Of a stretch of 64,000 nt of DNA, positions 1-64,000 are shown one piece after another. The translations under genes were made by a program, and so were the position numbers. The notes below the pieces were generated by a model that did not search any database, had not been told where the DNA came from, and worked only from the letters and a program-made list of their open reading frames with translations. Within the stretch, counting starts at the first letter, position 1, and every line of letters begins with the position of its first letter. The DNA is from Sphaerolaimus hirsutus (Eukaryota; Nematoda; Chromadorea; Monhysterida; Sphaerolaimidae), in NCBI GenBank assembly GCA_964036195.1, contig OZ038450.1, forward strand, positions 25,449,208 to 25,513,207. The letters are read 5' to 3'.

Positions 1-309
1 CGCGAAACTGCATTAGCACATTTAGCAGGCGCAACAATTTTGGCCGGTCCACGGGCTCGTCCATCCATGATTCAACTACCGGCTCCAGTTCTGCTCGCGT
101 ATATTGCAACATGTCGGAAAATGTGAGGAGTCACTAAATCTGTACAAGCACAATTGACGTGCACAGATGGTGCAGGAGTGACCAAACACAACTGGAGTTT
201 CAATAAGGCAGGTAGGTGCCAAAATGACCCAGAATAGAAGTGAATACAAGCACGTGCAGCAATTGGCACTGCGCCAAAATTCCACACTGCGCGGCACCCT
301 GCACAAATG

Positions 310-915
310 GCGCCCCAGTGGCACCCTGCGACCGCGTGTGGGTGTGCAGCACCTCACAGTGACTGCGTCACGCAGCAGGAAAAAGTCTGCACAGCCCCAG
401 CAGCCAAATCCACTGGCCCCAGTGGCTCAGCGGAAAGCGGACGGTTCCCAGTCAGCCCCAGTGGCTGATTGGGTAAACGTGTGGCGCGGCACCGAGCCGG
501 ACAGTCGCTGGCCCCAGTGGCACAGCGACAGCAAAACCACACAGCCAGTTGGGTTTGATCAGCCCCAATGGCTGATCGAGTTGATAAAGCGGCGCGAAGC
601 GGCGCCGCTATGTCGCTAGCCCCAGTGGCAAAGCGACTCAAAAAACGATTTCGATCAGCCCCAGTGGCTAATCAAAGCAAGTCGTCTCGTGGCGCGGCGC
701 CTCGCTGGACTGTCGCTGGCCCCAGTGGCACAGCAACGCGAAAATCGTTGAATTCCGGTCAGCCCCAGTGGCTGATCGGATCGAAAAGCGGCGCGAAGCG
801 TCGCCGCTATGTCGCTAGCCCCAGCGGCAAAGCGACACGAAATACGATTTCGATCAGCCCCAGTGGCTGATCGAAGCTGGCCGCGCAGCCGCAGTGGCTG
901 ATAAGCGGCCGGCCA
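310..915. repeat. Degenerate ~100-bp tandem repeat with two palindromic boxes
   Basis: The box CCCCAGTGGC (or a one-base variant) recurs about twelve times, alternately inside GATCAGCCCCAGTGGCTGATC and GTCGCTAGCCCCAGTGGCAAAGCGAC contexts. Like boxes recur every 95-106 bp (for example near 416, 513, 619, 719 and 818). Long ORFs on both strands here are by-products of the repeat. The flanks (1-309 and 916-1,755) show no gene, conserved motif or RNA that I recognise. Confidence 0.75.
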
Positions 916-1755
916 GGCGGGAGCGACGCGTGCCGCTAAAGTCCCGCGGCACGAAAACGCGACGGAATTTTTCCGCACAGCCGGGCGAACAGGAGGCCCG
1001 GGGTCGATTGATGGGAGCTAAATTAATAGCTCCCAGTACAGTCACCATGTAATGGCCGCGTAGTTGCGGTCATTGAAGTTTTGCTTGATGGGGGGTTGTT
1101 GATTGATGAGCGGCGGCCGAACTACACTTAATTGTGTTTGGGCAAGTGCCGCAAATAAATTCCAAGGCCCAATTTCAATTTCAGGTGCTTCATTTAAGCA
1201 AAATCGGTCCAAAAATTAGGTAGAAATTGGGGGGAAATCAATCATAAATAGGTCAGGAAAAATAGAGAAAATATTCACGCGGAAATAGCGAAAACCTTGA
1301 CTGCCAGCCGATTCAAAATATCGGCTGGACGCAAACAGAATGGGGGGCACTTAATGCAACACATGAAAAACGGTGGCGACAGAATGTCTTGTCGACACCA
1401 CAGGAGTACATAATGCATACTCGCAATACATAGACATGAAAAAGAACACCTAAAAATCGCCACACGCGAACGGTTCCGCGGCACATGAGTACACAGCGCA
1501 TACATAAATACATAGTGGCATGAAAATGCAACAGCGCTGCGCAGGGGGGAATACCTAAGCGATGGCGCAATACAAAACTTGTTGCAGTTTGAAAATTCAA
1601 ACCTACCATAAGAAAATGAATTGAAATATAGGGAAAACAAATGCCTACAAAATGGTGGCATAACAGCACCTGACGCTAAACTGCTCTGGCAATTTTTGCG
1701 CTTGGTGCCAAAAGTATGGCGCTTTTTATCATTGTTGTTAAAACATATTTACATT
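916..1755. other. No gene recognised
   Basis: AT-leaning sequence with short ORFs on minus (for example 1,275-1,661) that have no recognisable domain, signal peptide or splice context. I see nothing supportable in it. Confidence 0.5.
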
Positions 1756-1910
1756 TACCGTATTTCCTCGAAATACCCCCAGGGGGTTTATTCTCACAGA
1801 GTGGAAATTTTGAGGGGGGGGGGGGTATTTCGAGGGGGGTCTATTATTCCGTCAGAAATTTTAATGAAATTCATAGTAAAGAGTACGCTTTTGTATACCC
1901 AAAACCGGTA
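1756..1910. mobile_element. MITE fragment, TACCGTATTTCCTCGAAATA family
   Basis: It starts TACCGTATTTCCTCGAAATA, continues with runs of C and G (CCCCCAGGGGG, then a long G run), and ends near CCCAAAACCGGTA. Related sequence occurs at 51,120-51,384 (clear TIRs), at 61,490-61,648 and more loosely at 44,020-44,160. Short non-autonomous elements of this kind are common in invertebrate genomes. Confidence 0.55.
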
Positions 1911-2926
1911 ATCAACGTGTCCAAGTAGGGTATATTTGGACATATCAACGTCCATTGCTGCTACACAAATTAGCAGGTATGTGTGTGTAGCTGCGATGCA
2001 AACTGCGACCAATATATACATCACTAGCATGCACGGCAAGCTCCGCTTCGCTCTGCTCACCGTGCATGCTCGCAGGCCTACGGCCTGCACCTTTATCAAC
2101 ATCGCTTTGTTCGCCCGCTACAATTTTAGTAAAAAGAATTTTACTAAAACCAATTCTGGTCAGGAACTAAACTGGTGGAAAATATAAATGAGAAAATCAC
2201 TTTATTGTATTTTACAAATCCCACATGCAACCTGTTAGGCTCTCATCTTGTGCGAGGGTGCCCCCAAGTATTTACTAAATATATACACCCTAGGGGGCAC
2301 CACTAGGGCTCGAGACCATAGGGGATTTTGAGGGTAGCATTTTAGGGGGGGGGGTCGGCCCCCGAGCACGTGCTAATAACTAAGGAATGGCTTGGTGGAA
2401 AATGTTGAAACTTTGATATATTATAGTTTCAGGTCGGGGCTAATTACAAGTCCGAGGAAATTTCGCTACGACCCCCCTGACTGGAGATAGGGTGGGTCTA
2501 TAAAAAAGTCGTTTTTGCGAAATTTTTCGGTGTCGCTCAGAACATGGTAACTTTGCACAGCAATAACTCGATGATTTGTCAACTGATTTTTGTCATTAAA
2601 CTTTCATAAAGATCACAAATGTTTGGAGAGTTCATTTCTGAGGTCAAATCGATGATATTTAATTGTGTATATATCGATTTGGCCGAATTTCCGGGTGTAA
2701 AATTTCGCGCAAAGTTTTCTTTTTAGACATGCTATCTTATACTCCTGATCGAGAGAAACTCAAAAATAATAAAATGAGATAGATAGCTCTTTCCAATCAA
2801 AAGTTATGGCACTTCAAACTTTCGCCTTTCATCCACACAAATAACCACATGAAGAACTTCAAAACTCCATATCTGGACCATTTCTTGGCCGATTTTCATC
2901 AATAAGCACTTAAAATGATTGGAATA
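1911..2926. other. No gene recognised
   Basis: Holds a short G run followed by TCGGCCCCCG near 2,340 and otherwise unassigned AT-rich sequence. No ORF with a recognisable domain. Confidence 0.5.
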
Positions 2927-3129
2927 ACCTGGGGCCAGTTCCGCAAGTAGACAAGTTAAGAGTTAAAAGTTTAAAGTTGAGTAAAATGACAAATGGCAAG
3001 TTAAGAGTAAAGTTAAAGTTTAAAAGAAAAGTTAAAGTTTAAGATAAAAGTTAAAGTTTAAGAGTTGAGTTAAAAGTTGAGTTAAATGTTAAGAGTTGAG
3101 TTAAAGGTTAAAAGTTGAGCCAAAAGTTG

Positions 3130-3281
3130 TGATGGATGTTGATATAAAAGATATTCCTCTGATTTGAGCTTAGTTTGTGATCCGGTGTTGTGACTATTTA
3201 TGTGGTTTGATGTGACAGTAAAGTGGTCGTTCCCGATATAATAAACCCACAAAATCCTCTGCCCGCGGTCTACGATCCGTT
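3130..3281 (+). repeat. 5' LTR with promoter and poly(A) signals
   Basis: Begins TGATGGATGTTGATATAAAAG. The TATAAAAG near 3,142 can serve as TATA box and an AATAAA lies near 3,240. It ends at GATCCGTT(A), without the usual CA end. 152 bp is short for a gypsy LTR. Confidence 0.85.
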
Positions 3282-3390
3282 ATTGGTGGACGTGCTGGGG
3301 ACTAAACGCTAATTCTAAATATTTGATTTAGCCGTACCCTTGCCGGGAGGTCTATTATTATTCGAGAATTCGACACTATTCTGGCCGATT

Positions 3391-4011
3391 ATGTCTGCTG
3401 CCCATTCTATTGCTGGCGGATCTATTCATACGGCAGAATTCGCAGAGCAGCGGCACACACGCGCTCACCCTGTGAATGAGCTGCCACCGCCTGGACAACA
3501 TGCGGAGCAAGACAGACTCTTCCAGGATGAGCGCTTGTATCGTGCTCAGCGTGTGCAGCTTGCACAATTTCCGGTGGCGCGGTATACCGGAAGTTTGGCT
3601 GCAGAAACAGAGCCGATTCGCTACCGGGCGGCTAGGCCGGGTGGCCAATTGTCGTTGCGGTCTGTGACGTCTTCAGTGAGCAGGTATAGTGAGTGTCAGC
3701 CTCCTACGCCATTCCAACAATACTCGCTGTCTGATATGTTAACATTTGTGAAAAAAAAGGCGCCGGTTCCGGTGCACAAAGTTTCCATCGTGAAATTATC
3801 GGAACCCGGTATTCTAAATGCATTTCTGGTGGACACTAGCAATTTCATGTCTGCCGAAAATGACGAGGTAGTACCTTACACTGACAAATGGATGGGAAAG
3901 ATTTACTTGGGTTATGACGCGTTTGATGAGTTTCACAGGCAGCGCGCAGCCGCCGACGACGCACGCCAGCGTGCAGCTGCAGCGGCAGAGCAACTTTTGC
4001 TGGTGAACTAA
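3391..4011 (+). CDS. Retrotransposon ORF1 (gag N-terminal part)
   Basis: First ATG at 3,391 gives 206 aa; the frame is open from about 3,340. It is rich in Gln, Arg and Ala, ends in an Ala/Gln coiled tail, and has no domain I recognise. It ends at TAA (4,009-4,011). The following gag-pol frame continues in the same phase directly after this stop, so ORF1 plus ORF2 could be one reading frame split by a single stop codon (read-through, re-initiation or a recent mutation). Role inferred from position only. Confidence 0.6.
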   Translation: MSAAHSIAGGSIHTAEFAEQRHTRAHPVNELPPPGQHAEQDRLFQDERLYRAQRVQLAQFPVARYTGSLAAETEPIRYRAARPGGQLSLRSVTSSVSRYSECQPPTPFQQYSLSDMLTFVKKKAPVPVHKVSIVKLSEPGILNAFLVDTSNFMSAENDEVVPYTDKWMGKIYLGYDAFDEFHRQRAAADDARQRAAAAAEQLLLVN

Positions 4012-7000
4012 GCTTTGACCGAGCCTGGAGCCGATCCGGCTATTCAGAAGCACAATGCGAAGTTCGCTCGCATCCCGCTGGCTGGAATGCAGCAGGATCA
4101 ACCAGATCCGGCGTATGTGGTGACCACTTCGAGTGATGACGCACAATCGTTCGAAGCAGCGTTAGAATCATTGATGAAATGTTTTGCGCATTTGAAAATT
4201 CCGGCTAAAGTGCCGGCGCAAGTAGTGGGGGCGGTGACTGCGCAGCCAAATAAACCGCCAGCTACTAAACCGGCGGTTTTGGATGGGGGAACTTTTGCGC
4301 CGCCGCAAGAGTGTGATCCGTGGTACCTGAAAGACTTCTCTAAGTTACCTGCGGTTATGAAAAAAGAGGCAAATGTCGATCTGTTGCAATACTGGCTATT
4401 GGCGAAGCACCACATTTTGGATAAAATCCCAATTTTCCGATCCAACAATGATGTCATTTCCTTTACAGAATGGCGCCGGGCGGTGCAGATCGCATCTCTG
4501 TCTGTCACAAATGAAAACTTGCTGCCGCAATTTTGGCTCGAAGTTTTCTCCACTAAACTGGCTGGAGATGCCGCCAAAGTGCTAACCACTCTATTTACTC
4601 CGGAAGATTTGACTAAACCGCAGGCAGTGCTACCTGAATTGGAGAGCGTGTTCCGCGAGGCGAAAAAAGTTTACACGTATTCGGAATGGGAGTCAGCCGC
4701 AATGTCCCGCACAGAAACCTTGTTGGCGTTTTATTTACGGCTATTGTCTAAATTGCCCATGGAGATCAGAACTTCGGTTAATTATGACAAGCTGTTAATT
4801 GACAAATTGATCGCGGCCAAACTTTGGGCAAAATTTGATGACACTCGTTACGATCGCTTTGTCATTGCCAATTTTAAGAATATGGCGACAACGAAAAATT
4901 TGTCATTAATACAGGTGGTACAGTTGATCGAAGAGTACTATAGGGGGGTTAAACCGTTGAATGCAGGCCAAACTAAGGTACCCGGGAGGGGTGCTACTAC
5001 TAATAATTCAACTCCCAGATTTTCGATGAAGAATTTTGTCAGTGATTCCTTGAATGACCCGTGGTGCCCACGCTTGAATCACGCGAGCCACAGGGTCAGT
5101 GAGTGCAAAGTTACACAACGAGAAAAAATGCAAACATCAGTGCTGCAAACACCTATCATACCATCACCTAAATCCGAGGGCTATGGGCGGGTAAAAAAAT
5201 ATGGCCCACCCCACACAGATAACACAGCGCCTCCGCGACCTTTTTCAGCGCCAAAAGCTGCTTTTGCTACAGGTGAGACCACTCTTGCTGCAAGTGAAGA
5301 TGACAATTATATTTTAGCAGATGGAGCGAAAACGCCAGTGGAGGCAGAACCGGCATTGAACGACCGTTGGGAAGTATACTGTCATGAGTTCAAACATCGT
5401 CTGGCGGCGCTGGCGGAGTTAGATCCAGGTGAAATTATAACTTGGGAGAATATATTCTGGACACATTTGAATAAACGCTTTTCATCATTTAATCAGATGT
5501 CGCCGAAGCGAACGTGCTGCAGTTTTTCGAGGACGTTTTTCCCGAGCACGACCCTGACGTATACGGAAACGCCGAGTGAAAGTGAAATTTCGACGAAAAA
5601 ATTTGATACTACTGATTTTATTGATGACATTGTCTCAGTGCCGAATGAAGAGAAACCTACACAGACTGAAAAATTCGGTGTTAAGACATCTAGATTGTGT
5701 GCATACACAACAGTAGGTGAACAACAACGCTTATGCATCAGAATCAAACACACTAATGGCCCTCAAGTTTTTGCATCACTTAGGATTGAGGGAGTGCCGT
5801 GCAATGTAGTTTTAGATTCAGGCTGCACACGCACAATTTTGCCAATTGCATTGTTGCAGCAAATTGCATCACAATCGACTTTAGATCTAGACAGGTATTT
5901 GAGAGCTACTACAGCTGAGGTTTATATGTTGACAGGAAAAACGGAACCAGGCAAAATGCAAGAAATACCATTATATTTTGAGCATACTTCACCCATTGAT
6001 AATGTCATGCGGAAAGTGCTAGTGGTGTGTTTAGTTAACATGGATAAGCTTGCTATGAATGAAGTTTTGGTGGGGACCGATGTTATGTCCTTCTTAAAAT
6101 TGGCATGGCTGATACCCCTTGCTCTGGACAAACATTCAGAAAAACAGGATACGCAAAACGTTCAAGCAGAGCAGCAGTTTTTGCGCTTAGAAACACGGTT
6201 CTCTGAACTCATGTTGGAAAAAGTAAAGTTAGAAAAACCCCTATTTGTGCCAGCGCGAGGAATGGCTGCAGTGCCCCAAAAACAACCAAAACATCCAGAG
6301 TCAGTACCACTCTCACTATGGCAAGGTGCTTCAGCAATATACTCAAGTGATTCTGTTGCAAATGTGTCTTTGGATATGTACAACACCATTATACCTACTT
6401 CGGAACACGGGAAATTTCATTTGACTGTATTCAACAACACTGATACTCCTGTCAATTTACCTGTGAATAGTGTTATTGCCACTTGTACGGTTGTTCCGGC
6501 TAAAGCTGTATTTCAACCAGGGCGGCATTTTTCATCTTTGATTTCCAAAAAACGCACTGAAACGATTTGTGCGAATGCCATACAGGTACCGATCCCACCT
6601 AAAACAAAGTTCGATTCTAAAATGTCTGAGCGTGTGGATATGACAGTCAAGCAACGCGTAGAATTCATTCTGGCTAACTTACCATCTAAAAATAGATTGC
6701 CATTGACTGCAGAACAACATGAAAGTTTTGATAAGTTGATTGCTAATTTCCATGACATATTTTTGTGCCACGACTATGATGTCGGCTGCACTCCATTAGT
6801 GTCTCATGCTATTCTAACCGATCCCAACCACCCTCCCATCAAACAAGCCCCTCGGTACGAACCCCCTAGTAAAAGAGAATTTATAAATAAAACAATTCAT
6901 TCCATGTTACGTGAAAATATAATTGAACATTCAGATGGGCCATGGGCGTCCCCTATCACTATTGCCCCAAAGGGTACAGATGACTATAGGTTTTGTGTGG

Positions 7001-10000
7001 ATTTCAAGATGATCAATTTGATAACAAAGATAGATTCTTATCCATTACCTCGAATTGGTGAAATACTAGCTGAATTTGCTGGGCGAAAGATTTTCATGGC
7101 AATTGACATCAGACACGGATATTTCAATGTCCCACTTGCGGATGAAGACGCCATGGAGAAGACTTCATTTGTGTGTAGCTTGGGTCAATTTCGTTATAAG
7201 AGAATGCCGTTCGGTGCATGCAATAGTGGGGCAACTTTCCAGCGTCTCATGAACATAATGCTCATGGATTTGAATGAAGATTTAAGGCGCGCATGGGTGC
7301 GTGCTTACATTGATGACATACTGGTGTGTAGTGACACAGTGGAGGAACATTTAGTCCATTTGGAGCGCCTATTCCTACGATTGCGCTGGGCCGAGCTCAA
7401 AATGCAACCACGCAAGTGCAATATATTCACGACTAGCCTTAAGTATCTCGGGCATGAGATTTCTGCGGCCGGAATTGCGCCAACGCCATCTCGTGTGCAA
7501 GCAATGCTTGATTTACCTAAAGTTCATATGAAGCAAGATCTCCGTCGCTTTCTGGGTAAATGTGTTTACTATTCACATTTTATTCCCAATTACAGCAGAA
7601 TTGCCGCTCCCCTTTACCATGTGCTGAAAGGGAAAACTCCGAAACATGGAGAGACACCTTTCGAGTGGTCTGAACCAATGCTAGATGCTTGGTCAACATT
7701 GAAATACTGTTTGAGTACGTCACCTGTTCTAATGCACCCTATCCGTGATGGCAGAGCATTTTTCCTGGAAACAGATGCCAGCGCACAGGGTTTAGGCGCT
7801 GTTCTATCACAGCAAGCTAATGATGGGCAGTTACACCCTATTTCTTTCATTTCAAAGCGCCTACCACACCCACACAATAAATTCTCAGCAGCAGAGTTAG
7901 AAAGCCTCTGCATCGCATGGGCAATTAGACGCCTGGCAGACTTCGTTGAGGGACAACACTAGGGTGTCAACTTTCCGTTTTCCGTTTTCCGTTTCCGCTT
8001 TCCGCAGGCAAAATTTTTTCCGTTTCCGTTTCCGTTTTCCAGCTGCTAAATTTTTTTCCTGTTTCCGTTTCCGTTTTTCCAGCTCATTTTCCGTTTTCCG
8101 GCTAAATTTTCAGTTTTTCCGCCTTTTTTTCCGTTTTCCGGCTCAATTGTCTGTTTTTCCAACTTATTTTCATTTTCTGGGTCAATTCCCTGTTTTCTGT
8201 TTCAGCCAAACTGGTAAACATGCTTGCAGGTTCGCAATTATGTGAATTGTTTCTATTTCTAGCAAGATTTCTGCAAATTTTTTGATTTCTGGATAAATTT
8301 CTGCAATTTTTTTTCCGTTTCCGGCAAAATTTCAGCAAATTTTTTTCCGTTTCCGGCATAATTTCAGCAAATTTTTCCGTTTCCGTTTCCGTTTTCCGGC
8401 CTTTCATTTTTCCGTTTTCCGTTTTCCGGCAGGTGCAAGATTTTTTCCGTTTCCGTTTCCGTTTTCCGGCAAGTGCAAAATTTTTTCCGTTTCTGTTTCC
8501 GTTTTCCGCCAAAAAGTTTTTGTTGACACCCTAGACAACACCTGGTTGTCATCACGAACAACAGCGGCATCGCACAGGTGCTACGCAAGCCAGCGCACAG
8601 TAAACTTGAACGTTGGGCAATGTTCATCGGAAATAGGGTCGCCAAGTTTGTGCATAGGTCCGGTCGATTGAACCAGGTGGCAGATGCACTGTCGCGTAAC
8701 CCAATCGACCAACCAGAGTTTGGACCAGACGAATTGGATGAGCCGACCGACCTGGTAGTGGGTCTCAGTGCGCAAATGATGACGCTTGGGATTCCAGATT
8801 CGGATTCCATATTGAGTTCGCATTCCAATAAAGTGGCGTCAATTGCGCCTGTCGTGGATTGGCGTCAGATACAGCGCAATGACGCGGAGTTGGTCACATT
8901 TATTGCTCAGCTAGAAAAAGAACCTGATTCTATCCCAGGAGCGCAACTCATCGATGGGATACTTTATTATAAGTCATTTGCCGACGATAATAGTTATGCT
9001 ATATGGCCACCACAATCTTGGCAGTTGGCTTGCTTGCAACAGGCACACATGGGCATCTACGCCAGCCATGGGAGTCAAGTCCGCACTATTAATTTACTAT
9101 GCCAATATTTCTCATGGCCAAATTTACGAAAAGATGTGACATCATATTGTACAGCATGCACCCGTTGCATGCAATATAAAGGACACACTTTACATCCTGG
9201 TCCACTTGGTACCACAGACACACCTATTCAACCGTTTGACACCATACACATTGACTCTTTACAGTTGGTGGATGGTGACCCGAAGTCTAAAGTAATTGTA
9301 GTTATTGATGCGCTTACCAGATATGCAATTTCGTTCACAGTGTCCTCTCTCAAAGGCCCCGCCGTTGCCAAGGGAATCCTGCGTCATGTCTTTTTACTGT
9401 TTGGTGCGCCACGGTTGATTATCACAGATCAAGGAACTGAGTATCTAAATTCAGAATTTCGAACTATGTGCCAGCAGTTTGGCGTGGCACATTCACCAAC
9501 GCTATCTCATAATCCGTCCGCCAATGGCATGGTGGAGTCGGTGAATGGTCGTTTACGCGAGCTGTTTGCAATTACAAAATCTGAAATGCCTAATATGAAT
9601 TGGCGTGATTTACTTCCACTAGTAATTTTGAAGCATAGCCTAGCTTTCAATAAAAATGTCCATTGTTGCCCCTTCTACCTCATTTTCGGTCACTTACCCC
9701 ATTGGAACTTATTTTATGCTGCATCTCAGGTTTTGAATGTAAATGAGGCCAGATATGATGCCAAAACTCATAGTGACCGTAGTAGAGCAGTTTATCAGCG
9801 TTATTTCAGCGCCAAACATAAAATTGAGATCGCAGGTGGTGATGTTATTATGATTAAAATTGCAGATCAAAACCGAATGACCCCTAAATTTTCTGGACCA
9901 CACACTGTCATTTCTGTGGAGGGGCCGAGTGTATATGTAAAAATCAAAGACAATGTGAAAAAAGTGCCACATCGGTACTGCTGGAGGGTGAACTCACCCA

Positions 10001-10008
10001 ACGAGTAA
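4012..10008 (+). pseudogene. pol: gag-pol polyprotein of the gypsy element, interrupted by a hAT MITE
   Basis: One frame from 4,012 to 7,959, resuming in the same frame at 8,542 and ending at 10,008. A gag capsid-like region lies at about 4,320-4,960, with a poor zinc-knuckle remnant (CPRLNHASHRVSEC) at about 5,065-5,105. Aspartic protease LDSGCT is near 5,812 (Cys where DSGA is usual). RT covers about 6,840-7,500 with YIDDIL near 7,300. RNase H starts near 7,760 (TDAS). Integrase has an H-H-C-C zinc finger at about 9,045-9,175, a D,D-35-E core (about 9,250, 9,428, 9,536) and a C-terminal SH3-like tail. The 574-bp MITE in RNase H brings in a stop, so this copy cannot make full pol. No other break seen; first Met after the ORF1 stop is at 4,087. 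Confidence 0.9.
7960..8533. mobile_element. hAT-type MITE in RNase H, 574 bp
   Basis: TIRs TAGGGTGTCAAC and GTTGACACCCTA, flanked by the perfect 8-bp duplication GACAACAC (7,952-7,959 and 8,534-8,541), which is the hAT hallmark. The interior is made of TTTCCG/TTTTCCG runs on the plus strand. No transposase. Same family as 62,006-63,857. Confidence 0.92.
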
Positions 10009-10211
10009 AAAATTGGAATGTATTTCAATTTAGATAAGTAATCTACTAATTGTGAAATAATTTTTTGGTGAAATAATTAGATTACAGTTACTAGTGTTCT
10101 GCGAACGCAAACTTTCGCCGGTCCATTTCCCCAGTTGAAGCTTTTTATTAGCACACACTAACAATGACGTGCGTGTGGTAAAAAATATTGTCATCAGCGA
10201 CTGTTTCAGAA

Positions 10212-11799
10212 ATGTATCTCCTTCAAAAAATCGTTTTGTTGGCGTTGCTGTCTGTTTGTCCAGTTTTGGGTGCTGGCCGAAAGGGACGCCGGTTCAAAGA
10301 CGCGGCCATTCAATCCATTTCGGATGCTTCTGACCAAGAAAACGAAGATCATGCACATGCACAGGTGGCAGTTGGCAGTCTTTAAATTTCTTGCAATTTA
10401 CATTTCATTTACATTTTTCAATTGATTTACACCCGGGAATTGTTGGTTTTTGTGTGTGGAATATTTCTAGTGGTCCATTTTACGAATTTCCTACCAATTC
10501 TATTTACAATCCAATTTACAATTTGGTTTTCAAATCCGTTTATTTCTGCCAGATGTTTTGAATCTAGTAATCAAAAACAAACCAAACTTACAAATCAAAT
10601 TTTCGTAGGTCCAAGAAGAAGAGTTGGACTATGACGACGACGAAACGGTGCCGGCTGAGGCCGAACCACCTACAGGCGTCACCGTAGCCCCGCCAACACA
10701 AATTCCGGTGACAACGAACCGTGACGCGGCTGACGTGGCAGCGGCGGCAGCTACCGCGGCAGCTCGGGCAGGCGACTTTGCTACGGCTTACCAGAATGCC
10801 AAGATGGTCTTTACAAGCTGTCGTGCTGACATGGCCAGCCTTGGCGACAAGTTCCAGGAGGTGGCAAAATCCTTGGATGACATTCAGGCTGTCGCGGATG
10901 AACGCCATCGAACGATTGTTGGCTACAAAGTCTGCTTTATTGAAATTTGACGCTGTTAGTGCATTAATTAGGGCATGCTGCTTTTTCCTCAGCTCGAATG
11001 CGATCATCTCCAGTCTGTGGCTGATGAACAAGCTCGTTCCATTGCCCAGATGGCACGTGAATTAGAAGATCTTCGTGCCCGGTCTAACCCTGAAATGGCG
11101 AATGTTTCTACACAAACTGAAATGACCATTTTCCCAGTGGTGGGTGACTGCCACGCTTTGGCCGCTTTAAAATTTTGATGTTGAAAATTAGCTTGAAAAT
11201 TCGCATGCTGAAAATTTGCTGAATTTGGAAATGTAAATCTTGACTTTAAAAAGTTTCTAACATTCCTATAATATTCAAAGGTAGTAATCCTATTGGTCCT
11301 TGCAGCGCACGTCGGTCAACCTGGATGAAGCGAATGTGTTCTATCGCCGTCACAAGTTCGCTATGGCACTGAATGTCCAGGGGACAAGGGCTGCTAATCG
11401 AGCTGAAATTCGACATGCACGTTTTGGCGCGGCACCACAAGAATTGCTAGAAACGCGTCGCCATCGTTTCGGCCTGGAGCAGCAACCGGGACCTTCCCAT
11501 TTACCGGTGGTGAATAAGCATTTTCTCTAATTAATCAACTATTTGAAAATAATCTAGTGACAATGTGGGGCAATATTCGGCTAATTATCTCAAATTGCTG
11601 TTGTTGGTCAAAGTTTATTTCCTGTTTGAAGGATCCGCCTTGCAATGCCAATGCGAATGGTGGTATGCGACGTCGCGGTCGTGGACGTCTCCCTTCGCCG
11701 ATGGCAACTTTCCGTAATACGGCTGCACGTCTCTCACGTGAGCCGTATCGCCGTCGCCATAGGCGCAGCAGGTCTCGCTCTCCTGCTGCTCGCTGTTGA
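10212..11799 (+). CDS. Spliced third ORF of the gypsy element (five exons, predicted)
   Basis: Predicted exons 10,212-10,364; 10,609-10,929; 10,993-11,139; 11,306-11,509; 11,632-11,799. All introns are phase 0 and bounded by GT and AG, and the sum is 993 nt (330 aa plus stop). Exon 1 begins with a hydrophobic leader (MYLLQKIVLLALLSVCPVLG), exon 2 has an acidic start and an Ala-rich helix, exon 3 looks coiled-coil, and the last exon is Arg/Ser-rich (RRRHRRSRSRS). It lies where env sits in retroviruses, between integrase and 3' LTR, but resembles no env I know. Donor 2 (AAA|GTCTGC) is weak. Introns inside an element that moves through RNA are odd: the genomic RNA must escape splicing. Function unknown. 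Confidence 0.6.
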
Positions 11800-11877
11800 G
11801 GGGCGGGGAGGGAAGTCTGAGTGGTGTCTTTGTCTTTGGAAAATCAGTTTTGATTTTGAAAGGTTGGGGAGAGATAA

Positions 11878-12029
11878 TGATGGATGTTGATATAAAAGAT
11901 ATTCCTCTGATTTGAGCTTAGTTTGTGATCCGGTGTTGTGACTATTTATGTGGTTTGATGTGATGGTAAAGTGGTCGTTCCCGATATAATAAACCCACAA
12001 AATCCTCTGCCCGCGGTCTACGATCCGTT
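11878..12029 (+). repeat. 3' LTR
   Basis: Copy of 3,130-3,281 with about two differences (a TGACAG/TGATGG change near 11,963). Preceded by AGGTTGGGGAGAGATAA, a plausible polypurine tract. Confidence 0.85.
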
Positions 12030-12550
12030 AGTTGAGTTAAATGTTCACAGTTGAGTTAAAGGCTAAAAGGTGAGTTAAAAGTTTATTTAAAAGACAAATG
12101 GGTCATTCGTTGCAGAAGCGCGATACGCTGATCTTCGATCATATTTTGTCCCCGCACGGCCATTTTGAAACAACGTTCCGCGATTTTTTCTTTTTTTAGT
12201 GATAATTTTTTTGGATATGTTATTTTCAAATGTTGTGCATACAACATTGGCAGCATGCCAGCGAACAGCCGTATCAATACCAATTTCACCTTTTTTTTAT
12301 TTTTTTTTTACCATCATTTTCCACTTGTCTCTTAACTCTCAACTCTTCACTCAACTCTTAACTCAACTCTTAACTCTTAACTCAACTTTTAACCTTTAAC
12401 TCAACTCTTAACATTTAACTCAACTTTTAACTCAACTCTTAAATTTTAACTTTTCTCTTAAACTTTAACTTTACTCTTAACTCGCCATTTGTCATTTTAC
12501 TCAACTCTTAACTTTTAACTCTTAACTTGTCCACTTGCGGAGCCGGCACC

Positions 12551-12847
12551 TGGGCGTGCACATGTAGAATACATACACAATGGAAAATTGAAAGAATTTG
12601 TTTGCTTCTCGTATTTTTGTTTCAGTGGTCACAGATAACAGTGAAAATGGCGCTGAAGCTCAGACGGATTTTTTCATAAATACGAATAAGCGACAGAGAA
12701 TGAATCGACTTCAACACATAGTTTTGCATTACGTGCAGCTACAAAAGAAAGCTGACAGAGACCCCACCCTATTGAATGATCACAACCATCAATCATATTC
12801 CAGCAGTTTTCTTGATCCAATCCACATACTTGGGCACATGTGTATAT
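12551..12847. repeat. Segmental duplication, left part (matches 56,119-56,418)
   Basis: Near-identical to 56,119-56,418, with a few substitutions and short indels. It holds the 3' end of trypsin copy 1. Its continuation is found 35 kb away at 47,849-48,325, because a large element was inserted in between. Confidence 0.9.
12793..12847 (-). pseudogene. Trypsin copy 1, C-terminal piece
   Basis: On minus it encodes the C-terminal helix of an S1 protease (YTHVPKYVDWIKKTAGI, then TGA at 12,795-12,793). The rest of this exon lies at 47,849-48,153 on the other side of the 35-kb insertion, so this copy is broken. Confidence 0.85.
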
Positions 12848-13074
12848 GAGTCAGTCCACGAGTCAGTGGCCACTCCAGGAACAAACCTCGGACACCGGTA
12901 AAAAATTGAAAATTGCGAAAATGGTCCTAAGGTACTCCAATGGGTCCACTGAGTTATGAAATACATGCAAAATTTCCATTCGTATATATTGCATATACTT
13001 GAAAGTGAAAATTACCAAAATTGGGCATTTCTCACATTATTCACTATTGGGCACCCAACTATCAAGGCCTTATA

Positions 13075-16000
13075 GCTATATTTTACACCATTACATAGCC
13101 CAGAATGTCCTCTATCATAATCCACAAACTTTAATGGGGGTTCCCTGTTGCTACTTTATACCTAAGAAATCAAAACGTGCTTTCAGGTCAGTTCCTGCAC
13201 TTTGCATCGCCTGTGAAAGCACAATGCAGATCCACGTAATGGCTATATTTTACACCGTTGCGAAGCCCACAATGTCCTCTATCAGAATCCACAAAGTTTA
13301 TAGGGGGTTCCCAGTCGCTACTTTATACCTAAGAAATCAAAACGTGCTTTCAGGTCAGTTCCTGCAGTTTGCATCACCTGTGAAAGCACAATGCAGATCC
13401 ACGTAATGGCTATATTTTACACCGTTGTGAAGCCCACAATGTCCTCTATCAGAATCCACAAAGTTTATAGGGGGTTCCCTGTCGCTACTTTATACCTAAG
13501 AAATCAAAACGTGCTTTCAGGTCAGTTCCTGCAGTTTGCATTGCCTGTGAAAGCACAATGCAGATCCGCGTAACGGCTATATTTTACACCGTTGTGAAGC
13601 CCACAATGTCCTCTATCAGAATCCACAAAGTTTACAGGGGGTTCCCTGTCGCTACTTTATACCTAAGAAATCAAAATGTGCTTTCAGGTCAGTTCCTGCA
13701 GTTTGCATCGCCTGTGAAAGCACAATGCAGATCCACGTAACAGCTATATTTTACACCGTTGCGAAGCCCACAATGTCCTCTATCAGAATCTACAAACTTT
13801 GATGGGGGTTCCCCGTCGCTACTTTATACCTAAGAAATCAAAATGTGCTTTCAGGTCAATTCCTGCAGTTTGCATCACCTGTGAAACCACAATGCAGATC
13901 CGCGTAACAGCTATATTTTACACCGTTGCGAAGCCCACAATGTCCTCTATCAGAATCCACAAACTTTGATGGGGGTTCCCCATCGCTACTTTATACCTAA
14001 GAAATCAAAACGTGCTTTCAGGTCAGTTCCTGCAGTTTGCATCGCCTGTGAAAGCACAATGCAGATCCACGTAATGGCTATATTTTACACCTTTGTGAAG
14101 CCCACAATGTCCTCTATCAGAATCCACAAAGTTTATAGGGGGTTCCCTGTCGCTACTTTATACCTAAGAAATCAAAACGTGCTTTCAGGTCAGTTCCTGC
14201 AGTTTGCATCGCCTGTGAAAGCACAATGCAGATCCGCGTAACAGCTATATTTTACACCGTTGCGAAGCCCACAATGTCCTCTATCAGAATCTACAAACTT
14301 TGATGGGGGTTCCCTGTCGCTACTTTATACCTAAGAAATCAAAACGTGCTTTCAGGTCAATTCCTGCAGTTTGCATCACCTGTGAAACCACAATGCAGAT
14401 CCGCGCAACAGCTATATTTTACACCGTTGCGAAGCCCACAATGTCCTCTATCAGAATCCACAAACTTTGATGGGGGTTCCCTGTCGCTACTTTATACCTA
14501 AGAAATCAAAACGTGCTTTCAGGTCAATTCCTGCAGTTTGCATCACCTGTGAAACCACAATGCAGATCCGCGTAACGGCTATATTTTACACCGTTGCGAA
14601 GCCCACAATGTCCTCTATCAGAATCCACAAAGTTTATAGGGGGTTCCTCATCGCTACTTTATACCTAAGAAATCAAAACATGCTTTCAGGTCAGTTCCTG
14701 TAGTTTGCATCGCCTGTGAAAGCACAATGCAGATCCGCGTAACAGCTATATTTTACACTGTTGTGAAGCCCACAATGTCCTCTATCAGAATGCACAAAGT
14801 TTATAGGGGGTTCCACGTCGCTACTTTATACCTAAGAAATCAAAATGTGCTTTCAGGTCGATTACAGCAGTTTGCATCACCTGTGAAAGCACAATGCAGA
14901 TCCGCGTAATGGCTATATTTTACACCGTTGCGAAGCCCACAGAGTCCTCTATCAGAATCCACAAAGTTTGATGGGGGTTCCCTGTCGCTACTTTATACCT
15001 AAGAAATCAAAACGTGCTTTCAGGTCTATTACGGCAGTTTGCATCGCCTGCGAAAGCACAATGCAGATCCGCGTAACGGCTATATTTTACACCTTTGCAA
15101 AAACCACAGAGTCCTCTATCAGAATCCACAAAGTTTATAGGGGGTTCCCTGTCGCTACTTTATACCTAAGAAATCAAAACGTGCTTTCAGGTCGATTACG
15201 GCAGTTTGCATCGCCTGCGAAAGCACAATGCAGATCCACGTAATGGCTAAATTTTACACCGTTGTGAAGCCCACAATGTCCTCTATCAGAATCCACAAAG
15301 TTTATAGGGGGTTCCCTGTCGCTACTTTATACCTAAGAAATCAAAACGTGCTTTCAGGTCGATTACGGCAGTTTGCATCGCCTGCGAAAGCACAATGCAG
15401 ATCCACGTAATGGCTAAATTTTACACCGTTGTGAAGCCCACAATGTCCTCTATCAGAATCCACAAAGTTTATAGGGGGTTCCCCGTCGCTACTTTATACC
15501 TAAGAAATCAAAATGTGCTTTCAGGTCGATTACAGCAGTTTGCATCACCTTTGAAAGCACAATGCAGATCGGTGTAATGGCTATATTTTACACCGTTGCG
15601 AAGCCCACAGAGTCCTCTATCAGAATCCACAAAGTTTATAGGGGGTTCCCCGTCGCTACTTTATACCTAAGAAATCAAAATGTGCTTTCAGGTCGATTAC
15701 AGCAGTTTGCATCACCTTTGAAAGCACAATGCAGATCGGTGTAATGGCTATATTTTACACCGTTGCGAAGCCCACAATGTCCTCTATCAGAATCCACAAA
15801 GTTTATAGGGGGTTCCCTGTCGCTACTTTATACCTAAGAAATCAAAACGTGCTTTCAGGTCAGTTCCTGCAGTTTGCATCGCCTGTGAAAGCACAATGCA
15901 GATCCGCGTAACGGCTATATTTTACACCGTTGCGAAGCCCACAATGTCCTCTATCAGAATCCACAAAGTTTATAGGGGGTTCCCCGTCGCTACTTTATAC

Positions 16001-17747
16001 CTAAGAAATCAAAATGTGCTTTCAGGTCGATTACAGCAGTTTGCATCACCTTTGAAAGCACAATGCAGATCGGTGTAATGGCTATATTTTACACCGTTGC
16101 GAAGCCCACAGAGTCCTCTATCAGAATCCACAAAGTTTGATGGGGGTTCCCTGTCGCTACTTTATACCTAAGAAATCAAAACGTGCTTTCAGGTCGATAA
16201 CGGCAGTTTGCATCGCCTGCGAAAGCACAATGCAGATCCGTGTAACGGCTATATTTTACACCGTTGCAAAGACCACAGAGTCCTCTATCAGAATCCACAA
16301 AGTTTATAGGGGGTTCCACGTCGCTACTTTATACCTAAGAAATCAAAATGTGCTTTCAGGTCAATTACAGCAGTTTGCATCACCTGTGAAAGCACAATGC
16401 AGATCCGCGTAATGGCTATATTTTACACCGTTGCGAAGCCCACAGAGTCCTCTATCAGAATCCACAAAGTTTGATGGAGGTTCCCTGTCGCTACTTTATA
16501 CCTAAGAAATCAAAACGTGCTTTCAGGTCTATTACGGCAGTTTGCATCACCTGCGAAAGCACAATGCAGATCCGCGTAACAACTATATTTTACACCGTTG
16601 CAAAGACCACAGAGTCCTCTATCAGAATCCACAAAGTTTATAGGGGGTTCCCTGTCGCTACTTTATACCTAAGAAATCAAAACGTGCTTTCAGGTCGATT
16701 ACAGCAGTTTGCATCACCTGTGAAAGCACAATGCAGATCCGCGTAATGGCTATATTTTATACCGTTGCGAAGCCCACAGAGTCCTCTATCAGAATCCACA
16801 AAGTTTGATGGGGGTTCCCTGTAGCTACTTTATACCTAAGAAATCAAAACGTGCTTTCAGGTCTATTACAACAGTTTGCATCGCCTGCGAAAGCACAATG
16901 CAGATCCGCGTAACGGCTATATTTTACACCGTTGCAAAGACCACAGAGTCCTCTATCAGAATCCACAAAGTTTATAGGGGGTTCCCTGTCGCTACTTTAT
17001 ACCTAAGAAATCAAAACGTGCTTTCAGGTCGATTACAGCAGTTTGCATCGCCTGCGAAAGCACAATGCAGATCCACGTAATGGCTGTATTTTACACCGTT
17101 GCGAAGCCCACAATGTCCTCTATCAGAATCCACAAAGTTTATAGGGGGTTCCCCGTCGCTACTTTATACCTAAGAAATCAAAATGTGCTTTCAGGTCAGT
17201 TCCTGCAGTTTGCATCGCCTGTGAAAGCACAATGCAGATCCACGTAATGGCTATATTTTACACCGTTGCGAAGCCCACAATGTCCTCTATCAGCATCCAC
17301 AAAGTTTATAGGGGGTTCCCTGTTGCTACTTTATACCTAAGAAATCAAAACGTGCTTTCAGGTCAGTTCCTGCAGTTTGCATCGCCTGTGAAAGCACAAT
17401 GCAGATCCGCGTAACGGCTATATTTTACACTGTTGCGAAGCCCACAATGTCCTCTATCAGAATCCACAAAGTTTATAGGGGGTTCCCCATCGCTACTTTA
17501 TACCTAAGAAATCAAAATGTGCTTTCAGGTCGATTACAGCAGTTTGCATCACCTGTGAAAGCACAATGCAGATCTGCGTGATGGCTATATTTTACACCGT
17601 TGTGAAGCCCACAGAGTCCTCTATCAGAATCCACAAAGTTTGATGGGGGTTCCCTGTTGCTTCTTTATACCTAAGAAATCAAAACGTGCTTTCAGGTCGA
17701 TTACGGCAGTTTGCATCGCCTGCGAAAGCACAATGCAGATCCGCGTA
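13075..17747 (+). repeat. 167-bp satellite, 28 units
   Basis: 4,673 bp equal 28.0 units of 167 bp. Each begins GCTATATTTTACACCGTT and ends GATCCGCGTAACG or a variant. Two sequence classes are interspersed: TCAGTTCCTGCAGTTTGCATC versus TCGATTACGGCAGTTTGC, and TTTATAGGGGG versus TTTGATGGGGG. Overlapping 60-91 aa ORFs repeat with the unit and shift frame each time (167 is not a multiple of 3), so they are not genes. The array is cut by the Polinton at 17,748. Confidence 0.95.
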
Positions 17748-17837
17748 AGTAGTGGTAACTCGGCATAAAGAACAACAATTTTGAGAATTTTTTAGAAAGA
17801 GGTACCACTGAAAATTTTCATTTTCATTTTCGTTTTT
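17748..17837 (+). repeat. Polinton left TIR
   Basis: About 90 bp matching the inverse of 47,123-47,212 with two mismatches. Flanked outside by TSD CGCGTA. Confidence 0.95.
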
Positions 17838-18018
17838 ATACTTTTGTACCCACCACACCGTAAAAAGGTATTGTGATATTTTTATGTGATCGTTCACCCC
17901 AATAAAAAAAGTCATATACAAAGTTATTGATATTTTTATGTGACCGTTAACCCATCATAAAATTTTTTTATATGCAATGTTTATTACGTAATAAATTTTT
18001 ACGTCATTTGGACCCCTT

Positions 18019-18024
18019 TATAAA
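18019..18024 (+). promoter_or_regulatory. TATA box before polB
   Basis: TATAAA 54 nt upstream of the ATG at 18,078. Fits a start of transcription near 18,050. Confidence 0.55.
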
Positions 18025-18077
18025 CCTTGGAACAAGACGAAAAAGTTCACATTCGCACAAAAAATTCAACATTCGAC

Positions 18078-21000
18078 ATGGCACAGCAACGCAGTTACGA
18101 GCTGGTAGACAGCGCACCGCCCGAGGATTTTCAAAATCTCCCCGAGTTATCATCAGATGGGGAAATTGATGAAGACAAAATTCAATATGACGAGGTTGAT
18201 GACGTTAGTTTAAATAAGCATTACGAATTCATAAAGAACGACACCAAGGATATCGAGGAAACTGAACCAGGATGGAAGGATTTGTTTAAGATAGAGGAAC
18301 CGTGGTTAGAAAAAAATGGAAAATTTTACACTAATTATTATGTCTATAATGTAAATTTTGTATCGGACTTAGAAGATAAGGTTAGTGACCCCATCACGTT
18401 TTTAGAGTACATTTTGGCTAAATGTATTCTAAGAGTCTACGTAGATTTTTTTGCAGATAAACAAATTGAAGAGAAAAAACGAATTTTTATTGGGATAAAG
18501 GTCATGTCAAAGAGTTTTGACAGAGGTTACATATTATCGAAAATTACCCACCTACAGAATGTGTCAATAGCTTCCATTTTAAACAGAGTTGAAATGATTT
18601 TTCAGTCAGCGGGTATAGAGGAAGATAATTTACTTAATGGTTTTTCTGTGAATATCACAACGGTGGAACGTAAAGATATAGTTGCGAAAGGATTTGACAA
18701 GTTTGTCAAGTTCTTACCCGATATTAATAGTAGAATAGCCTACCACAGGAAAGCCTTATACAACCCACCAAATTTACCAGCCTTACCGGATCAATGTTTA
18801 CCCGTCTGTTTGTTTATGGGGCATCAAAATATACTGGCAAGTATAAGTAAAAAACAGAATTTGTTCAAAAGATACAGAAGGAAAAATAGAAAGGGCCAGT
18901 TCAAATTATTACAAACAGATGTAATCAAGTTTGTGCAATATGCCAGATCATCTCATAAATATGATATGCAGTGCAAAGATCTGTATGGAAATATCAATAT
19001 ACTTTTGAATGCGTTGAATAAATATCCACCAGTGTACAAACATTTAAAGTATAGTTGTAGGGTCTGGGCCATCGGTGAAGGAGGTGTGGAAATGATATTT
19101 CAAAGTCACGTGGGAAAAAAAAATGCTTGCATCGATTTATTGTATGATAACAAGGAACATGTGGTGTTGATCAGATCCATAAGTACATTGGCTAATTGCT
19201 ACAGAGTCACTGAATGCTGCAACAAAATAATTTTTAATAAGGATACACCGTGCAAATGCCCAAATTCGAACTGTCCCATTTGTTTCGCACCGGAAATGTG
19301 CCCTATAGACAAGGGTAAAAAGACTATAGTCTGTTCAGACTGTAATAGAAATTTTTACAGTAAAAAGTGTTATGAAAACCACTTGGTAAATGTTTTCCCG
19401 CACAAATCTAACATAGCTATCACTAAAGTGTATGGAGACTCTACTACTGACGAGTCGGATACTGGCGATACAAATAAAACCCCCATACAAAGCTTGAACA
19501 CGTCCTCCTGTGAACCATTAACAGTATGTCAGTGCGTCCATTTCTGCAAAAAGTGTTGCAAAAAGATAACTTTTGGTCAAAATCATGATTATTGCGGATT
19601 TACTAAATGTGATTATTGTCATATGAATGTCCCCGTTGAACAGACATTCAGGTCTCATCAGTTTGAATGCTATTTCCAGAAACCCATCCCATACGAGCAA
19701 AAGAATGCGGGAAAAAAATTTGAATTAATATTTTATGATACTGAAACATTCCAAAAGCCCATTATAGACACGAAACAGGCACCTTGGGGTGAACAATCAA
19801 CAAGCAAAGAAAAAGTATTCAGAAAAGTACACACAACATACGCGGTGTATTGCCTAAAGAGATGCAACATTTGTTTGTTACAAGAACGGGCTTGCGACAC
19901 TTGCCTAGATTGTACTAGGTTTTTTTATGGCTTAAATGCTATATCAGACTTTTACTTTTTCTTAATGGACTACAAAAAACACTTCAATCTAACAGTCATT
20001 GCGCATAATTTGAGCTTTGATTTGTGTGAAATATTATCGCTTTTTATAAAAAATGGACATGTACCCAAACTTATACTTTCAAATGCTAGGCGCATATTTT
20101 ATATGCGCCTCAATAGCAAAATTAGTTTCTTATGTTCATTAAAATTTTTCCCCATGAGTTTGGCCCAAGTTGGGAAAGCGTTCAATTGTTCAGTTCGCAA
20201 AGGTAATTTCCCGCACCAGATTATGAATGAACACAATTTGAATAGCAAGTATGATGCACTTCCTAGGGTCGAGTTTTACGACATTGAAAGTATGAAAAGT
20301 GATGAGAGAAAATCATTTTTGGAATGGTATGAGAAAAATCAGCACTTGGAATTTGATATAAAGAAAGAATGTTACGAGTACATTAAATCAGATACGGAGG
20401 TATTGGAAGAAGCCTTCATTAAATTTACAAAAGAGATTTATTACACTTTTAATATAATACTGCATCTCAATTCAAAAAGCCTTAGCAGTTTAGCCAATTT
20501 TATTTGGAAAAGTCAACACTTGGACACGTCACTTATACTTCACACACCACCGAGGAATAGTTTCAATACTGGCGATAATCAGAGCAAATGGGGATTGAAA
20601 AGTATTGTCGCATTAGCCAAGTACTTCGACAATAAGTATATTCAATATTCTAGATCGCAAGGGGGAGAAAAAGTGGTGACTTGTTTTGACCAGGATGCGA
20701 ATGTGTATAGAAATTTTAAGATAGATTGCGTTGTGTACAAAGATGAAAGCAAAACGGAGATTGATTTTTTCAGAGAACTTTTTGGATGCGCAGTTCATTC
20801 TTGCAAACAATGTTTTCCAGCGAGATTCACAAAACTGAGACAATCACACTTATCACACAAGGAGAATTATGAAAATACAATGAAACGAATTGATATGATT
20901 CAAAACCAGTTGGGAGTGCGCGTAGAAATTTGGTGGGAATGCGATGTTCATAGACTCAGAAGGAGCAGCTCAACGTTCAATAAAATATACAATAATTCAA

Positions 21001-22577
21001 AGGTTAGGGAGCCATTGGATATGCGTTCGGCTTATTTCGGTGGCAGGACAGAGCTTTTCAAGTGTTTCTTCAGCAGTGACCCGAATGGAAATCTTTTTGA
21101 AGAAAATTTACCGCTAGATTTTGACCCGGATCGAACTATCAACGCAGTCGATATATGTAGTCAATATCCAGCGACTATGAAAAAGTTCCCCATGCCTGTT
21201 AAGGTACCCAGAGTATTATCGCAAGAACAACTAGAATTTTTAAGTGATTATTCAGGCAAACAGTTACCTTTTGTCGCTGGAGTTTTGCAGGTTGACATAT
21301 TACCACCCCAAGACTTATTAATTCCATGCTTACCCATGAAAATAGATCAGTTTTCAGTTTATGCTTTGTGTTACAATTGCGCAAAAAAATATGTTTCGGG
21401 TAAAGAGAAGTTACCCCCACCGGATGGGTCGTATGTTTGCAACTGTTCAAAAAACCAAAGAAAAATGTCTGGGACTTGGTCAGTTAATTGTTTGAATATG
21501 GCTTTAGAAAGGGGATACACGATAATTCGCGCTTTCGAAGCGCTCATTTTCGATCACGTATCAGTGTGGTCACCCGAATCACCGACAGAGGGGGTGTTCA
21601 GCACATTTATAGACAAAATTTTTGCTCTCAAAGTTTTGTCAGCTAAACATAATTTTAACAATGAACAAGACAAATTGGCTTTTTGTAAAAAAATTTATCA
21701 AGTTGAAAAGTGTGAGTTGGACCCCGATAAATTTCAAGAAAATTCCGCCAAGACTAGAGTCTGCAAATTATTACTCAACAGTTCATATGGTCAGTTGGGT
21801 TTGAATAGCCAAAAGTCAAAATACATGTTCATAAAAGATCCAGCCAAGTTTATGACTACCGTTTTTTCTCCTATGAATGACATTGACGAAATTTTTATCA
21901 TGGATAAAAATATAGCGAGAATTAAAATGAAGACGGCGAATGAATACGTGGTGAATTCCACAAACTCTTGTATTATTTTAGCTCTCTACATCACTAGCTA
22001 CGCTAGATCAATTTTGCAAAGGCTTTTGGAACAATTTCATTACACGCAGTTATTGTATTCCGACACTGATAGTTGTTATTACGCTACTGGGCAGAAAGAA
22101 GGCCAGTTCCATCCGGAACTCAATCCAGGTATCTTAGGTGGTTTAGGTAGCGACGTTCCGGATGGGGAATTTATAAGTGAATTCATCGGGATCGCTAATA
22201 AGTTCTATTCCCTCACGTTTAGACAAAAAAGTGAACCCCAGACTGCGTACACTACGCTTAAAGCGAAAGGAGTTCGCATGACTAATAAAAATAAACATTC
22301 TTTACAAAGCAATGAGTTGAAGAAACAGTTGGTATCCTATTTTTCTCCACAAATATTTTCACCTCATTATATAAGCACCGAAAATCTCCAGTTTCGACAC
22401 ACACCTAATCTTTTATCCATAACAACTGACAAGGTGCTCAAGCGAGTACATTTTCAATTGAAAAAGCGATACCATTATTGGTCTCACGATCAACCTTGGT
22501 CTGTACCCTGGGGTTATTCAGGACAAAAACCACATCAATTTGGCGGAGATAATGACAACCGAGAAGTACTTCACTGA
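18078..22577 (+). CDS. polB: Protein-primed family B DNA polymerase (pPolB)
   Basis: 1,499 aa from the first ATG; an upstream TTG is in frame but lies before the likely transcription start. It would copy the linear element DNA with a protein primer. The N-terminal ~390-540 residues carry two Cys/His clusters (CPNSNCPICFAPEMC and CVHFCKKCC...CDYC...H), probable zinc fingers. 3'-5' exonuclease: DTET near 552 (Exo I), HNLSFD near 643 (Exo II), YIKSD near 769 (Exo III). Polymerase: DICSQYP near 1,026 (motif A), KLLLNSSYG near 1,232 (motif B), YSDTDS near 1,328 (motif C). All catalytic acidic residues are present and the frame is intact. The last 26 nt overlap the ATPase start. Confidence 0.95.
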   Translation: MAQQRSYELVDSAPPEDFQNLPELSSDGEIDEDKIQYDEVDDVSLNKHYEFIKNDTKDIEETEPGWKDLFKIEEPWLEKNGKFYTNYYVYNVNFVSDLEDKVSDPITFLEYILAKCILRVYVDFFADKQIEEKKRIFIGIKVMSKSFDRGYILSKITHLQNVSIASILNRVEMIFQSAGIEEDNLLNGFSVNITTVERKDIVAKGFDKFVKFLPDINSRIAYHRKALYNPPNLPALPDQCLPVCLFMGHQNILASISKKQNLFKRYRRKNRKGQFKLLQTDVIKFVQYARSSHKYDMQCKDLYGNINILLNALNKYPPVYKHLKYSCRVWAIGEGGVEMIFQSHVGKKNACIDLLYDNKEHVVLIRSISTLANCYRVTECCNKIIFNKDTPCKCPNSNCPICFAPEMCPIDKGKKTIVCSDCNRNFYSKKCYENHLVNVFPHKSNIAITKVYGDSTTDESDTGDTNKTPIQSLNTSSCEPLTVCQCVHFCKKCCKKITFGQNHDYCGFTKCDYCHMNVPVEQTFRSHQFECYFQKPIPYEQKNAGKKFELIFYDTETFQKPIIDTKQAPWGEQSTSKEKVFRKVHTTYAVYCLKRCNICLLQERACDTCLDCTRFFYGLNAISDFYFFLMDYKKHFNLTVIAHNLSFDLCEILSLFIKNGHVPKLILSNARRIFYMRLNSKISFLCSLKFFPMSLAQVGKAFNCSVRKGNFPHQIMNEHNLNSKYDALPRVEFYDIESMKSDERKSFLEWYEKNQHLEFDIKKECYEYIKSDTEVLEEAFIKFTKEIYYTFNIILHLNSKSLSSLANFIWKSQHLDTSLILHTPPRNSFNTGDNQSKWGLKSIVALAKYFDNKYIQYSRSQGGEKVVTCFDQDANVYRNFKIDCVVYKDESKTEIDFFRELFGCAVHSCKQCFPARFTKLRQSHLSHKENYENTMKRIDMIQNQLGVRVEIWWECDVHRLRRSSSTFNKIYNNSKVREPLDMRSAYFGGRTELFKCFFSSDPNGNLFEENLPLDFDPDRTINAVDICSQYPATMKKFPMPVKVPRVLSQEQLEFLSDYSGKQLPFVAGVLQVDILPPQDLLIPCLPMKIDQFSVYALCYNCAKKYVSGKEKLPPPDGSYVCNCSKNQRKMSGTWSVNCLNMALERGYTIIRAFEALIFDHVSVWSPESPTEGVFSTFIDKIFALKVLSAKHNFNNEQDKLAFCKKIYQVEKCELDPDKFQENSAKTRVCKLLLNSSYGQLGLNSQKSKYMFIKDPAKFMTTVFSPMNDIDEIFIMDKNIARIKMKTANEYVVNSTNSCIILALYITSYARSILQRLLEQFHYTQLLYSDTDSCYYATGQKEGQFHPELNPGILGGLGSDVPDGEFISEFIGIANKFYSLTFRQKSEPQTAYTTLKAKGVRMTNKNKHSLQSNELKKQLVSYFSPQIFSPHYISTENLQFRHTPNLLSITTDKVLKRVHFQLKKRYHYWSHDQPWSVPWGYSGQKPHQFGGDNDNREVLH

Positions 22578-23310
22578 ACAAGATGTTCAATTAGCCAATT
22601 ACGGTCAGTCGTATTTAATTATTGGTCCTAGTAAATGTGGAAAAAGTTCTTGGACATTAAAGTTTATTCATCACGCATTGAACGGTAAGTTTAACCTAGA
22701 TAAGATACCAGACAAAGTTTTAATTTGCTCAGGAAGTAATCAACATAATCATCCAGTTTATCAACAATTACAGAATGAGTTTCCAGATAAGGTGGAAATG
22801 TTGGAACGCAACAAGGTACCTTCCCTGTCCTCCCTGGAAGATACTAACTTGGCTCAAATAGTCGTGTACGATGATATGCAGTTATTATTACCGCAGTGGT
22901 ATACCAGTCGACTAATTACAAATTCGGTTAGTCATTCAAAAAATTTGATAACGTTAATACAGGTACACGACCCGTATTACAGTCCAAGCTTAAAGGTGAT
23001 TAGAAGAAACTGTTCTTATCTCGTTTTGTTTAAATACCCGACAGATCAAGTCGTTAACTCATTAGCAACTAGTTGGTTCGGGAAAAGCGAACAAAAGAAA
23101 AAATTTCTGCTTGCGTATAGTGACGCAATTTCTCAACCGTACGGATATTTATTAGTGTCATTTCAGCATATTCCAAACCCTATTTTTCAAGCCAGATCAA
23201 ATATTTTCAACGAAAACTCTCAAGACCAAATCGTCTACGACTTGTCAACGAATTTTGGGGGCGACAGTGGATCCAAATTTTCAAATTTTATAACAGTAAG
23301 TGACCAATAA
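22552..23310 (+). CDS. DNA-packaging ATPase (FtsK/HerA, A32-like)
   Basis: 252 aa from ATG 22,552. Walker A GPSKCGKSS at residues 25-33 and Walker B VVYDD at about 104-108. This is the Polinton homologue of the poxvirus A32-type packaging ATPase, thought to pump element DNA into capsids. It overlaps the end of polB by 26 nt, a compact virus-like arrangement. Intact. Confidence 0.9.
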   Translation: MTTEKYFTEQDVQLANYGQSYLIIGPSKCGKSSWTLKFIHHALNGKFNLDKIPDKVLICSGSNQHNHPVYQQLQNEFPDKVEMLERNKVPSLSSLEDTNLAQIVVYDDMQLLLPQWYTSRLITNSVSHSKNLITLIQVHDPYYSPSLKVIRRNCSYLVLFKYPTDQVVNSLATSWFGKSEQKKKFLLAYSDAISQPYGYLLVSFQHIPNPIFQARSNIFNENSQDQIVYDLSTNFGGDSGSKFSNFITVSDQ

Positions 23311-23312
23311 AT

Positions 23313-23672
23313 ATGAAAGAACAGAGAAAAAATAACCCGACACCCAGAGTGAAGAAATATGCCAGTGTATTGAAGCGCATCACCCATCTACAGAGTGATA
23401 AAAAGCTACGATCCTATTTAAGTACCGCCAAGAAACCCGTGATTTCCTCCATTTTGGACATAGCCTTCAATGTCAGCTATAATAGTGATGTGAAAAAAAA
23501 CCTAACCTCAACCACTAATAGATCACTTTTATATTTTTCACCAATAATAACTGCATTGTCAAATTGTCACTCTGTTAAGTACGGAAGGAAAATACTAGTC
23601 AAGCACGCATCCATACCTTTGATAAGGTTATTGACCAATTCCGTAGCTTCTAAACTATTCCTGAAAACATGA
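23313..23672 (+). CDS. Small basic Polinton protein
   Basis: 119 aa, strongly basic. The pattern around ILDIAFNVS and RKILVKHASIPLIRLL recalls a small conserved basic protein of Polintons and adintovirus-like elements (from memory, not searched). Two nt after the ATPase stop; the next ORF starts inside its stop (ATGA-type overlap at 23,669). Possibly a DNA-binding or capsid-associated protein; function not established here. Confidence 0.65.
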   Translation: MKEQRKNNPTPRVKKYASVLKRITHLQSDKKLRSYLSTAKKPVISSILDIAFNVSYNSDVKKNLTSTTNRSLLYFSPIITALSNCHSVKYGRKILVKHASIPLIRLLTNSVASKLFLKT

Positions 23673-24709
23673 ATAACCAACATAAATCTAACCTAAGCGT
23701 GAATGACTTCAAATACGTGTTAAAAAAGTTTGTGGACGAACAAGTAGGCACGGAAGCTTTCCAAAAACTCATCGATGAAATACTTAAAAGTAATACTTTA
23801 ACAGATGCCCAAAAACATCACCTTCTGTTAGCTGCGAGAAATAAATTATCTCTGATATTGAATAGCGTGGGTACCAACAAACTGCCACCTGTTAAAATAC
23901 CACAAACTGTAAATCTCAGCGGTTATACCGATGATGCCCATCAACCTCCCCCAAGCAACACTCCTCCACCACACCCCCCTCCGAGTAATCACCCCTCACC
24001 ATACGGCACCCCCTCTTCCCCAACCAACATATACAATGTACACAAACAAGATACACCTTCATTTTTCCCCTTTATCAACCCGGTGAACAATACCCATCAG
24101 CTGATAAAGTTAAAACACCCAAAAGTACTCCACGCAGCTCAGGTGTAAAACTCGAAAAAACACCCCAAGCCAGACGGGTGTTGAATCTCCATGACCCGGC
24201 AGAAGATGATGACAATGACGACAACGACGACGATCATACCTCTGACAATATCCTTCTGACCTTCTTCGAAAGGACCCTCTCCAAAGGGACCAAAAAGGCC
24301 CCTCCCCAAAGGTACCAAACCCCTGAAAGGTACTCCGAGCATTCAATTTAAAGATAACGATCCAAATGAACTGATGGATAAAATGAAAGAAATGCACAGA
24401 AGGTTTATGAATAGAGTGTGGGTAGACAATCAAAACCGAATTGTAAGTAACGGGAAGGCCGTAGAAAATTCAAATTATTCAGACATTGTCAGATATTTAG
24501 CGCATATCACTTTAAAAGCTCTTGGTTCAAAAGCTTTTATTAGATCTGAACAACCACTCGGTTTTGATGAGTTTTGGGAACATATGATTAAGTTGCGCCA
24601 ACACACGCAAACATCACATAAACAACAACTGCTGGATATTCTAGGTCGTGGTAAGAAACCTCGTAGAAAACACAAAAAACAATTTCACTGGCTTCAGAAT
24701 AAGTGGTAG
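23669..24709 (+). pseudogene. Polinton ORF broken by two frame changes
   Basis: Reads as 23,669-24,148 (159 aa: N-terminal helical part, then Pro-rich linker), passes into a second frame near 24,110-24,300 (acidic Asp/Asn run), and into a third frame that is open to 24,709 and contains a conserved-looking stretch with WVDNQNRIVSNGKAVENSN. Each frame takes over where the former stops, so one ancestral ORF of roughly 340 aa with two small indels is the simplest reading. Sequencing error or programmed shifts are alternatives. A Pro-rich linker before a basic tail is common in Polinton structural proteins. Function unknown. Confidence 0.6.
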
Positions 24710-24715
24710 TGTAAT

Positions 24716-25759
24716 ATGAATAAAAAAAGACAAGCATTATTGAAATATTTGTGGTATGGTAAATACAAAAAAGGGAAAATAACTGCGAAAAAAGTAACAC
24801 CAGGATTGTTTGCATCAACTAAGACACTTTTCAATGAAGCACGCAAGTATGACAAAGACATTAAGCATGAACAAGTTTTATCTTTCTTGAAAAAGCAAAG
24901 AGGATACGTGTTTACCAAACAGACAAAGACATCAAAAAGACGCACTCGTCCCGTTATTAGCACGGGTTTGTACGATTGCCTGAGTATAGATTTAGCATTT
25001 CTCGGACCTCCCAAAACTAACTATGGTAATATAGCCGTGTTATTAGCCGTTGATACCTTTTCGGATATGATTCATTTTAGAATATGCAAGTCCAAGTCTG
25101 CACCACACATAACAAAAAAATTTGAAGAGATTTTGCGAGAGGTAGAGAGTAGAGGGGGTAGTGTGGAAACTGTATTTTGCGACTACGCAGCTGAATTTTT
25201 AAGCAAGGAATTTACAGAATTTTTATCTAAAGAGAAGATAACATTGACCCCATTAGCTAGTTACCAAAAAAATTCCCCCGTTGAGCGAATAATTTCCACA
25301 ATCCGTTTGAGATTAGCTAGATTTTACGCCACCACTAAAAACAGAAGATATTATTTCGCCCTCAAGTCGATTGTAGATGCTATAAATAGGACCCCCCAAA
25401 AGTATTTGGGCAATAAAGCTCCAATTCAGTTGAATATCTTGAATGATCGAGAGATATTTAAATTGAGATTTTACCCAAAATTAGAAAAAGGATCATTGAA
25501 GAATATACCTATCAAGAAAAGACCATTGCGCAAGTTCGCCATTAATGACCCGGTACGAGTACGTATCCACAAAACTTTCGCTAAATCTACAGACCAAAAG
25601 TTCTCCTCGAACATTTATTACATTGGAAAAATAAAAGATACATTTTTACCATATACCTACCGAATAGCGAAAGTGAAAAACGCCTCCGAATCCGAATTAT
25701 TACCAAAAGTTTATTACGCCCAAGATCTGATAAATGTCGAGGAGGACGTGATCATCTAA
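24716..25759 (+). CDS. Retrovirus-like (RVE) integrase
   Basis: 347 aa. Catalytic triad visible: SIDLAF (first Asp, near 91), CDYAAEF (second Asp, near 155), SPVERI (Glu, near 189); the spacing is about 33 residues between second Asp and Glu. The C-terminal 100 residues form a basic SH3/chromo-like tail. It inserts the element and explains the 6-bp TSD. Intact, 6 nt after the preceding stop. Confidence 0.92.
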   Translation: MNKKRQALLKYLWYGKYKKGKITAKKVTPGLFASTKTLFNEARKYDKDIKHEQVLSFLKKQRGYVFTKQTKTSKRRTRPVISTGLYDCLSIDLAFLGPPKTNYGNIAVLLAVDTFSDMIHFRICKSKSAPHITKKFEEILREVESRGGSVETVFCDYAAEFLSKEFTEFLSKEKITLTPLASYQKNSPVERIISTIRLRLARFYATTKNRRYYFALKSIVDAINRTPQKYLGNKAPIQLNILNDREIFKLRFYPKLEKGSLKNIPIKKRPLRKFAINDPVRVRIHKTFAKSTDQKFSSNIYYIGKIKDTFLPYTYRIAKVKNASESELLPKVYYAQDLINVEEDVII

Positions 25760-25760
25760 G

Positions 25761-26096
25761 ATGAATACTAAAGACCCCTCCACCCCTCCAACCATGGAAC
25801 CCCTCCTATTGTCACAAACTTCTACCGCATCTAAAAAGAGGTCAACCTACACGTGTAACTTGAGTAAGAAGCTAGTTGTTCAAGTCGGAATGACAGTTGT
25901 TCAACTGCTCACAGTGATAATCTTACTAGTATATATTTCCACGCGCCTCCCAAAAAATATTATTTATGAAAAATCCCCTGATATATTGAGGGCATTTTTG
26001 AGAATATTAGATAGAAATTCAGCCCAGGAACACATTTACGATTTAATTTTCGCTAATCACAAACCATGGAACCAAAGTCTAATGAATACCATATAG
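25761..26096 (+). CDS. Small single-pass membrane protein
   Basis: 111 aa with one clear hydrophobic segment (QLLTVIILLVYI, about residues 46-63) after a Ser/Thr/Pro-rich N-terminus. No signal peptide. Starts one nt after the integrase stop; its end overlaps the next ORF by 31 nt. Resembles no named family that I can assert. Confidence 0.7.
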   Translation: MNTKDPSTPPTMEPLLLSQTSTASKKRSTYTCNLSKKLVVQVGMTVVQLLTVIILLVYISTRLPKNIIYEKSPDILRAFLRILDRNSAQEHIYDLIFANHKPWNQSLMNTI

Positions 26097-27076
26097 ACAT
26101 CATTTTGGAACCCAATAATGAAGATTTTACAGCTTCTAATATGGTCTACGATTTCCCTAGTAATATACAATTCAACTTGTCTCAAAGTTGGGAAATATGC
26201 TTGACATCCCTTTCTTTTTCACACGTGGATCGCACAAGTAACGTCCTAGAACACGCCAGACACAATAAATATCACATGGTATATGATATCAATTCCAAGT
26301 TTCACTACGGTGAAATAACTTTTTCTAATCTCATGATAACAGATAAATTTCTCAAATTACCCACCGGTGAAGAAGTAATCGAGTGCGTTACGGACTCATT
26401 CAAAAATGCCGAGGAGTGCAAAAATTTACAAGACCTAAAACATAAAAATAAGCCCAATTGGCACCAACTTTTCGATTCAATAGAAGCGTATCAACAACCA
26501 GGGACGAAGTTTTATACACCCCCTCTAGCAGGCGATAGAAAACGAAAACACGCACCATTTGAAGATTTGAAACGTCACGAGGAAGGATTAGTCAAAGTGG
26601 AAAATTCCATGCACTTGTTAACAAATGAAAGATTAGCACCAATTTCATCTGCGGAAGAAAAAATACAACCTAAACTAGAATTTGAACAATATGGAGATGG
26701 AGTTTTTACAGTGAAAACAAATGTTCCCATGATAATTGTATCTGAAGCACTTAGAAATTTATTATCACTAAAAAATCATTTACTTGAAAATGGCGATTTA
26801 GTATTTCCTAGCTCAAGTTTTTTCCGCGGCAGCGAAACAGTATATATAGCCGAAGTTTCTTCACTTCAAAAAACTCTTTTTGGTTGCAACAAAGTGTCCC
26901 TCGGAAATATTTTCTTGGATAAAAACAAGATTATTCAAGACGTTGATTACTATCCTAATCAACTGAAATTCCATCCATTCGACTCAGTTTACACTAACAG
27001 GTTGCAATTTTCGTTGTTTCACGAGAACGGTTCTTACGTGCGAGAGCTCCGCACACTAGAATTTTCATGTCTTTAA
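26066..27076 (+). CDS. Probable minor capsid (penton-like) protein
   Basis: 336 aa. The N-terminal pattern FPSNIQFNLSQSWEICLTSL matches the 'F..P..I.L...WEVAL' start typical of a Polinton structural protein proposed as penton/minor capsid. It lies before the basic core-like protein and MCP, as expected for the morphogenesis block. Assignment rests on pattern and position. Confidence 0.6.
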   Translation: MEPKSNEYHIDIILEPNNEDFTASNMVYDFPSNIQFNLSQSWEICLTSLSFSHVDRTSNVLEHARHNKYHMVYDINSKFHYGEITFSNLMITDKFLKLPTGEEVIECVTDSFKNAEECKNLQDLKHKNKPNWHQLFDSIEAYQQPGTKFYTPPLAGDRKRKHAPFEDLKRHEEGLVKVENSMHLLTNERLAPISSAEEKIQPKLEFEQYGDGVFTVKTNVPMIIVSEALRNLLSLKNHLLENGDLVFPSSSFFRGSETVYIAEVSSLQKTLFGCNKVSLGNIFLDKNKIIQDVDYYPNQLKFHPFDSVYTNRLQFSLFHENGSYVRELRTLEFSCL

Positions 27077-27107
27077 TGTTGAGAAAACGTCCAATGCTGC
27101 AATAAAA

Positions 27108-27551
27108 ATGGACCCATCCTCGGAAAAAGATTGCGAAAGAATACACAAATCAAGTAGTGGGGGGGTTTTCAAACTCCCAGATGCATCCTTCTATGAAAAA
27201 AATATAGAGAAAAATGCCAATTTCACTGGCCTAGTAGGATTGGGTCCATCGGATATAGTCAGTACCAGATCTTTAGCGGAACCTTTAGTTTCTAGCGAAA
27301 GTAGAAATGTCGGCAATTTCTCTGATACCCCTTTGAAAAAGAAACGGAAAAGGAAACCATCCATTAAACAAATTGGTAAAGGTAAGAAGACGAGGGGGAA
27401 GGGGAAAGGTAAAAGAGGTAGGAAGCGTTCTAGAAAGTCAACAATGTTATGGAACAGAGGTAAAGGCTCTAAAAAGAGGACCGGTAAAGGGCGCAAGAGG
27501 CGTAGTAAGAAAAAGAAGTTTCCCATTTCCATTCCAGTATTCCCGCGTTAA
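27108..27551 (+). CDS. Basic core-like protein
   Basis: 147 aa. Ordinary first half, then a Lys/Arg/Gly-rich tail (KKKRKRKPSIKQIGKGKK and on) that would bind DNA, comparable in character to viral core proteins. No named homologue asserted. Confidence 0.6.
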   Translation: MDPSSEKDCERIHKSSSGGVFKLPDASFYEKNIEKNANFTGLVGLGPSDIVSTRSLAEPLVSSESRNVGNFSDTPLKKKRKRKPSIKQIGKGKKTRGKGKGKRGRKRSRKSTMLWNRGKGSKKRTGKGRKRRSKKKKFPISIPVFPR

Positions 27552-27573
27552 TCACCCCTCTCTCAATGTGACC

Positions 27574-27580
27574 TATATAA
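27574..27580 (+). promoter_or_regulatory. TATA-like box before MCP
   Basis: TATATAA 51 nt before the MCP ATG. Confidence 0.45.
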
Positions 27581-27624
27581 GCGATAATACACATGTCGTT
27601 CTTTCACATTACAATTTTTTTTAA

Positions 27625-29055
27625 ATGGCAGCATCCACAACTAGCAATGCCGGCGCTCAAGTTTTTATGCCGGAAACTGTACTCAAACAGAAAGTTGATC
27701 CATCGTCTTCTTTCGTAACAGCCGACGAGGTCAACTATTACGCCGCGCCGGCTATAGATTCCACGTTTGTTCAATCTCAACTTTTTGAAGTTCCCCTCAC
27801 AGTGCAACACAATGATTACAACACTAGCTGGACGTGGACGATAGACTCTTCTCAGTACTACATCGACTTGGCGAACATTTATGTTCGCATGAAGTTTAAT
27901 GTCGTAAATGAAGACGGTACCGATATTCCAGATTCAGTCACAACGGGGGTGGGGGCCGACGCGATTTCGTTTGAAACATTAGACAAAGTGGCTTTGATAC
28001 CAGGTTTCGGTAGTACGTGTTGGCGCACCGTTAAATTGTTTAGCAAGGATGCATTACTTATGGACATTTCCGACAACTTTGGATACATGGCTAATATGAG
28101 ACACAAGCTCTTACTCAACATGGATGACGTGTACAAGGAAAAAGAAATTGCCGGATTTTTTAATGAAAATTACACGAGGGACATAGAAAACCCCGCTAGC
28201 GAAAGTTTCCAACAGAGGGCGGCTCTAATAGCCGGGAGTAAAACATGCATTACCTACTCTAAATTAGCTTTAGACCTATTCACCACCAAACCTAGATGGC
28301 CAGCGGGATACCCTCTCACTATAGAGTTGGCTAGACACAACGACCAATTTTGTATAGAATGTTTTCATCCAGCCGTATCTGAATACGCTAAAAAGTTCAA
28401 AATAAAAGTGTCGAGAATACAATTGTTTGCCCTGCACTTGCAACCCAGCAACGAATGCGCCATGGCCGTGGAAAGATCAGTGATAAAAAGGCCGTTAAAA
28501 ATACATTTTCTAAATACGCGAGTAATAAGAGTAAACGTTCCTGGTAATCTGAAACAAACATCTCAGCAAGCTATTTACTCTGGGAGGCTACCAAACTTTT
28601 GCATTGTTCAAATGATAGAGGGGGACCGATACTTGACTCAAAATGTGAAAAAAGCAAAATTCTGCTTTAAACCATTCAAGATAGAAAGAGCGGCGATGCT
28701 GTTCGGAGCTACTCGACACCCGATGGTACCTTACTATTTCGACCGAAACGACGCCGATACGACGGATTTGGGATACGCTTTGGCTTTCTCAGAGTTGTAC
28801 AGATCGCTGAAGAAAAATTTTGATGTGAAAAACTGCCTATCTTTCAATGAATTTAAGCACAATATGTTCGCTCTAAGTTTCGACCCCGTAGTTTGCCCAG
28901 TTAGTGCGGAAAAAACTGATCTATTATCAATCAGGTTCGCTAGGTATAGACTTTTCATTCCACGACGTGACGCCGGCAGAGGGACTGGTTATTTTAGTAT
29001 ATTGTTTCAACATCGCCTCTCTCCATTTGCAACCGGACCGCACCATTTTGTCTAA
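27625..29055 (+). CDS. Major capsid protein (double jelly-roll type)
   Basis: 476 aa. N-terminal block with LFEVPLTV... and YYIDLANIYVRMKF follows the pattern of Polinton/adintovirus capsid proteins, and the C-terminal block (near 345-470: KPFKIERA, FALSFDP, LLSIRFARY) also fits. It would form the icosahedral shell. It is shorter than many Polinton MCPs (about 600 aa) but open end to end. Double jelly-roll fold inferred, not seen. Confidence 0.75.
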   Translation: MAASTTSNAGAQVFMPETVLKQKVDPSSSFVTADEVNYYAAPAIDSTFVQSQLFEVPLTVQHNDYNTSWTWTIDSSQYYIDLANIYVRMKFNVVNEDGTDIPDSVTTGVGADAISFETLDKVALIPGFGSTCWRTVKLFSKDALLMDISDNFGYMANMRHKLLLNMDDVYKEKEIAGFFNENYTRDIENPASESFQQRAALIAGSKTCITYSKLALDLFTTKPRWPAGYPLTIELARHNDQFCIECFHPAVSEYAKKFKIKVSRIQLFALHLQPSNECAMAVERSVIKRPLKIHFLNTRVIRVNVPGNLKQTSQQAIYSGRLPNFCIVQMIEGDRYLTQNVKKAKFCFKPFKIERAAMLFGATRHPMVPYYFDRNDADTTDLGYALAFSELYRSLKKNFDVKNCLSFNEFKHNMFALSFDPVVCPVSAEKTDLLSIRFARYRLFIPRRDAGRGTGYFSILFQHRLSPFATGPHHFV

Positions 29056-29072
29056 CGCCAATTATTAAAGAA

Positions 29073-29134
29073 GGAGCGTGGTATTTGTGAAAGGGGGCGT
29101 GGTTCTTGTGAAAGGAGCTTGGTTCTTGTGAACG
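29073..29134 (+). repeat. Three ~21-bp repeats upstream of the protease gene
   Basis: GGAGCGTGGTATTTGTGAAA and two variants (GGGCGTGGTTCTTGTGAAA, GGAGCTTGGTTCTTGTGAAC) in direct order directly upstream of the protease ATG. May be a promoter element (GC-box-like GGCGTGG). Confidence 0.5.
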
Positions 29135-29147
29135 GAGGGGGAACAGT

Positions 29148-29675
29148 ATGGAAGTTTTGGACATTGAAACCATAATTAGAGGAGATACGGTATTAGGTCA
29201 AAATGGTGCTGGGTGCATTATTTTCGGCGAAGGCGACTTGAACAAAGTTATTTCAGTGGAAAGGGGGGTCGTCTGCTTCCTGCAGTATCCGGATTTGACT
29301 TGGGGTCATTTCATAGTGCTTTATAGAATAACACGTAATCACGTGTTCATTTTTGATTCGTTAGGTAGGCAGAATTTATCGCGTAGGGTGATCAGTGACA
29401 TTAAAATACAATTCGAGCGAGACTGTTTTTTTAGCTTCAACACAGTTGTGATACAAAATAAAGCTGCAGATACTTGCGGCTTGTACGCCCTAATTTTTTT
29501 AAAATTGATGTTTTTATGCAAACCAATTAAAGAAGGTAATGCTGTTTTGCGAATTATATCACTGATTTGCAAACACGATGTGAGAGTCTTGTTTCTCACA
29601 TTATTCGCAACTACTTTGACGACAATTAAGCATAAATTGTCAAGCGCCGCTAAAAATGTAATAAAACAATATTAA
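29148..29675 (+). CDS. Adenovirus-type cysteine protease
   Basis: 175 aa, close to adenovirus maturation protease length. Catalytic set His in WGHF (near 53), Asp in IFDS (near 69), Gln near 103 and Cys in DTCGLYAL (near 109). Expected to mature the capsid proteins. Last gene of the intronless plus-strand block. Intact. Confidence 0.92.
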   Translation: MEVLDIETIIRGDTVLGQNGAGCIIFGEGDLNKVISVERGVVCFLQYPDLTWGHFIVLYRITRNHVFIFDSLGRQNLSRRVISDIKIQFERDCFFSFNTVVIQNKAADTCGLYALIFLKLMFLCKPIKEGNAVLRIISLICKHDVRVLFLTLFATTLTTIKHKLSSAAKNVIKQY

Positions 29676-30092
29676 AATCAAAACCCTCGACTCATTCCCC
29701 TTTTTTTGTTTTGCTTTGGGTAATTTTTTCTTTTTTTTGTAAAAAATAGGTGGCGGCCCTTTCCTATTTTTACTTAAACCTAATTTTCCTATTTTTTACT
29801 TTCCCTATTTTTTACTATTTTTTACTTTTCCTACAAAAAAACACTAAAAAAATCCTATAAAAAAACCTAAATAAAAAAACCCTCCAAAACACACCAAAAA
29901 CATCCCCCGTTGCGCAGGCGCACCGCCAGGACGCCACCTGTTGGACGCCACGCGTTGCCGCGCAGTTCGGACACGCGCTATTACGATACTTTTGAAAGTT
30001 GGTACTAAACGTACTCACTTCCGTGGCTACACGCCATGGCTGTCCTACGCGCGCGCGCGGGTGGAAATCTGTGAAATGTGAAATGCAACTAT
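29676..30092. other. T-rich intergenic sequence
   Basis: Runs of T and repeats of CCTATTTTTTAC after the protease gene, then CGCGCGCG near 30,050. No gene seen. Confidence 0.5.
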
Positions 30093-30252
30093 GGGCCCCC
30101 ACACGCTAGTTGACATCGACACTAAATGTCAACTGGTGCCAACCCCAATTACAAGCTTGCTGGCGAGTGGACGAACGACGTTCAAACGCAATCTTTGAAT
30201 TGGGGTCGGCACCAGTTGACATTTAGTGTCGATGTCAACTAGCTGTGGGGTC
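30093..30252. mobile_element. Foldback element, CTAGTTGACA family
   Basis: Arms CTAGTTGACATCGACAC... (30,106) and its inverse ending at 30,242, extended outward by CCCCACA/TGTGGGG. Related ends at 34,168-34,191, 34,692-34,725, 37,015-37,055 and 51,489-51,669. Confidence 0.75.
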
Positions 30253-31186
30253 CTATGGATGATGTGATGTTGTTTTTTTACGGGGGTATCAATGCGCACT
30301 GTTTTCCGCGAAATTCAAAACTTGAGTTTACCTGTCGGATTTTTCGGAGTGTTCAGTAAACTCGAATTTACCGCACTCGCACCACCTTTCCGTATTCAGC
30401 AAAAAGATTGCATGTTGATACCCCTCTGTTCAAAGTGTCTGATACATTTTCAAATTTTCATTTTACCATAAAATCGGTGGCAGATGACCCTCAACAGAAT
30501 AAAATGCTCTTCATACCAAAGCACATAAAAAATGATCATAATGCACTATTTAGGAATGCATAGAGAAAACTGCTTGCCAAGTACGCTTTGCACTAGATAC
30601 AAATGCTGAAAAAAAGAAAACTAGCTTTGAATTGGGATGGGTATACTTGGTGGACAGCAAAGTATGTGCAGAATCCTACCATAATTTAATGAATAAAATA
30701 TTGCGATAAAAATGAAATAATCCCATGGTAAAAACGACATGATGATAAAAGTGTAATTTTTGGTCAATTATTCAGATGGTTATGGTAGGTTTCCATACTA
30801 AGTGTGATGTCCTCAAAGTATACAGGCATGCTTTGCATACTCAAGTCCAGGCATGCTTTGCACAGAATGACTGAAATTCAAATTTTAATCAGATTTTTTA
30901 TTTGAAGTGTATTTGTACAAACAAGGATGAAATTGGAATGAGAATGGTGTGTGTAGAACCAATATCCCCTGTGCATAGCATGCTAAGTGAAAAAAAAAAT
31001 CGCGCAGTAGAAGCCTAAGAAATTCACGCTTTGCAAAGAATGCCAAAATTTTGATTTGAAAAATCGAATCTGGTGAGTGTTATGCAAAGAATGTTGCCAA
31101 ATTTTTGCATTCTGTCCAAAATGTGAAAAAAACACTTAACTAAAACACCTACATACTGCTATGAAAAAATGTGTAACTACTATTTG
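30253..31186. other. No gene recognised
   Basis: AT-rich, with scattered short repeats (CAGGCATGCTTTGCA twice near 30,825-30,860). No ORF or splice chain could be built. Confidence 0.5.
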
Positions 31187-31480
31187 GGTGGGATATGGTA
31201 GATTTCATTGGAAAGTGTGCAGTCATAAAAATCTTATGCGTAGAACACTTACATGGAATGCTTCCTTAAAACTAACAATTTTTGGGGGATATGGTAGATT
31301 TCACTGCAAAGTGTACGGTCATAAAAAATCTTATGCATATAACACTTACATGGAACGCTTCCTTAAAACTAACAATTTTTGGGGGATATGGTAGATTTCA
31401 CTGCAAAGTGTACTGTCATAAAAATCTTATGCATATAACATTTACACAGAGGGGGGGTGGTCCTAAAAAATGACAAAAGA
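31187..31480 (+). repeat. Three ~97-bp tandem units
   Basis: GGGATATGGTAGATTTCA recurs near 31,190, 31,286 and 31,383 with similar sequence between. The short ORFs over it are repeat by-products. 31,481-31,907 shows nothing recognisable. Confidence 0.75.
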
Positions 31481-31907
31481 CTGCTCATAGACACAGCGAT
31501 TTGCGACACGAAAGTCTAATATTTGTGTGAATAGTTAATTTTTTTGTCAAAATTTTGTGAAGTGAATTATTTGCGGAGATTTATTACATCAAAATTTTCT
31601 AGTATGTCTGATTGATAACTTATTTTGAGGGGGTTTTCAAGGGGGTACAAGGGGAATTACAGAAGCAAATACGGTATCCTTTGCCCAAATCGCTGTGCGA
31701 CCGAAAAAATAACAAAAAATCACTGCAAATTGACCAACCACATAGAGTCATAAAAAATGCTCACGAAAATACTCAGAACTGCTGCCATGCCGAATGCCGC
31801 CGCGCTACACGCTGTCAACTCGCTGTGCCACTGCCACCCACCCGCGACTCACACTACAGACGCGCTGAAAATTTAAATGTGACAGTGCAATTGTGACAGA
31901 TTTATAT

Positions 31908-32100
31908 TACCGTATTTCTTCTAATAGAATGGTATGACAGTGTGATTGTGACAAATTTACATTACCATATTTCTTCTAATAGAATGGCATGACAGATCCA
32001 CATTACCATATTTCTTCTAATAGAACACCACCTCCAATACAATGACAGGTAAAAAGTTGATGAAAAATTGGATGGCACTCTTCTATTAGAAGAAATATGG
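31908..32100. mobile_element. MITE, TACCGTATTTCTTCTAATAGA family
   Basis: Left end TACCGTATTTCTTCTAATAGA, right end TTCTATTAGAAGAAATATGG. The left-end motif is present three times in tandem (31,908; ~31,965; ~32,005). Other copies at 40,107-40,438, 54,194-55,723 and 58,401-58,874. Confidence 0.8.
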
Positions 32101-32195
32101 AAGTTTCACACTAGTTGACCCAATGTTGCAATTGACAAAGTAAGATATTTTTTCCAATACATTTGAATGCAGTTCTCAACGCAACAACTAGGGTG

Positions 32196-33525
32196 TCACG
32201 TGGTGAGACCCTTGTGCTCACCTCGCCCCTCTTCAAATTGGCCAAAATCCGCGCCACGCTGAAAACTGGCAGCGGTAAAATGTCGGTAGGCGCGCCCAGA
32301 ACCGGATGCACTGCGGTGCAGATGCACGCGGCTGTTCGTGCCGCGTGCCGAGCGCATGGAGCGGTCCAAATCGATCAAATTGCTGTTGGCGGTGCTGGAG
32401 CGCGCAGGGGCCAAGCTCCCAGCCTTGGCGGCCGGATCGTGGTGCCCCGCGGCGACAGCCTGGCCATGGTGCCCCGCGGCGACGCCCTGGCCGTGGTGCC
32501 CCGCGGCGACGGCCTGGCCGGGGTGCCCTGCGGCGGCGGCCGGGTCGTAGTACCCCGCGGCGCCGGAGGCGGCCGAGTCGTAGTACCCCACGGCGGCCGG
32601 ATCGTAGTGCCCCACGGCGGCGGCGGCTGGATCGTAGTACCCGGCGGCGGCCACTCCTCTGGCATACACATTCGCGATGTCACCTGTTGTGGTAAAAAAA
32701 AAACATTTGCAGGTTTTTTCTTTGAAAAAAACTCATTATCAAAAGTCCTCAAAAGTCAGCAGGAATTTTCAATTTTTATTGAATTTCAATGATTAAAAAA
32801 TATTCCATCAAAATTGTCTAACCTTGCATTTGATTCACAGTGCCGACCACGGCCCTCTGATCAACCATCATTTCATCGATGCGGGCGAACATCTCGCGGA
32901 TATCTGCTTGGATTTGCATACCCCACTGTGGGTCTGGAAACAGTCCCATACCCTGTAAAATTTCAAATGACAGGTAAAAAAATGTCAATTAATGCTGTGA
33001 TTTGTGAAGCGGCGTGACGTGTCTTCACGAAGCGCTCTAGTCCTTTCATTTACAATTTTCACATCTCTCTCTTCACAATGGTGCTTTGACAGGAATGTGT
33101 CATGCTTGTAAAATATCATACAATGTAAAAAATTTACTTAAGGTTTGACAGCTTCGTGAAGACACGTCACGTCGCTTCACAAATCACAGCATTAATTGAC
33201 ATTTTTTACCTGTCATTTGAAATTTTACAGGGTGTGAGACTGACACCTGCGGCATGGGATTGGGCTTGGGGTTGTGATTCGGGATCCTGTTGGGGTTTCG
33301 GTTGGGGTTGCGGTTTGGTTTGCGGCTGGGATTGATCATTGTTTCCATTCGGGGGGTGAACAAAAACGACCGCGTCCGTGGCTGCACCTCGGCGACGGCA
33401 GCGGCGCAGTGGGTTTTCGGAGGGGGCGCCATCATTGATCGGTATGCGGCCCCTACTGGTGCAACCCCCACTGCACCCGGCTTTCTGCAATTGTGGAGAC
33501 TTTGTGGTGAAAAATTTACTTCCAT
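32196..33525 (-). CDS. Polinton spliced gene 1: Pro/Asn-rich protein with GYYDPAA repeats (three exons)
   Basis: Predicted exons (minus) 33,525-33,229; 32,952-32,823; 32,683-32,196; 915 nt, 304 aa. Junctions are phase 0 and phase 1 and keep frame. Donors GTAAAA and GTTAGA; acceptors TTTTACAG and CCACAACAG. Exon 1 ends in an NPNRNPNR-type repeat, exon 2 is amphipathic helix, exon 3 begins with repeats AAGYYDPAAA / AAGHHGQ, then a basic tail. No signal peptide or membrane segment. Intron 1 is wholly a foldback element (separate entry). The true start could be further up, but an in-frame TAA lies just before the ATG. I recognise no family. The simple repeats recall self-assembling or structural proteins, which is only a guess. 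Confidence 0.65.
32953..33228. mobile_element. Foldback element that is exactly intron 1 of spliced gene 1
   Basis: Arms ACCCTGTAAAATTTCAAATG... and the inverse, near-perfect for over 60 bp. The tips provide GTAAAA as donor and TTTTACAG as acceptor on minus (and equally on plus). A second motif inside, ATTTGTGAAGCGGCGTGA with its inverse, matches the hairpins at 36,031-36,750, so one foldback sits within another. No clear target duplication. Confidence 0.75.
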
Positions 33526-33640
33526 AGCTTATTTGTAAACATGTGTATCAATCAATTGTTCCACAGTAGGATTCAAAGAGTATCCCAACCGCTGGAAATT
33601 TTTCAATTTCGCAGTTCCAATTCGAAACCCGACACTTCGA

Positions 33641-36600
33641 TCATGATTCCGAAAAAGTTGCCTAATAGTGAGAAAAAATAGTGGAAATTATAAACAGTGA
33701 AAAAATGTGGACGCAAATGGGCGAAAATATTCATCCCTAGACCCCAATCCCAATCCCGTGAACCGGACCCCAGTCAATCCCGATCCTGATCCCAAAACAC
33801 CAATCCCGATCCCGATCCCGAAAAGTCAATCCTTTTGAATCCTAATCCCAACATGGTAACCCTATGGTAGCATTTTTCTGAATAGTCATAAAAAATTCTT
33901 TTTTGTAAAATTTTCACATTTCTCACTCATTCCACCAAAAAAAATGGCAAACTCACCGACGCGCAATACTGAAAAAAGTATGCGGACAAAAACATCAATA
34001 AATTTGTGGCCCCCTGGAAACCGCTATCGAATATTTTGTACCACCAATCTTCAATGTATGCCTCTATGCTCAAGACGCTCCCCTTTATGATCTTGACGGT
34101 GTCATCTATGCGCAGCACGATGGTCAAAATGCGGTCAATCTGAGGGGTGTGGGGTGGTTTTGAAATATTGACAATTACACTAAATGTCAACTACAGTGCG
34201 TGCAGAAATTCCTGTGTGTATTGGCACCGAGCCATGTGCCACTGTTACTCCGCGCACTCGCCCCAGCCTACATCTTAAAACTGCAGGTGAATTTTGCTCA
34301 ACCAGGCGTGTGGTTTTCCCTATACAAACTTGTGATTTTTACGAACCTTTCGAGGCCCACCACGCGCTTAAAAAATGGGAATTGTGGGTCGAGTGTACGC
34401 ACAGATTGCTAAAATTATGTGTGTTCTCAGTCGAATGTGAGAAATTTGACTGTCGTTATTGAGGTTACACACAAAAAAAAGGTGAGCGTGATGGAACGTT
34501 CTTGATTTTTTGGGGTTAGTGCTAGTGGGCATTTACACGAAAGTGGGCGGAGCTTGCGCCAACCTAATATCTAATGCAAAGCAAAATATCTGCACGCACT
34601 GTAGTTACAATTTCAGTTCAAAAGGGTGCATAAATTTTCTATTTGAACATCTGTTACCTTGTATTCATCATTTGAACTGAAAATTGTAACTAGTTGACAT
34701 TTAGTGTCATTGTCAACTGTTAGTGTGGAAAACTGGTATATTAAAAAATAGTGGGGGATAGTAAAGGTATTGCGGTTCAGATAGGCCCTGCACAACACAA
34801 CCACCAGAAGAAAATCCATTTCTATTCTACAAATCATATGCAAACCTTTTCAACAAAGTCCTCATCCAAAGCCTGGTATAATTTTGCGCTTTTTGCATGC
34901 ACCACTGATGCCACTTTTAAAGTATCAGTGAAAGCAGATGCGCCCATTGTGGGGGTAGGTGTAGTATGTGAGGCAGTGCTGGTTAGGATACCACTAGTTG
35001 TTGGTTCCACCACAGATGTGACAGGTGCACCTCGGCTAAAAAAACAAAGCCAAATTCAATGACATGATATGCAATACTAGATTGCAGAAAAGACAACATT
35101 TATCAACTCACAGCTTTGCAATGCTTTTCCAATTTAATGCATGGTGTTTACACAGGGTGTCAAGATAGAATCTGTCATTCATGAGTATGCTAGCAGCCTC
35201 TGTCACATTACATTTTGGTGCTGGAGGGGTTTTTAGTGATTGAGCAGTCATTGCTGGACTTGTCAGAAGTGTAGTTGGGGGTGTAGTTGTCAGGGGTGTA
35301 GTTGTCAGTGGTGTAGTAGTCAGGGGTGTAGTTGTCAGTGGTGTAGTAGTCAGGGGAGTAGTAGTTGGGGGTGTAGTAGTCAGGGGTGTAGTCTTGTTTG
35401 GAGGTGATGGGGATATCTAAAAAATGATTGGTAACCAACATGAGTACACATTTCCAAAAAAACTTTTGATCTGTCAAAAAAAACAGACCCAAATCAAAAA
35501 AGGTGTTGGCGATACACATGGCTCCGGACTTGGGCAGGGTGGTGGGGGTGGGCAAGGGCAGTTTTTTGCACAGGCTTCGCATTCACAAGTGGCAGATTTC
35601 ACAATGCACCATTTCAATTCACCACCCTTTTTTGTTCTGTATGCATGCATCTGCTGTTTGTTGATAGATGTTGTCGGTTCAGTGGTAGTGGGAAATGTCA
35701 CAGACTCGGGTACACTTGTCACTGGCACAGAAGTAGTAGTGCTAGTGGTATCAGTGCTAGTGGTATCAGTGCTGGTCGAGCCCGCTAACTCACCATGCGG
35801 CGTGGTTGATATTGGAGACTGTATTACGTGGGATTTTTATGCTGATTTGGATGCTACCCAAAAAAACAACTGGATCCTAATTTTCAATATTGAATTTAGA
35901 AGACAAAAAATGCTTAAATATTTACTTCACCCAATTAGCGGTAGTTCGTTGGCGATCAGAAACCTTGAAAAGTTCTTTCATATCTCAGAGATCGAATCCG
36001 GACCCGGAGATTCAAATCACGGCAAAACTGGATTTGTGAAGCGGCGTGAAGTGTCTTCACGAAGGTGTCTAATCCTTTCATTTACAATTTCGCATCTCAT
36101 ACTTCACAATGGTGCTCTGACAGGTGTGGTATGTAAATGAAAGAATTAGACAACTTCGTGAAGACACTTCACGCCGCTTCACAAATCCAGTTTTTGCTGT
36201 GACTCCCAATATCCAATAGTCAAAAAATACTATCCCCGCACCATAATCCCTATTTCGAAAACTGTAATGCCATTAAAAACCAACAAAAAAACTGGATTTG
36301 TGAAGCGGCGTGAAGTGTCTTCACGAAGGTGTCTAATCCTTTCATTTACAATTTCACATCTCATACTTCACAATGGTGCTTTGACAGGTGTGGCATGTAA
36401 ATGAAAGAATTAGACACCTTCGTGAAGACACTTCACGCCGCTTCACAAATCCAGTTTTTGCTGTGACTCCCAATATCCAATAGTCAAAAATACTATCCCC
36501 GCACCATAATCCCTATTTCGAAAACTGTAATGCCATTAAAAACCAACAAAAAAACTGGATTTGTGAAGCGGCGTGAAGTGTCTTCACGAAGGTGTCTAAT

Positions 36601-37724
36601 CCCTTCATTTACAATTTCACATCTCATACTTCACAATGGTGCTTTGACAGGTGTGGCATGTAAATGAAAGAATTAGACACCTTCGTGAAGACACTTCACG
36701 CCGCTTCACAAATCCAGTTTTTGCTGTGACTTCCAATATCTCCGCATCATATTCCCTATTTTGAAAACTGTAATCCCATTAAAAAAACACTAAAAAACGA
36801 ACTTTTTCATTGGTGATCTTTTTGAAATTGTCCTCAGTTGTTGCGGTGTAGGGGCTGGTGCGGGGGTTGGTGCGGGTTCTGGTGCGGGTTCTAGTGCGCG
36901 AGCGCGTTTTGCTAGCGCCCGTACCGACATTACCGCCAGTGCCCGTGTTGCTGCCAGTCTGCATTTTGAGTAAACAAACATGTATATTGATAAAACAAAA
37001 AAGAAGACATATGCGCTAGTTGACATTGCAAATTTTGTGTTAAATCAATGTCAACTAAAAATGCAAAATTTTAAATATTAGTTTACAGTAACAATGGAAA
37101 TTGAGTGTCATGATATAAAATTCTGAGGTTGAAATCACAGAATTCATTAAAATTTAATTGACATGAATTCAGTTGGCATCCAGCCTGTGTGGTACCATAA
37201 TTCCCCTATTTACCTATGTAAAAAGTGGTAACAAATAAAAAATCACACCTTAATATTGCAATAATAATTCTGGGTATTCGGGAACATTTCCTTCACATCA
37301 TTGCAAAGTTGCTCCAACGGGGACGTGACTGTGAGCGTGTAGATGTCCTGTTCCAAACCGTACCTGCGTGTAATTATTTATTTGACATTCAAAAATTCTT
37401 GGGTGAATTTATTTATTTAACTAGATTGCAATATTGTAGTTCTTCCGAGTATAACGAAAAGTTCTATAAGTTTTGTACTCACAAATAGTCTAAAATGTGT
37501 CTCCAATAGATTGGTACCCCCCAATAGAACGGCACTTCTACTAGAATTGCAGGTAAAAAGATGCCTAAAAAGTAATTAGCTAACCCAGTTAAGTCGTAAT
37601 CGGACTGCACTTTGCAATCAGCCTTGCTGCCAAAACAGTCACATAATTTATTGTCACACGGCGAGTTGGCGAGGATGGTGTGCAATGCCACGCATGACAA
37701 CACGACGTAGCAAATCAGACGCAT
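33641..37724 (-). CDS. Polinton spliced gene 2: secreted/membrane glycoprotein, mucin-like (eight exons)
   Basis: Predicted exons (minus) 37,724-37,483; 37,363-37,249; 36,958-36,803; 35,818-35,516; 35,416-35,112; 35,035-34,846; 34,139-33,957; 33,661-33,641. 1,515 nt, 504 aa; every junction keeps frame, with good donors (GTGAGT, GTGAGT, GTGTGA). Signal peptide MRLICYVVLSCVALHTILA, then a Cys-rich start (CDNKLCDCF). Ser/Thr-rich exon 4 ends in a Cys/Pro cluster; exon 5 has tandem TTTPL repeats (likely O-glycosylated stalk). Exon 7 has a hydrophobic heptad-like helix, a Trp pair (EDWWYKIF, near 468-475), then a membrane-like segment (near 477-496). This order resembles a viral surface protein with a membrane-proximal stem, but no sequence homology is claimed. 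The tiny last exon is the least certain. Confidence 0.65.
34194..34601. mobile_element. Tc1/mariner-type MITE in intron 6 of spliced gene 2
   Basis: TIRs CAGTGCGTGCAGA and TCTGCACGCACTG flanked by TA on both sides (34,192-34,193 and 34,602-34,603). 408 bp, no transposase. It sits within a CTAGTTGACA-type foldback. The ORF at 34,184-34,462 is a chance frame. Confidence 0.85.
36031..36780. repeat. ~264-bp unit in three tandem copies, each with a hairpin
   Basis: Units start near 36,031, 36,295 and 36,558. Each holds GATTTGTGAAGCGGCGTGAAG and its inverse, about 150 bp apart, joined by shared spacer. Lies in intron 3 of spliced gene 2 (36,802-35,819). The hairpin motif is also inside the foldback intron of spliced gene 1. 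Confidence 0.85.
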
Positions 37725-40106
37725 TTCTGTGATTAAATTTTTTTGAATTTTTCAAAAATTGCAACCTAAAATTGCCAAAGGGGGGATGTGTTTTTCAAAA
37801 TTTCATTTTAGGGCACAGTATTCATGTCTTGTACCCATATACTTCATATTTCAATGCACACCATTTTAAAAAACCATTTTTATGCAGTTCCAGCTCTAAT
37901 TGCGGATTCCTCAGTGTGACGATATCATTTGTAAAACTAATTTTGGTGTTAGAGTGCAAAACTCTAATGAAAATTCAATCAAATTTTGTGATTTTAAAAA
38001 TTCACCCCAAAACACTTGTGAAATTGAACTTTAAAAAAACTGACTAAAAATTTTCTCTACACTAATGGGTGCTCTTCTGGTAGCGCCGGATCAGCAGCTC
38101 AGTACTCGTCTGGATACTGTGTTTTCTGCATATTAATGAGAATTTTTAATATCGTATTGATATTTGCTGCCAGCGATTTCAATCGACATTTTAGAGTCGA
38201 TATGCACACTTGATCATTTTTTTCAAATACGTGGATTTTCGATATCGATAAATTGTATAAAATGTGCATATCGACTCTGAAATGTCGATTGAAATCGCTT
38301 ATCGGTGAGTGGGATGGTAGGGTGTGGTGATAAATACCCCAATAAAAAACTGTACCAAGCTATTTTCAATCGACTTTTTGGGTCGATATGTGTATACTCG
38401 GTGGACATGATACTCTGCCCTCGCACTCATTTATGTCTCACATTGGAGGCGTACCAATGATGGGTAAAGCATGCGATTTTTGTACATAAGATGAAAAAAT
38501 CATCGTTGTCGATAATTTAACGTATAGTGTTATAACAGTGATGACTTCTATCAACTTTTTATGAAAAGCGCATGCGTAAAAAATTGTTGGCACGCATCCA
38601 GCGGGAACCGCGCGTGCAAGGTGTAAAGTAACTGGAGTATACTTGATCAATTTGATCACTCAAAAACGATCGATTACGCGTATCGACTCAAAAAGTTGAA
38701 TAAAATCGATTATCGCCAAGGGGTAAGTTTCCCACTGTCTGGAAGTGATAAAAACATGATGATCTACGTGAATTTTCCCCATATACAGACTTTTTTGGGA
38801 AAGAGAATTGTCAACTCAAGTTCACCACCCAAATATAAAGCTAAAAATTTAAAAAACTCAACTTTAAAAAATCTGCCAATATAAACTTTTCTTTGCAGCT
38901 CGGTGCTCTTCTGGTGGCGGCGGATCGGCAACTTGGTGTTCATCTGCATATTTACACAAATTAAAACCCGCTGATCGATGATAAGCGATGTCATTCCAAC
39001 TTTTCGAGTTGATATGTGCAATCGACTGTTTTTGATTGTGCCAGGTATACTTTGCGTAAAATATGGATGATATTCACATGATCGATTATTGTTCACATGT
39101 GCGTATCAACTTGGAAAGTTGGAAAGAAATCGCTTATCAACAAGTGCCTTTGTTACTGATTGTTTGGAGATGGTATTTTGCAGGGCGTTTTCCATGACAT
39201 TTTACATTTTTACAGGGTCTACGAATGACCCCAGATGGTAAATTCGCTACAAAAAATGTGATTTGATGATGGTGGGGTTTAGTTCCTCGATATCCAGAAA
39301 ATGACAAAATTCACAAATATCAGTGTGAATTTACAATTCTACAGGGCTATCAGTACACCAGCCGCCTTTCAACCATATTGATACATGAGGTCGATCAATT
39401 TGGGAAGCTTGAATGTCAAATAAAATGAATCGAAAACTTGTATATTTTTTAAAATATAAATATTTGCTATCTAAAACCTCCAAATTGATCGACCTCTAGT
39501 CTTAGAATGAGGGAAAAAATAAAAAAAGTCAAAATAACCTGAATTTTTGACGATGGAATTTTTAACAAATTTGCAGCATTTAATTACCATAAAATAAAAT
39601 AGTTGACCGGTGGCATTTGACGCAAAAAATTAGTGAAATTGTCTAGGACATTCTGAACATAGGTTTAAAACATGTAAAACCGGGTGAAAAAGTGAATAAA
39701 ATGCCTATATTTTTGAGCAAAAATACACAAAATGGGGTCGGAGATAAGAGACGTCTGTTCTCGATCAAATGTCACTCGTTTTTTTTGAAAAAAGGTAAAT
39801 ACACAGTTGTTCTTTTTCTTCCTATTGTATTTTTTCTGTTTATAAAGATCTCAATTGGAATCGTGTCACGTGTGATGACTGAATCCTCAACCAAGTTACC
39901 AGTCGCGTATTATACGAACAAGCATAAAAGCTAGCTCAACATTTCCGAAATTTGGCGGAGCTGGTAAAATCTTCATACGGAAACTTTCCCCTCAATTGTA
40001 CCAAAAAATGGAGAACCGTGGATTAAATGCCTTGGTATTCAGACAACAAACGTGATGAAGTGAAAAAAAAACACTGGGCCGGCTGGAATTGCGATGACTT
40101 TAGAAC
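37725..40106. other. Gene-free stretch with hairpins
   Basis: Several inverted repeats around GATTTCAATCGACATTTTAGAGTCG (38,170 and 38,270) and similar at 38,360, 38,680 and 39,000. Two related phrases GGGTGCTCTTCTGGTAGCGCCGGATCAGCA (38,065) and GGTGCTCTTCTGGTGGCGGCGGATCGGCA (38,902) look like decayed coding repeats. A small MITE lies at 39,387-39,496. No exon chain found. Confidence 0.5.
39387..39496. mobile_element. Small MITE
   Basis: Inverted ends GAGGTCGATCAATTTGG and CCAAATTGATCGACCTC, 110 bp apart in total. Confidence 0.65.
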
Positions 40107-40438
40107 TACCGTATATCTTCTAATAGAGTAGCATAGTTTGAAAAGATGACACTGTCAATAGAACGGAAAGTTTTGATAGTTTTCGGTACTCAAGAAAAAT
40201 TGAATGGATGCCTCCAATAGAATGGCACCTCCAATAGAACGGTAGGAGGAAATTACGTTTGTAAGAGTACCAAAACACAAATATATTTAGAAAATTGGTT
40301 GTTTTCACATTTGGTTTGTTTAAATTGATGCTCTGGCATTCAAATATCGCTCATGTCCCACTAAAAATAAAATGGCAACCTCCAATAGAACGATGGGTAA
40401 AAATAGAATGGGAGCGTTCTATTAGAAGAAATATGGTA
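40107..40438. mobile_element. MITE, TACCGTATTTCTTCTAATAGA family
   Basis: Left end TACCGTATATCTTCTAATAGA, right end TTCTATTAGAAGAAATATGGTA. Interior has AATAGAACGG / CCTCCAATAGAA words as in the other copies. Confidence 0.8.
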
Positions 40439-40530
40439 CTTCTGTGTGTGCTCGATGGGTCCTACATGTTTTCCTTGTGTAAATATTACACTTCAATATT
40501 CATGAATATTCATGTCCCATCCGAATTTAT

Positions 40531-42529
40531 TTAAGCCATTCTAGCGAGCTGAATGTAATATTTCAACCACAGCAACAAGAAAAATAAAAATAATCCATGT
40601 TCTCCGGAATTGTTTTCAAAGAATACAGTATGCATTATGCTACGTAGTCTCATTACACCATGTGTACTTGTAAAATTCGATAAAATATACTTATGTAGCG
40701 GGGTGGAATTTGGCTTTATAAATACATCAATCATATTTTTAATAAGGGCACTCACAAATCCATCCATTGCCCAAATATTTTCAAAAATCACTTCTCTGAT
40801 GGCTCTATTCACATTGAATGTGTGAATCACATCATACATGTAACTATCATTGACCAAAGGTTGTACATTACCATTCAGGACCAGCATTTTACCTACACCT
40901 ATCATAGACAGGAACATAGCTGTTAAATTGCTAATGGCCATCTGAAATTTTTTTATTTGTACTTATTTTTCATTTTTTTATTTGTAATCTAAGAGAATAC
41001 TAACGAAAGCTGTCAATAATGCTGCATCATCAAGAATTAACAGATTTGCCATATTTTGATTCCAAAATGTAAATCTTGGTATTGCACCAGATCTAATCAA
41101 TTGCCCCAAAGTTCTGTGATGCTATCAAGTATATAATCTTTGGCATATTTTTTGAACATAGACTTGTGTAGAAAAAATACCTAAACTGATTAAAAGCATT
41201 GAGTTCCCTCATATCCATTCCAGTCAGGTAAGGGTGAATTTCCACATTCACCAAATGATTTGCATCGACAGGGGATGGCGTCATTTGATATATTGTATGA
41301 AAACAATTAGACCTACTATTGTGTGAATTTTGAAATCGATTTGTCTGTGTGTGACCCTGGTGCTGGAATGGTGCAGCATTTGGATTCAACGGCCTCACAG
41401 TGGCGGCAGGCATAAATCTTTTTTTGAATTTCATATATCAATTTTACAATAATAAAATTTTTAAATTTTGAAAAAACATACTGTTGTTGACATGGGGGTA
41501 ATTGTGGGATCTGGGTCCTCGGGTGAATTTGTGCAACACATGGTGGGGGTACTTGATGGGGTACATAATTGTTCACTGGGGTATTGTGTGGTTGTCTTGG
41601 AGTCTGGAAAACGTTATATTTTATTTATACTGTAAATCCTCGAATAAGATCCCCGGGGAGTTTTTTTTTTTCATCAGAATATTTTGAGTGTGTGGAATTA
41701 TTCAATGGAAGCCCGGTAAAAATATCAAAACAGAAATACCTGGTTGTGTTGATCACTATTTGGTTGAGCTGGTTGTTCGCCACCAACTACACACACATTT
41801 TGCACATTGGTTCCTTGGTAGACATGTCAATTTTACAAGTAGACAATTGGCATGTGTAGTGCTAAGAAAATTTCTGGTCCCGGTCCCAGTCCAGTTTGAA
41901 CCTAATGCCAATCCCAAAAATGCCCCAATTCCGATCCCCAGATAAATTCACAGACACAAAAAGCGCCAGAAAATGGAACTTCCCATTTTGTATGCAGTTT
42001 GCAAATAATTTGCACTTAACACTTTACTTGTCATTTGTCTACTTGTGAAATTGACACCATGTAAATTATCACCAACAGCCCTTGCATTGTTTGGGGGAAC
42101 AGGTTGCCCCGGTGTATTGGGTTGTGGTGGAGGTTGCCCCAGTGTATTGGGTTGTGGTGTATTTAGTGTGTTATTTCTTGCATATTGATGAGTATTACCC
42201 ACCACATTTGATGAAGATGGTTGATTTGGGTCATCTGCTAATATTTCCTCCAACCCAGTGAGTAATTCTGAATACAAAAAACTTAACTTTTTGGTATATA
42301 TTTTTCAAAAATACTTAACACCTCTATTCATACCTGGGTTCACATGTTGTAAAAAGTCATTTAGATCATCGGCTTCAATGTGTTTTTCATATGCCCCTCC
42401 ACTAGGTCTAAAAATGATTAAAAATACATTCTTTTCTAAAATTGTATGGTCAAAAAATATTTACCTTAAGACACAGTGACACATAACACACATAATTTGC
42501 CAAATGGTGATGGAAACTTTCACATTCAT
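40531..42529 (-). CDS. Polinton spliced gene 3: type I membrane glycoprotein (eight exons)
   Basis: Predicted exons (minus) 42,529-42,465; 42,407-42,334; 42,267-42,028; 41,813-41,740; 41,603-41,482; 41,417-41,181; 41,113-41,005; 40,941-40,531. 1,332 nt, 443 aa; all seven junctions keep frame through mixed phases (2,1,1,0,2,2,0), which is unlikely by chance. N-terminus MNVKVSITIWQIMCVMCHCVLR fits a signal peptide, exons 3-6 are Pro/Asn/Gln-rich (PQPNT repeats), and the last exon has several N-glycosylation sequons (NLT, NDS, NST, NFT, NNS) and ends in a strong membrane segment (GLFLFFLLLWLKYYI). Surface-protein topology like gene 2. No family recognised. Exon 3 ends inside one arm of a foldback sequence. 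Confidence 0.72.
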
Positions 42530-42955
42530 TTTAGGTGAGTTTTTTTTGTTGAAAATTTGAGCCACAAAACACACATATGCACAGAATGAACTTTATTTTA
42601 TATTTGGGGCCAAGTAAGCTAACCAATAAAAATCACTACATAAAATTGCTTAATATTCACTTCCAAATATTTCGTTGTAACTTCATACATACCTGTTCCA
42701 AAATAAAACAACGGAAATTCATTTTTTATGGCCTTATTATCTGCCCCTTTTTATTGCCTTCACACTTTTTATTACCCCAAAATATTCGGAACATCGGTTG
42801 ATTTTTCATAGTGTTCAGACAATAAATAAATAAATAAATAAAAATTTTATTTTCACATTAATTTTTGAATAAAACTTTATTTTCACATTAATTTTTGAAT
42901 AAAATTTTATTCATTTTTGAATAAAAAGTTTATATTTTTGATTGCTTGAATGCAG

Positions 42956-42964
42956 TATAAAAAG
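42956..42964 (+). promoter_or_regulatory. TATA box of spliced gene 4
   Basis: TATAAAAAG 63 nt upstream of ATG 43,019. Genes 3 and 4 diverge from this 490-bp interval, which otherwise holds TTTTTGAATAAAA repeats (42,835-42,930). Confidence 0.6.
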
Positions 42965-43018
42965 AAAGGGAAATTTGCACAAATTCAAAAGAATTACTTC
43001 ACATTTTGAAAACTCAAA

Positions 43019-46000
43019 ATGGCTTCCCAGAAAACAATTTTCATAGCTGAAAACACTGAGTAAGGGGTATTTAAAATTAATTTGACAAACCTAGTGCAAT
43101 ATATTGCAACTAGAGCTCAAGAGAACTTTTATGAGTATCTGAAATGTTTATTTTTGTGAATATTGTGAATCTAGATAATTCTTTTGAGAGTGACCTTTTC
43201 AGGGGTGGGGTGAAAATTTCTGAAATTTTTCGGTATTCCTGTAAGCTCTAATTGCAATTTAAAAATGAAATCACCCTTCCCTGCCAAACACACAAAAACT
43301 GAAACATGCACGCAGCGTGGGGGGTGGCCCCTTGGCCGATGGTGTGGGTGACTGCACACACCCCAACGGCATTGCCGGGCAAGCGGGTCCCGGTGGACAA
43401 GTGACCCCGGACGGTGTGGGTCACTGCGTGCGCCCTGATGGCATTGGCGTGCAAGCAGGTCCCTGCGGCATTGGCGGGCAAGCAGGTCCCGGCGGGCAAG
43501 CGGCCCCCGACAACGGCATGGGTCACGGTATGGGTTACTGCATTGGCGAGCGAGCGGGCGACTGCGCACACCCCAACGGCATTGGTGGGCAAGCAGCCCC
43601 TGCGCAGCCCGACGGCCTGGAGAACGAGTGCGGCTACTGTGGCTGCATTGGTTGTACAATGTGTGCTGATGCGGGCATGGATGACTGCGCGCATCCGGAC
43701 TGTGCACAGCCGGTGGGCGGCAGCGGCGGTGGAGTGGGTGACAAAATGCTCACCGATGGGGCGGAAAATGTGCAGGAAACAAATTTCAGGCCGTGAATTT
43801 GTCAAGTAAAATGTCAATTTCTGTGTAAAATGGCAATTCATTTAAAAAGTTGGTGTATACTTACATTTTTCTTTTGTTTACTAGTTCACATTTTATGCAG
43901 AAATTGACATTTTACTTGACAAATTCACGGCCTGAAATTTGTACCTGGTTGATGTAGTGCCGGATCGGGTCCATTCCCCACCTGTGAGATGTGAAGATCT
44001 GATTGTGCAAATCTGGTACGTTATCCTTTATGGGGGTTTATGGGCTTTTAATATTTTTTAGCTACCCCCAGGGGAGTTATTTTTGTGAGGGGGCCTTATT
44101 TGAGGGTGAGGGTTATTTTTTTGCGCAGAAAATCAGGGGAGAACTTATTCTAGTATTTACAGTAATATTTAATATGAAGATCAAATTTCAAAAATTTCAG
44201 CGATCCGGTGATGTACTTGACACCACCCCCACCGGCGCCGGAGTTATTGGAGACACCACCTGAAAGCCCACTACCCAATTTTACCCTACCTCCAACGCGC
44301 GTGACCTATGAGTATGTTTTTTTTTTGAATAAAAATAGCAAATTTGACAAAAACTGAAAACTGGAAAAAATTGCAGGGGGTTGAGAAATCAATCAGATGG
44401 GTCAAAAGACTACCCACAGCCATTCGCTTTCTACCCTGATGGTAACGGTGGGTTATATTACACAAGGGTTGCTGGCACACCGCCGCCCAGTAGTTCAGGT
44501 GCTTCAGGTGACTGTGAAAGCATGAGTAGTTCAAGTGCTGCAGACAGCTGTGACAGCATTTTTAGTTGGATAAGTTGGGATATGGTATCAGAAAGCGATA
44601 GGGACTATGTTATGTCAAATGAGAGCGGGTCTGATGGGAGCGAGTCTGAAAGCGGGTCAGGGAGCGAAAATGGGAATGAAACATTGGATTGCATGAAAAT
44701 GCGAATGAGAAGCTCATTCAAAATCATGAATAAAGTTTATGGAAATTTCAGCATGTTGTTGAAAACTTTGGAGGCTGAAAAAAAGGTTATTTGATTATGT
44801 ATTTGGTTTCTGTCTGTTTCAGTCAAAAATTTTTGAACCCGTAATAATAATGTTTCAATGAGATACCAAGCCCCATAAAATATGTTTTTGCCCAAGTGTA
44901 TTGAGGTAAATACTCAAGTATAAATACTCAAGTAAACTACCTCAGCGTTGCACCGCAAAAAAATACTCAAGTGGTGAACAACATACATACCATAACGTGG
45001 TATCATATTTTTGAAGGGGGTTCCATTTGGGGCCCCTGAAAAAAACATGACATTTTTTCTCAGAACCTCACCCCGATCGAACTCGCTCGCGGTGAATACC
45101 TGCCCATTGATTTGAAAATTGACATGGTGTCAAAATGTCGGGCTAAAATGGTGGAAAGTATCCATCAGGTCAAGGACATTGGTGTACAGGATGTACTGGG
45201 TGTTGTGTTTACTGGGGAAAGATTGTGTGATATGGAGGGTGTGAGGAACCACTTGATAACCGAGGTACTAACCATTTTTAGTTTTAATATCATAAAAGGG
45301 TGGGTCCAAATAGGCACCTCCAAATAGAACGGCGCCTCCAAATAGAACGGCGCCTCCAAATAGAACGGCGCCTCCAAATAGAACGGCGCCTCCAAATAGA
45401 ATGACACCTCCAAAATAGAATGACACCTCCAAATAGAACGGCGCCTCCAAGTAGAATGGCGCCTCCAAGTAGAATGGCGCCTCCAAGTAGAATGGCGCCT
45501 CCAAGTAGAATGGCGCCTCCAAATAGAATGGCGCCTCCAAATAGAATGGGGTCCCCAAATAGAATGGCGCCTCCAAATAGAATGGCGCCCCCAAATAGAA
45601 TGGCGCCCCCAAATAGAACGGTGCCCTTATATTAGAAGAAAATAGGGTAAATTTTCATACAACATGTTTTTTCTTTGCCCAGCACAAAAGTCTGGAAAAA
45701 TGGACAAAGGATAGGCTGCAAGAATTACAACAGCGAATCGACTTTTTCAATGAAAACATTGACACCTTGGTAAAAGTGAATGTTGTTTTGAAAAAGGAGG
45801 GCAAAATTTTGCAAAAAGAAAATTTTCCCATTTGGAAGGTGGTGGGGGAGAGTAGTGAAAATTCCATGTGTTCGGCTGGATACTCAAGAGAATGTGAGCC
45901 GATAAAATACATCTTGGGCAAATGCAAAAAAATGAAAATGGAACACAAAAGGGGTGTGCAGAATGGAACCATAATTTGTAAAGAGTGCACTGTAAATGAT

Positions 46001-46247
46001 GGGGCGAATAGGGGAAAACAGTGCGAAGTTTTGAATAAAAGTTAGACATTAAATTTTTAGAATATTTTGGGCACTAGAAAATAAAAAATTTACACTTGTA
46101 GTTGACCGGGATACCACAAATGAAATAGATGAACACAAAATGATTGTGGTAATTGGTTACTACGAATGCAAGATTTGCAATGAGAATGAAATCAGTGAGA
46201 TTGATCTGACAGACAGCTCTGATGATGAGGAAATGGATGAGGAGTGA
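43019..46247 (+). CDS. Polinton spliced gene 4: Cys/Gly-repeat and acidic protein (about eight exons)
   Basis: Predicted exons 43,019-43,059; 43,316-43,786 interrupted by a MITE then 43,941-44,015; 44,201-44,311; 44,377-44,785; 45,064-45,264; 45,683-46,045. Junctions keep frame when the MITE is discounted. Alternative 3' end: exon 7 stops at 45,977 and joins 46,102-46,247. Exon 2 has repeats like GDCAHPNGIGGQAGPGGQ and a Cys cluster (CGYCGCIGCTMC); exon 5 is Ser/Glu-rich and acidic; the last exons have CxxC pairs and an acidic tail. No signal peptide or membrane segment, so probably intracellular. With the MITE in place the exon reads into a stop (43,796) unless a donor near 43,737 or similar is used. 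Family unknown. Confidence 0.62.
43787..43934. mobile_element. MITE inserted in an exon of spliced gene 4
   Basis: Arms CAGGCCGTGAATTTGTCAAG and the inverse, 148 bp, flanked by AAATTT (43,781-43,786 and 43,935-43,940). The reading frame on both sides is the same once the element and one TSD copy are discounted, so this is a late disruption of a coding exon. Confidence 0.85.
45315..45626. repeat. 18-bp tandem array in intron 6 of spliced gene 4
   Basis: About 17 units of CCTCCAAATAGAACGGCG and variants. It ends in TATTAGAAGAAAATAGGGTA, a decayed right end of the TACCGTATTTCTTCTAATAGA family, so it looks like an expanded MITE word. ORFs on both strands are due to the 18-bp period. Confidence 0.9.
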
Positions 46248-47122
46248 TAATTTTTTTGTGACATTTTTCTTTGAACGAAATAATATAATTGCTTGAACAA
46301 TTTCCCTTCACTTACATACTTAACCATTTTTACAAGATATTTTGCATGACTTTTGACACTTTGCATGACATTTTGACATTTTACAGGGCCTTAAATTGGT
46401 CCCTGGATTGACAATATCATATTTCACCTGAAAATCTCCCACATGTAAATATTACCGATGGAAATTATTCAAGCAAGTATGATATTTTTTGCATGCGATA
46501 TTTTACTACAGCAAAATATGATATATAATTGTAAGGTTTGTCGATTTTGTTTTATATATGGCTATTTTATGATAGATTGCGGCTAGATCGGTTGCGAGAA
46601 ATAAAATGCAATTTTGTTTGAATTTAGTAACAAAAACTAATTAAAACAAAACCACAAAATTGTTACCTCATATCGTTAGAGTTTTTAAACTCTAACTTTC
46701 AAATATTAGATGTGGACTTTTGGCCGAGTCCTTATATCCGGGTGGATACTCCGCAGTGTATTTTCAGAGTGCTTTTTGGCCTCTTAATGTGGGTGCAGTT
46801 GAAGTAACAATTTTGCGGGTTCTATACGAGACTTGTGACTTAGCTTAATTCAAAATCTGAAAACAGCTGTGAAAGAAAACAATAATATACATTCACTTTT
46901 CACATCTGCGAAGGTTAGGGGAAAAATAATAAGCAGATTGAACAAGCACGTTGCTTGCATTGCTTGCGCGGCGCGCAGTAAAATATACATAAAAACTTTT
47001 TTGGTTTACAACAGGGCCGCAACTGAAACATGAAATAAAAATTACACTGTAGATGTAAACGAATGCAGGCAATGCAACACCGGAGTAGCAGACTTGTTTA
47101 GGGATGGTGACACATATTTTTC
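46248..47122. other. No gene recognised
   Basis: Contains a fragment of the TGCATGACATTTTGACATTTTACAGGG foldback family (46,330-46,400). Otherwise AT-rich sequence up to the right Polinton TIR. Confidence 0.5.
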
Positions 47123-47212
47123 AAAAACAAAAATGAAAATGAAAATTTTCAGTGGTACCTCTTTCTAAAAAATTCTCAAAATCGTTGTTCTTTATGCCGA
47201 GTTACCACTACT
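47123..47212 (-). repeat. Polinton right TIR
   Basis: Inverse of 17,748-17,837 with two mismatches, followed by CGCGTA (47,213-47,218). Confidence 0.95.
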
Positions 47213-47664
47213 CGCGTAACGGCTATATTTTACACCGTTGCAAAGACCACAGAGTCCTCTATCAGAATCCACAAAGTTTGATTGTGGACATTGTGGGCTT
47301 CGCAACGGTGTAAAATATAGCCATTACGAGGATCTGCATTGTGCTTTCACAGGCGATGCAAACTGCGGGAACTGACCTGAAAGCACGTTTTGATTTCTTA
47401 GGTATAAAGTAGCAACAGGGACCCCCTATAAACTTTGTGGATTCTGATAGAGGACATTGTGGGCTTCGCAAGGGTGTAAAATATAGCCGTTACACGGATC
47501 TGCATTGTGCTTCCGCAGGCGATGCAAACTGCGGGAATTGACCTGAAAGCACGTTTTGATTTCTTAGGTATAAAGTAGCGACGGGGAACCCCCATCAAAC
47601 TTTGTGGATTCTGGTAGAGGACATTATGGGCTTCGCAACGGTGTAAAATATAGCCGTTACGCAC
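47213..47664. repeat. 167-bp satellite, right remnant with inversion
   Basis: 47,213-47,281 continues the forward unit cut by the Polinton. From about 47,282 to 47,664 the units run in reverse orientation (about 2.3 units), so the element has head-to-head satellite arms. 47,665-47,847 leads to the right TIR and has no gene. Confidence 0.9.
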
Positions 47665-47848
47665 ATCTGTGTGTGGCTTGATCACCTTACATCACCATCC
47701 CACGTTAAAATGCTTGATTATGCTATATATAAGAGGAAACTGAAAATATGAAATATGATTTTTTTATCAGTGCTATATAGGCAACACTTTAAGAAAATAA
47801 AAATTTTTTGGGTGTCCAAGTTTTGGCCATCGACTCGTGGACTGACTC

Positions 47849-48153
47849 ATATAGACCAGGGGCACTTCCAGACCCTGTAAAATCCCCTGTCAAATGTCAA
47901 GTGTCATGCAAAGTGTCAAAAGTCATGGAAAATGCCGTGCAAAATGGCAAACGTATGTTTGCCATTTTACAGGGCATTTTACATGACTTTTGACACTTTG
48001 CATGTCATTTGACTTTTTTTAGGGCATTTTACAGGGTTTGGGATTGGCACCAGGGTAATCGGGATGTGCACATCCACCGCGGCCGCAGGAAACTATACCA
48101 GCCAGAACATATCTGCCATTTTTGCGCACAAACAAGGGCCCACTGCTGTCACC
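47849..48153 (-). pseudogene. Trypsin copy 1, active-site exon
   Basis: Minus exon starting after a TTTTGAG acceptor (48,154). It carries the Ser active-site motif as GDSSGP instead of the usual GDSGGP, then LFVRKNGRYVLAGIVSCG and CAHPDYPG. A MITE (47,861-48,048) splits it, and the 35-kb element separates it from its last codons (12,847-12,793). Copy of 56,364-56,693. No upstream exons of this copy are seen past 48,325, so it is a partial, dead duplicate. Confidence 0.85.
47861..48048. mobile_element. Foldback MITE in trypsin copy 1
   Basis: Ends GGCACTTCCAGACC and GGTTTGGGATTGGC, flanked by ACCAGG (47,855-47,860 and 48,049-48,054). Same site as 56,427-56,588, so it was in place before the duplication. 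Interior words CATGCAAAGTGTCA are typical of the family. Confidence 0.85.
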
Positions 48154-48325
48154 CTCAAAATCACAGCAATTACAGTTACCCTTTTACCTCCAATATAAGG
48201 CATACCTTAGATTGATTTTGTCTGCTTTTTTCAGTGTTTTGATATACCTTATATTAGATGGTACCTTATATTAGAGGTATACCTTACATTGTTTTTGCCA
48301 GATTTCGGATACAGTAAACCAACAA
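48154..48325. repeat. Segmental duplication, right part (matches 56,694-56,865)
   Basis: Trypsin intron sequence with CCTTATATTAGAGG words shared with 56,694-56,865. Similarity ends near 48,325. From there to 49,841 no gene is assured: TTTTTTGAGTTTT-type low complexity to about 48,500, an inverted pair GACGTGAAATGA (48,805-48,865 and 49,660-49,700) suggesting a MITE, and 20-bp CAAACTACCGTTTTACCGTT repeats at 49,200-49,270. Confidence 0.7.
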
Positions 48326-49841
48326 ACCAACGGTGGGTAAGTTCTCCAAAAAAAACACTTTCTTTGTTTTGAGTTTTTCAAAAATGAATACCTGTGTTTT
48401 GAGTTTTTTCTTGAAAAAAACTTGAGTAACTCTGTTTTTATTTCTGTGTTTTTTGTAAAAACTCGAGTTTTTTGAGTAGAGTTTTTTCCAAAAAATTTGA
48501 GTTTTCCCCCCAAATATTTTGATTTACAGAATTTCGATCTGGAAACAGTGGTTTTCTTATAAAATGTTTGTTTTGCACATGTTTTAACCCCACATAACAT
48601 TTGTGTATTCATTCAAGTGTCAAAAAAGTCCATAAAAATGTCCACAATGAGGACATCAACATCACAACACCAGCAACAAAATGCCCAGAAATGACAATTT
48701 ATGCAGTACTCCAAAATTCTTCAATGGATGTGCACTGTATGGAAGACTACGGAATTGATTTGAACTACAACTATTTACCATATACTGCTGCTTGCAATAG
48801 TCTGACGTGAAATGTCAAGTTGTTCCCTGACACTGTGACGTGAAATGATGATGACGTGAAATGATAAAAATAGAATTTTTCAATTCGCTCTAGTTGTGGC
48901 TGATAACACTCAGTATTGAACACGATTAATGTATTGATTCATATATTATCCTTAGAAAATTGTAGACCCGTAGCATGATCCACACTCGTGTAAAGTCGGC
49001 GGACATTTCACCCTACAAAATCGGAGAGTTAGAATTCGCTCGTGAATAGAGCAAACAACGAAACTTGTGTCCCACGCGGACGCTAGAAATTGAAAAAGAA
49101 AAATCATATTAAAAGAAAAATGGACGTTTTGCTGCGTCTGTGCGTAGTTGCATGCCCTAGTTATCTACATTTTCAACGTTGCTCGTAAAGAATGTGACCG
49201 TTCAAACTACCGTTTTACTGTTCAAACTACCGTTTTACCGTTCAAACTACCGTTTTACCGTTCAAATTACTGTTTTTGTTTTTATTTTATTTTTCATTAG
49301 TTGGCTCCGTTCCAACAGAAGAGAACTTGGCAGCCGGCCAAAATTTCGAAATCCGCTATTAATATGAATAAAATAGGCTCACAATAACTATATAACCATG
49401 TATATAAACAAAAATAGTGATTATGAAGGTGGAAATTGGCAAAGCGAAGCAAATTTTAACGATTTTTAGCTGACTTTCAGTTTTCACTCTCATTTGTGTA
49501 ATACGCAACTGGTAACTGGGATAAGGGCCAAGTTTTCATATGTGACCGATCTATTCCAATGGTTCAAATATTGCGTCACAATACCTAATGCCGTCATGCA
49601 CTCTCCACTGGAGAGACTGACGCAAATGTTTGTAGGGCGATACGTCTGCCAACTTTAATTAATTTCACGACGTCATTTCACGTCGTCATTTCACGTCGAA
49701 TCGACGCTGAGCTCTAATTCCGGCTTAAATGCGTACAAACAGGATATATTTGAAATAAACATGTAGATAGCTACACAGGTATTCATTTTTGAAAAACTCA
49801 AAACACAGAAAGTGTTGTTTTTTTGGAGAACTATCCCATTG

Positions 49842-50045
49842 TTGGATATACCATGCTTTTATTTCATTCGGTTCATGTTGTTGATGATGTTATTGTAAAA
49901 CATTATGACAGTTTTATTGCTATTGGATATATTTGTCTAAATATCAATGTTTGTTTTCATGGTTAGATTTGTGTTGATGCATCGCGAGTCTCACCACTTC
50001 ATTGGGTATATGATATACAAAATATTTGAACGACAGACAAAATGT
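49842..50045. repeat. Duplicate of the secreted-peptide promoter region (matches 51,945-52,110)
   Basis: Shares GGATATACCATGCTTTTAT and much of the following 160 bp with 51,945-52,110, the 5' region of the peptide gene at 51,669-51,890. No peptide coding sequence lies on its minus-strand downstream side. Confidence 0.65.
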
Positions 50046-50234
50046 ACACAATTGTGCAATTAAACGCTACCACATAACATTTCAAAGGGGGGGGGGGGTA
50101 TTTCGAGCAAAAACGGTAATTCACCAGCTCACTCAGATCTAGGGGTATTTCAAAAGGGTGAGATAATTCTATTGCGGTAGACTTGACAATATACTGTAGT
50201 ATGTACCAATTCCACTTCCACTCATCCACAAATC

Positions 50235-50444
50235 TCATTCACTTTTGCTCTCTCCACCAAAAAAAGCGTCGCACAGCAAGCCGAAAATCTCTTCAATGTT
50301 GTCTCTTTGCTGGGCGCATTGCTCAGCGCAGTTGGCAGCCACGTGACCAGTGAACGCCGAGACGCATTTCTCCCGGTCGCCTTCCAATTCTGAACTGTCT
50401 CCTTCCGGGTCTCCGGCGTGATCCAGACACGACTGGCAATTTTC
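50235..50444 (-). CDS. Last exon of a small Cys-rich secreted-type protein
   Basis: 70 codons after a candidate acceptor (CGCCCAG, 50,445). Six cysteines, acidic (contains NCQSC, EKCVSAF, NCAEQCAQQ, GLLCDAFF) and a clear stop at 50,237-50,235. First exon not found; a candidate upstream piece on minus (about 50,890-50,990) has no signal peptide. A 339-bp repeat element sits between them. Cys spacing suggests a disulphide-bonded extracellular domain; family not recognised. Confidence 0.45.
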   Translation of the reverse strand, partial: ENCQSCLDHAGDPEGDSSELEGDREKCVSAFTGHVAANCAEQCAQQRDNIEEIFGLLCDAFFGGESKSE

Positions 50445-50548
50445 CTGGGCGTTTTGGAATTGGGATTTAGTGAAATAAAAGGGCCATGGCGCTTGGCGCC
50501 ATTTTACCGTGGCGCTTGGCGCTAGCGCCAATGAATAATGTGTCCTGG

Positions 50549-50887
50549 CTAGTGATGGAAAAAGCGCCAGGAATTTGGCGCCAGCGTCAAATGCGCCATG
50601 GCACTTTTTCGAAGCCCAGCGCCAATGGCGCCAGAGCAATATAGCGCCAAGCGCTAAAGGCGCCATGGCGCTTTTTGCTTTGGTGCTAGCGCCAAGCGCC
50701 AGCACCAGGCGTTTTGTTCATGGCATCACACAAAAATAGCGCCAAGCGCCAAAAGCACCATGGCGCTTGTCTGAACCCCAGCGCCAAGCGCCAATGGCGC
50801 CAGAGCAATATAGCGCCAAGCGCCATGGCGCTTTTTGCATTGGCGCTAGCGCCAGGCGCCAGCGCCATGGCGCTTTTCCATCACTAG
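50549..50887. mobile_element. GGCGCC-word element with TSD
   Basis: Ends CTAGTGATGGAAAAAGCGCC and GGCGCTTTTCCATCACTAG, flanked by TCCTGG (50,543-50,548 and 50,888-50,893). The interior is a self-complementary string of GGCGC(T/C)(T/A)GGCGCC words. A similar start (CTAGTGATG) followed by GGCACC words lies at 61,649-61,860. Confidence 0.8.
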
Positions 50888-51119
50888 TCCTGGCGCTTTT
50901 AACATCAGTACCGGCGTTTGCGATCGATTCTCGAATGTGATGTGAGAATTTTGAGGAGTGTTTCAAAATGGTTTTAAGAACCATTTAGTATAGCATGGTA
51001 AATATATACCTATGTATTCAGTCTGAAATTTACACTCGAGAAGTCCCCTATAGGGGGGAGTGGGTTGCAGGAAAGGATATTTACCTGCTACAACATTGTG
51101 AGGAATTTTCTCATGTTAG

Positions 51120-51384
51120 TACCGTTTTTCCTCGAAATACCCCCCCTCCCTCGAAATAACCCCCCTCAAAATGGGCACTACGAATTCGTGGTCCGGGAAA
51201 TGCATAACAGACGTTCAAAACACTTACTGTGTTACGTTAGAATATCGTTTATACCATCTTCATCCTTATATAAGGCTGTAAAAACTTATAAATGGTGGTT
51301 ATTGTTGAATTTTTCACGTTTTTCTCTCAAAATTTTAACTCTGAAAAAATAAACCCCCGGGGGGTAATTCGAGGAAAAACGGTA
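51120..51384. mobile_element. MITE, TACCGTTTTTCCTCGAAATAC family
   Basis: Left end TACCGTTTTTCCTCGAAATA, right end AATTCGAGGAAAAACGGTA, with CCCCCC/GGGGGG inside both ends. 265 bp. Confidence 0.85.
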
Positions 51385-51488
51385 TCTATGTGACCACAAC
51401 TTGCCGCCATTATTTGCTGGCTTACGATTGCGTAAAGCGCCCGTGTGCTTCTTGTCAATTATGGCGGCCCGCACAACGGTTGACACGT

Positions 51489-51668
51489 GTGTGTCAACTG
51501 GTCTGTGTCAACTCAAGTTTCATCTTCACGTGTCGCAGAGAGATCTCCAAATGCACGTGCGGAAACGGCAATGTTGAAAAATAAATATTACAACGTCGAG
51601 AGTGGATTGGAAGATCGCTCTGCGACACGCGAAACCGCAATCTGATTTGACACAAACCAGTTGACACA
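51489..51668. mobile_element. MITE, GTGTGTCAACTGG ends
   Basis: Arms GTGTGTCAACTGGTCTGTG and the inverse, with CGTGTCGCAGAG(A/C)GATC as second paired block. It abuts the stop codon of the peptide gene on its right side. Confidence 0.8.
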
Positions 51669-51890
51669 CTAGTCCGCCTTTTTGGAGGCCGCCTTTATGG
51701 CGTTTTTATAAAATGAATGGTAAACTTCACCCCGACTGAAATGAGTGTTGAAACCAACGTCGCTACTTATCTCATCGGCAAGTTCGTCCCACCTATCCAA
51801 TCCCGAATCGGAATCATTCCTTTTCCGTAGAACCGAAGCAAATGCTACGCTGCAGCACAGCAGAGCGACTATTGAAAACTTTAGTTGCAT
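51669..51890 (-). CDS. Small secreted peptide, 73 aa
   Basis: M at 51,890 starts a textbook signal peptide (MQLKFSIVALLCCSVAFA), then a basic triplet (RKR) and an acidic segment, ending in a Lys-rich amphipathic stretch. Single exon. TATAAAAG lies about 75 nt upstream on minus. The stop (TAG, 51,671-51,669) is formed at the border of a MITE. Could be a precursor of a peptide released after RKR, or an effector-like peptide; no family recognised. Confidence 0.6.
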   Translation of the reverse strand: MQLKFSIVALLCCSVAFASVLRKRNDSDSGLDRWDELADEISSDVGFNTHFSRGEVYHSFYKNAIKAASKKAD

Positions 51891-51961
51891 TTTGTGTTGT
51901 TTAGCTGGTTGTGAAATGTGGAATAGTGACTAATGTTTAATAATGTTTTGGATATACCATG

Positions 51962-51969
51962 CTTTTATA
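51962..51969 (-). promoter_or_regulatory. TATA box of the secreted-peptide gene
   Basis: TATAAAAG on minus, about 75 nt before the ATG at 51,890. Confidence 0.5.
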
Positions 51970-52110
51970 TCATTGATGTTTTGATGATGTTATTATTGAA
52001 AATTATTACACAGTTATGTTGCCGTTGTAAATGCTTGTTTTCGTGATCATTTTTGCGTCGATGCGTCACCACTGTTGTTCATTGGGTACATGACATACAA
52101 AATGTACATA

Positions 52111-54193
52111 CCGCAAATCCTCGAACAAGTTCCCTCCCTTGAATAACTCCCCCTGTTGGCCAGGGAGAGTATAGCGAGATTTGAGCTAAACTCGGCAGAC
52201 ATGAAAGGAATCAGTGATTCGGCCCTTACGTACCAATTTTGAGTTTCGTTAAAATTGTCAAGTTAATTTTGAATTTGAATGAATGCATTCCAATCGATTC
52301 ATGGTAAATCTTATTCAATCCGACGTTTTATGCGAGAACAGGATAAACTGAACACGCATATTGTCATATGAAAGCAGATAACAAGGTATGTATTGTAACA
52401 GCCCGGACAAATTCCAACAAAAAAGTACGTATGTGTGCGTGCGATAGAACAAGGGAAGAACGACCCTGTACACTGTACACCACTAGCTAAATCTGGATCG
52501 TTTTGAAAATCTAAAAATTGCTCTGAATAACATAAAATGCTCACTATGTTCGTAATAATAAGAAATTATCGTATATTTATCAAGTGTAGATCTTAAATTC
52601 AAATTTCGACGGTGACGTTCACTTATCTAATTGAAAAATTTGTTGATGGTCATCCCTACGCATGAAATACGAGTGTCAATAACAATGAAATTGGGTTAGA
52701 ATGGCACTTGTACAAAAATTCGTTAGACCATTGACTCGCATAATGTCTGCCGAGTATACCTGACATTTAACCCATCGACTGTAAAGCCAAAGTACCTCAC
52801 TAGGTAAGCTGAAGTATATCGACATTCAAGCCATACCGATTTCAAAAAATGTGTCATTATTAAAGACAATGTGCATCATTATTAAAGACATTGTGCATCA
52901 TTATTAAAGCCAATATGTTGACTCGTAAGTTGCAAGGTACATAAATACTTGATGATACATATTGCTGTGCCTGCAACACTGTATTTAGGTACATGTTTTT
53001 GCCCCATGCACAATTTGAATTTTGGCACTGAAAGTGATGCCAATCAAAATGCATCTTTGCAGTGCCACGTCACTTTTTTGGGGTATTTAAGACAGTGCTG
53101 TGTGTTCTTTAAGTTAGTTCAGTTGATTTTCCCTTTGTTTCACCTTCCCATTTCCTGCGCCCCAAGAGTGCAAATGAAATGGAAATGTTGATAGTGTGAA
53201 GCCTGTGTCGCGCACGACGGTTTGAACAGGAAATCACTGAACCTAACATGAATATTCTCACTCCTCGGCCCCCAGCCTCTGAGAATCTAGCAATTGCTCA
53301 CTAGAGTGCTGGTTCTTTCAATCGGACCTTGGAACTCACTTGTACACCGGGTGTGAAGACTGCCTGCCTGCTCTGGCACCCGTGTGGTGTACAACAATAT
53401 ACAAAAAGTATAGTACCTGTGGCGGTAAGATCATAGCAATTTTGGGCAATCAGCTTGTGCATGGACACGTGTGGCCAATTTCTCGTGAAGTGGATCTTGA
53501 ATACTTCAGTGCTAACAAAAAGGCAGGGATTACAGATGTAAAAACCGAATCATGCATTTGAGTATCATACTGGAAAAAATGGTTTATTTTTATATAAATC
53601 TGCATTATTTTCCATTCTATTTTCACGTTTGTTTTGCATTTTTGGCATTTTTAAATAGTTTTGCATAATTGTATGAATTTTATTGGAAAAATTGCAGATG
53701 AGCCTGTAATAAATGGGTTGTCCATAAGGAACAAGCCTATTCAATTTATCAGAGGTCAGTGATTCATGCAGCACTACTACAAATTTCACCTTTAAAATTC
53801 AACCTACATGTATTCACTGGCATGTGAATAAATACATAAATATGAATTACCTAAATACATGTACACATGGCTTAAATAATGACACAACAGGTTAAATAAT
53901 GACATACTTTGGGACGAGACAAATAGTTGACTGCGGTTTTAGAGACAAAGGTTTGGGGGTACCATTCTCAATTCACTTCTGAATTCCACTTCTCACTCCC
54001 CATTCCACTTCTCACTCCCCATTCCACTTCTCACTCCCCATTCCACTTCGCACTAAATACCCAACACAACCAAAACCAACCTAAGCAACGCACGCCCAAC
54101 AATTTTGTTACCGTTAGCCGTTGTTTACTTTAAGTGAAGTAAATTTCAAGTGAAAATTGTAATACTAAAAACTTTAAATACTAAAAATATGCA
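52111..54193. other. No gene assured; two short tandem repeats
   Basis: A ~25-bp unit (TCATTATTAAAGACAATGTGCA) repeated near 52,855-52,915 and a 19-bp unit (CACTTCTCACTCCCCATTC) repeated about 3.5 times at 53,985-54,050. A 73-codon Cys-containing ORF at 53,340-53,561 (plus) could be an exon but has no support. Confidence 0.5.
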
Positions 54194-54386
54194 TACCGTA
54201 TTTCTTCTAATAGAAGAGCGCCGTTCTATTTATTTCGTCAACTTTTTTACCTGCCGTTCTATTGGAGGTGCCATTCTATTGGAGGCTGTTCTATTTTTTT
54301 CGCAAAAAAATTCCACACATTTTTCATTTGAACATGGTGTTTTTAATGAAATATGATTAATATTTTAATATCAGAGCATCAATGCA

Positions 54387-54887
54387 TAGTTGTTAAAACA
54401 TATTTACGTTTACTCGGTAAATACGGATACTCGAGTACCGCGTAAATACGTTTATGTTTCCTCCCGAAAAAATACCAGTACTCATTACTCGCGTACTTTT
54501 GGAAAGTAACCAAGTACAGAAAACGTATTTCAAACAGGCTTTAGTATGGGCTCTTTCAAGCCATACAGTAAACAAAAGGAGAGAAAAGTTAAAAATAGAA
54601 TCAAAATATCCAAAATAGCAAAATAAGTGGCAAAAACACATTAAATAGTGAATTTGATGGTGGAAAAGTTTGCAAATCAGTGATTTTGAGTGAAAATTGG
54701 GGCAACATTTTTCAAAAATACCCACTTTTACGTTTTCCAGGGACAAAAGTAATTTACTCACGTTTACTCATGAGTAAAAGTAAAAAATAAATACTTTACA
54801 TTTTCTGTACTCACCTGTGAGTAAAATATAAATACTTACCGTTTACGTATACTTTTGAAAAAGTTCAGTACTTTTAACAACTCTTCA
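54387..54887. mobile_element. hAT-like MITE nested in the 54.2-kb MITE
   Basis: Ends with TAGTTGTTAAAA and TTTTAACAACT(CTTCA), flanked by the 8-bp duplication TCAATGCA (54,379-54,386 and 54,888-54,895). Interior rich in TACTC(G/A)AGTAC-type words. A related but decayed stretch lies at about 61,015-61,500. Confidence 0.8.
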
Positions 54888-54929
54888 TCAATGCAAACAA
54901 AACCAAATGTGAAAACAATCCTAAATCAT

Positions 54930-55484
54930 ACCGGGTGGCCCACGTCAGGCGCACGGTTTTGATTGGCCCCCAACACATCAATTTTGAATGAAACCCGCTC
55001 GAATTTGGTATGGGGGTAAATAAATGTACCCCATTTGTTGTGTTAAGTGCACGGTTTCATATCGCAAAATTTCGTGTCAGAACGTGAAAGAGTTTCATAA
55101 TTACGTTTTTGAATGTGTCCCATTGTAGATGGTCCTGTGGAGTGACGTTGTTTTGCATACGATGTGATAAATGTGAAAATTTAGTGATATCAATGTGTGT
55201 GCTTAACATACTAAATAGGGTACATTTATCTACTGTCATGCCAAATTTGGACTATTTCTATGTATAATTGGTGCTTTGGTAGACGATTTCCTGACATGCA
55301 CCACGCTCAAATACGTATTAAACTTGGGGTCACATTCCGACATGAATTTTTGTGATGTGGAACCGTGCACTTAACACAACAAATGGGGTACATTTATCTA
55401 CCACCATACCAAATTTGAGCAGTTTTCATTCAAAATTGACGTGTTGGGAACCAATTGAAACCGTGCGCCTGACGTGGGCCACCC
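54930..55484. mobile_element. MITE, CCGGGTGGCCCACGTCAGG ends, TA target
   Basis: Long inverted arms CCGGGTGGCCCACGTCAGGC and the inverse; TA on both sides, and the 58.6-kb copy shows the unfilled site (AAATCATAGTTCTG). A second inverted pair (TGTACCCCATTTGTTGTGTTAAG) lies inside. Tc1/mariner-type by target. Confidence 0.8.
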
Positions 55485-56118
55485 TATAGTTCTGAACACC
55501 TTGGATGTTTTCAACACCCTGGATGTTTTCAACACCCTTCTAATATTTAGTGTTTTGGCGCTCTTCCAACGTAATTTCCACGTGCCGTTCTATTGGAGGT
55601 CCCGTTCTATTGGAGGCTGCCGTTCTATTGTTTTTGTGAGTGCAAAAACGTGCGAAAACCTGCCGTTCTATTGGAGGTGCCCTTATATTGGAGGTATACC
55701 GTTCTATTAGAAGAAATACGGTATATATTCGTTTCCTGTACAATTCGACACTTTCTTTTATGTGCTTCGGCAGGGCGTATGAACCCTGTGGAGTAACAGC
55801 TGGCCTGTTTGAGAAGTTTAGCATCGAGTTTAAATGTTTTGTATTACTTCTTCACTTTCTGAACCAAATAAAAAACTCAGAAAAGTTTTCTGTGTTTCTG
55901 TGTTCTCCAATAAAAAACTCATTTGAGTTTTGAGTTTTTCAAAAAATTTGAGTTTCCGTGTTTCTGTGTAAAACAAAGAAACTCAATGATCTTCTGCGTT
56001 TCATTTCTGTGTTTTTTTCTATCATTGGGTGTACGTGTGTTCTCGCTGTGGAGGGAATAGATAACTTGACGAAGGGGCATTTTGAGAAGTGTTTTGGTTT
56101 TCTGCATGTAAGGGAAGC

Positions 56119-56865
56119 TGGGCGTGCACATGTAGAATACATACACAATGAAAAATTGAAAGAATTTGTTTGCTTCTCGTATTTTTGTTTCAGTGGTCAC
56201 AGATAACAGTGAAAATGGCGCTGAAGCTCAGACGGATTTTTCATAAATACGAATACCTCAGCAACAGAGAATGAATCGACTTCGACACGTAGTTTTGAAT
56301 TATGTTCATCTACAAAAGAAAGCTGACAGAGACCCCACCCTATTGAATGATCACAACCATCAATCATATTCCAGCAGTTTTCTTGATCCAATCCACATAC
56401 TTGGGCACATGTGTATATAGACCAGGGGCACTTCCAGACCCTGGAAAATGCCCTGTCAAATGTCAAGTGTCATGCAAAGTGTCAAACGTCATGGAAAATG
56501 CCGCGCAAAATGGCAAACGTCAAACGTGTATGACACTTTGCATGTCATTTGACTTTTTACAGGGCATTTTACAGGGTTTGGGATTGGCACCAGGGTAATC
56601 GGGATGTGCACATCCACCACGGCCGCAGGAAACTATACCAGCCAGAACATATCTGCCATTTTTGCGCACAAACAAGGGCCCGCCGCTGTCACCCTAAAAA
56701 TCACAGCAATTACAGTTACCCTATTACCTCCAATATAAGGTATACCATAGATTGATTTTGTCTGTTTTTTTCAGTGTTTTGATATACCTTATATTAGAGG
56801 GTACCTTATATTAGAGGGTATACCTTACATTGTTTTCGCCAGATTTCGGATACATTAAACGAACA
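56119..56865. repeat. Segmental duplication, uninterrupted copy
   Basis: Matches 12,551-12,847 followed directly by 47,849-48,325. This joins the two flanks of the 35-kb element and proves the insertion. It covers the last exon of trypsin copy 2. Confidence 0.9.
56427..56588. mobile_element. Foldback MITE in the last trypsin exon
   Basis: Ends GGCACTTCCAGACC and GGTTTGGGATTGGC, flanked by ACCAGG (56,421-56,426 and 56,589-56,594). On minus its arms contain CCCT|GTAAAATG near the start and TTTTCCAG|GG near the end. Confidence 0.88.
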
Positions 56866-57616
56866 GTCAACAACAACGCAATTCCTTTCATCAAACTGGA
56901 ATGTAACAAAATGGTGAACCAGACCTAATTTTTTTTTACAAGTTGCACAGAGTTTTCTGAGTGCACTTCCGCACCATTTTCATCGTTGCCGCCGTGTTTG
57001 GCCACTGTTTTTATGATTACACCCGTTTTAGCATGCAGCCAGTTGTGCCTTATATTAGAGGTATACCTTCTATTGGAGGTATGCCTTATATTTATTTCAT
57101 AAATTTTTGTCCTAGGCAATCTATGTCAATGTGTCACACAAGCAGAGTTGGTTTTTTAAAAATCATTTGTATACAAATTGTATAAAAATATGTAAAAATG
57201 TATTTTATTTTAACTTTATTCTTGTTTCATTTTATTTTATTCCAAAATGTTAATAAAATATAACCATTTTACCAAAATTTTACAGAAATTATACAAAAAA
57301 TCAGAATCTTGCATGCAAGGCCAGAAAAATCTGATAATTAGACCTAAACATGAAAAATGTGTGACAAATTTTTCCATTACTTTGCAAAGTTGCATGCAGT
57401 AGGTATTGTTAGCTGGTTGCAAGTGTGAAGTGACAATTATTGAAAATAATGGTTTGCATTTTCAATAGAAAGACTACTGGCGTGTGCTGGGTACATTCGC
57501 AAAATGTCATGCAAAGTGTAAATTGTCATTACAAATGTAAATTAAAGAGTCAATTGACATCTCAAATGTCAATCAAAGTATAATTGTCATGACAAATGTC
57601 ATGCAAAGTGTAAATT

Positions 57617-57720
57617 GTGTACCTGAATCTTATGTTTTGGCATAAAAATCTTATGTTTTGGTGTTCAAATCTTATGTTTTGGTATCCAAATCTTATGTTT
57701 TGGTATCCAAATGTTCACAT
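57617..57720. repeat. ~21-bp tandem repeat in a trypsin intron
   Basis: Unit AATCTTATGTTTTGG(TATCC) four to five times, followed by an inverse copy. Surrounded by words of the CATGCAAAGTGTAAATTGTCAT foldback family (57,500-57,890). Confidence 0.75.
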
Positions 57721-58400
57721 AAGATTTGGATACAAAGCAACAAAAATATTTGGATACAATTTGCTTGACAGTTTCCACTTTAATTTATATTTGTCATGAC
57801 AATTGAAACTTTACATAACATTTGTCATGACAATTGACACTTTGCATGACATTTCACATGACCTTTGACACTTTACAGGGCTTGGGACTGCCCAAGCTCC
57901 GAGAATAAAAAGGTTGATGAATAAGCAACAAGATAAAAATTTAACAAAAAATATGGATTTTTATACAATTTTTACAAAAAAATGAATTTGTATACAATTT
58001 TACAAAATATTCACAAAAATACAAATTTTTATACAATTTTTGTTTTTATTTTGAAATTTTACATTTTATTTTATTTTATTCTTAGATTTTCTATTTTATT
58101 TTTATTTTATTTTTATTTTTTCCTGAGATTTTGCCAACCCTGCACACAAGTCAAATAATCAAATTTCATGGTAAAAAGATGGTTCAAAGCTCCAAATGTG
58201 AATGCGGTCTTACCTGGCAACTGTCCTTCCCCGTAGACCCGGCACACATTTCCTTGTCTGCATTGAAATCTTTGCCATAATTCGCTTTGCACTTGCTGTG
58301 CTGTGTGTCAACAACAACGTGCTTGAGCACATCAGACCCTTTTTTCGATCCAGAATACTGATCACCCCAACCTAAAATGACATAAAAATAAGCATATACA

Positions 58401-58874
58401 TACCGTATTTCTTTTAACAGAAGAGCGCCAGTCTATTTTTTTGTCAACTTTTTACCTGCCGTTCTATTGGAGGTGCCGTTCTATTGGAGGCTGCCATCCT
58501 TTTTTTCACCAATATTTCTCACACATTTTTAATTTGGACATGAAACATGAACAATATTTTAATATCAGAGCATCAATTCAGTTGAAGCCAAATGTGAAAA
58601 CAACCATAAATCATAGTTCTGAACACGTTGAATGCTCTCGCCACCTATGTTTCTAATATTTGTGTTTTGGCACTCTTCCAACGTAATTTCTACCAGCCGT
58701 TCTATTGGAGGTGCCGTTCTATTGTTTTTGAGTGCAATAACGTGCAAAACCTGCCTTTCTATTGGAGGTGCCGTTCTACTGTTTTCGTGAGTGCAAAAAC
58801 GTGCAAAACCTGTCGTTCCATTGGAGGTGCCCTTCTATTGGGGGGTATGCCGTTCTATTAGAAGAAATACGGTA
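58401..58874. mobile_element. MITE, TACCGTATTTCTTCTAATAGA family
   Basis: Left end TACCGTATTTCTTTTAACAGA, right end TCTATTAGAAGAAATACGGTA. Uninterrupted relative of 54,194-55,723. Lies in the trypsin intron upstream (minus) of the 58.3-kb exon. 58,875-60,059 holds TACCGTACCG microsatellite (59,105-59,250) and GC-rich inverted words, but no gene. Confidence 0.8.
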
Positions 58875-60059
58875 TGTATCTAGTATTTACATGATTTCAG
58901 AACGTATTGAAGCTGTTATAGTAAAAATATCATGTAAGCAGACCAGAGACGACCACTTTGCCATGGTTGCGGAAATCATCGGATGCAGATGGTAGACAGA
59001 TCGGTTTCACTTCAGAGCTGCAAAGGCGGGCATGAAGCTGTAGTCAGGGCACTACAGTCTGCAGGGGTCTCCAAGTGGGGGGGGGCTGCCCCTCGGGTGG
59101 CAAAGTTTACCGTACCGTACTTTGCCGCATTTTTGGAAAGATTAGCGTACTGTACCGTACCGTTTACCACACATTTGGAAGTTTACCGTACCCTACCGCA
59201 TACAGAATTTTCCAAAATTTACCGTACCGCACTCATTTACCGCGGTAAATTTTACTAAGAATTACCGCCCCACAATTTTTATACACCAGAATTGAAAAAT
59301 AGATCAAATTCTGACCTGAACATGTAAATATTTGTATGGTTTTTTCAGTTAATATTTTCTGGAAAAAACATGGAAAAAAATTATTTTCAAAACCAAGGGA
59401 GACCTAAGGGGGTGCCCCCCTTGGGTATAGATAGTCAATACGTGGGGGCACCCTCACACAAAATGACAGCCTGACAGCTTGCATGTGGGATTTGTGAAAC
59501 ATAGGTTTGTGAATCATCCATTTAAATTTTGCACCAATTTTTATATTTTGCCGCCGCGAGCCGCCGCGGGGGCAAAATATATATTTGCTATGTATCCAGC
59601 TGCCGCGAGGGTGAATATCTTGGAGACCCCTGGCCCCAGATTTAATTGGGCAGACAAACTTTTGCCCTCCCTGCCCGGCGCCTGACACGCCCGTCACGCC
59701 TGCCAGGCGCCTGACAGTACGTTGCGCCTGCCAGACATGCCCTCACTCGTGTCAGATTTGCCCGAAAACAGGCAAACGAGATTTAATTGTGACGGCATGA
59801 CAGGCAAAACTAAAAAGAAACGGAAATATCTGCCCTGCACCCTGTGCAGGGCAGACATAATTTACTACAAAAACGCGTGAAGACGTACTACAAAAAAACG
59901 TGAGAAAGCTTGGCAGCTGGCCAAAATTTGAAAATCGCCTAAAATATTTAAGTAAAGTAGGTTAGATAGAGCTTCAAAGGGTTATAACTATGTATATAAA
60001 TGAAAATAGCGATGTTGACGGTGAAAGTTTGCTTCCTTAACAAACTTTCACCTTCAAAT

Positions 60060-60433
60060 TCGCCATTTTCAGCTACATAAATGGTTATTTACCTATTTAA
60101 ATTGTATTAGTAGCGATTTCGAAATTTTGGCCAGCTGCCAAATTCACTTCTTCCATTTTCCTTTTTCTTTTCGGGAGTAAAATCCCGCCAGACTCGCCCG
60201 TTGCGCCAGGCACCTGACAGCTTCCGCCCGGCACGCAATTAAATCTCGATTTGTCTGGCAGTCGGGCGGTGGCTGTCAGGTGCCTGGCGCGAGGGCGGGT
60301 TGGGAGGGATTTTACTCCCGAAAAGAAAAAGAAAAATGGAAGATGTGAATTTGGCAGCCTGCCAAAATTTCGAAATCGCCATGAATACAATTTAAATAGG
60401 TAAATTACCATTTACGTAGATGAAAATGGCGAT
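60060..60433. mobile_element. Large foldback element
   Basis: Arms of about 170 bp: CGCCATTTTCAGCTACATAAATGG... to ...CGGGAGTAAAATCCCGCC, and the inverse to 60,433. A related partial arm lies at 59,885-60,000 and at 49,325-49,470. Confidence 0.8.
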
Positions 60434-60756
60434 TTTGTAAGTGTAAGTTTGTGAAGGCGGCAAATTTAAGCAGTTTTGAGGGAAAAAGGGGCGGGCGGGC
60501 GGACGCGGGCATGCCTGCCCAATCAAATCTCGACTTGCCAGACACGCCCGTCATGTCCTCCCTCTCAGGGATAATCTGCCCAATTAAATCTGGGGCCTGG
60601 CAGTGTGTACAACTAAGTTGACATGTGAAAAGCACTAACTTAAACTGGATGGGGTCTTTGAGCCTGAACAAGGCGATATCATCGCCCTGACCATTGCAGG
60701 TGCCCCTGTACCCGGGGTGTACAATTATCGATTCAGCTTTATGTAACACACCAGGG

Positions 60757-60896
60757 GGCACTCCCAGACCGCGTACAAATGCCCTGTAAAGTGTCAAATG
60801 TCATGCAAAGTGTCAAAAGTCATGGAAAATGTTCGGTAAAATGCCCGGCATGACATTTGACATTTTACAGGATATTTTACACGGTCTGGGATTGAC
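60757..60896. mobile_element. Foldback MITE in the trypsin Asp exon
   Basis: Ends GGCACTCCCAGACC and GGTCTGGGATTGAC, 140 bp. Coding sequence continues on both sides (LRFDKVAMGIHRRWK and VLHKAESIIVHPGY on minus). The target duplication is imperfect (AGGT/TGGT on minus). Confidence 0.8.
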
Positions 60897-61489
60897 ACCT
60901 TTCCATCTCCTGTGTATACCCATCGCTACCTTGTCGAATCTAAGCGCACCGCTTTGCAGCGTACTGAATGGAATTATACAATTCATTAGAACACGGCGAA
61001 AATATGATGAAGGAAGCAGAGTTGTTCAAAGTACCGAAGTACCGAACTTCAAAGTACCGAAATATACGTAAATGTAAAGTATTTATTTTTTACTCACTCG
61101 CTGAGTACAGAAAATGTAAAGTAAAAATTTTAACGCATGTAAACGTACTTTTGTCCCCAGAAAATTTAAACGTGAGTGTGTTTTTTAGAAATGTCACCAC
61201 AATTTTCGCTCAAAATCACTAATTTTCGTAACTTTTGCTTATGTTAAGAAATTTTCGAAATATATGAGTGCTTAAATACACATTTTCGACTATTTTTAGC
61301 GTTTTCTTTCCATCTTTTCCCTTCTATACCTTCAAAGAAATCTATATGAACGACTATCCGAAATACGTTTTCTATACTCGAGTACTTTCAAAAAGTATAC
61401 GTAAAAGTGAGTACTGGAACTTTTTTTCAGAGGAAATGTAAACGTTTTTACTCTGTACTCAAGTATACGTATTTATCAAGTAAAAGTAA

Positions 61490-61648
61490 ATACCCTATTA
61501 CCTCGAAATACCCCCATGGGTGTTTATCATTTCGCCAGCAAAATTTGAGGGGGGGTTTATTCGAGTGGGTTTATTCGTGGGTGTTTATTATTTCGTCAGA
61601 AATTTTCGTAAGAATCGTAGTAAATAGTAGGCATTTTCGTACCCAAAA
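61490..61648. mobile_element. MITE fragment, CCTCGAAATACCCCC family
   Basis: Resembles 1,756-1,910 (CCTCGAAATACCCCC, TTTATT..TTTCGTCAGAAATTTT, ending in a CCCAAAAC word). 60,964-61,489 holds decayed hAT-like sequence related to 54,387-54,887. Confidence 0.5.
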
Positions 61649-61860
61649 CTAGTGATGTTAAAGGCACCGGGAAAAATGGCACCGCACCGCACCGGCACCT
61701 TTGCCAACGCATGAAAAGGGCACCTGGCACCCTGGGGCACCGGCCAGAAAATGGCACCGCACCGCACCGGCACCGGTGCCTTTTGGAAAAAATGGCACCG
61801 GCACCGAAGGGCACCGGCGGGTTGCCGGTGCTAGCACCGAAAGGCACCGCACCGGGCTGG
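61649..61860. repeat. GGCACC-word repeat
   Basis: Starts CTAGTGATG like the element at 50,549, then dense GGCACCGCACCGGCACC words and their inverse. The overlapping minus ORFs are by-products. Confidence 0.65.
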
Positions 61861-62005
61861 AATTTCTGAAGTAAATATCGGGCAGTTACTCAGTGGTCTC
61901 ACCTTTGGAAGTGCACATTTCCATGAATTTTCAACCGATTTTGATGGTCGAGCACTTTAAATGATCAGAATGATGTGGCAACCACTTTTATGAAGCAATT
62001 ACAAT

Positions 62006-63857
62006 TAGGGTGTCAAATTTCCGTTTCCGTTTTCCGTTTCCGCCTTTCCGCAGGAAAATTTTTTACCTTTCCGTTTTCCGTTTTCCGGCAGCTGAAAAAA
62101 ATTTACCTTTCCATTTTCCGTTTTCCGGCAGCCGAAAAAATTTTTACCTTTCCGTTTTCCGTTTTCCGGCAGCTGAAAATTTTTTACCTTTCCGTTTCCG
62201 TTTTTCCGGCCCATTTTTCCATTTTCCGGCTGAAAATTTTTTACCTTTCCGTTTCCGTTTTTCCGGCCCATTTTTCCATTTTCCGGCTGAAAAATTTTTA
62301 CCTTTCCGTTTCCGTTTTACCAGGCCATTTTTCCATTTTCTGGCTCGATTTTCAGTTTTTGGGCATTTTTCCATTGTTTTTCCAATCTGTATTTATCTTC
62401 AATTGGCTCATCCAATTGTGTTGTTTTTGTCTCTTGGAGCAGCATTGACAACTGGGATTTCAGGGTCAGTGAAACAGGTGCTGTGAACCCAATTGGGTCA
62501 TATGCTGACACCAATAATTTATTCAAGTTTCGTCTGGTTGGTGTTGTGATGCTGTCAATTTGCAATTTTGGTGTTGATATTGTAATATAGTTCTCAAGCT
62601 TCAACTTCATTCGTGACACTCATGATGAAGTTATCGACGTAAATGTTGTTTATTATCATTGCCAACTGGTTTCATTCCCCTTCATTTTCTTCATATTCAT
62701 TCATGTTGTTTATTGTCACATTTAAATGGTATTTTATGACTGCTCCCAAAATTGCTGGGCTGCAGACAAGTCCAAACAGTACGCGTTTAAAACGAAGTAC
62801 TATTAAGTTATGTTCAGTTACTGGTTTTGAGGCATCTTTCAGCCAGGAAAATCGTGTGTAGTCTCTAGCTTGGTCATGCAATCCTATTTGCAAAAATGCC
62901 TTTTCAATATTGGCAATTAATGCTAGATTGCCTGCCCTGAACCTCAGGAGTAGGCCCAGTGCTAATGGTGTTGTAATTGGTCATCTAAAAAGGCACTCGT
63001 TGAAACTGGGCTTACCTGCCAACCCATCGTACACGATTCTGCATGATGTCGATTTGCCCGGCGTAATTACTGGCTGGTGTGGCAGGTAATGAATCCCCTT
63101 GTTGTCTGTTTTGTCATCACAGATCCCTTTTCTAGTTCCAGGTCATCCAAAACTTTCCGGTATTGTTTGAATAAGTTTGGATCTTTGTTGAATCTTCTTA
63201 TCAGTGATTTAAACCGCACCAAGGCTTCTGCTTTTCCCGTGGGCAGGTCACTGATACTCTCTTTATACGGCCAGTCAATATAGTATTGTTTGTTGTTGTT
63301 GTTGAATTTTATGCTATTTATTATCATCTCCTCTGCAATGTTGTCATCAATTGCATAGGGGTCATCAGTGATTCCCACTGCTTCTAGACTGTGAAATTGT
63401 CGTAGTGTTTCCTTTCTTATGGCCACTATGGCTCCTTTTTGATGATTTTTTGTTGGTTCAGTTAAGATTGAACTACAAGTGAAGTTACAGGCATGATCCA
63501 TAGTTGCAGAATGTACAGCTACCACAAACAAAGCCAAACAGGCAAACCTGCATGCAGGTTTTCCTTCTGCAAATTTGTCTATTACCGTGCTAATTTCACT
63601 TTATTTTTTTCCATTTCCGTGAAAATTTTGCTTTCCGTTTTCCGTTTTCCGGCATTTCATTTTTCCGTTTTCCGTTTTCCGGCCAACAATTTTTTTTTAC
63701 CTTTCCGTTTTCCGCTGAGTGAAATTTTTTTACCTTTCCGTTTTCCGTTTTCCGGCAGAAATGTTTTTTTACCTTTCCGTTTTCCGTTTTCCGTAAAGTG
63801 AAAAAATTTTACCTTTCCGTTTTCCGTTTTCCGTAAAAAAAATTTTTTGACACCCTA
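62006..63857. mobile_element. hAT-type element carrying a BEL/Pao pol fragment
   Basis: TIRs TAGGGTGTCAAA and TTTGACACCCTA, flanked by the perfect 8-bp duplication ATTACAAT (61,998-62,005 and 63,858-63,865). Subterminal TTTCCG/TTTTCCG runs at both ends lie on the same strand, as in 7,960-8,533. About 1.2 kb between them is retrotransposon-derived and no hAT transposase is present. Confidence 0.9.
62380..63560 (-). pseudogene. BEL/Pao retrotransposon pol fragment, degenerate
   Basis: On minus, in order: a region with RKETLRQFHSLEAVGITDDP and RFKSLIRRFNKDPNL (63,537-63,067), a frame change, RT sequence with IEKAFLQIGLHDQARDYTRF and LFGLVCSPAILGAVIKYHL (about 62,935-62,700), a YVDN where YVDD is usual (about 62,640), and SAYDPIGFTAPVSLTLKSQL (about 62,500), typical of the Pao-type pol after RT. 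Several frame changes and stops. No LTRs; cut on both sides by the hAT subterminal repeats. Confidence 0.85.
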
Positions 63858-64000
63858 ATTACAATGGTTACAAATGAAAGATAAAATATTTAATTCATTA
63901 CAATGTCCATAGCCACTATTGTCTACTGATCGGAGTCGTTGCTGTACAGAGAATGGAACTATCTCTGTCATAAACTGACAACAAATTTTGAACAAAAAAG

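Follow-up and report, generated by a model that had tools for sequence, protein, structure and literature searches.

The window, i.e., the whole 64,000-nucleotide stretch of DNA that was analyzed, contains a complete-looking Polinton/Maverick of 29.5 kb, laid out as a left 12 kb with the usual uninterrupted core and a right 17.5 kb forming an accessory region. The explanation that best accounts for the data as a whole, to which we give a probability of about 0.75, is that this Polinton combines its uninterrupted core with a spliced accessory gene, D, which has been kept by selection, has long adjoined the right TIR and would be expressed by way of host splicing.

The element spans positions 17,748-47,212 with clean borders, defined by a pair of 90-bp TIRs identical at 88 of 90 positions and by a 6-bp TSD, CGCGTA, on both sides.

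17742-17747, no strand: left TSD copy CGCGTA, read out from the sequence
17748-17837, plus strand: left TIR, 90 bp, start AGTAGTGG, 88/90 against the inverted right TIR
47123-47212, minus strand: right TIR, 90 bp, inverted match to the left TIR; matched beside D in 7/7 other loci, to the last base in five
47213-47218, no strand: right TSD copy CGCGTA, read out from the sequence

The insertion site is an array of a 167-bp satellite. We considered these arrays as part of the TIR and rejected the idea: as the TSD separates satellite and TIR, the satellite is target DNA outside the TIR. A single TIR pair (88/90) with a single TSD surrounds both the core genes and the right-half module. The placement of the 14-kb module within the TIRs, claimed in an earlier note on this DNA, is thus borne out by the positions of the TIR pair and of the TSD. 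Pieces of host-type repeats of at least 30 bp occur within the element in the right half only, the first at 30,091; captured host DNA would show the same pattern.

Besides the TIRs and the 6-bp TSD, the element carries the type B polymerase of viral kind and the retroviral-type integrase by which a Polinton/Maverick is recognized. The left half had been described as intronless, and the Polinton genes there are indeed uninterrupted ORFs.

18027-22577, plus strand: type B DNA polymerase of the organellar/viral family, single ORF, 1516 aa (DNA_pol_B_2, 7.8e-35; relative P0002, 8.2e-52, 24% identity)
22540-23310, plus strand: putative packaging ATPase, 256 aa (Walker-like motif read by eye)
24716-25759, plus strand: retroviral-type integrase, 347 aa (rve, 1.5e-5, under the curated cut-off; Ty3 Gag-Pol integrase region, 1.7e-6)
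26066-27076, plus strand: putative minor capsid protein, 336 aa (suggested by gene order only)
27625-29055, plus strand: major capsid protein candidate, 476 aa (5.3e-4 against one fish F54H12.2-like protein)
29148-29675, plus strand: putative cysteine protease, 175 aa (weak Peptidase_C39, 0.0067, and C48, 0.09, both under cut-off)

We infer that the polymerase is protein-primed. Searched against viral contigs, the polymerase query gave no pattern match, and the integrase query matched its pattern in 10 stretches, none of which was confirmed. Pfam returned no match for the putative packaging ATPase or the putative minor capsid protein; in PDB, matches of the former were all at E 0.57 or worse, and the putative cysteine protease had none. 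The F54H12.2-like label of the fish protein is one that we take to be a mark of Polinton capsid proteins. The AlphaFold model of the capsid candidate (pLDDT 36.8) was too poor for fold comparison.

The lack of introns, a usual though not strictly defining trait of Polinton genes, holds for the left-half ORFs and fails for D. Four chains of exons joined by GT-AG introns had been proposed in the right half, with the frame kept in three of them. The four chains were recovered, and all of them (A1, A2, C and D) are in frame: the claim was right for A1, A2 and C, and the fourth, D, is fully in frame as well. Chains were paired with our models by place and length, i.e., 304 aa with A2, 504 aa with A1, 443 aa with C and the frameless chain with D. 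The counts agreed for A2 (304 aa, 3 exons) and for the 504 aa of A1; A1 has 7 exons, not 8, and C encodes 419 aa, not 443.

32196-33525, minus strand: gene A2 candidate, 304 aa; exons 33229-33525, 32823-32952, 32196-32683; in frame, GT-AG
33206-37724, minus strand: gene A1 candidate, 504 aa; exons 37585-37724, 37249-37363, 35516-35818, 35112-35416, 34846-35035, 33957-34139, 33206-33484; in frame, GT-AG; region score above the nulls
40531-42529, minus strand: gene C candidate, 419 aa; exons 42465-42529, 42334-42407, 42073-42267, 41740-41786, 41482-41603, 41181-41417, 41005-41113, 40531-40941; in frame, GT-AG; region score above the nulls
43019-46247, plus strand: gene D, 372 aa; exons 43019-43059, 44201-44311, 44377-44785, 45064-45264, 45683-45893, 46102-46247; in frame; exons 3-6 in order in seven other loci

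The candidates A1 and C have intron phases 2,0,0,2,0,0 and 2,1,1,0,2,2,0, respectively, and both have a hydrophobic N-terminus. The first intron of A2 is an inverted-repeat MITE. The last exon of A1 and the first exon of A2 overlap at 33,229-33,484 in different frames, and therefore at least one of the two models is wrong there. A small third exon of A1 (36,925-36,958) was rejected because its inclusion broke the frame, as was, for the same reason, a D model that began exon 3 elsewhere and lacked the final exon. The evidence for A1, A2 and C comes from the window sequence, and comparative proof concerns D only.

Short ORFs might have been joined by chance, a reading made easier by the use of different frames of the same exon in A1 and A2 and by a gene finder that rests on assumed splice weights; run with a low intron cost, a setting that we rejected, it chained the entire half on both strands. 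With strict costs, two chains in the right half reached 8 bits or more (8.8 and 11.0). No such chain appeared on either strand of three control stretches or in 12 shuffles, with the caveats that one control (29,676-32,100) is right-half DNA itself and that much of the DNA used as controls had also gone into training the non-coding model, for these and for the looser-cost scores alike. Under looser costs, the scores were 48.4 for region A, 28.2 for C and 38.8 for D. The corresponding maxima were 18.7, 0 and 24.9 in 40 shuffles per region, and 20.6, 17.9 and 20.6 in right-flank stretches (n = 14, 20 and 18). The best-scoring chains, strict or looser, differ from the final models by extra, missing or other exons. 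The scores of all three regions above the nulls run speak against chance joins, and for D the conserved splice sites and the selection described below refute them; overall, we consider this reading very improbable.

The last exons of D have 29 matches in the host genome, the window's own included. We read eight of the loci behind these matches, the window and seven others, over about 3.5 kb each and at their right ends only. Close copies lie on contigs C13 (23.76 Mb), C6 (23.69 Mb) and C14 (17.53 Mb), and diverged ones on C13 (4.25 Mb), C7 (6.25 Mb) and C16 (2.5 Mb). Exons 3-6 of D were found in order in all seven other loci fetched. In 8/8 loci, counting the window, exons 4 and 5 are preceded by AG and exons 3 and 4 are followed by GT. 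Exons 4, 5 and 6 are free of indels in five of the six aligned copies (L002-L006), except for exon 6 of L005 and L006 (3 and 1 bases), and intron 4 ranges in these five from 59 to 653 bp. Protein identity in exon 4 is only 57-72% in some copies. Exon 3 is weakly conserved (38-47% in L005-L008), exon 2 was found in 4/8 loci, and protein comparison recovered exon 1 in none, its place being outside the stretches fetched. L007 has a break in the D frame in exon 5, L006 has one in exon 6, and exon 5 of L008 aligned poorly. Between the window and L004, dS was 0.43 and dN 0.032, giving a dN/dS of 0.074 over 165 codons. Judged from genomic DNA, these comparisons show D to be spliced and to have been under purifying selection. 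The predicted model has five introns, and the other copies back introns 3 to 5.

The right TIR accompanies D. In L002, L003 and L004, homology to the window stops at base 47,212 and different DNA follows; as this is the last base of the element, the three copies are separate insertions. A match to the right TIR lies downstream of D in 7/7 other loci and reaches the last TIR base in five. The match to the last base was 37 in L005 and 30 in L006 (best of 100 shuffles, 16 and 18), and a partial match of 26 was obtained in L007 and L008 (best of 100 shuffles, 18 and 19). Thus, a TIR match stands beside D in 8/8 loci read. As D and the right TIR recur in separate and also diverged copies, D is, by this comparison, an old resident of the element lineage and no one-off capture. 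The earlier note had offered a Polinton lineage with nuclear-spliced genes as one alternative, to be given up if the module were absent from all other copies; D recurs in seven of them with its exons, splice sites and place at the right TIR, and for D the proposal is supported.

Two further explanations concern the origin of the right half. It could be a piece of host chromosome, spliced genes of its own included, that the window's Polinton copy captured a single time, as introns are a host habit, host-type repeats and MITEs are seen in the right half only, and the element exceeds the typical Polinton length of 15-20 kb. That D and the right TIR occur together at seven other loci, some of them diverged, counts against this for D, and we regard a one-time capture as unlikely, although it may apply to A1, A2 and C. 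Alternatively, D and its TIR could come from a second family of elements, a core-less and perhaps shorter Polinton derivative, the window being a composite. This would fit the reading of the other copies at their right ends only, but is quite unlikely given that, in the window, core and module share a single TIR pair (88/90) and a single TSD.

No known relatives of the accessory genes turned up in the searches made (Pfam with single exons, PDB with three exon pieces, a protein collection with D). In Pfam, the matches of single module exons were all below cut-off, and spliced D, among 6386 candidates in the protein collection, had none at E 0.001, the search being limited to relatives sharing 5-residue words. 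Exon 5 of D had three gp41-like matches in PDB (best E 0.13), which were rejected as coiled-coil noise. The D protein is acidic and coiled-coil-like. Our favored guess from composition, held at somewhat less than even odds, is that D acts as an intracellular regulator and that A1 and C are secreted or membrane proteins facing the host.

In the reading that we prefer, that of a Polinton with a resident spliced gene, host RNA polymerase II would transcribe the accessory genes, and their transcripts would be spliced in the nucleus, so that one phase of element expression would depend on the host spliceosome, as in adenoviruses. The odds appear evenly balanced that the entire accessory half (A1 or A2, C and D) forms such a nuclear-spliced programme in this Polinton lineage, kept over long diversification, i.e., an adenovirus-like spliced set beside uninterrupted capsid and replication genes. 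Adenoviruses combine a protein-primed type B polymerase with heavy use of nuclear splicing, a likeness to what is proposed for the element; the element differs from them in its uninterrupted core, with splicing seen in the accessory half, and in its integration with TSDs. Teratorn-like elements are piggyBac/herpesvirus fusions and differ from the element in their enzymes. They resemble it as very large viral transposons, shown with exons according to the figure legend of a review (PMC6431247). Vertebrate Mavericks/Polintons share with it TIRs, a 6-bp TSD and a conserved core gene set; a study of them reports no introns in the genes of intact elements, which is said to agree with Kapitonov and Jurka 2006 (PMC8097293), whereas the element described here has introns in the conserved gene D. 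Also comparable are the nematode Mavericks of Widen et al., which, according to a meeting report, acquired nematode gene families (wosp proteases, krma kinases) as cargo and carry a putative fusogen (PMC10680173); no relation of that cargo to the genes described here emerged from the searches made. A literature search, in whose partial coverage most subscription journals were not included, returned no report of conserved spliceosomal introns in Polinton genes.

These observations suggest that the element, in which at least one gene is split by introns and conserved in other copies, draws on nuclear RNA splicing to carry out part of its programme. If a Polinton lineage does keep a spliced gene at a fixed position, dependence on the host spliceosome is within the reach of such elements. 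It would also bring Polintons nearer to adenoviruses in their mode of gene expression, and would imply that ORF-based annotation overlooks accessory genes of Polintons.

The element is delimited by 90-bp inverted repeats at its ends (TIRs), at 17,748-17,837 and 47,123-47,212, which are equal at 88 of 90 bases; it is 29,465 bp long, starts with AG and terminates in CT. CGCGTA lies immediately outside it on the left and on the right, and both flanks run on into one and the same 167-bp satellite. The array of this satellite covers 13067-17747 and 47213-47670, with 28 copies left of the element and about 2.3 right of it (TRF). Read by eye, the right remnant switches orientation, being part direct and part inverted. 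The TIR match, the CGCGTA on both sides and the shared flanks thus indicate that the whole element landed in a satellite array, the satellite being the target DNA. Elsewhere in the window, 3340-10008 (+) holds a Ty3/gypsy-type retrotransposon whose ORFs encode reverse transcriptase, RNase H and integrase.

The left half had been described as intronless, and uninterrupted ORFs do extend across the left 12 kb. The type B polymerase ORF was recognized by Pfam (7.8e-35) and in a comparison with its protein relative P0002 (8.2e-52). The integrase ORF matched rve at 1.5e-5, under the curated cut-off, and the Ty3 integrase region at 1.7e-6. The capsid candidate had a single weak relative (5.3e-4), and searches of Pfam and PDB gave no firm match for the ATPase-like or the protease-like ORF. 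The polymerase, integrase, TIR and TSD are sufficient backing for Polinton identity.

In the right half, the earlier note had claimed four chains of short ORFs joined by GT-AG introns, three of them with the frame kept at every junction. All four final models, which were checked for frame, GT-AG borders and one terminal stop, keep the frame.

Spliced gene candidates in the right half of the element
A1: 7 exons, 504 aa, in frame, GT-AG introns
A2: 3 exons, 304 aa, in frame, GT-AG introns
C: 8 exons, 419 aa, in frame, GT-AG introns
D: 43,019-46,247 (+), 6 exons, 372 aa, in frame, GT-AG introns

The A1 and A2 models share DNA in different frames, so both cannot be right as drawn. Scoring used a gene finder written for this analysis, with coding statistics trained on the left half and generic splice weights. 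In the right half, strict costs left two chains scoring 8 bits or more, 8.8 on the + strand and 11.0 on the - strand. No such chain was found in 12 shuffles, which are independent, or on either strand of three control stretches, which are not fully independent because most of the control DNA was also used in training the non-coding model; one of them, 29,676-32,100, is part of the right half. Under looser costs, regions A, C and D scored 48.4, 28.2 and 38.8. The maxima of 40 shuffles per region were 18.7, 0 and 24.9 (10, 0 and 14 of the 40 scoring above zero), and those of right-flank stretches were 20.6 (n=14), 17.9 (n=20) and 20.6 (n=18). As the top-scoring chains hold extra small exons and miss others, the scores back the regions, not each exon border.

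Passages of PMC8097293 describe the genes of intact vertebrate Mavericks as lacking introns, and passages of PMC10680173 report cargo gene families on nematode Mavericks. Spliced Polinton genes are not mentioned in passages of PMC6431247, PMC2646287 and PMC5718144, which give general background on giant elements and Mavericks. Polinton-like viruses of protists carry self-splicing group I introns according to a part of PMC12220804, but these differ in kind from the introns here. An inverted-repeat MITE at 32941-33242, with ends CTGTAAAA/TTTTACAG, has borders that coincide with the first intron modelled for A2, and is introner-like (introners are treated in a passage of PMC9860276). Outside the element, 47820-48160 (-) contains, as read by eye, coding pieces of a trypsin-like serine protease, two of them separated by a similar CTGTAAAA/TTTTACAG repeat whose removal as a GT-AG intron keeps the frame; a similar exon end lies near 12,842-12,880 (+).

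A search with the last exons of D through the host genome, 348 Mb in 762 contigs, gave 29 matches, the window counted, several of them fragments of a single locus. Eight loci were read and compared exon by exon: the window's own and seven others carrying D-like exons (L002-L008). Every one of the eight has exons 3, 4, 5 and 6 in this order, although exon 3 is partial in L003, L005, L007 and L008; exon 2 is present in four. Splice borders recur as well, with AG before and GT after exon 4 and GT after exon 3 in 8/8 loci, and AG before exon 5 in 8/8 with its donor plainly kept in 6/8. The comparison of translated exons with other copies that the earlier note had envisaged, made here for D, thus finds exons 3-6 recurring and not confined to the window's element. 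Some copies are damaged: L007 has its exon 5, and L006 its exon 6, spread across two frames.

Six copies, L007 being left out, were aligned to the window as nucleotides. Exons 4, 5 and 6 are indel-free in L002, L003 and L004; exon 6 has lost 3 bases in L005 and gained 1 in L006 relative to the window, and exon 5 of L008 aligns badly. Over 165 codons, the window and L004 differ with a dS of 0.43 and a dN of 0.032, a ratio of 0.074. For L002 and L003, which are close to the window, dN/dS came to 0.24 and 0.19 from few changes, and dS was >1 or saturated in the far copies. Intron 4 ranges from 59 bp (L005, L006) to 653 bp (L003); in the window it contains an 18-bp tandem repeat expansion of about 17 copies (45313-45618), its length varying among copies. 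Within intron 1, a GC-rich open frame at 43269-43793 (+) with Cys/His and Gly-rich repeats can, by eye, be joined in frame to exon 1 but not in a simple way to exon 2; it is a possible alternative exon.

One protein search found no relatives of the spliced D protein. Since 18% of its residues are acidic and exon 5 is coiled-coil-like, D may be a regulator. Host-type repeats and MITEs in the element (pieces of at least 30 bp) are confined to its right half, where they begin at 30,091, a distribution that fits tolerant introns and spacers and captured host DNA equally well.

In L002, L003 and L004, homology to the window spans D through the right TIR and goes no further than 47,212, where the element ends; the DNA past this point is different. 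The exons of L002 are all but identical to the window's, so this copy moved recently. In L005 and L006, exons 4 and 5 of D are about 58-70% identical at the protein level, and the TIR matches of these two loci reach the last base, with scores of 37 and 30 against 16 and 18 for the best of 100 shuffles; the L006 match leaves out the first seven TIR bases. The matches of L007 and L008 are partial and stop short of the last base (26 in each, against shuffle bests of 18 and 19). These two loci may be one copy, duplicated, as they are near-identical across 103 codons and the ten bases read past the TIR match are common to both. On these sequence comparisons, D is part of the element; and because TIR matches adjoin D in close and diverged copies alike, the lineage must have had it next to the right TIR already before the copies split from one another, and has kept it there.
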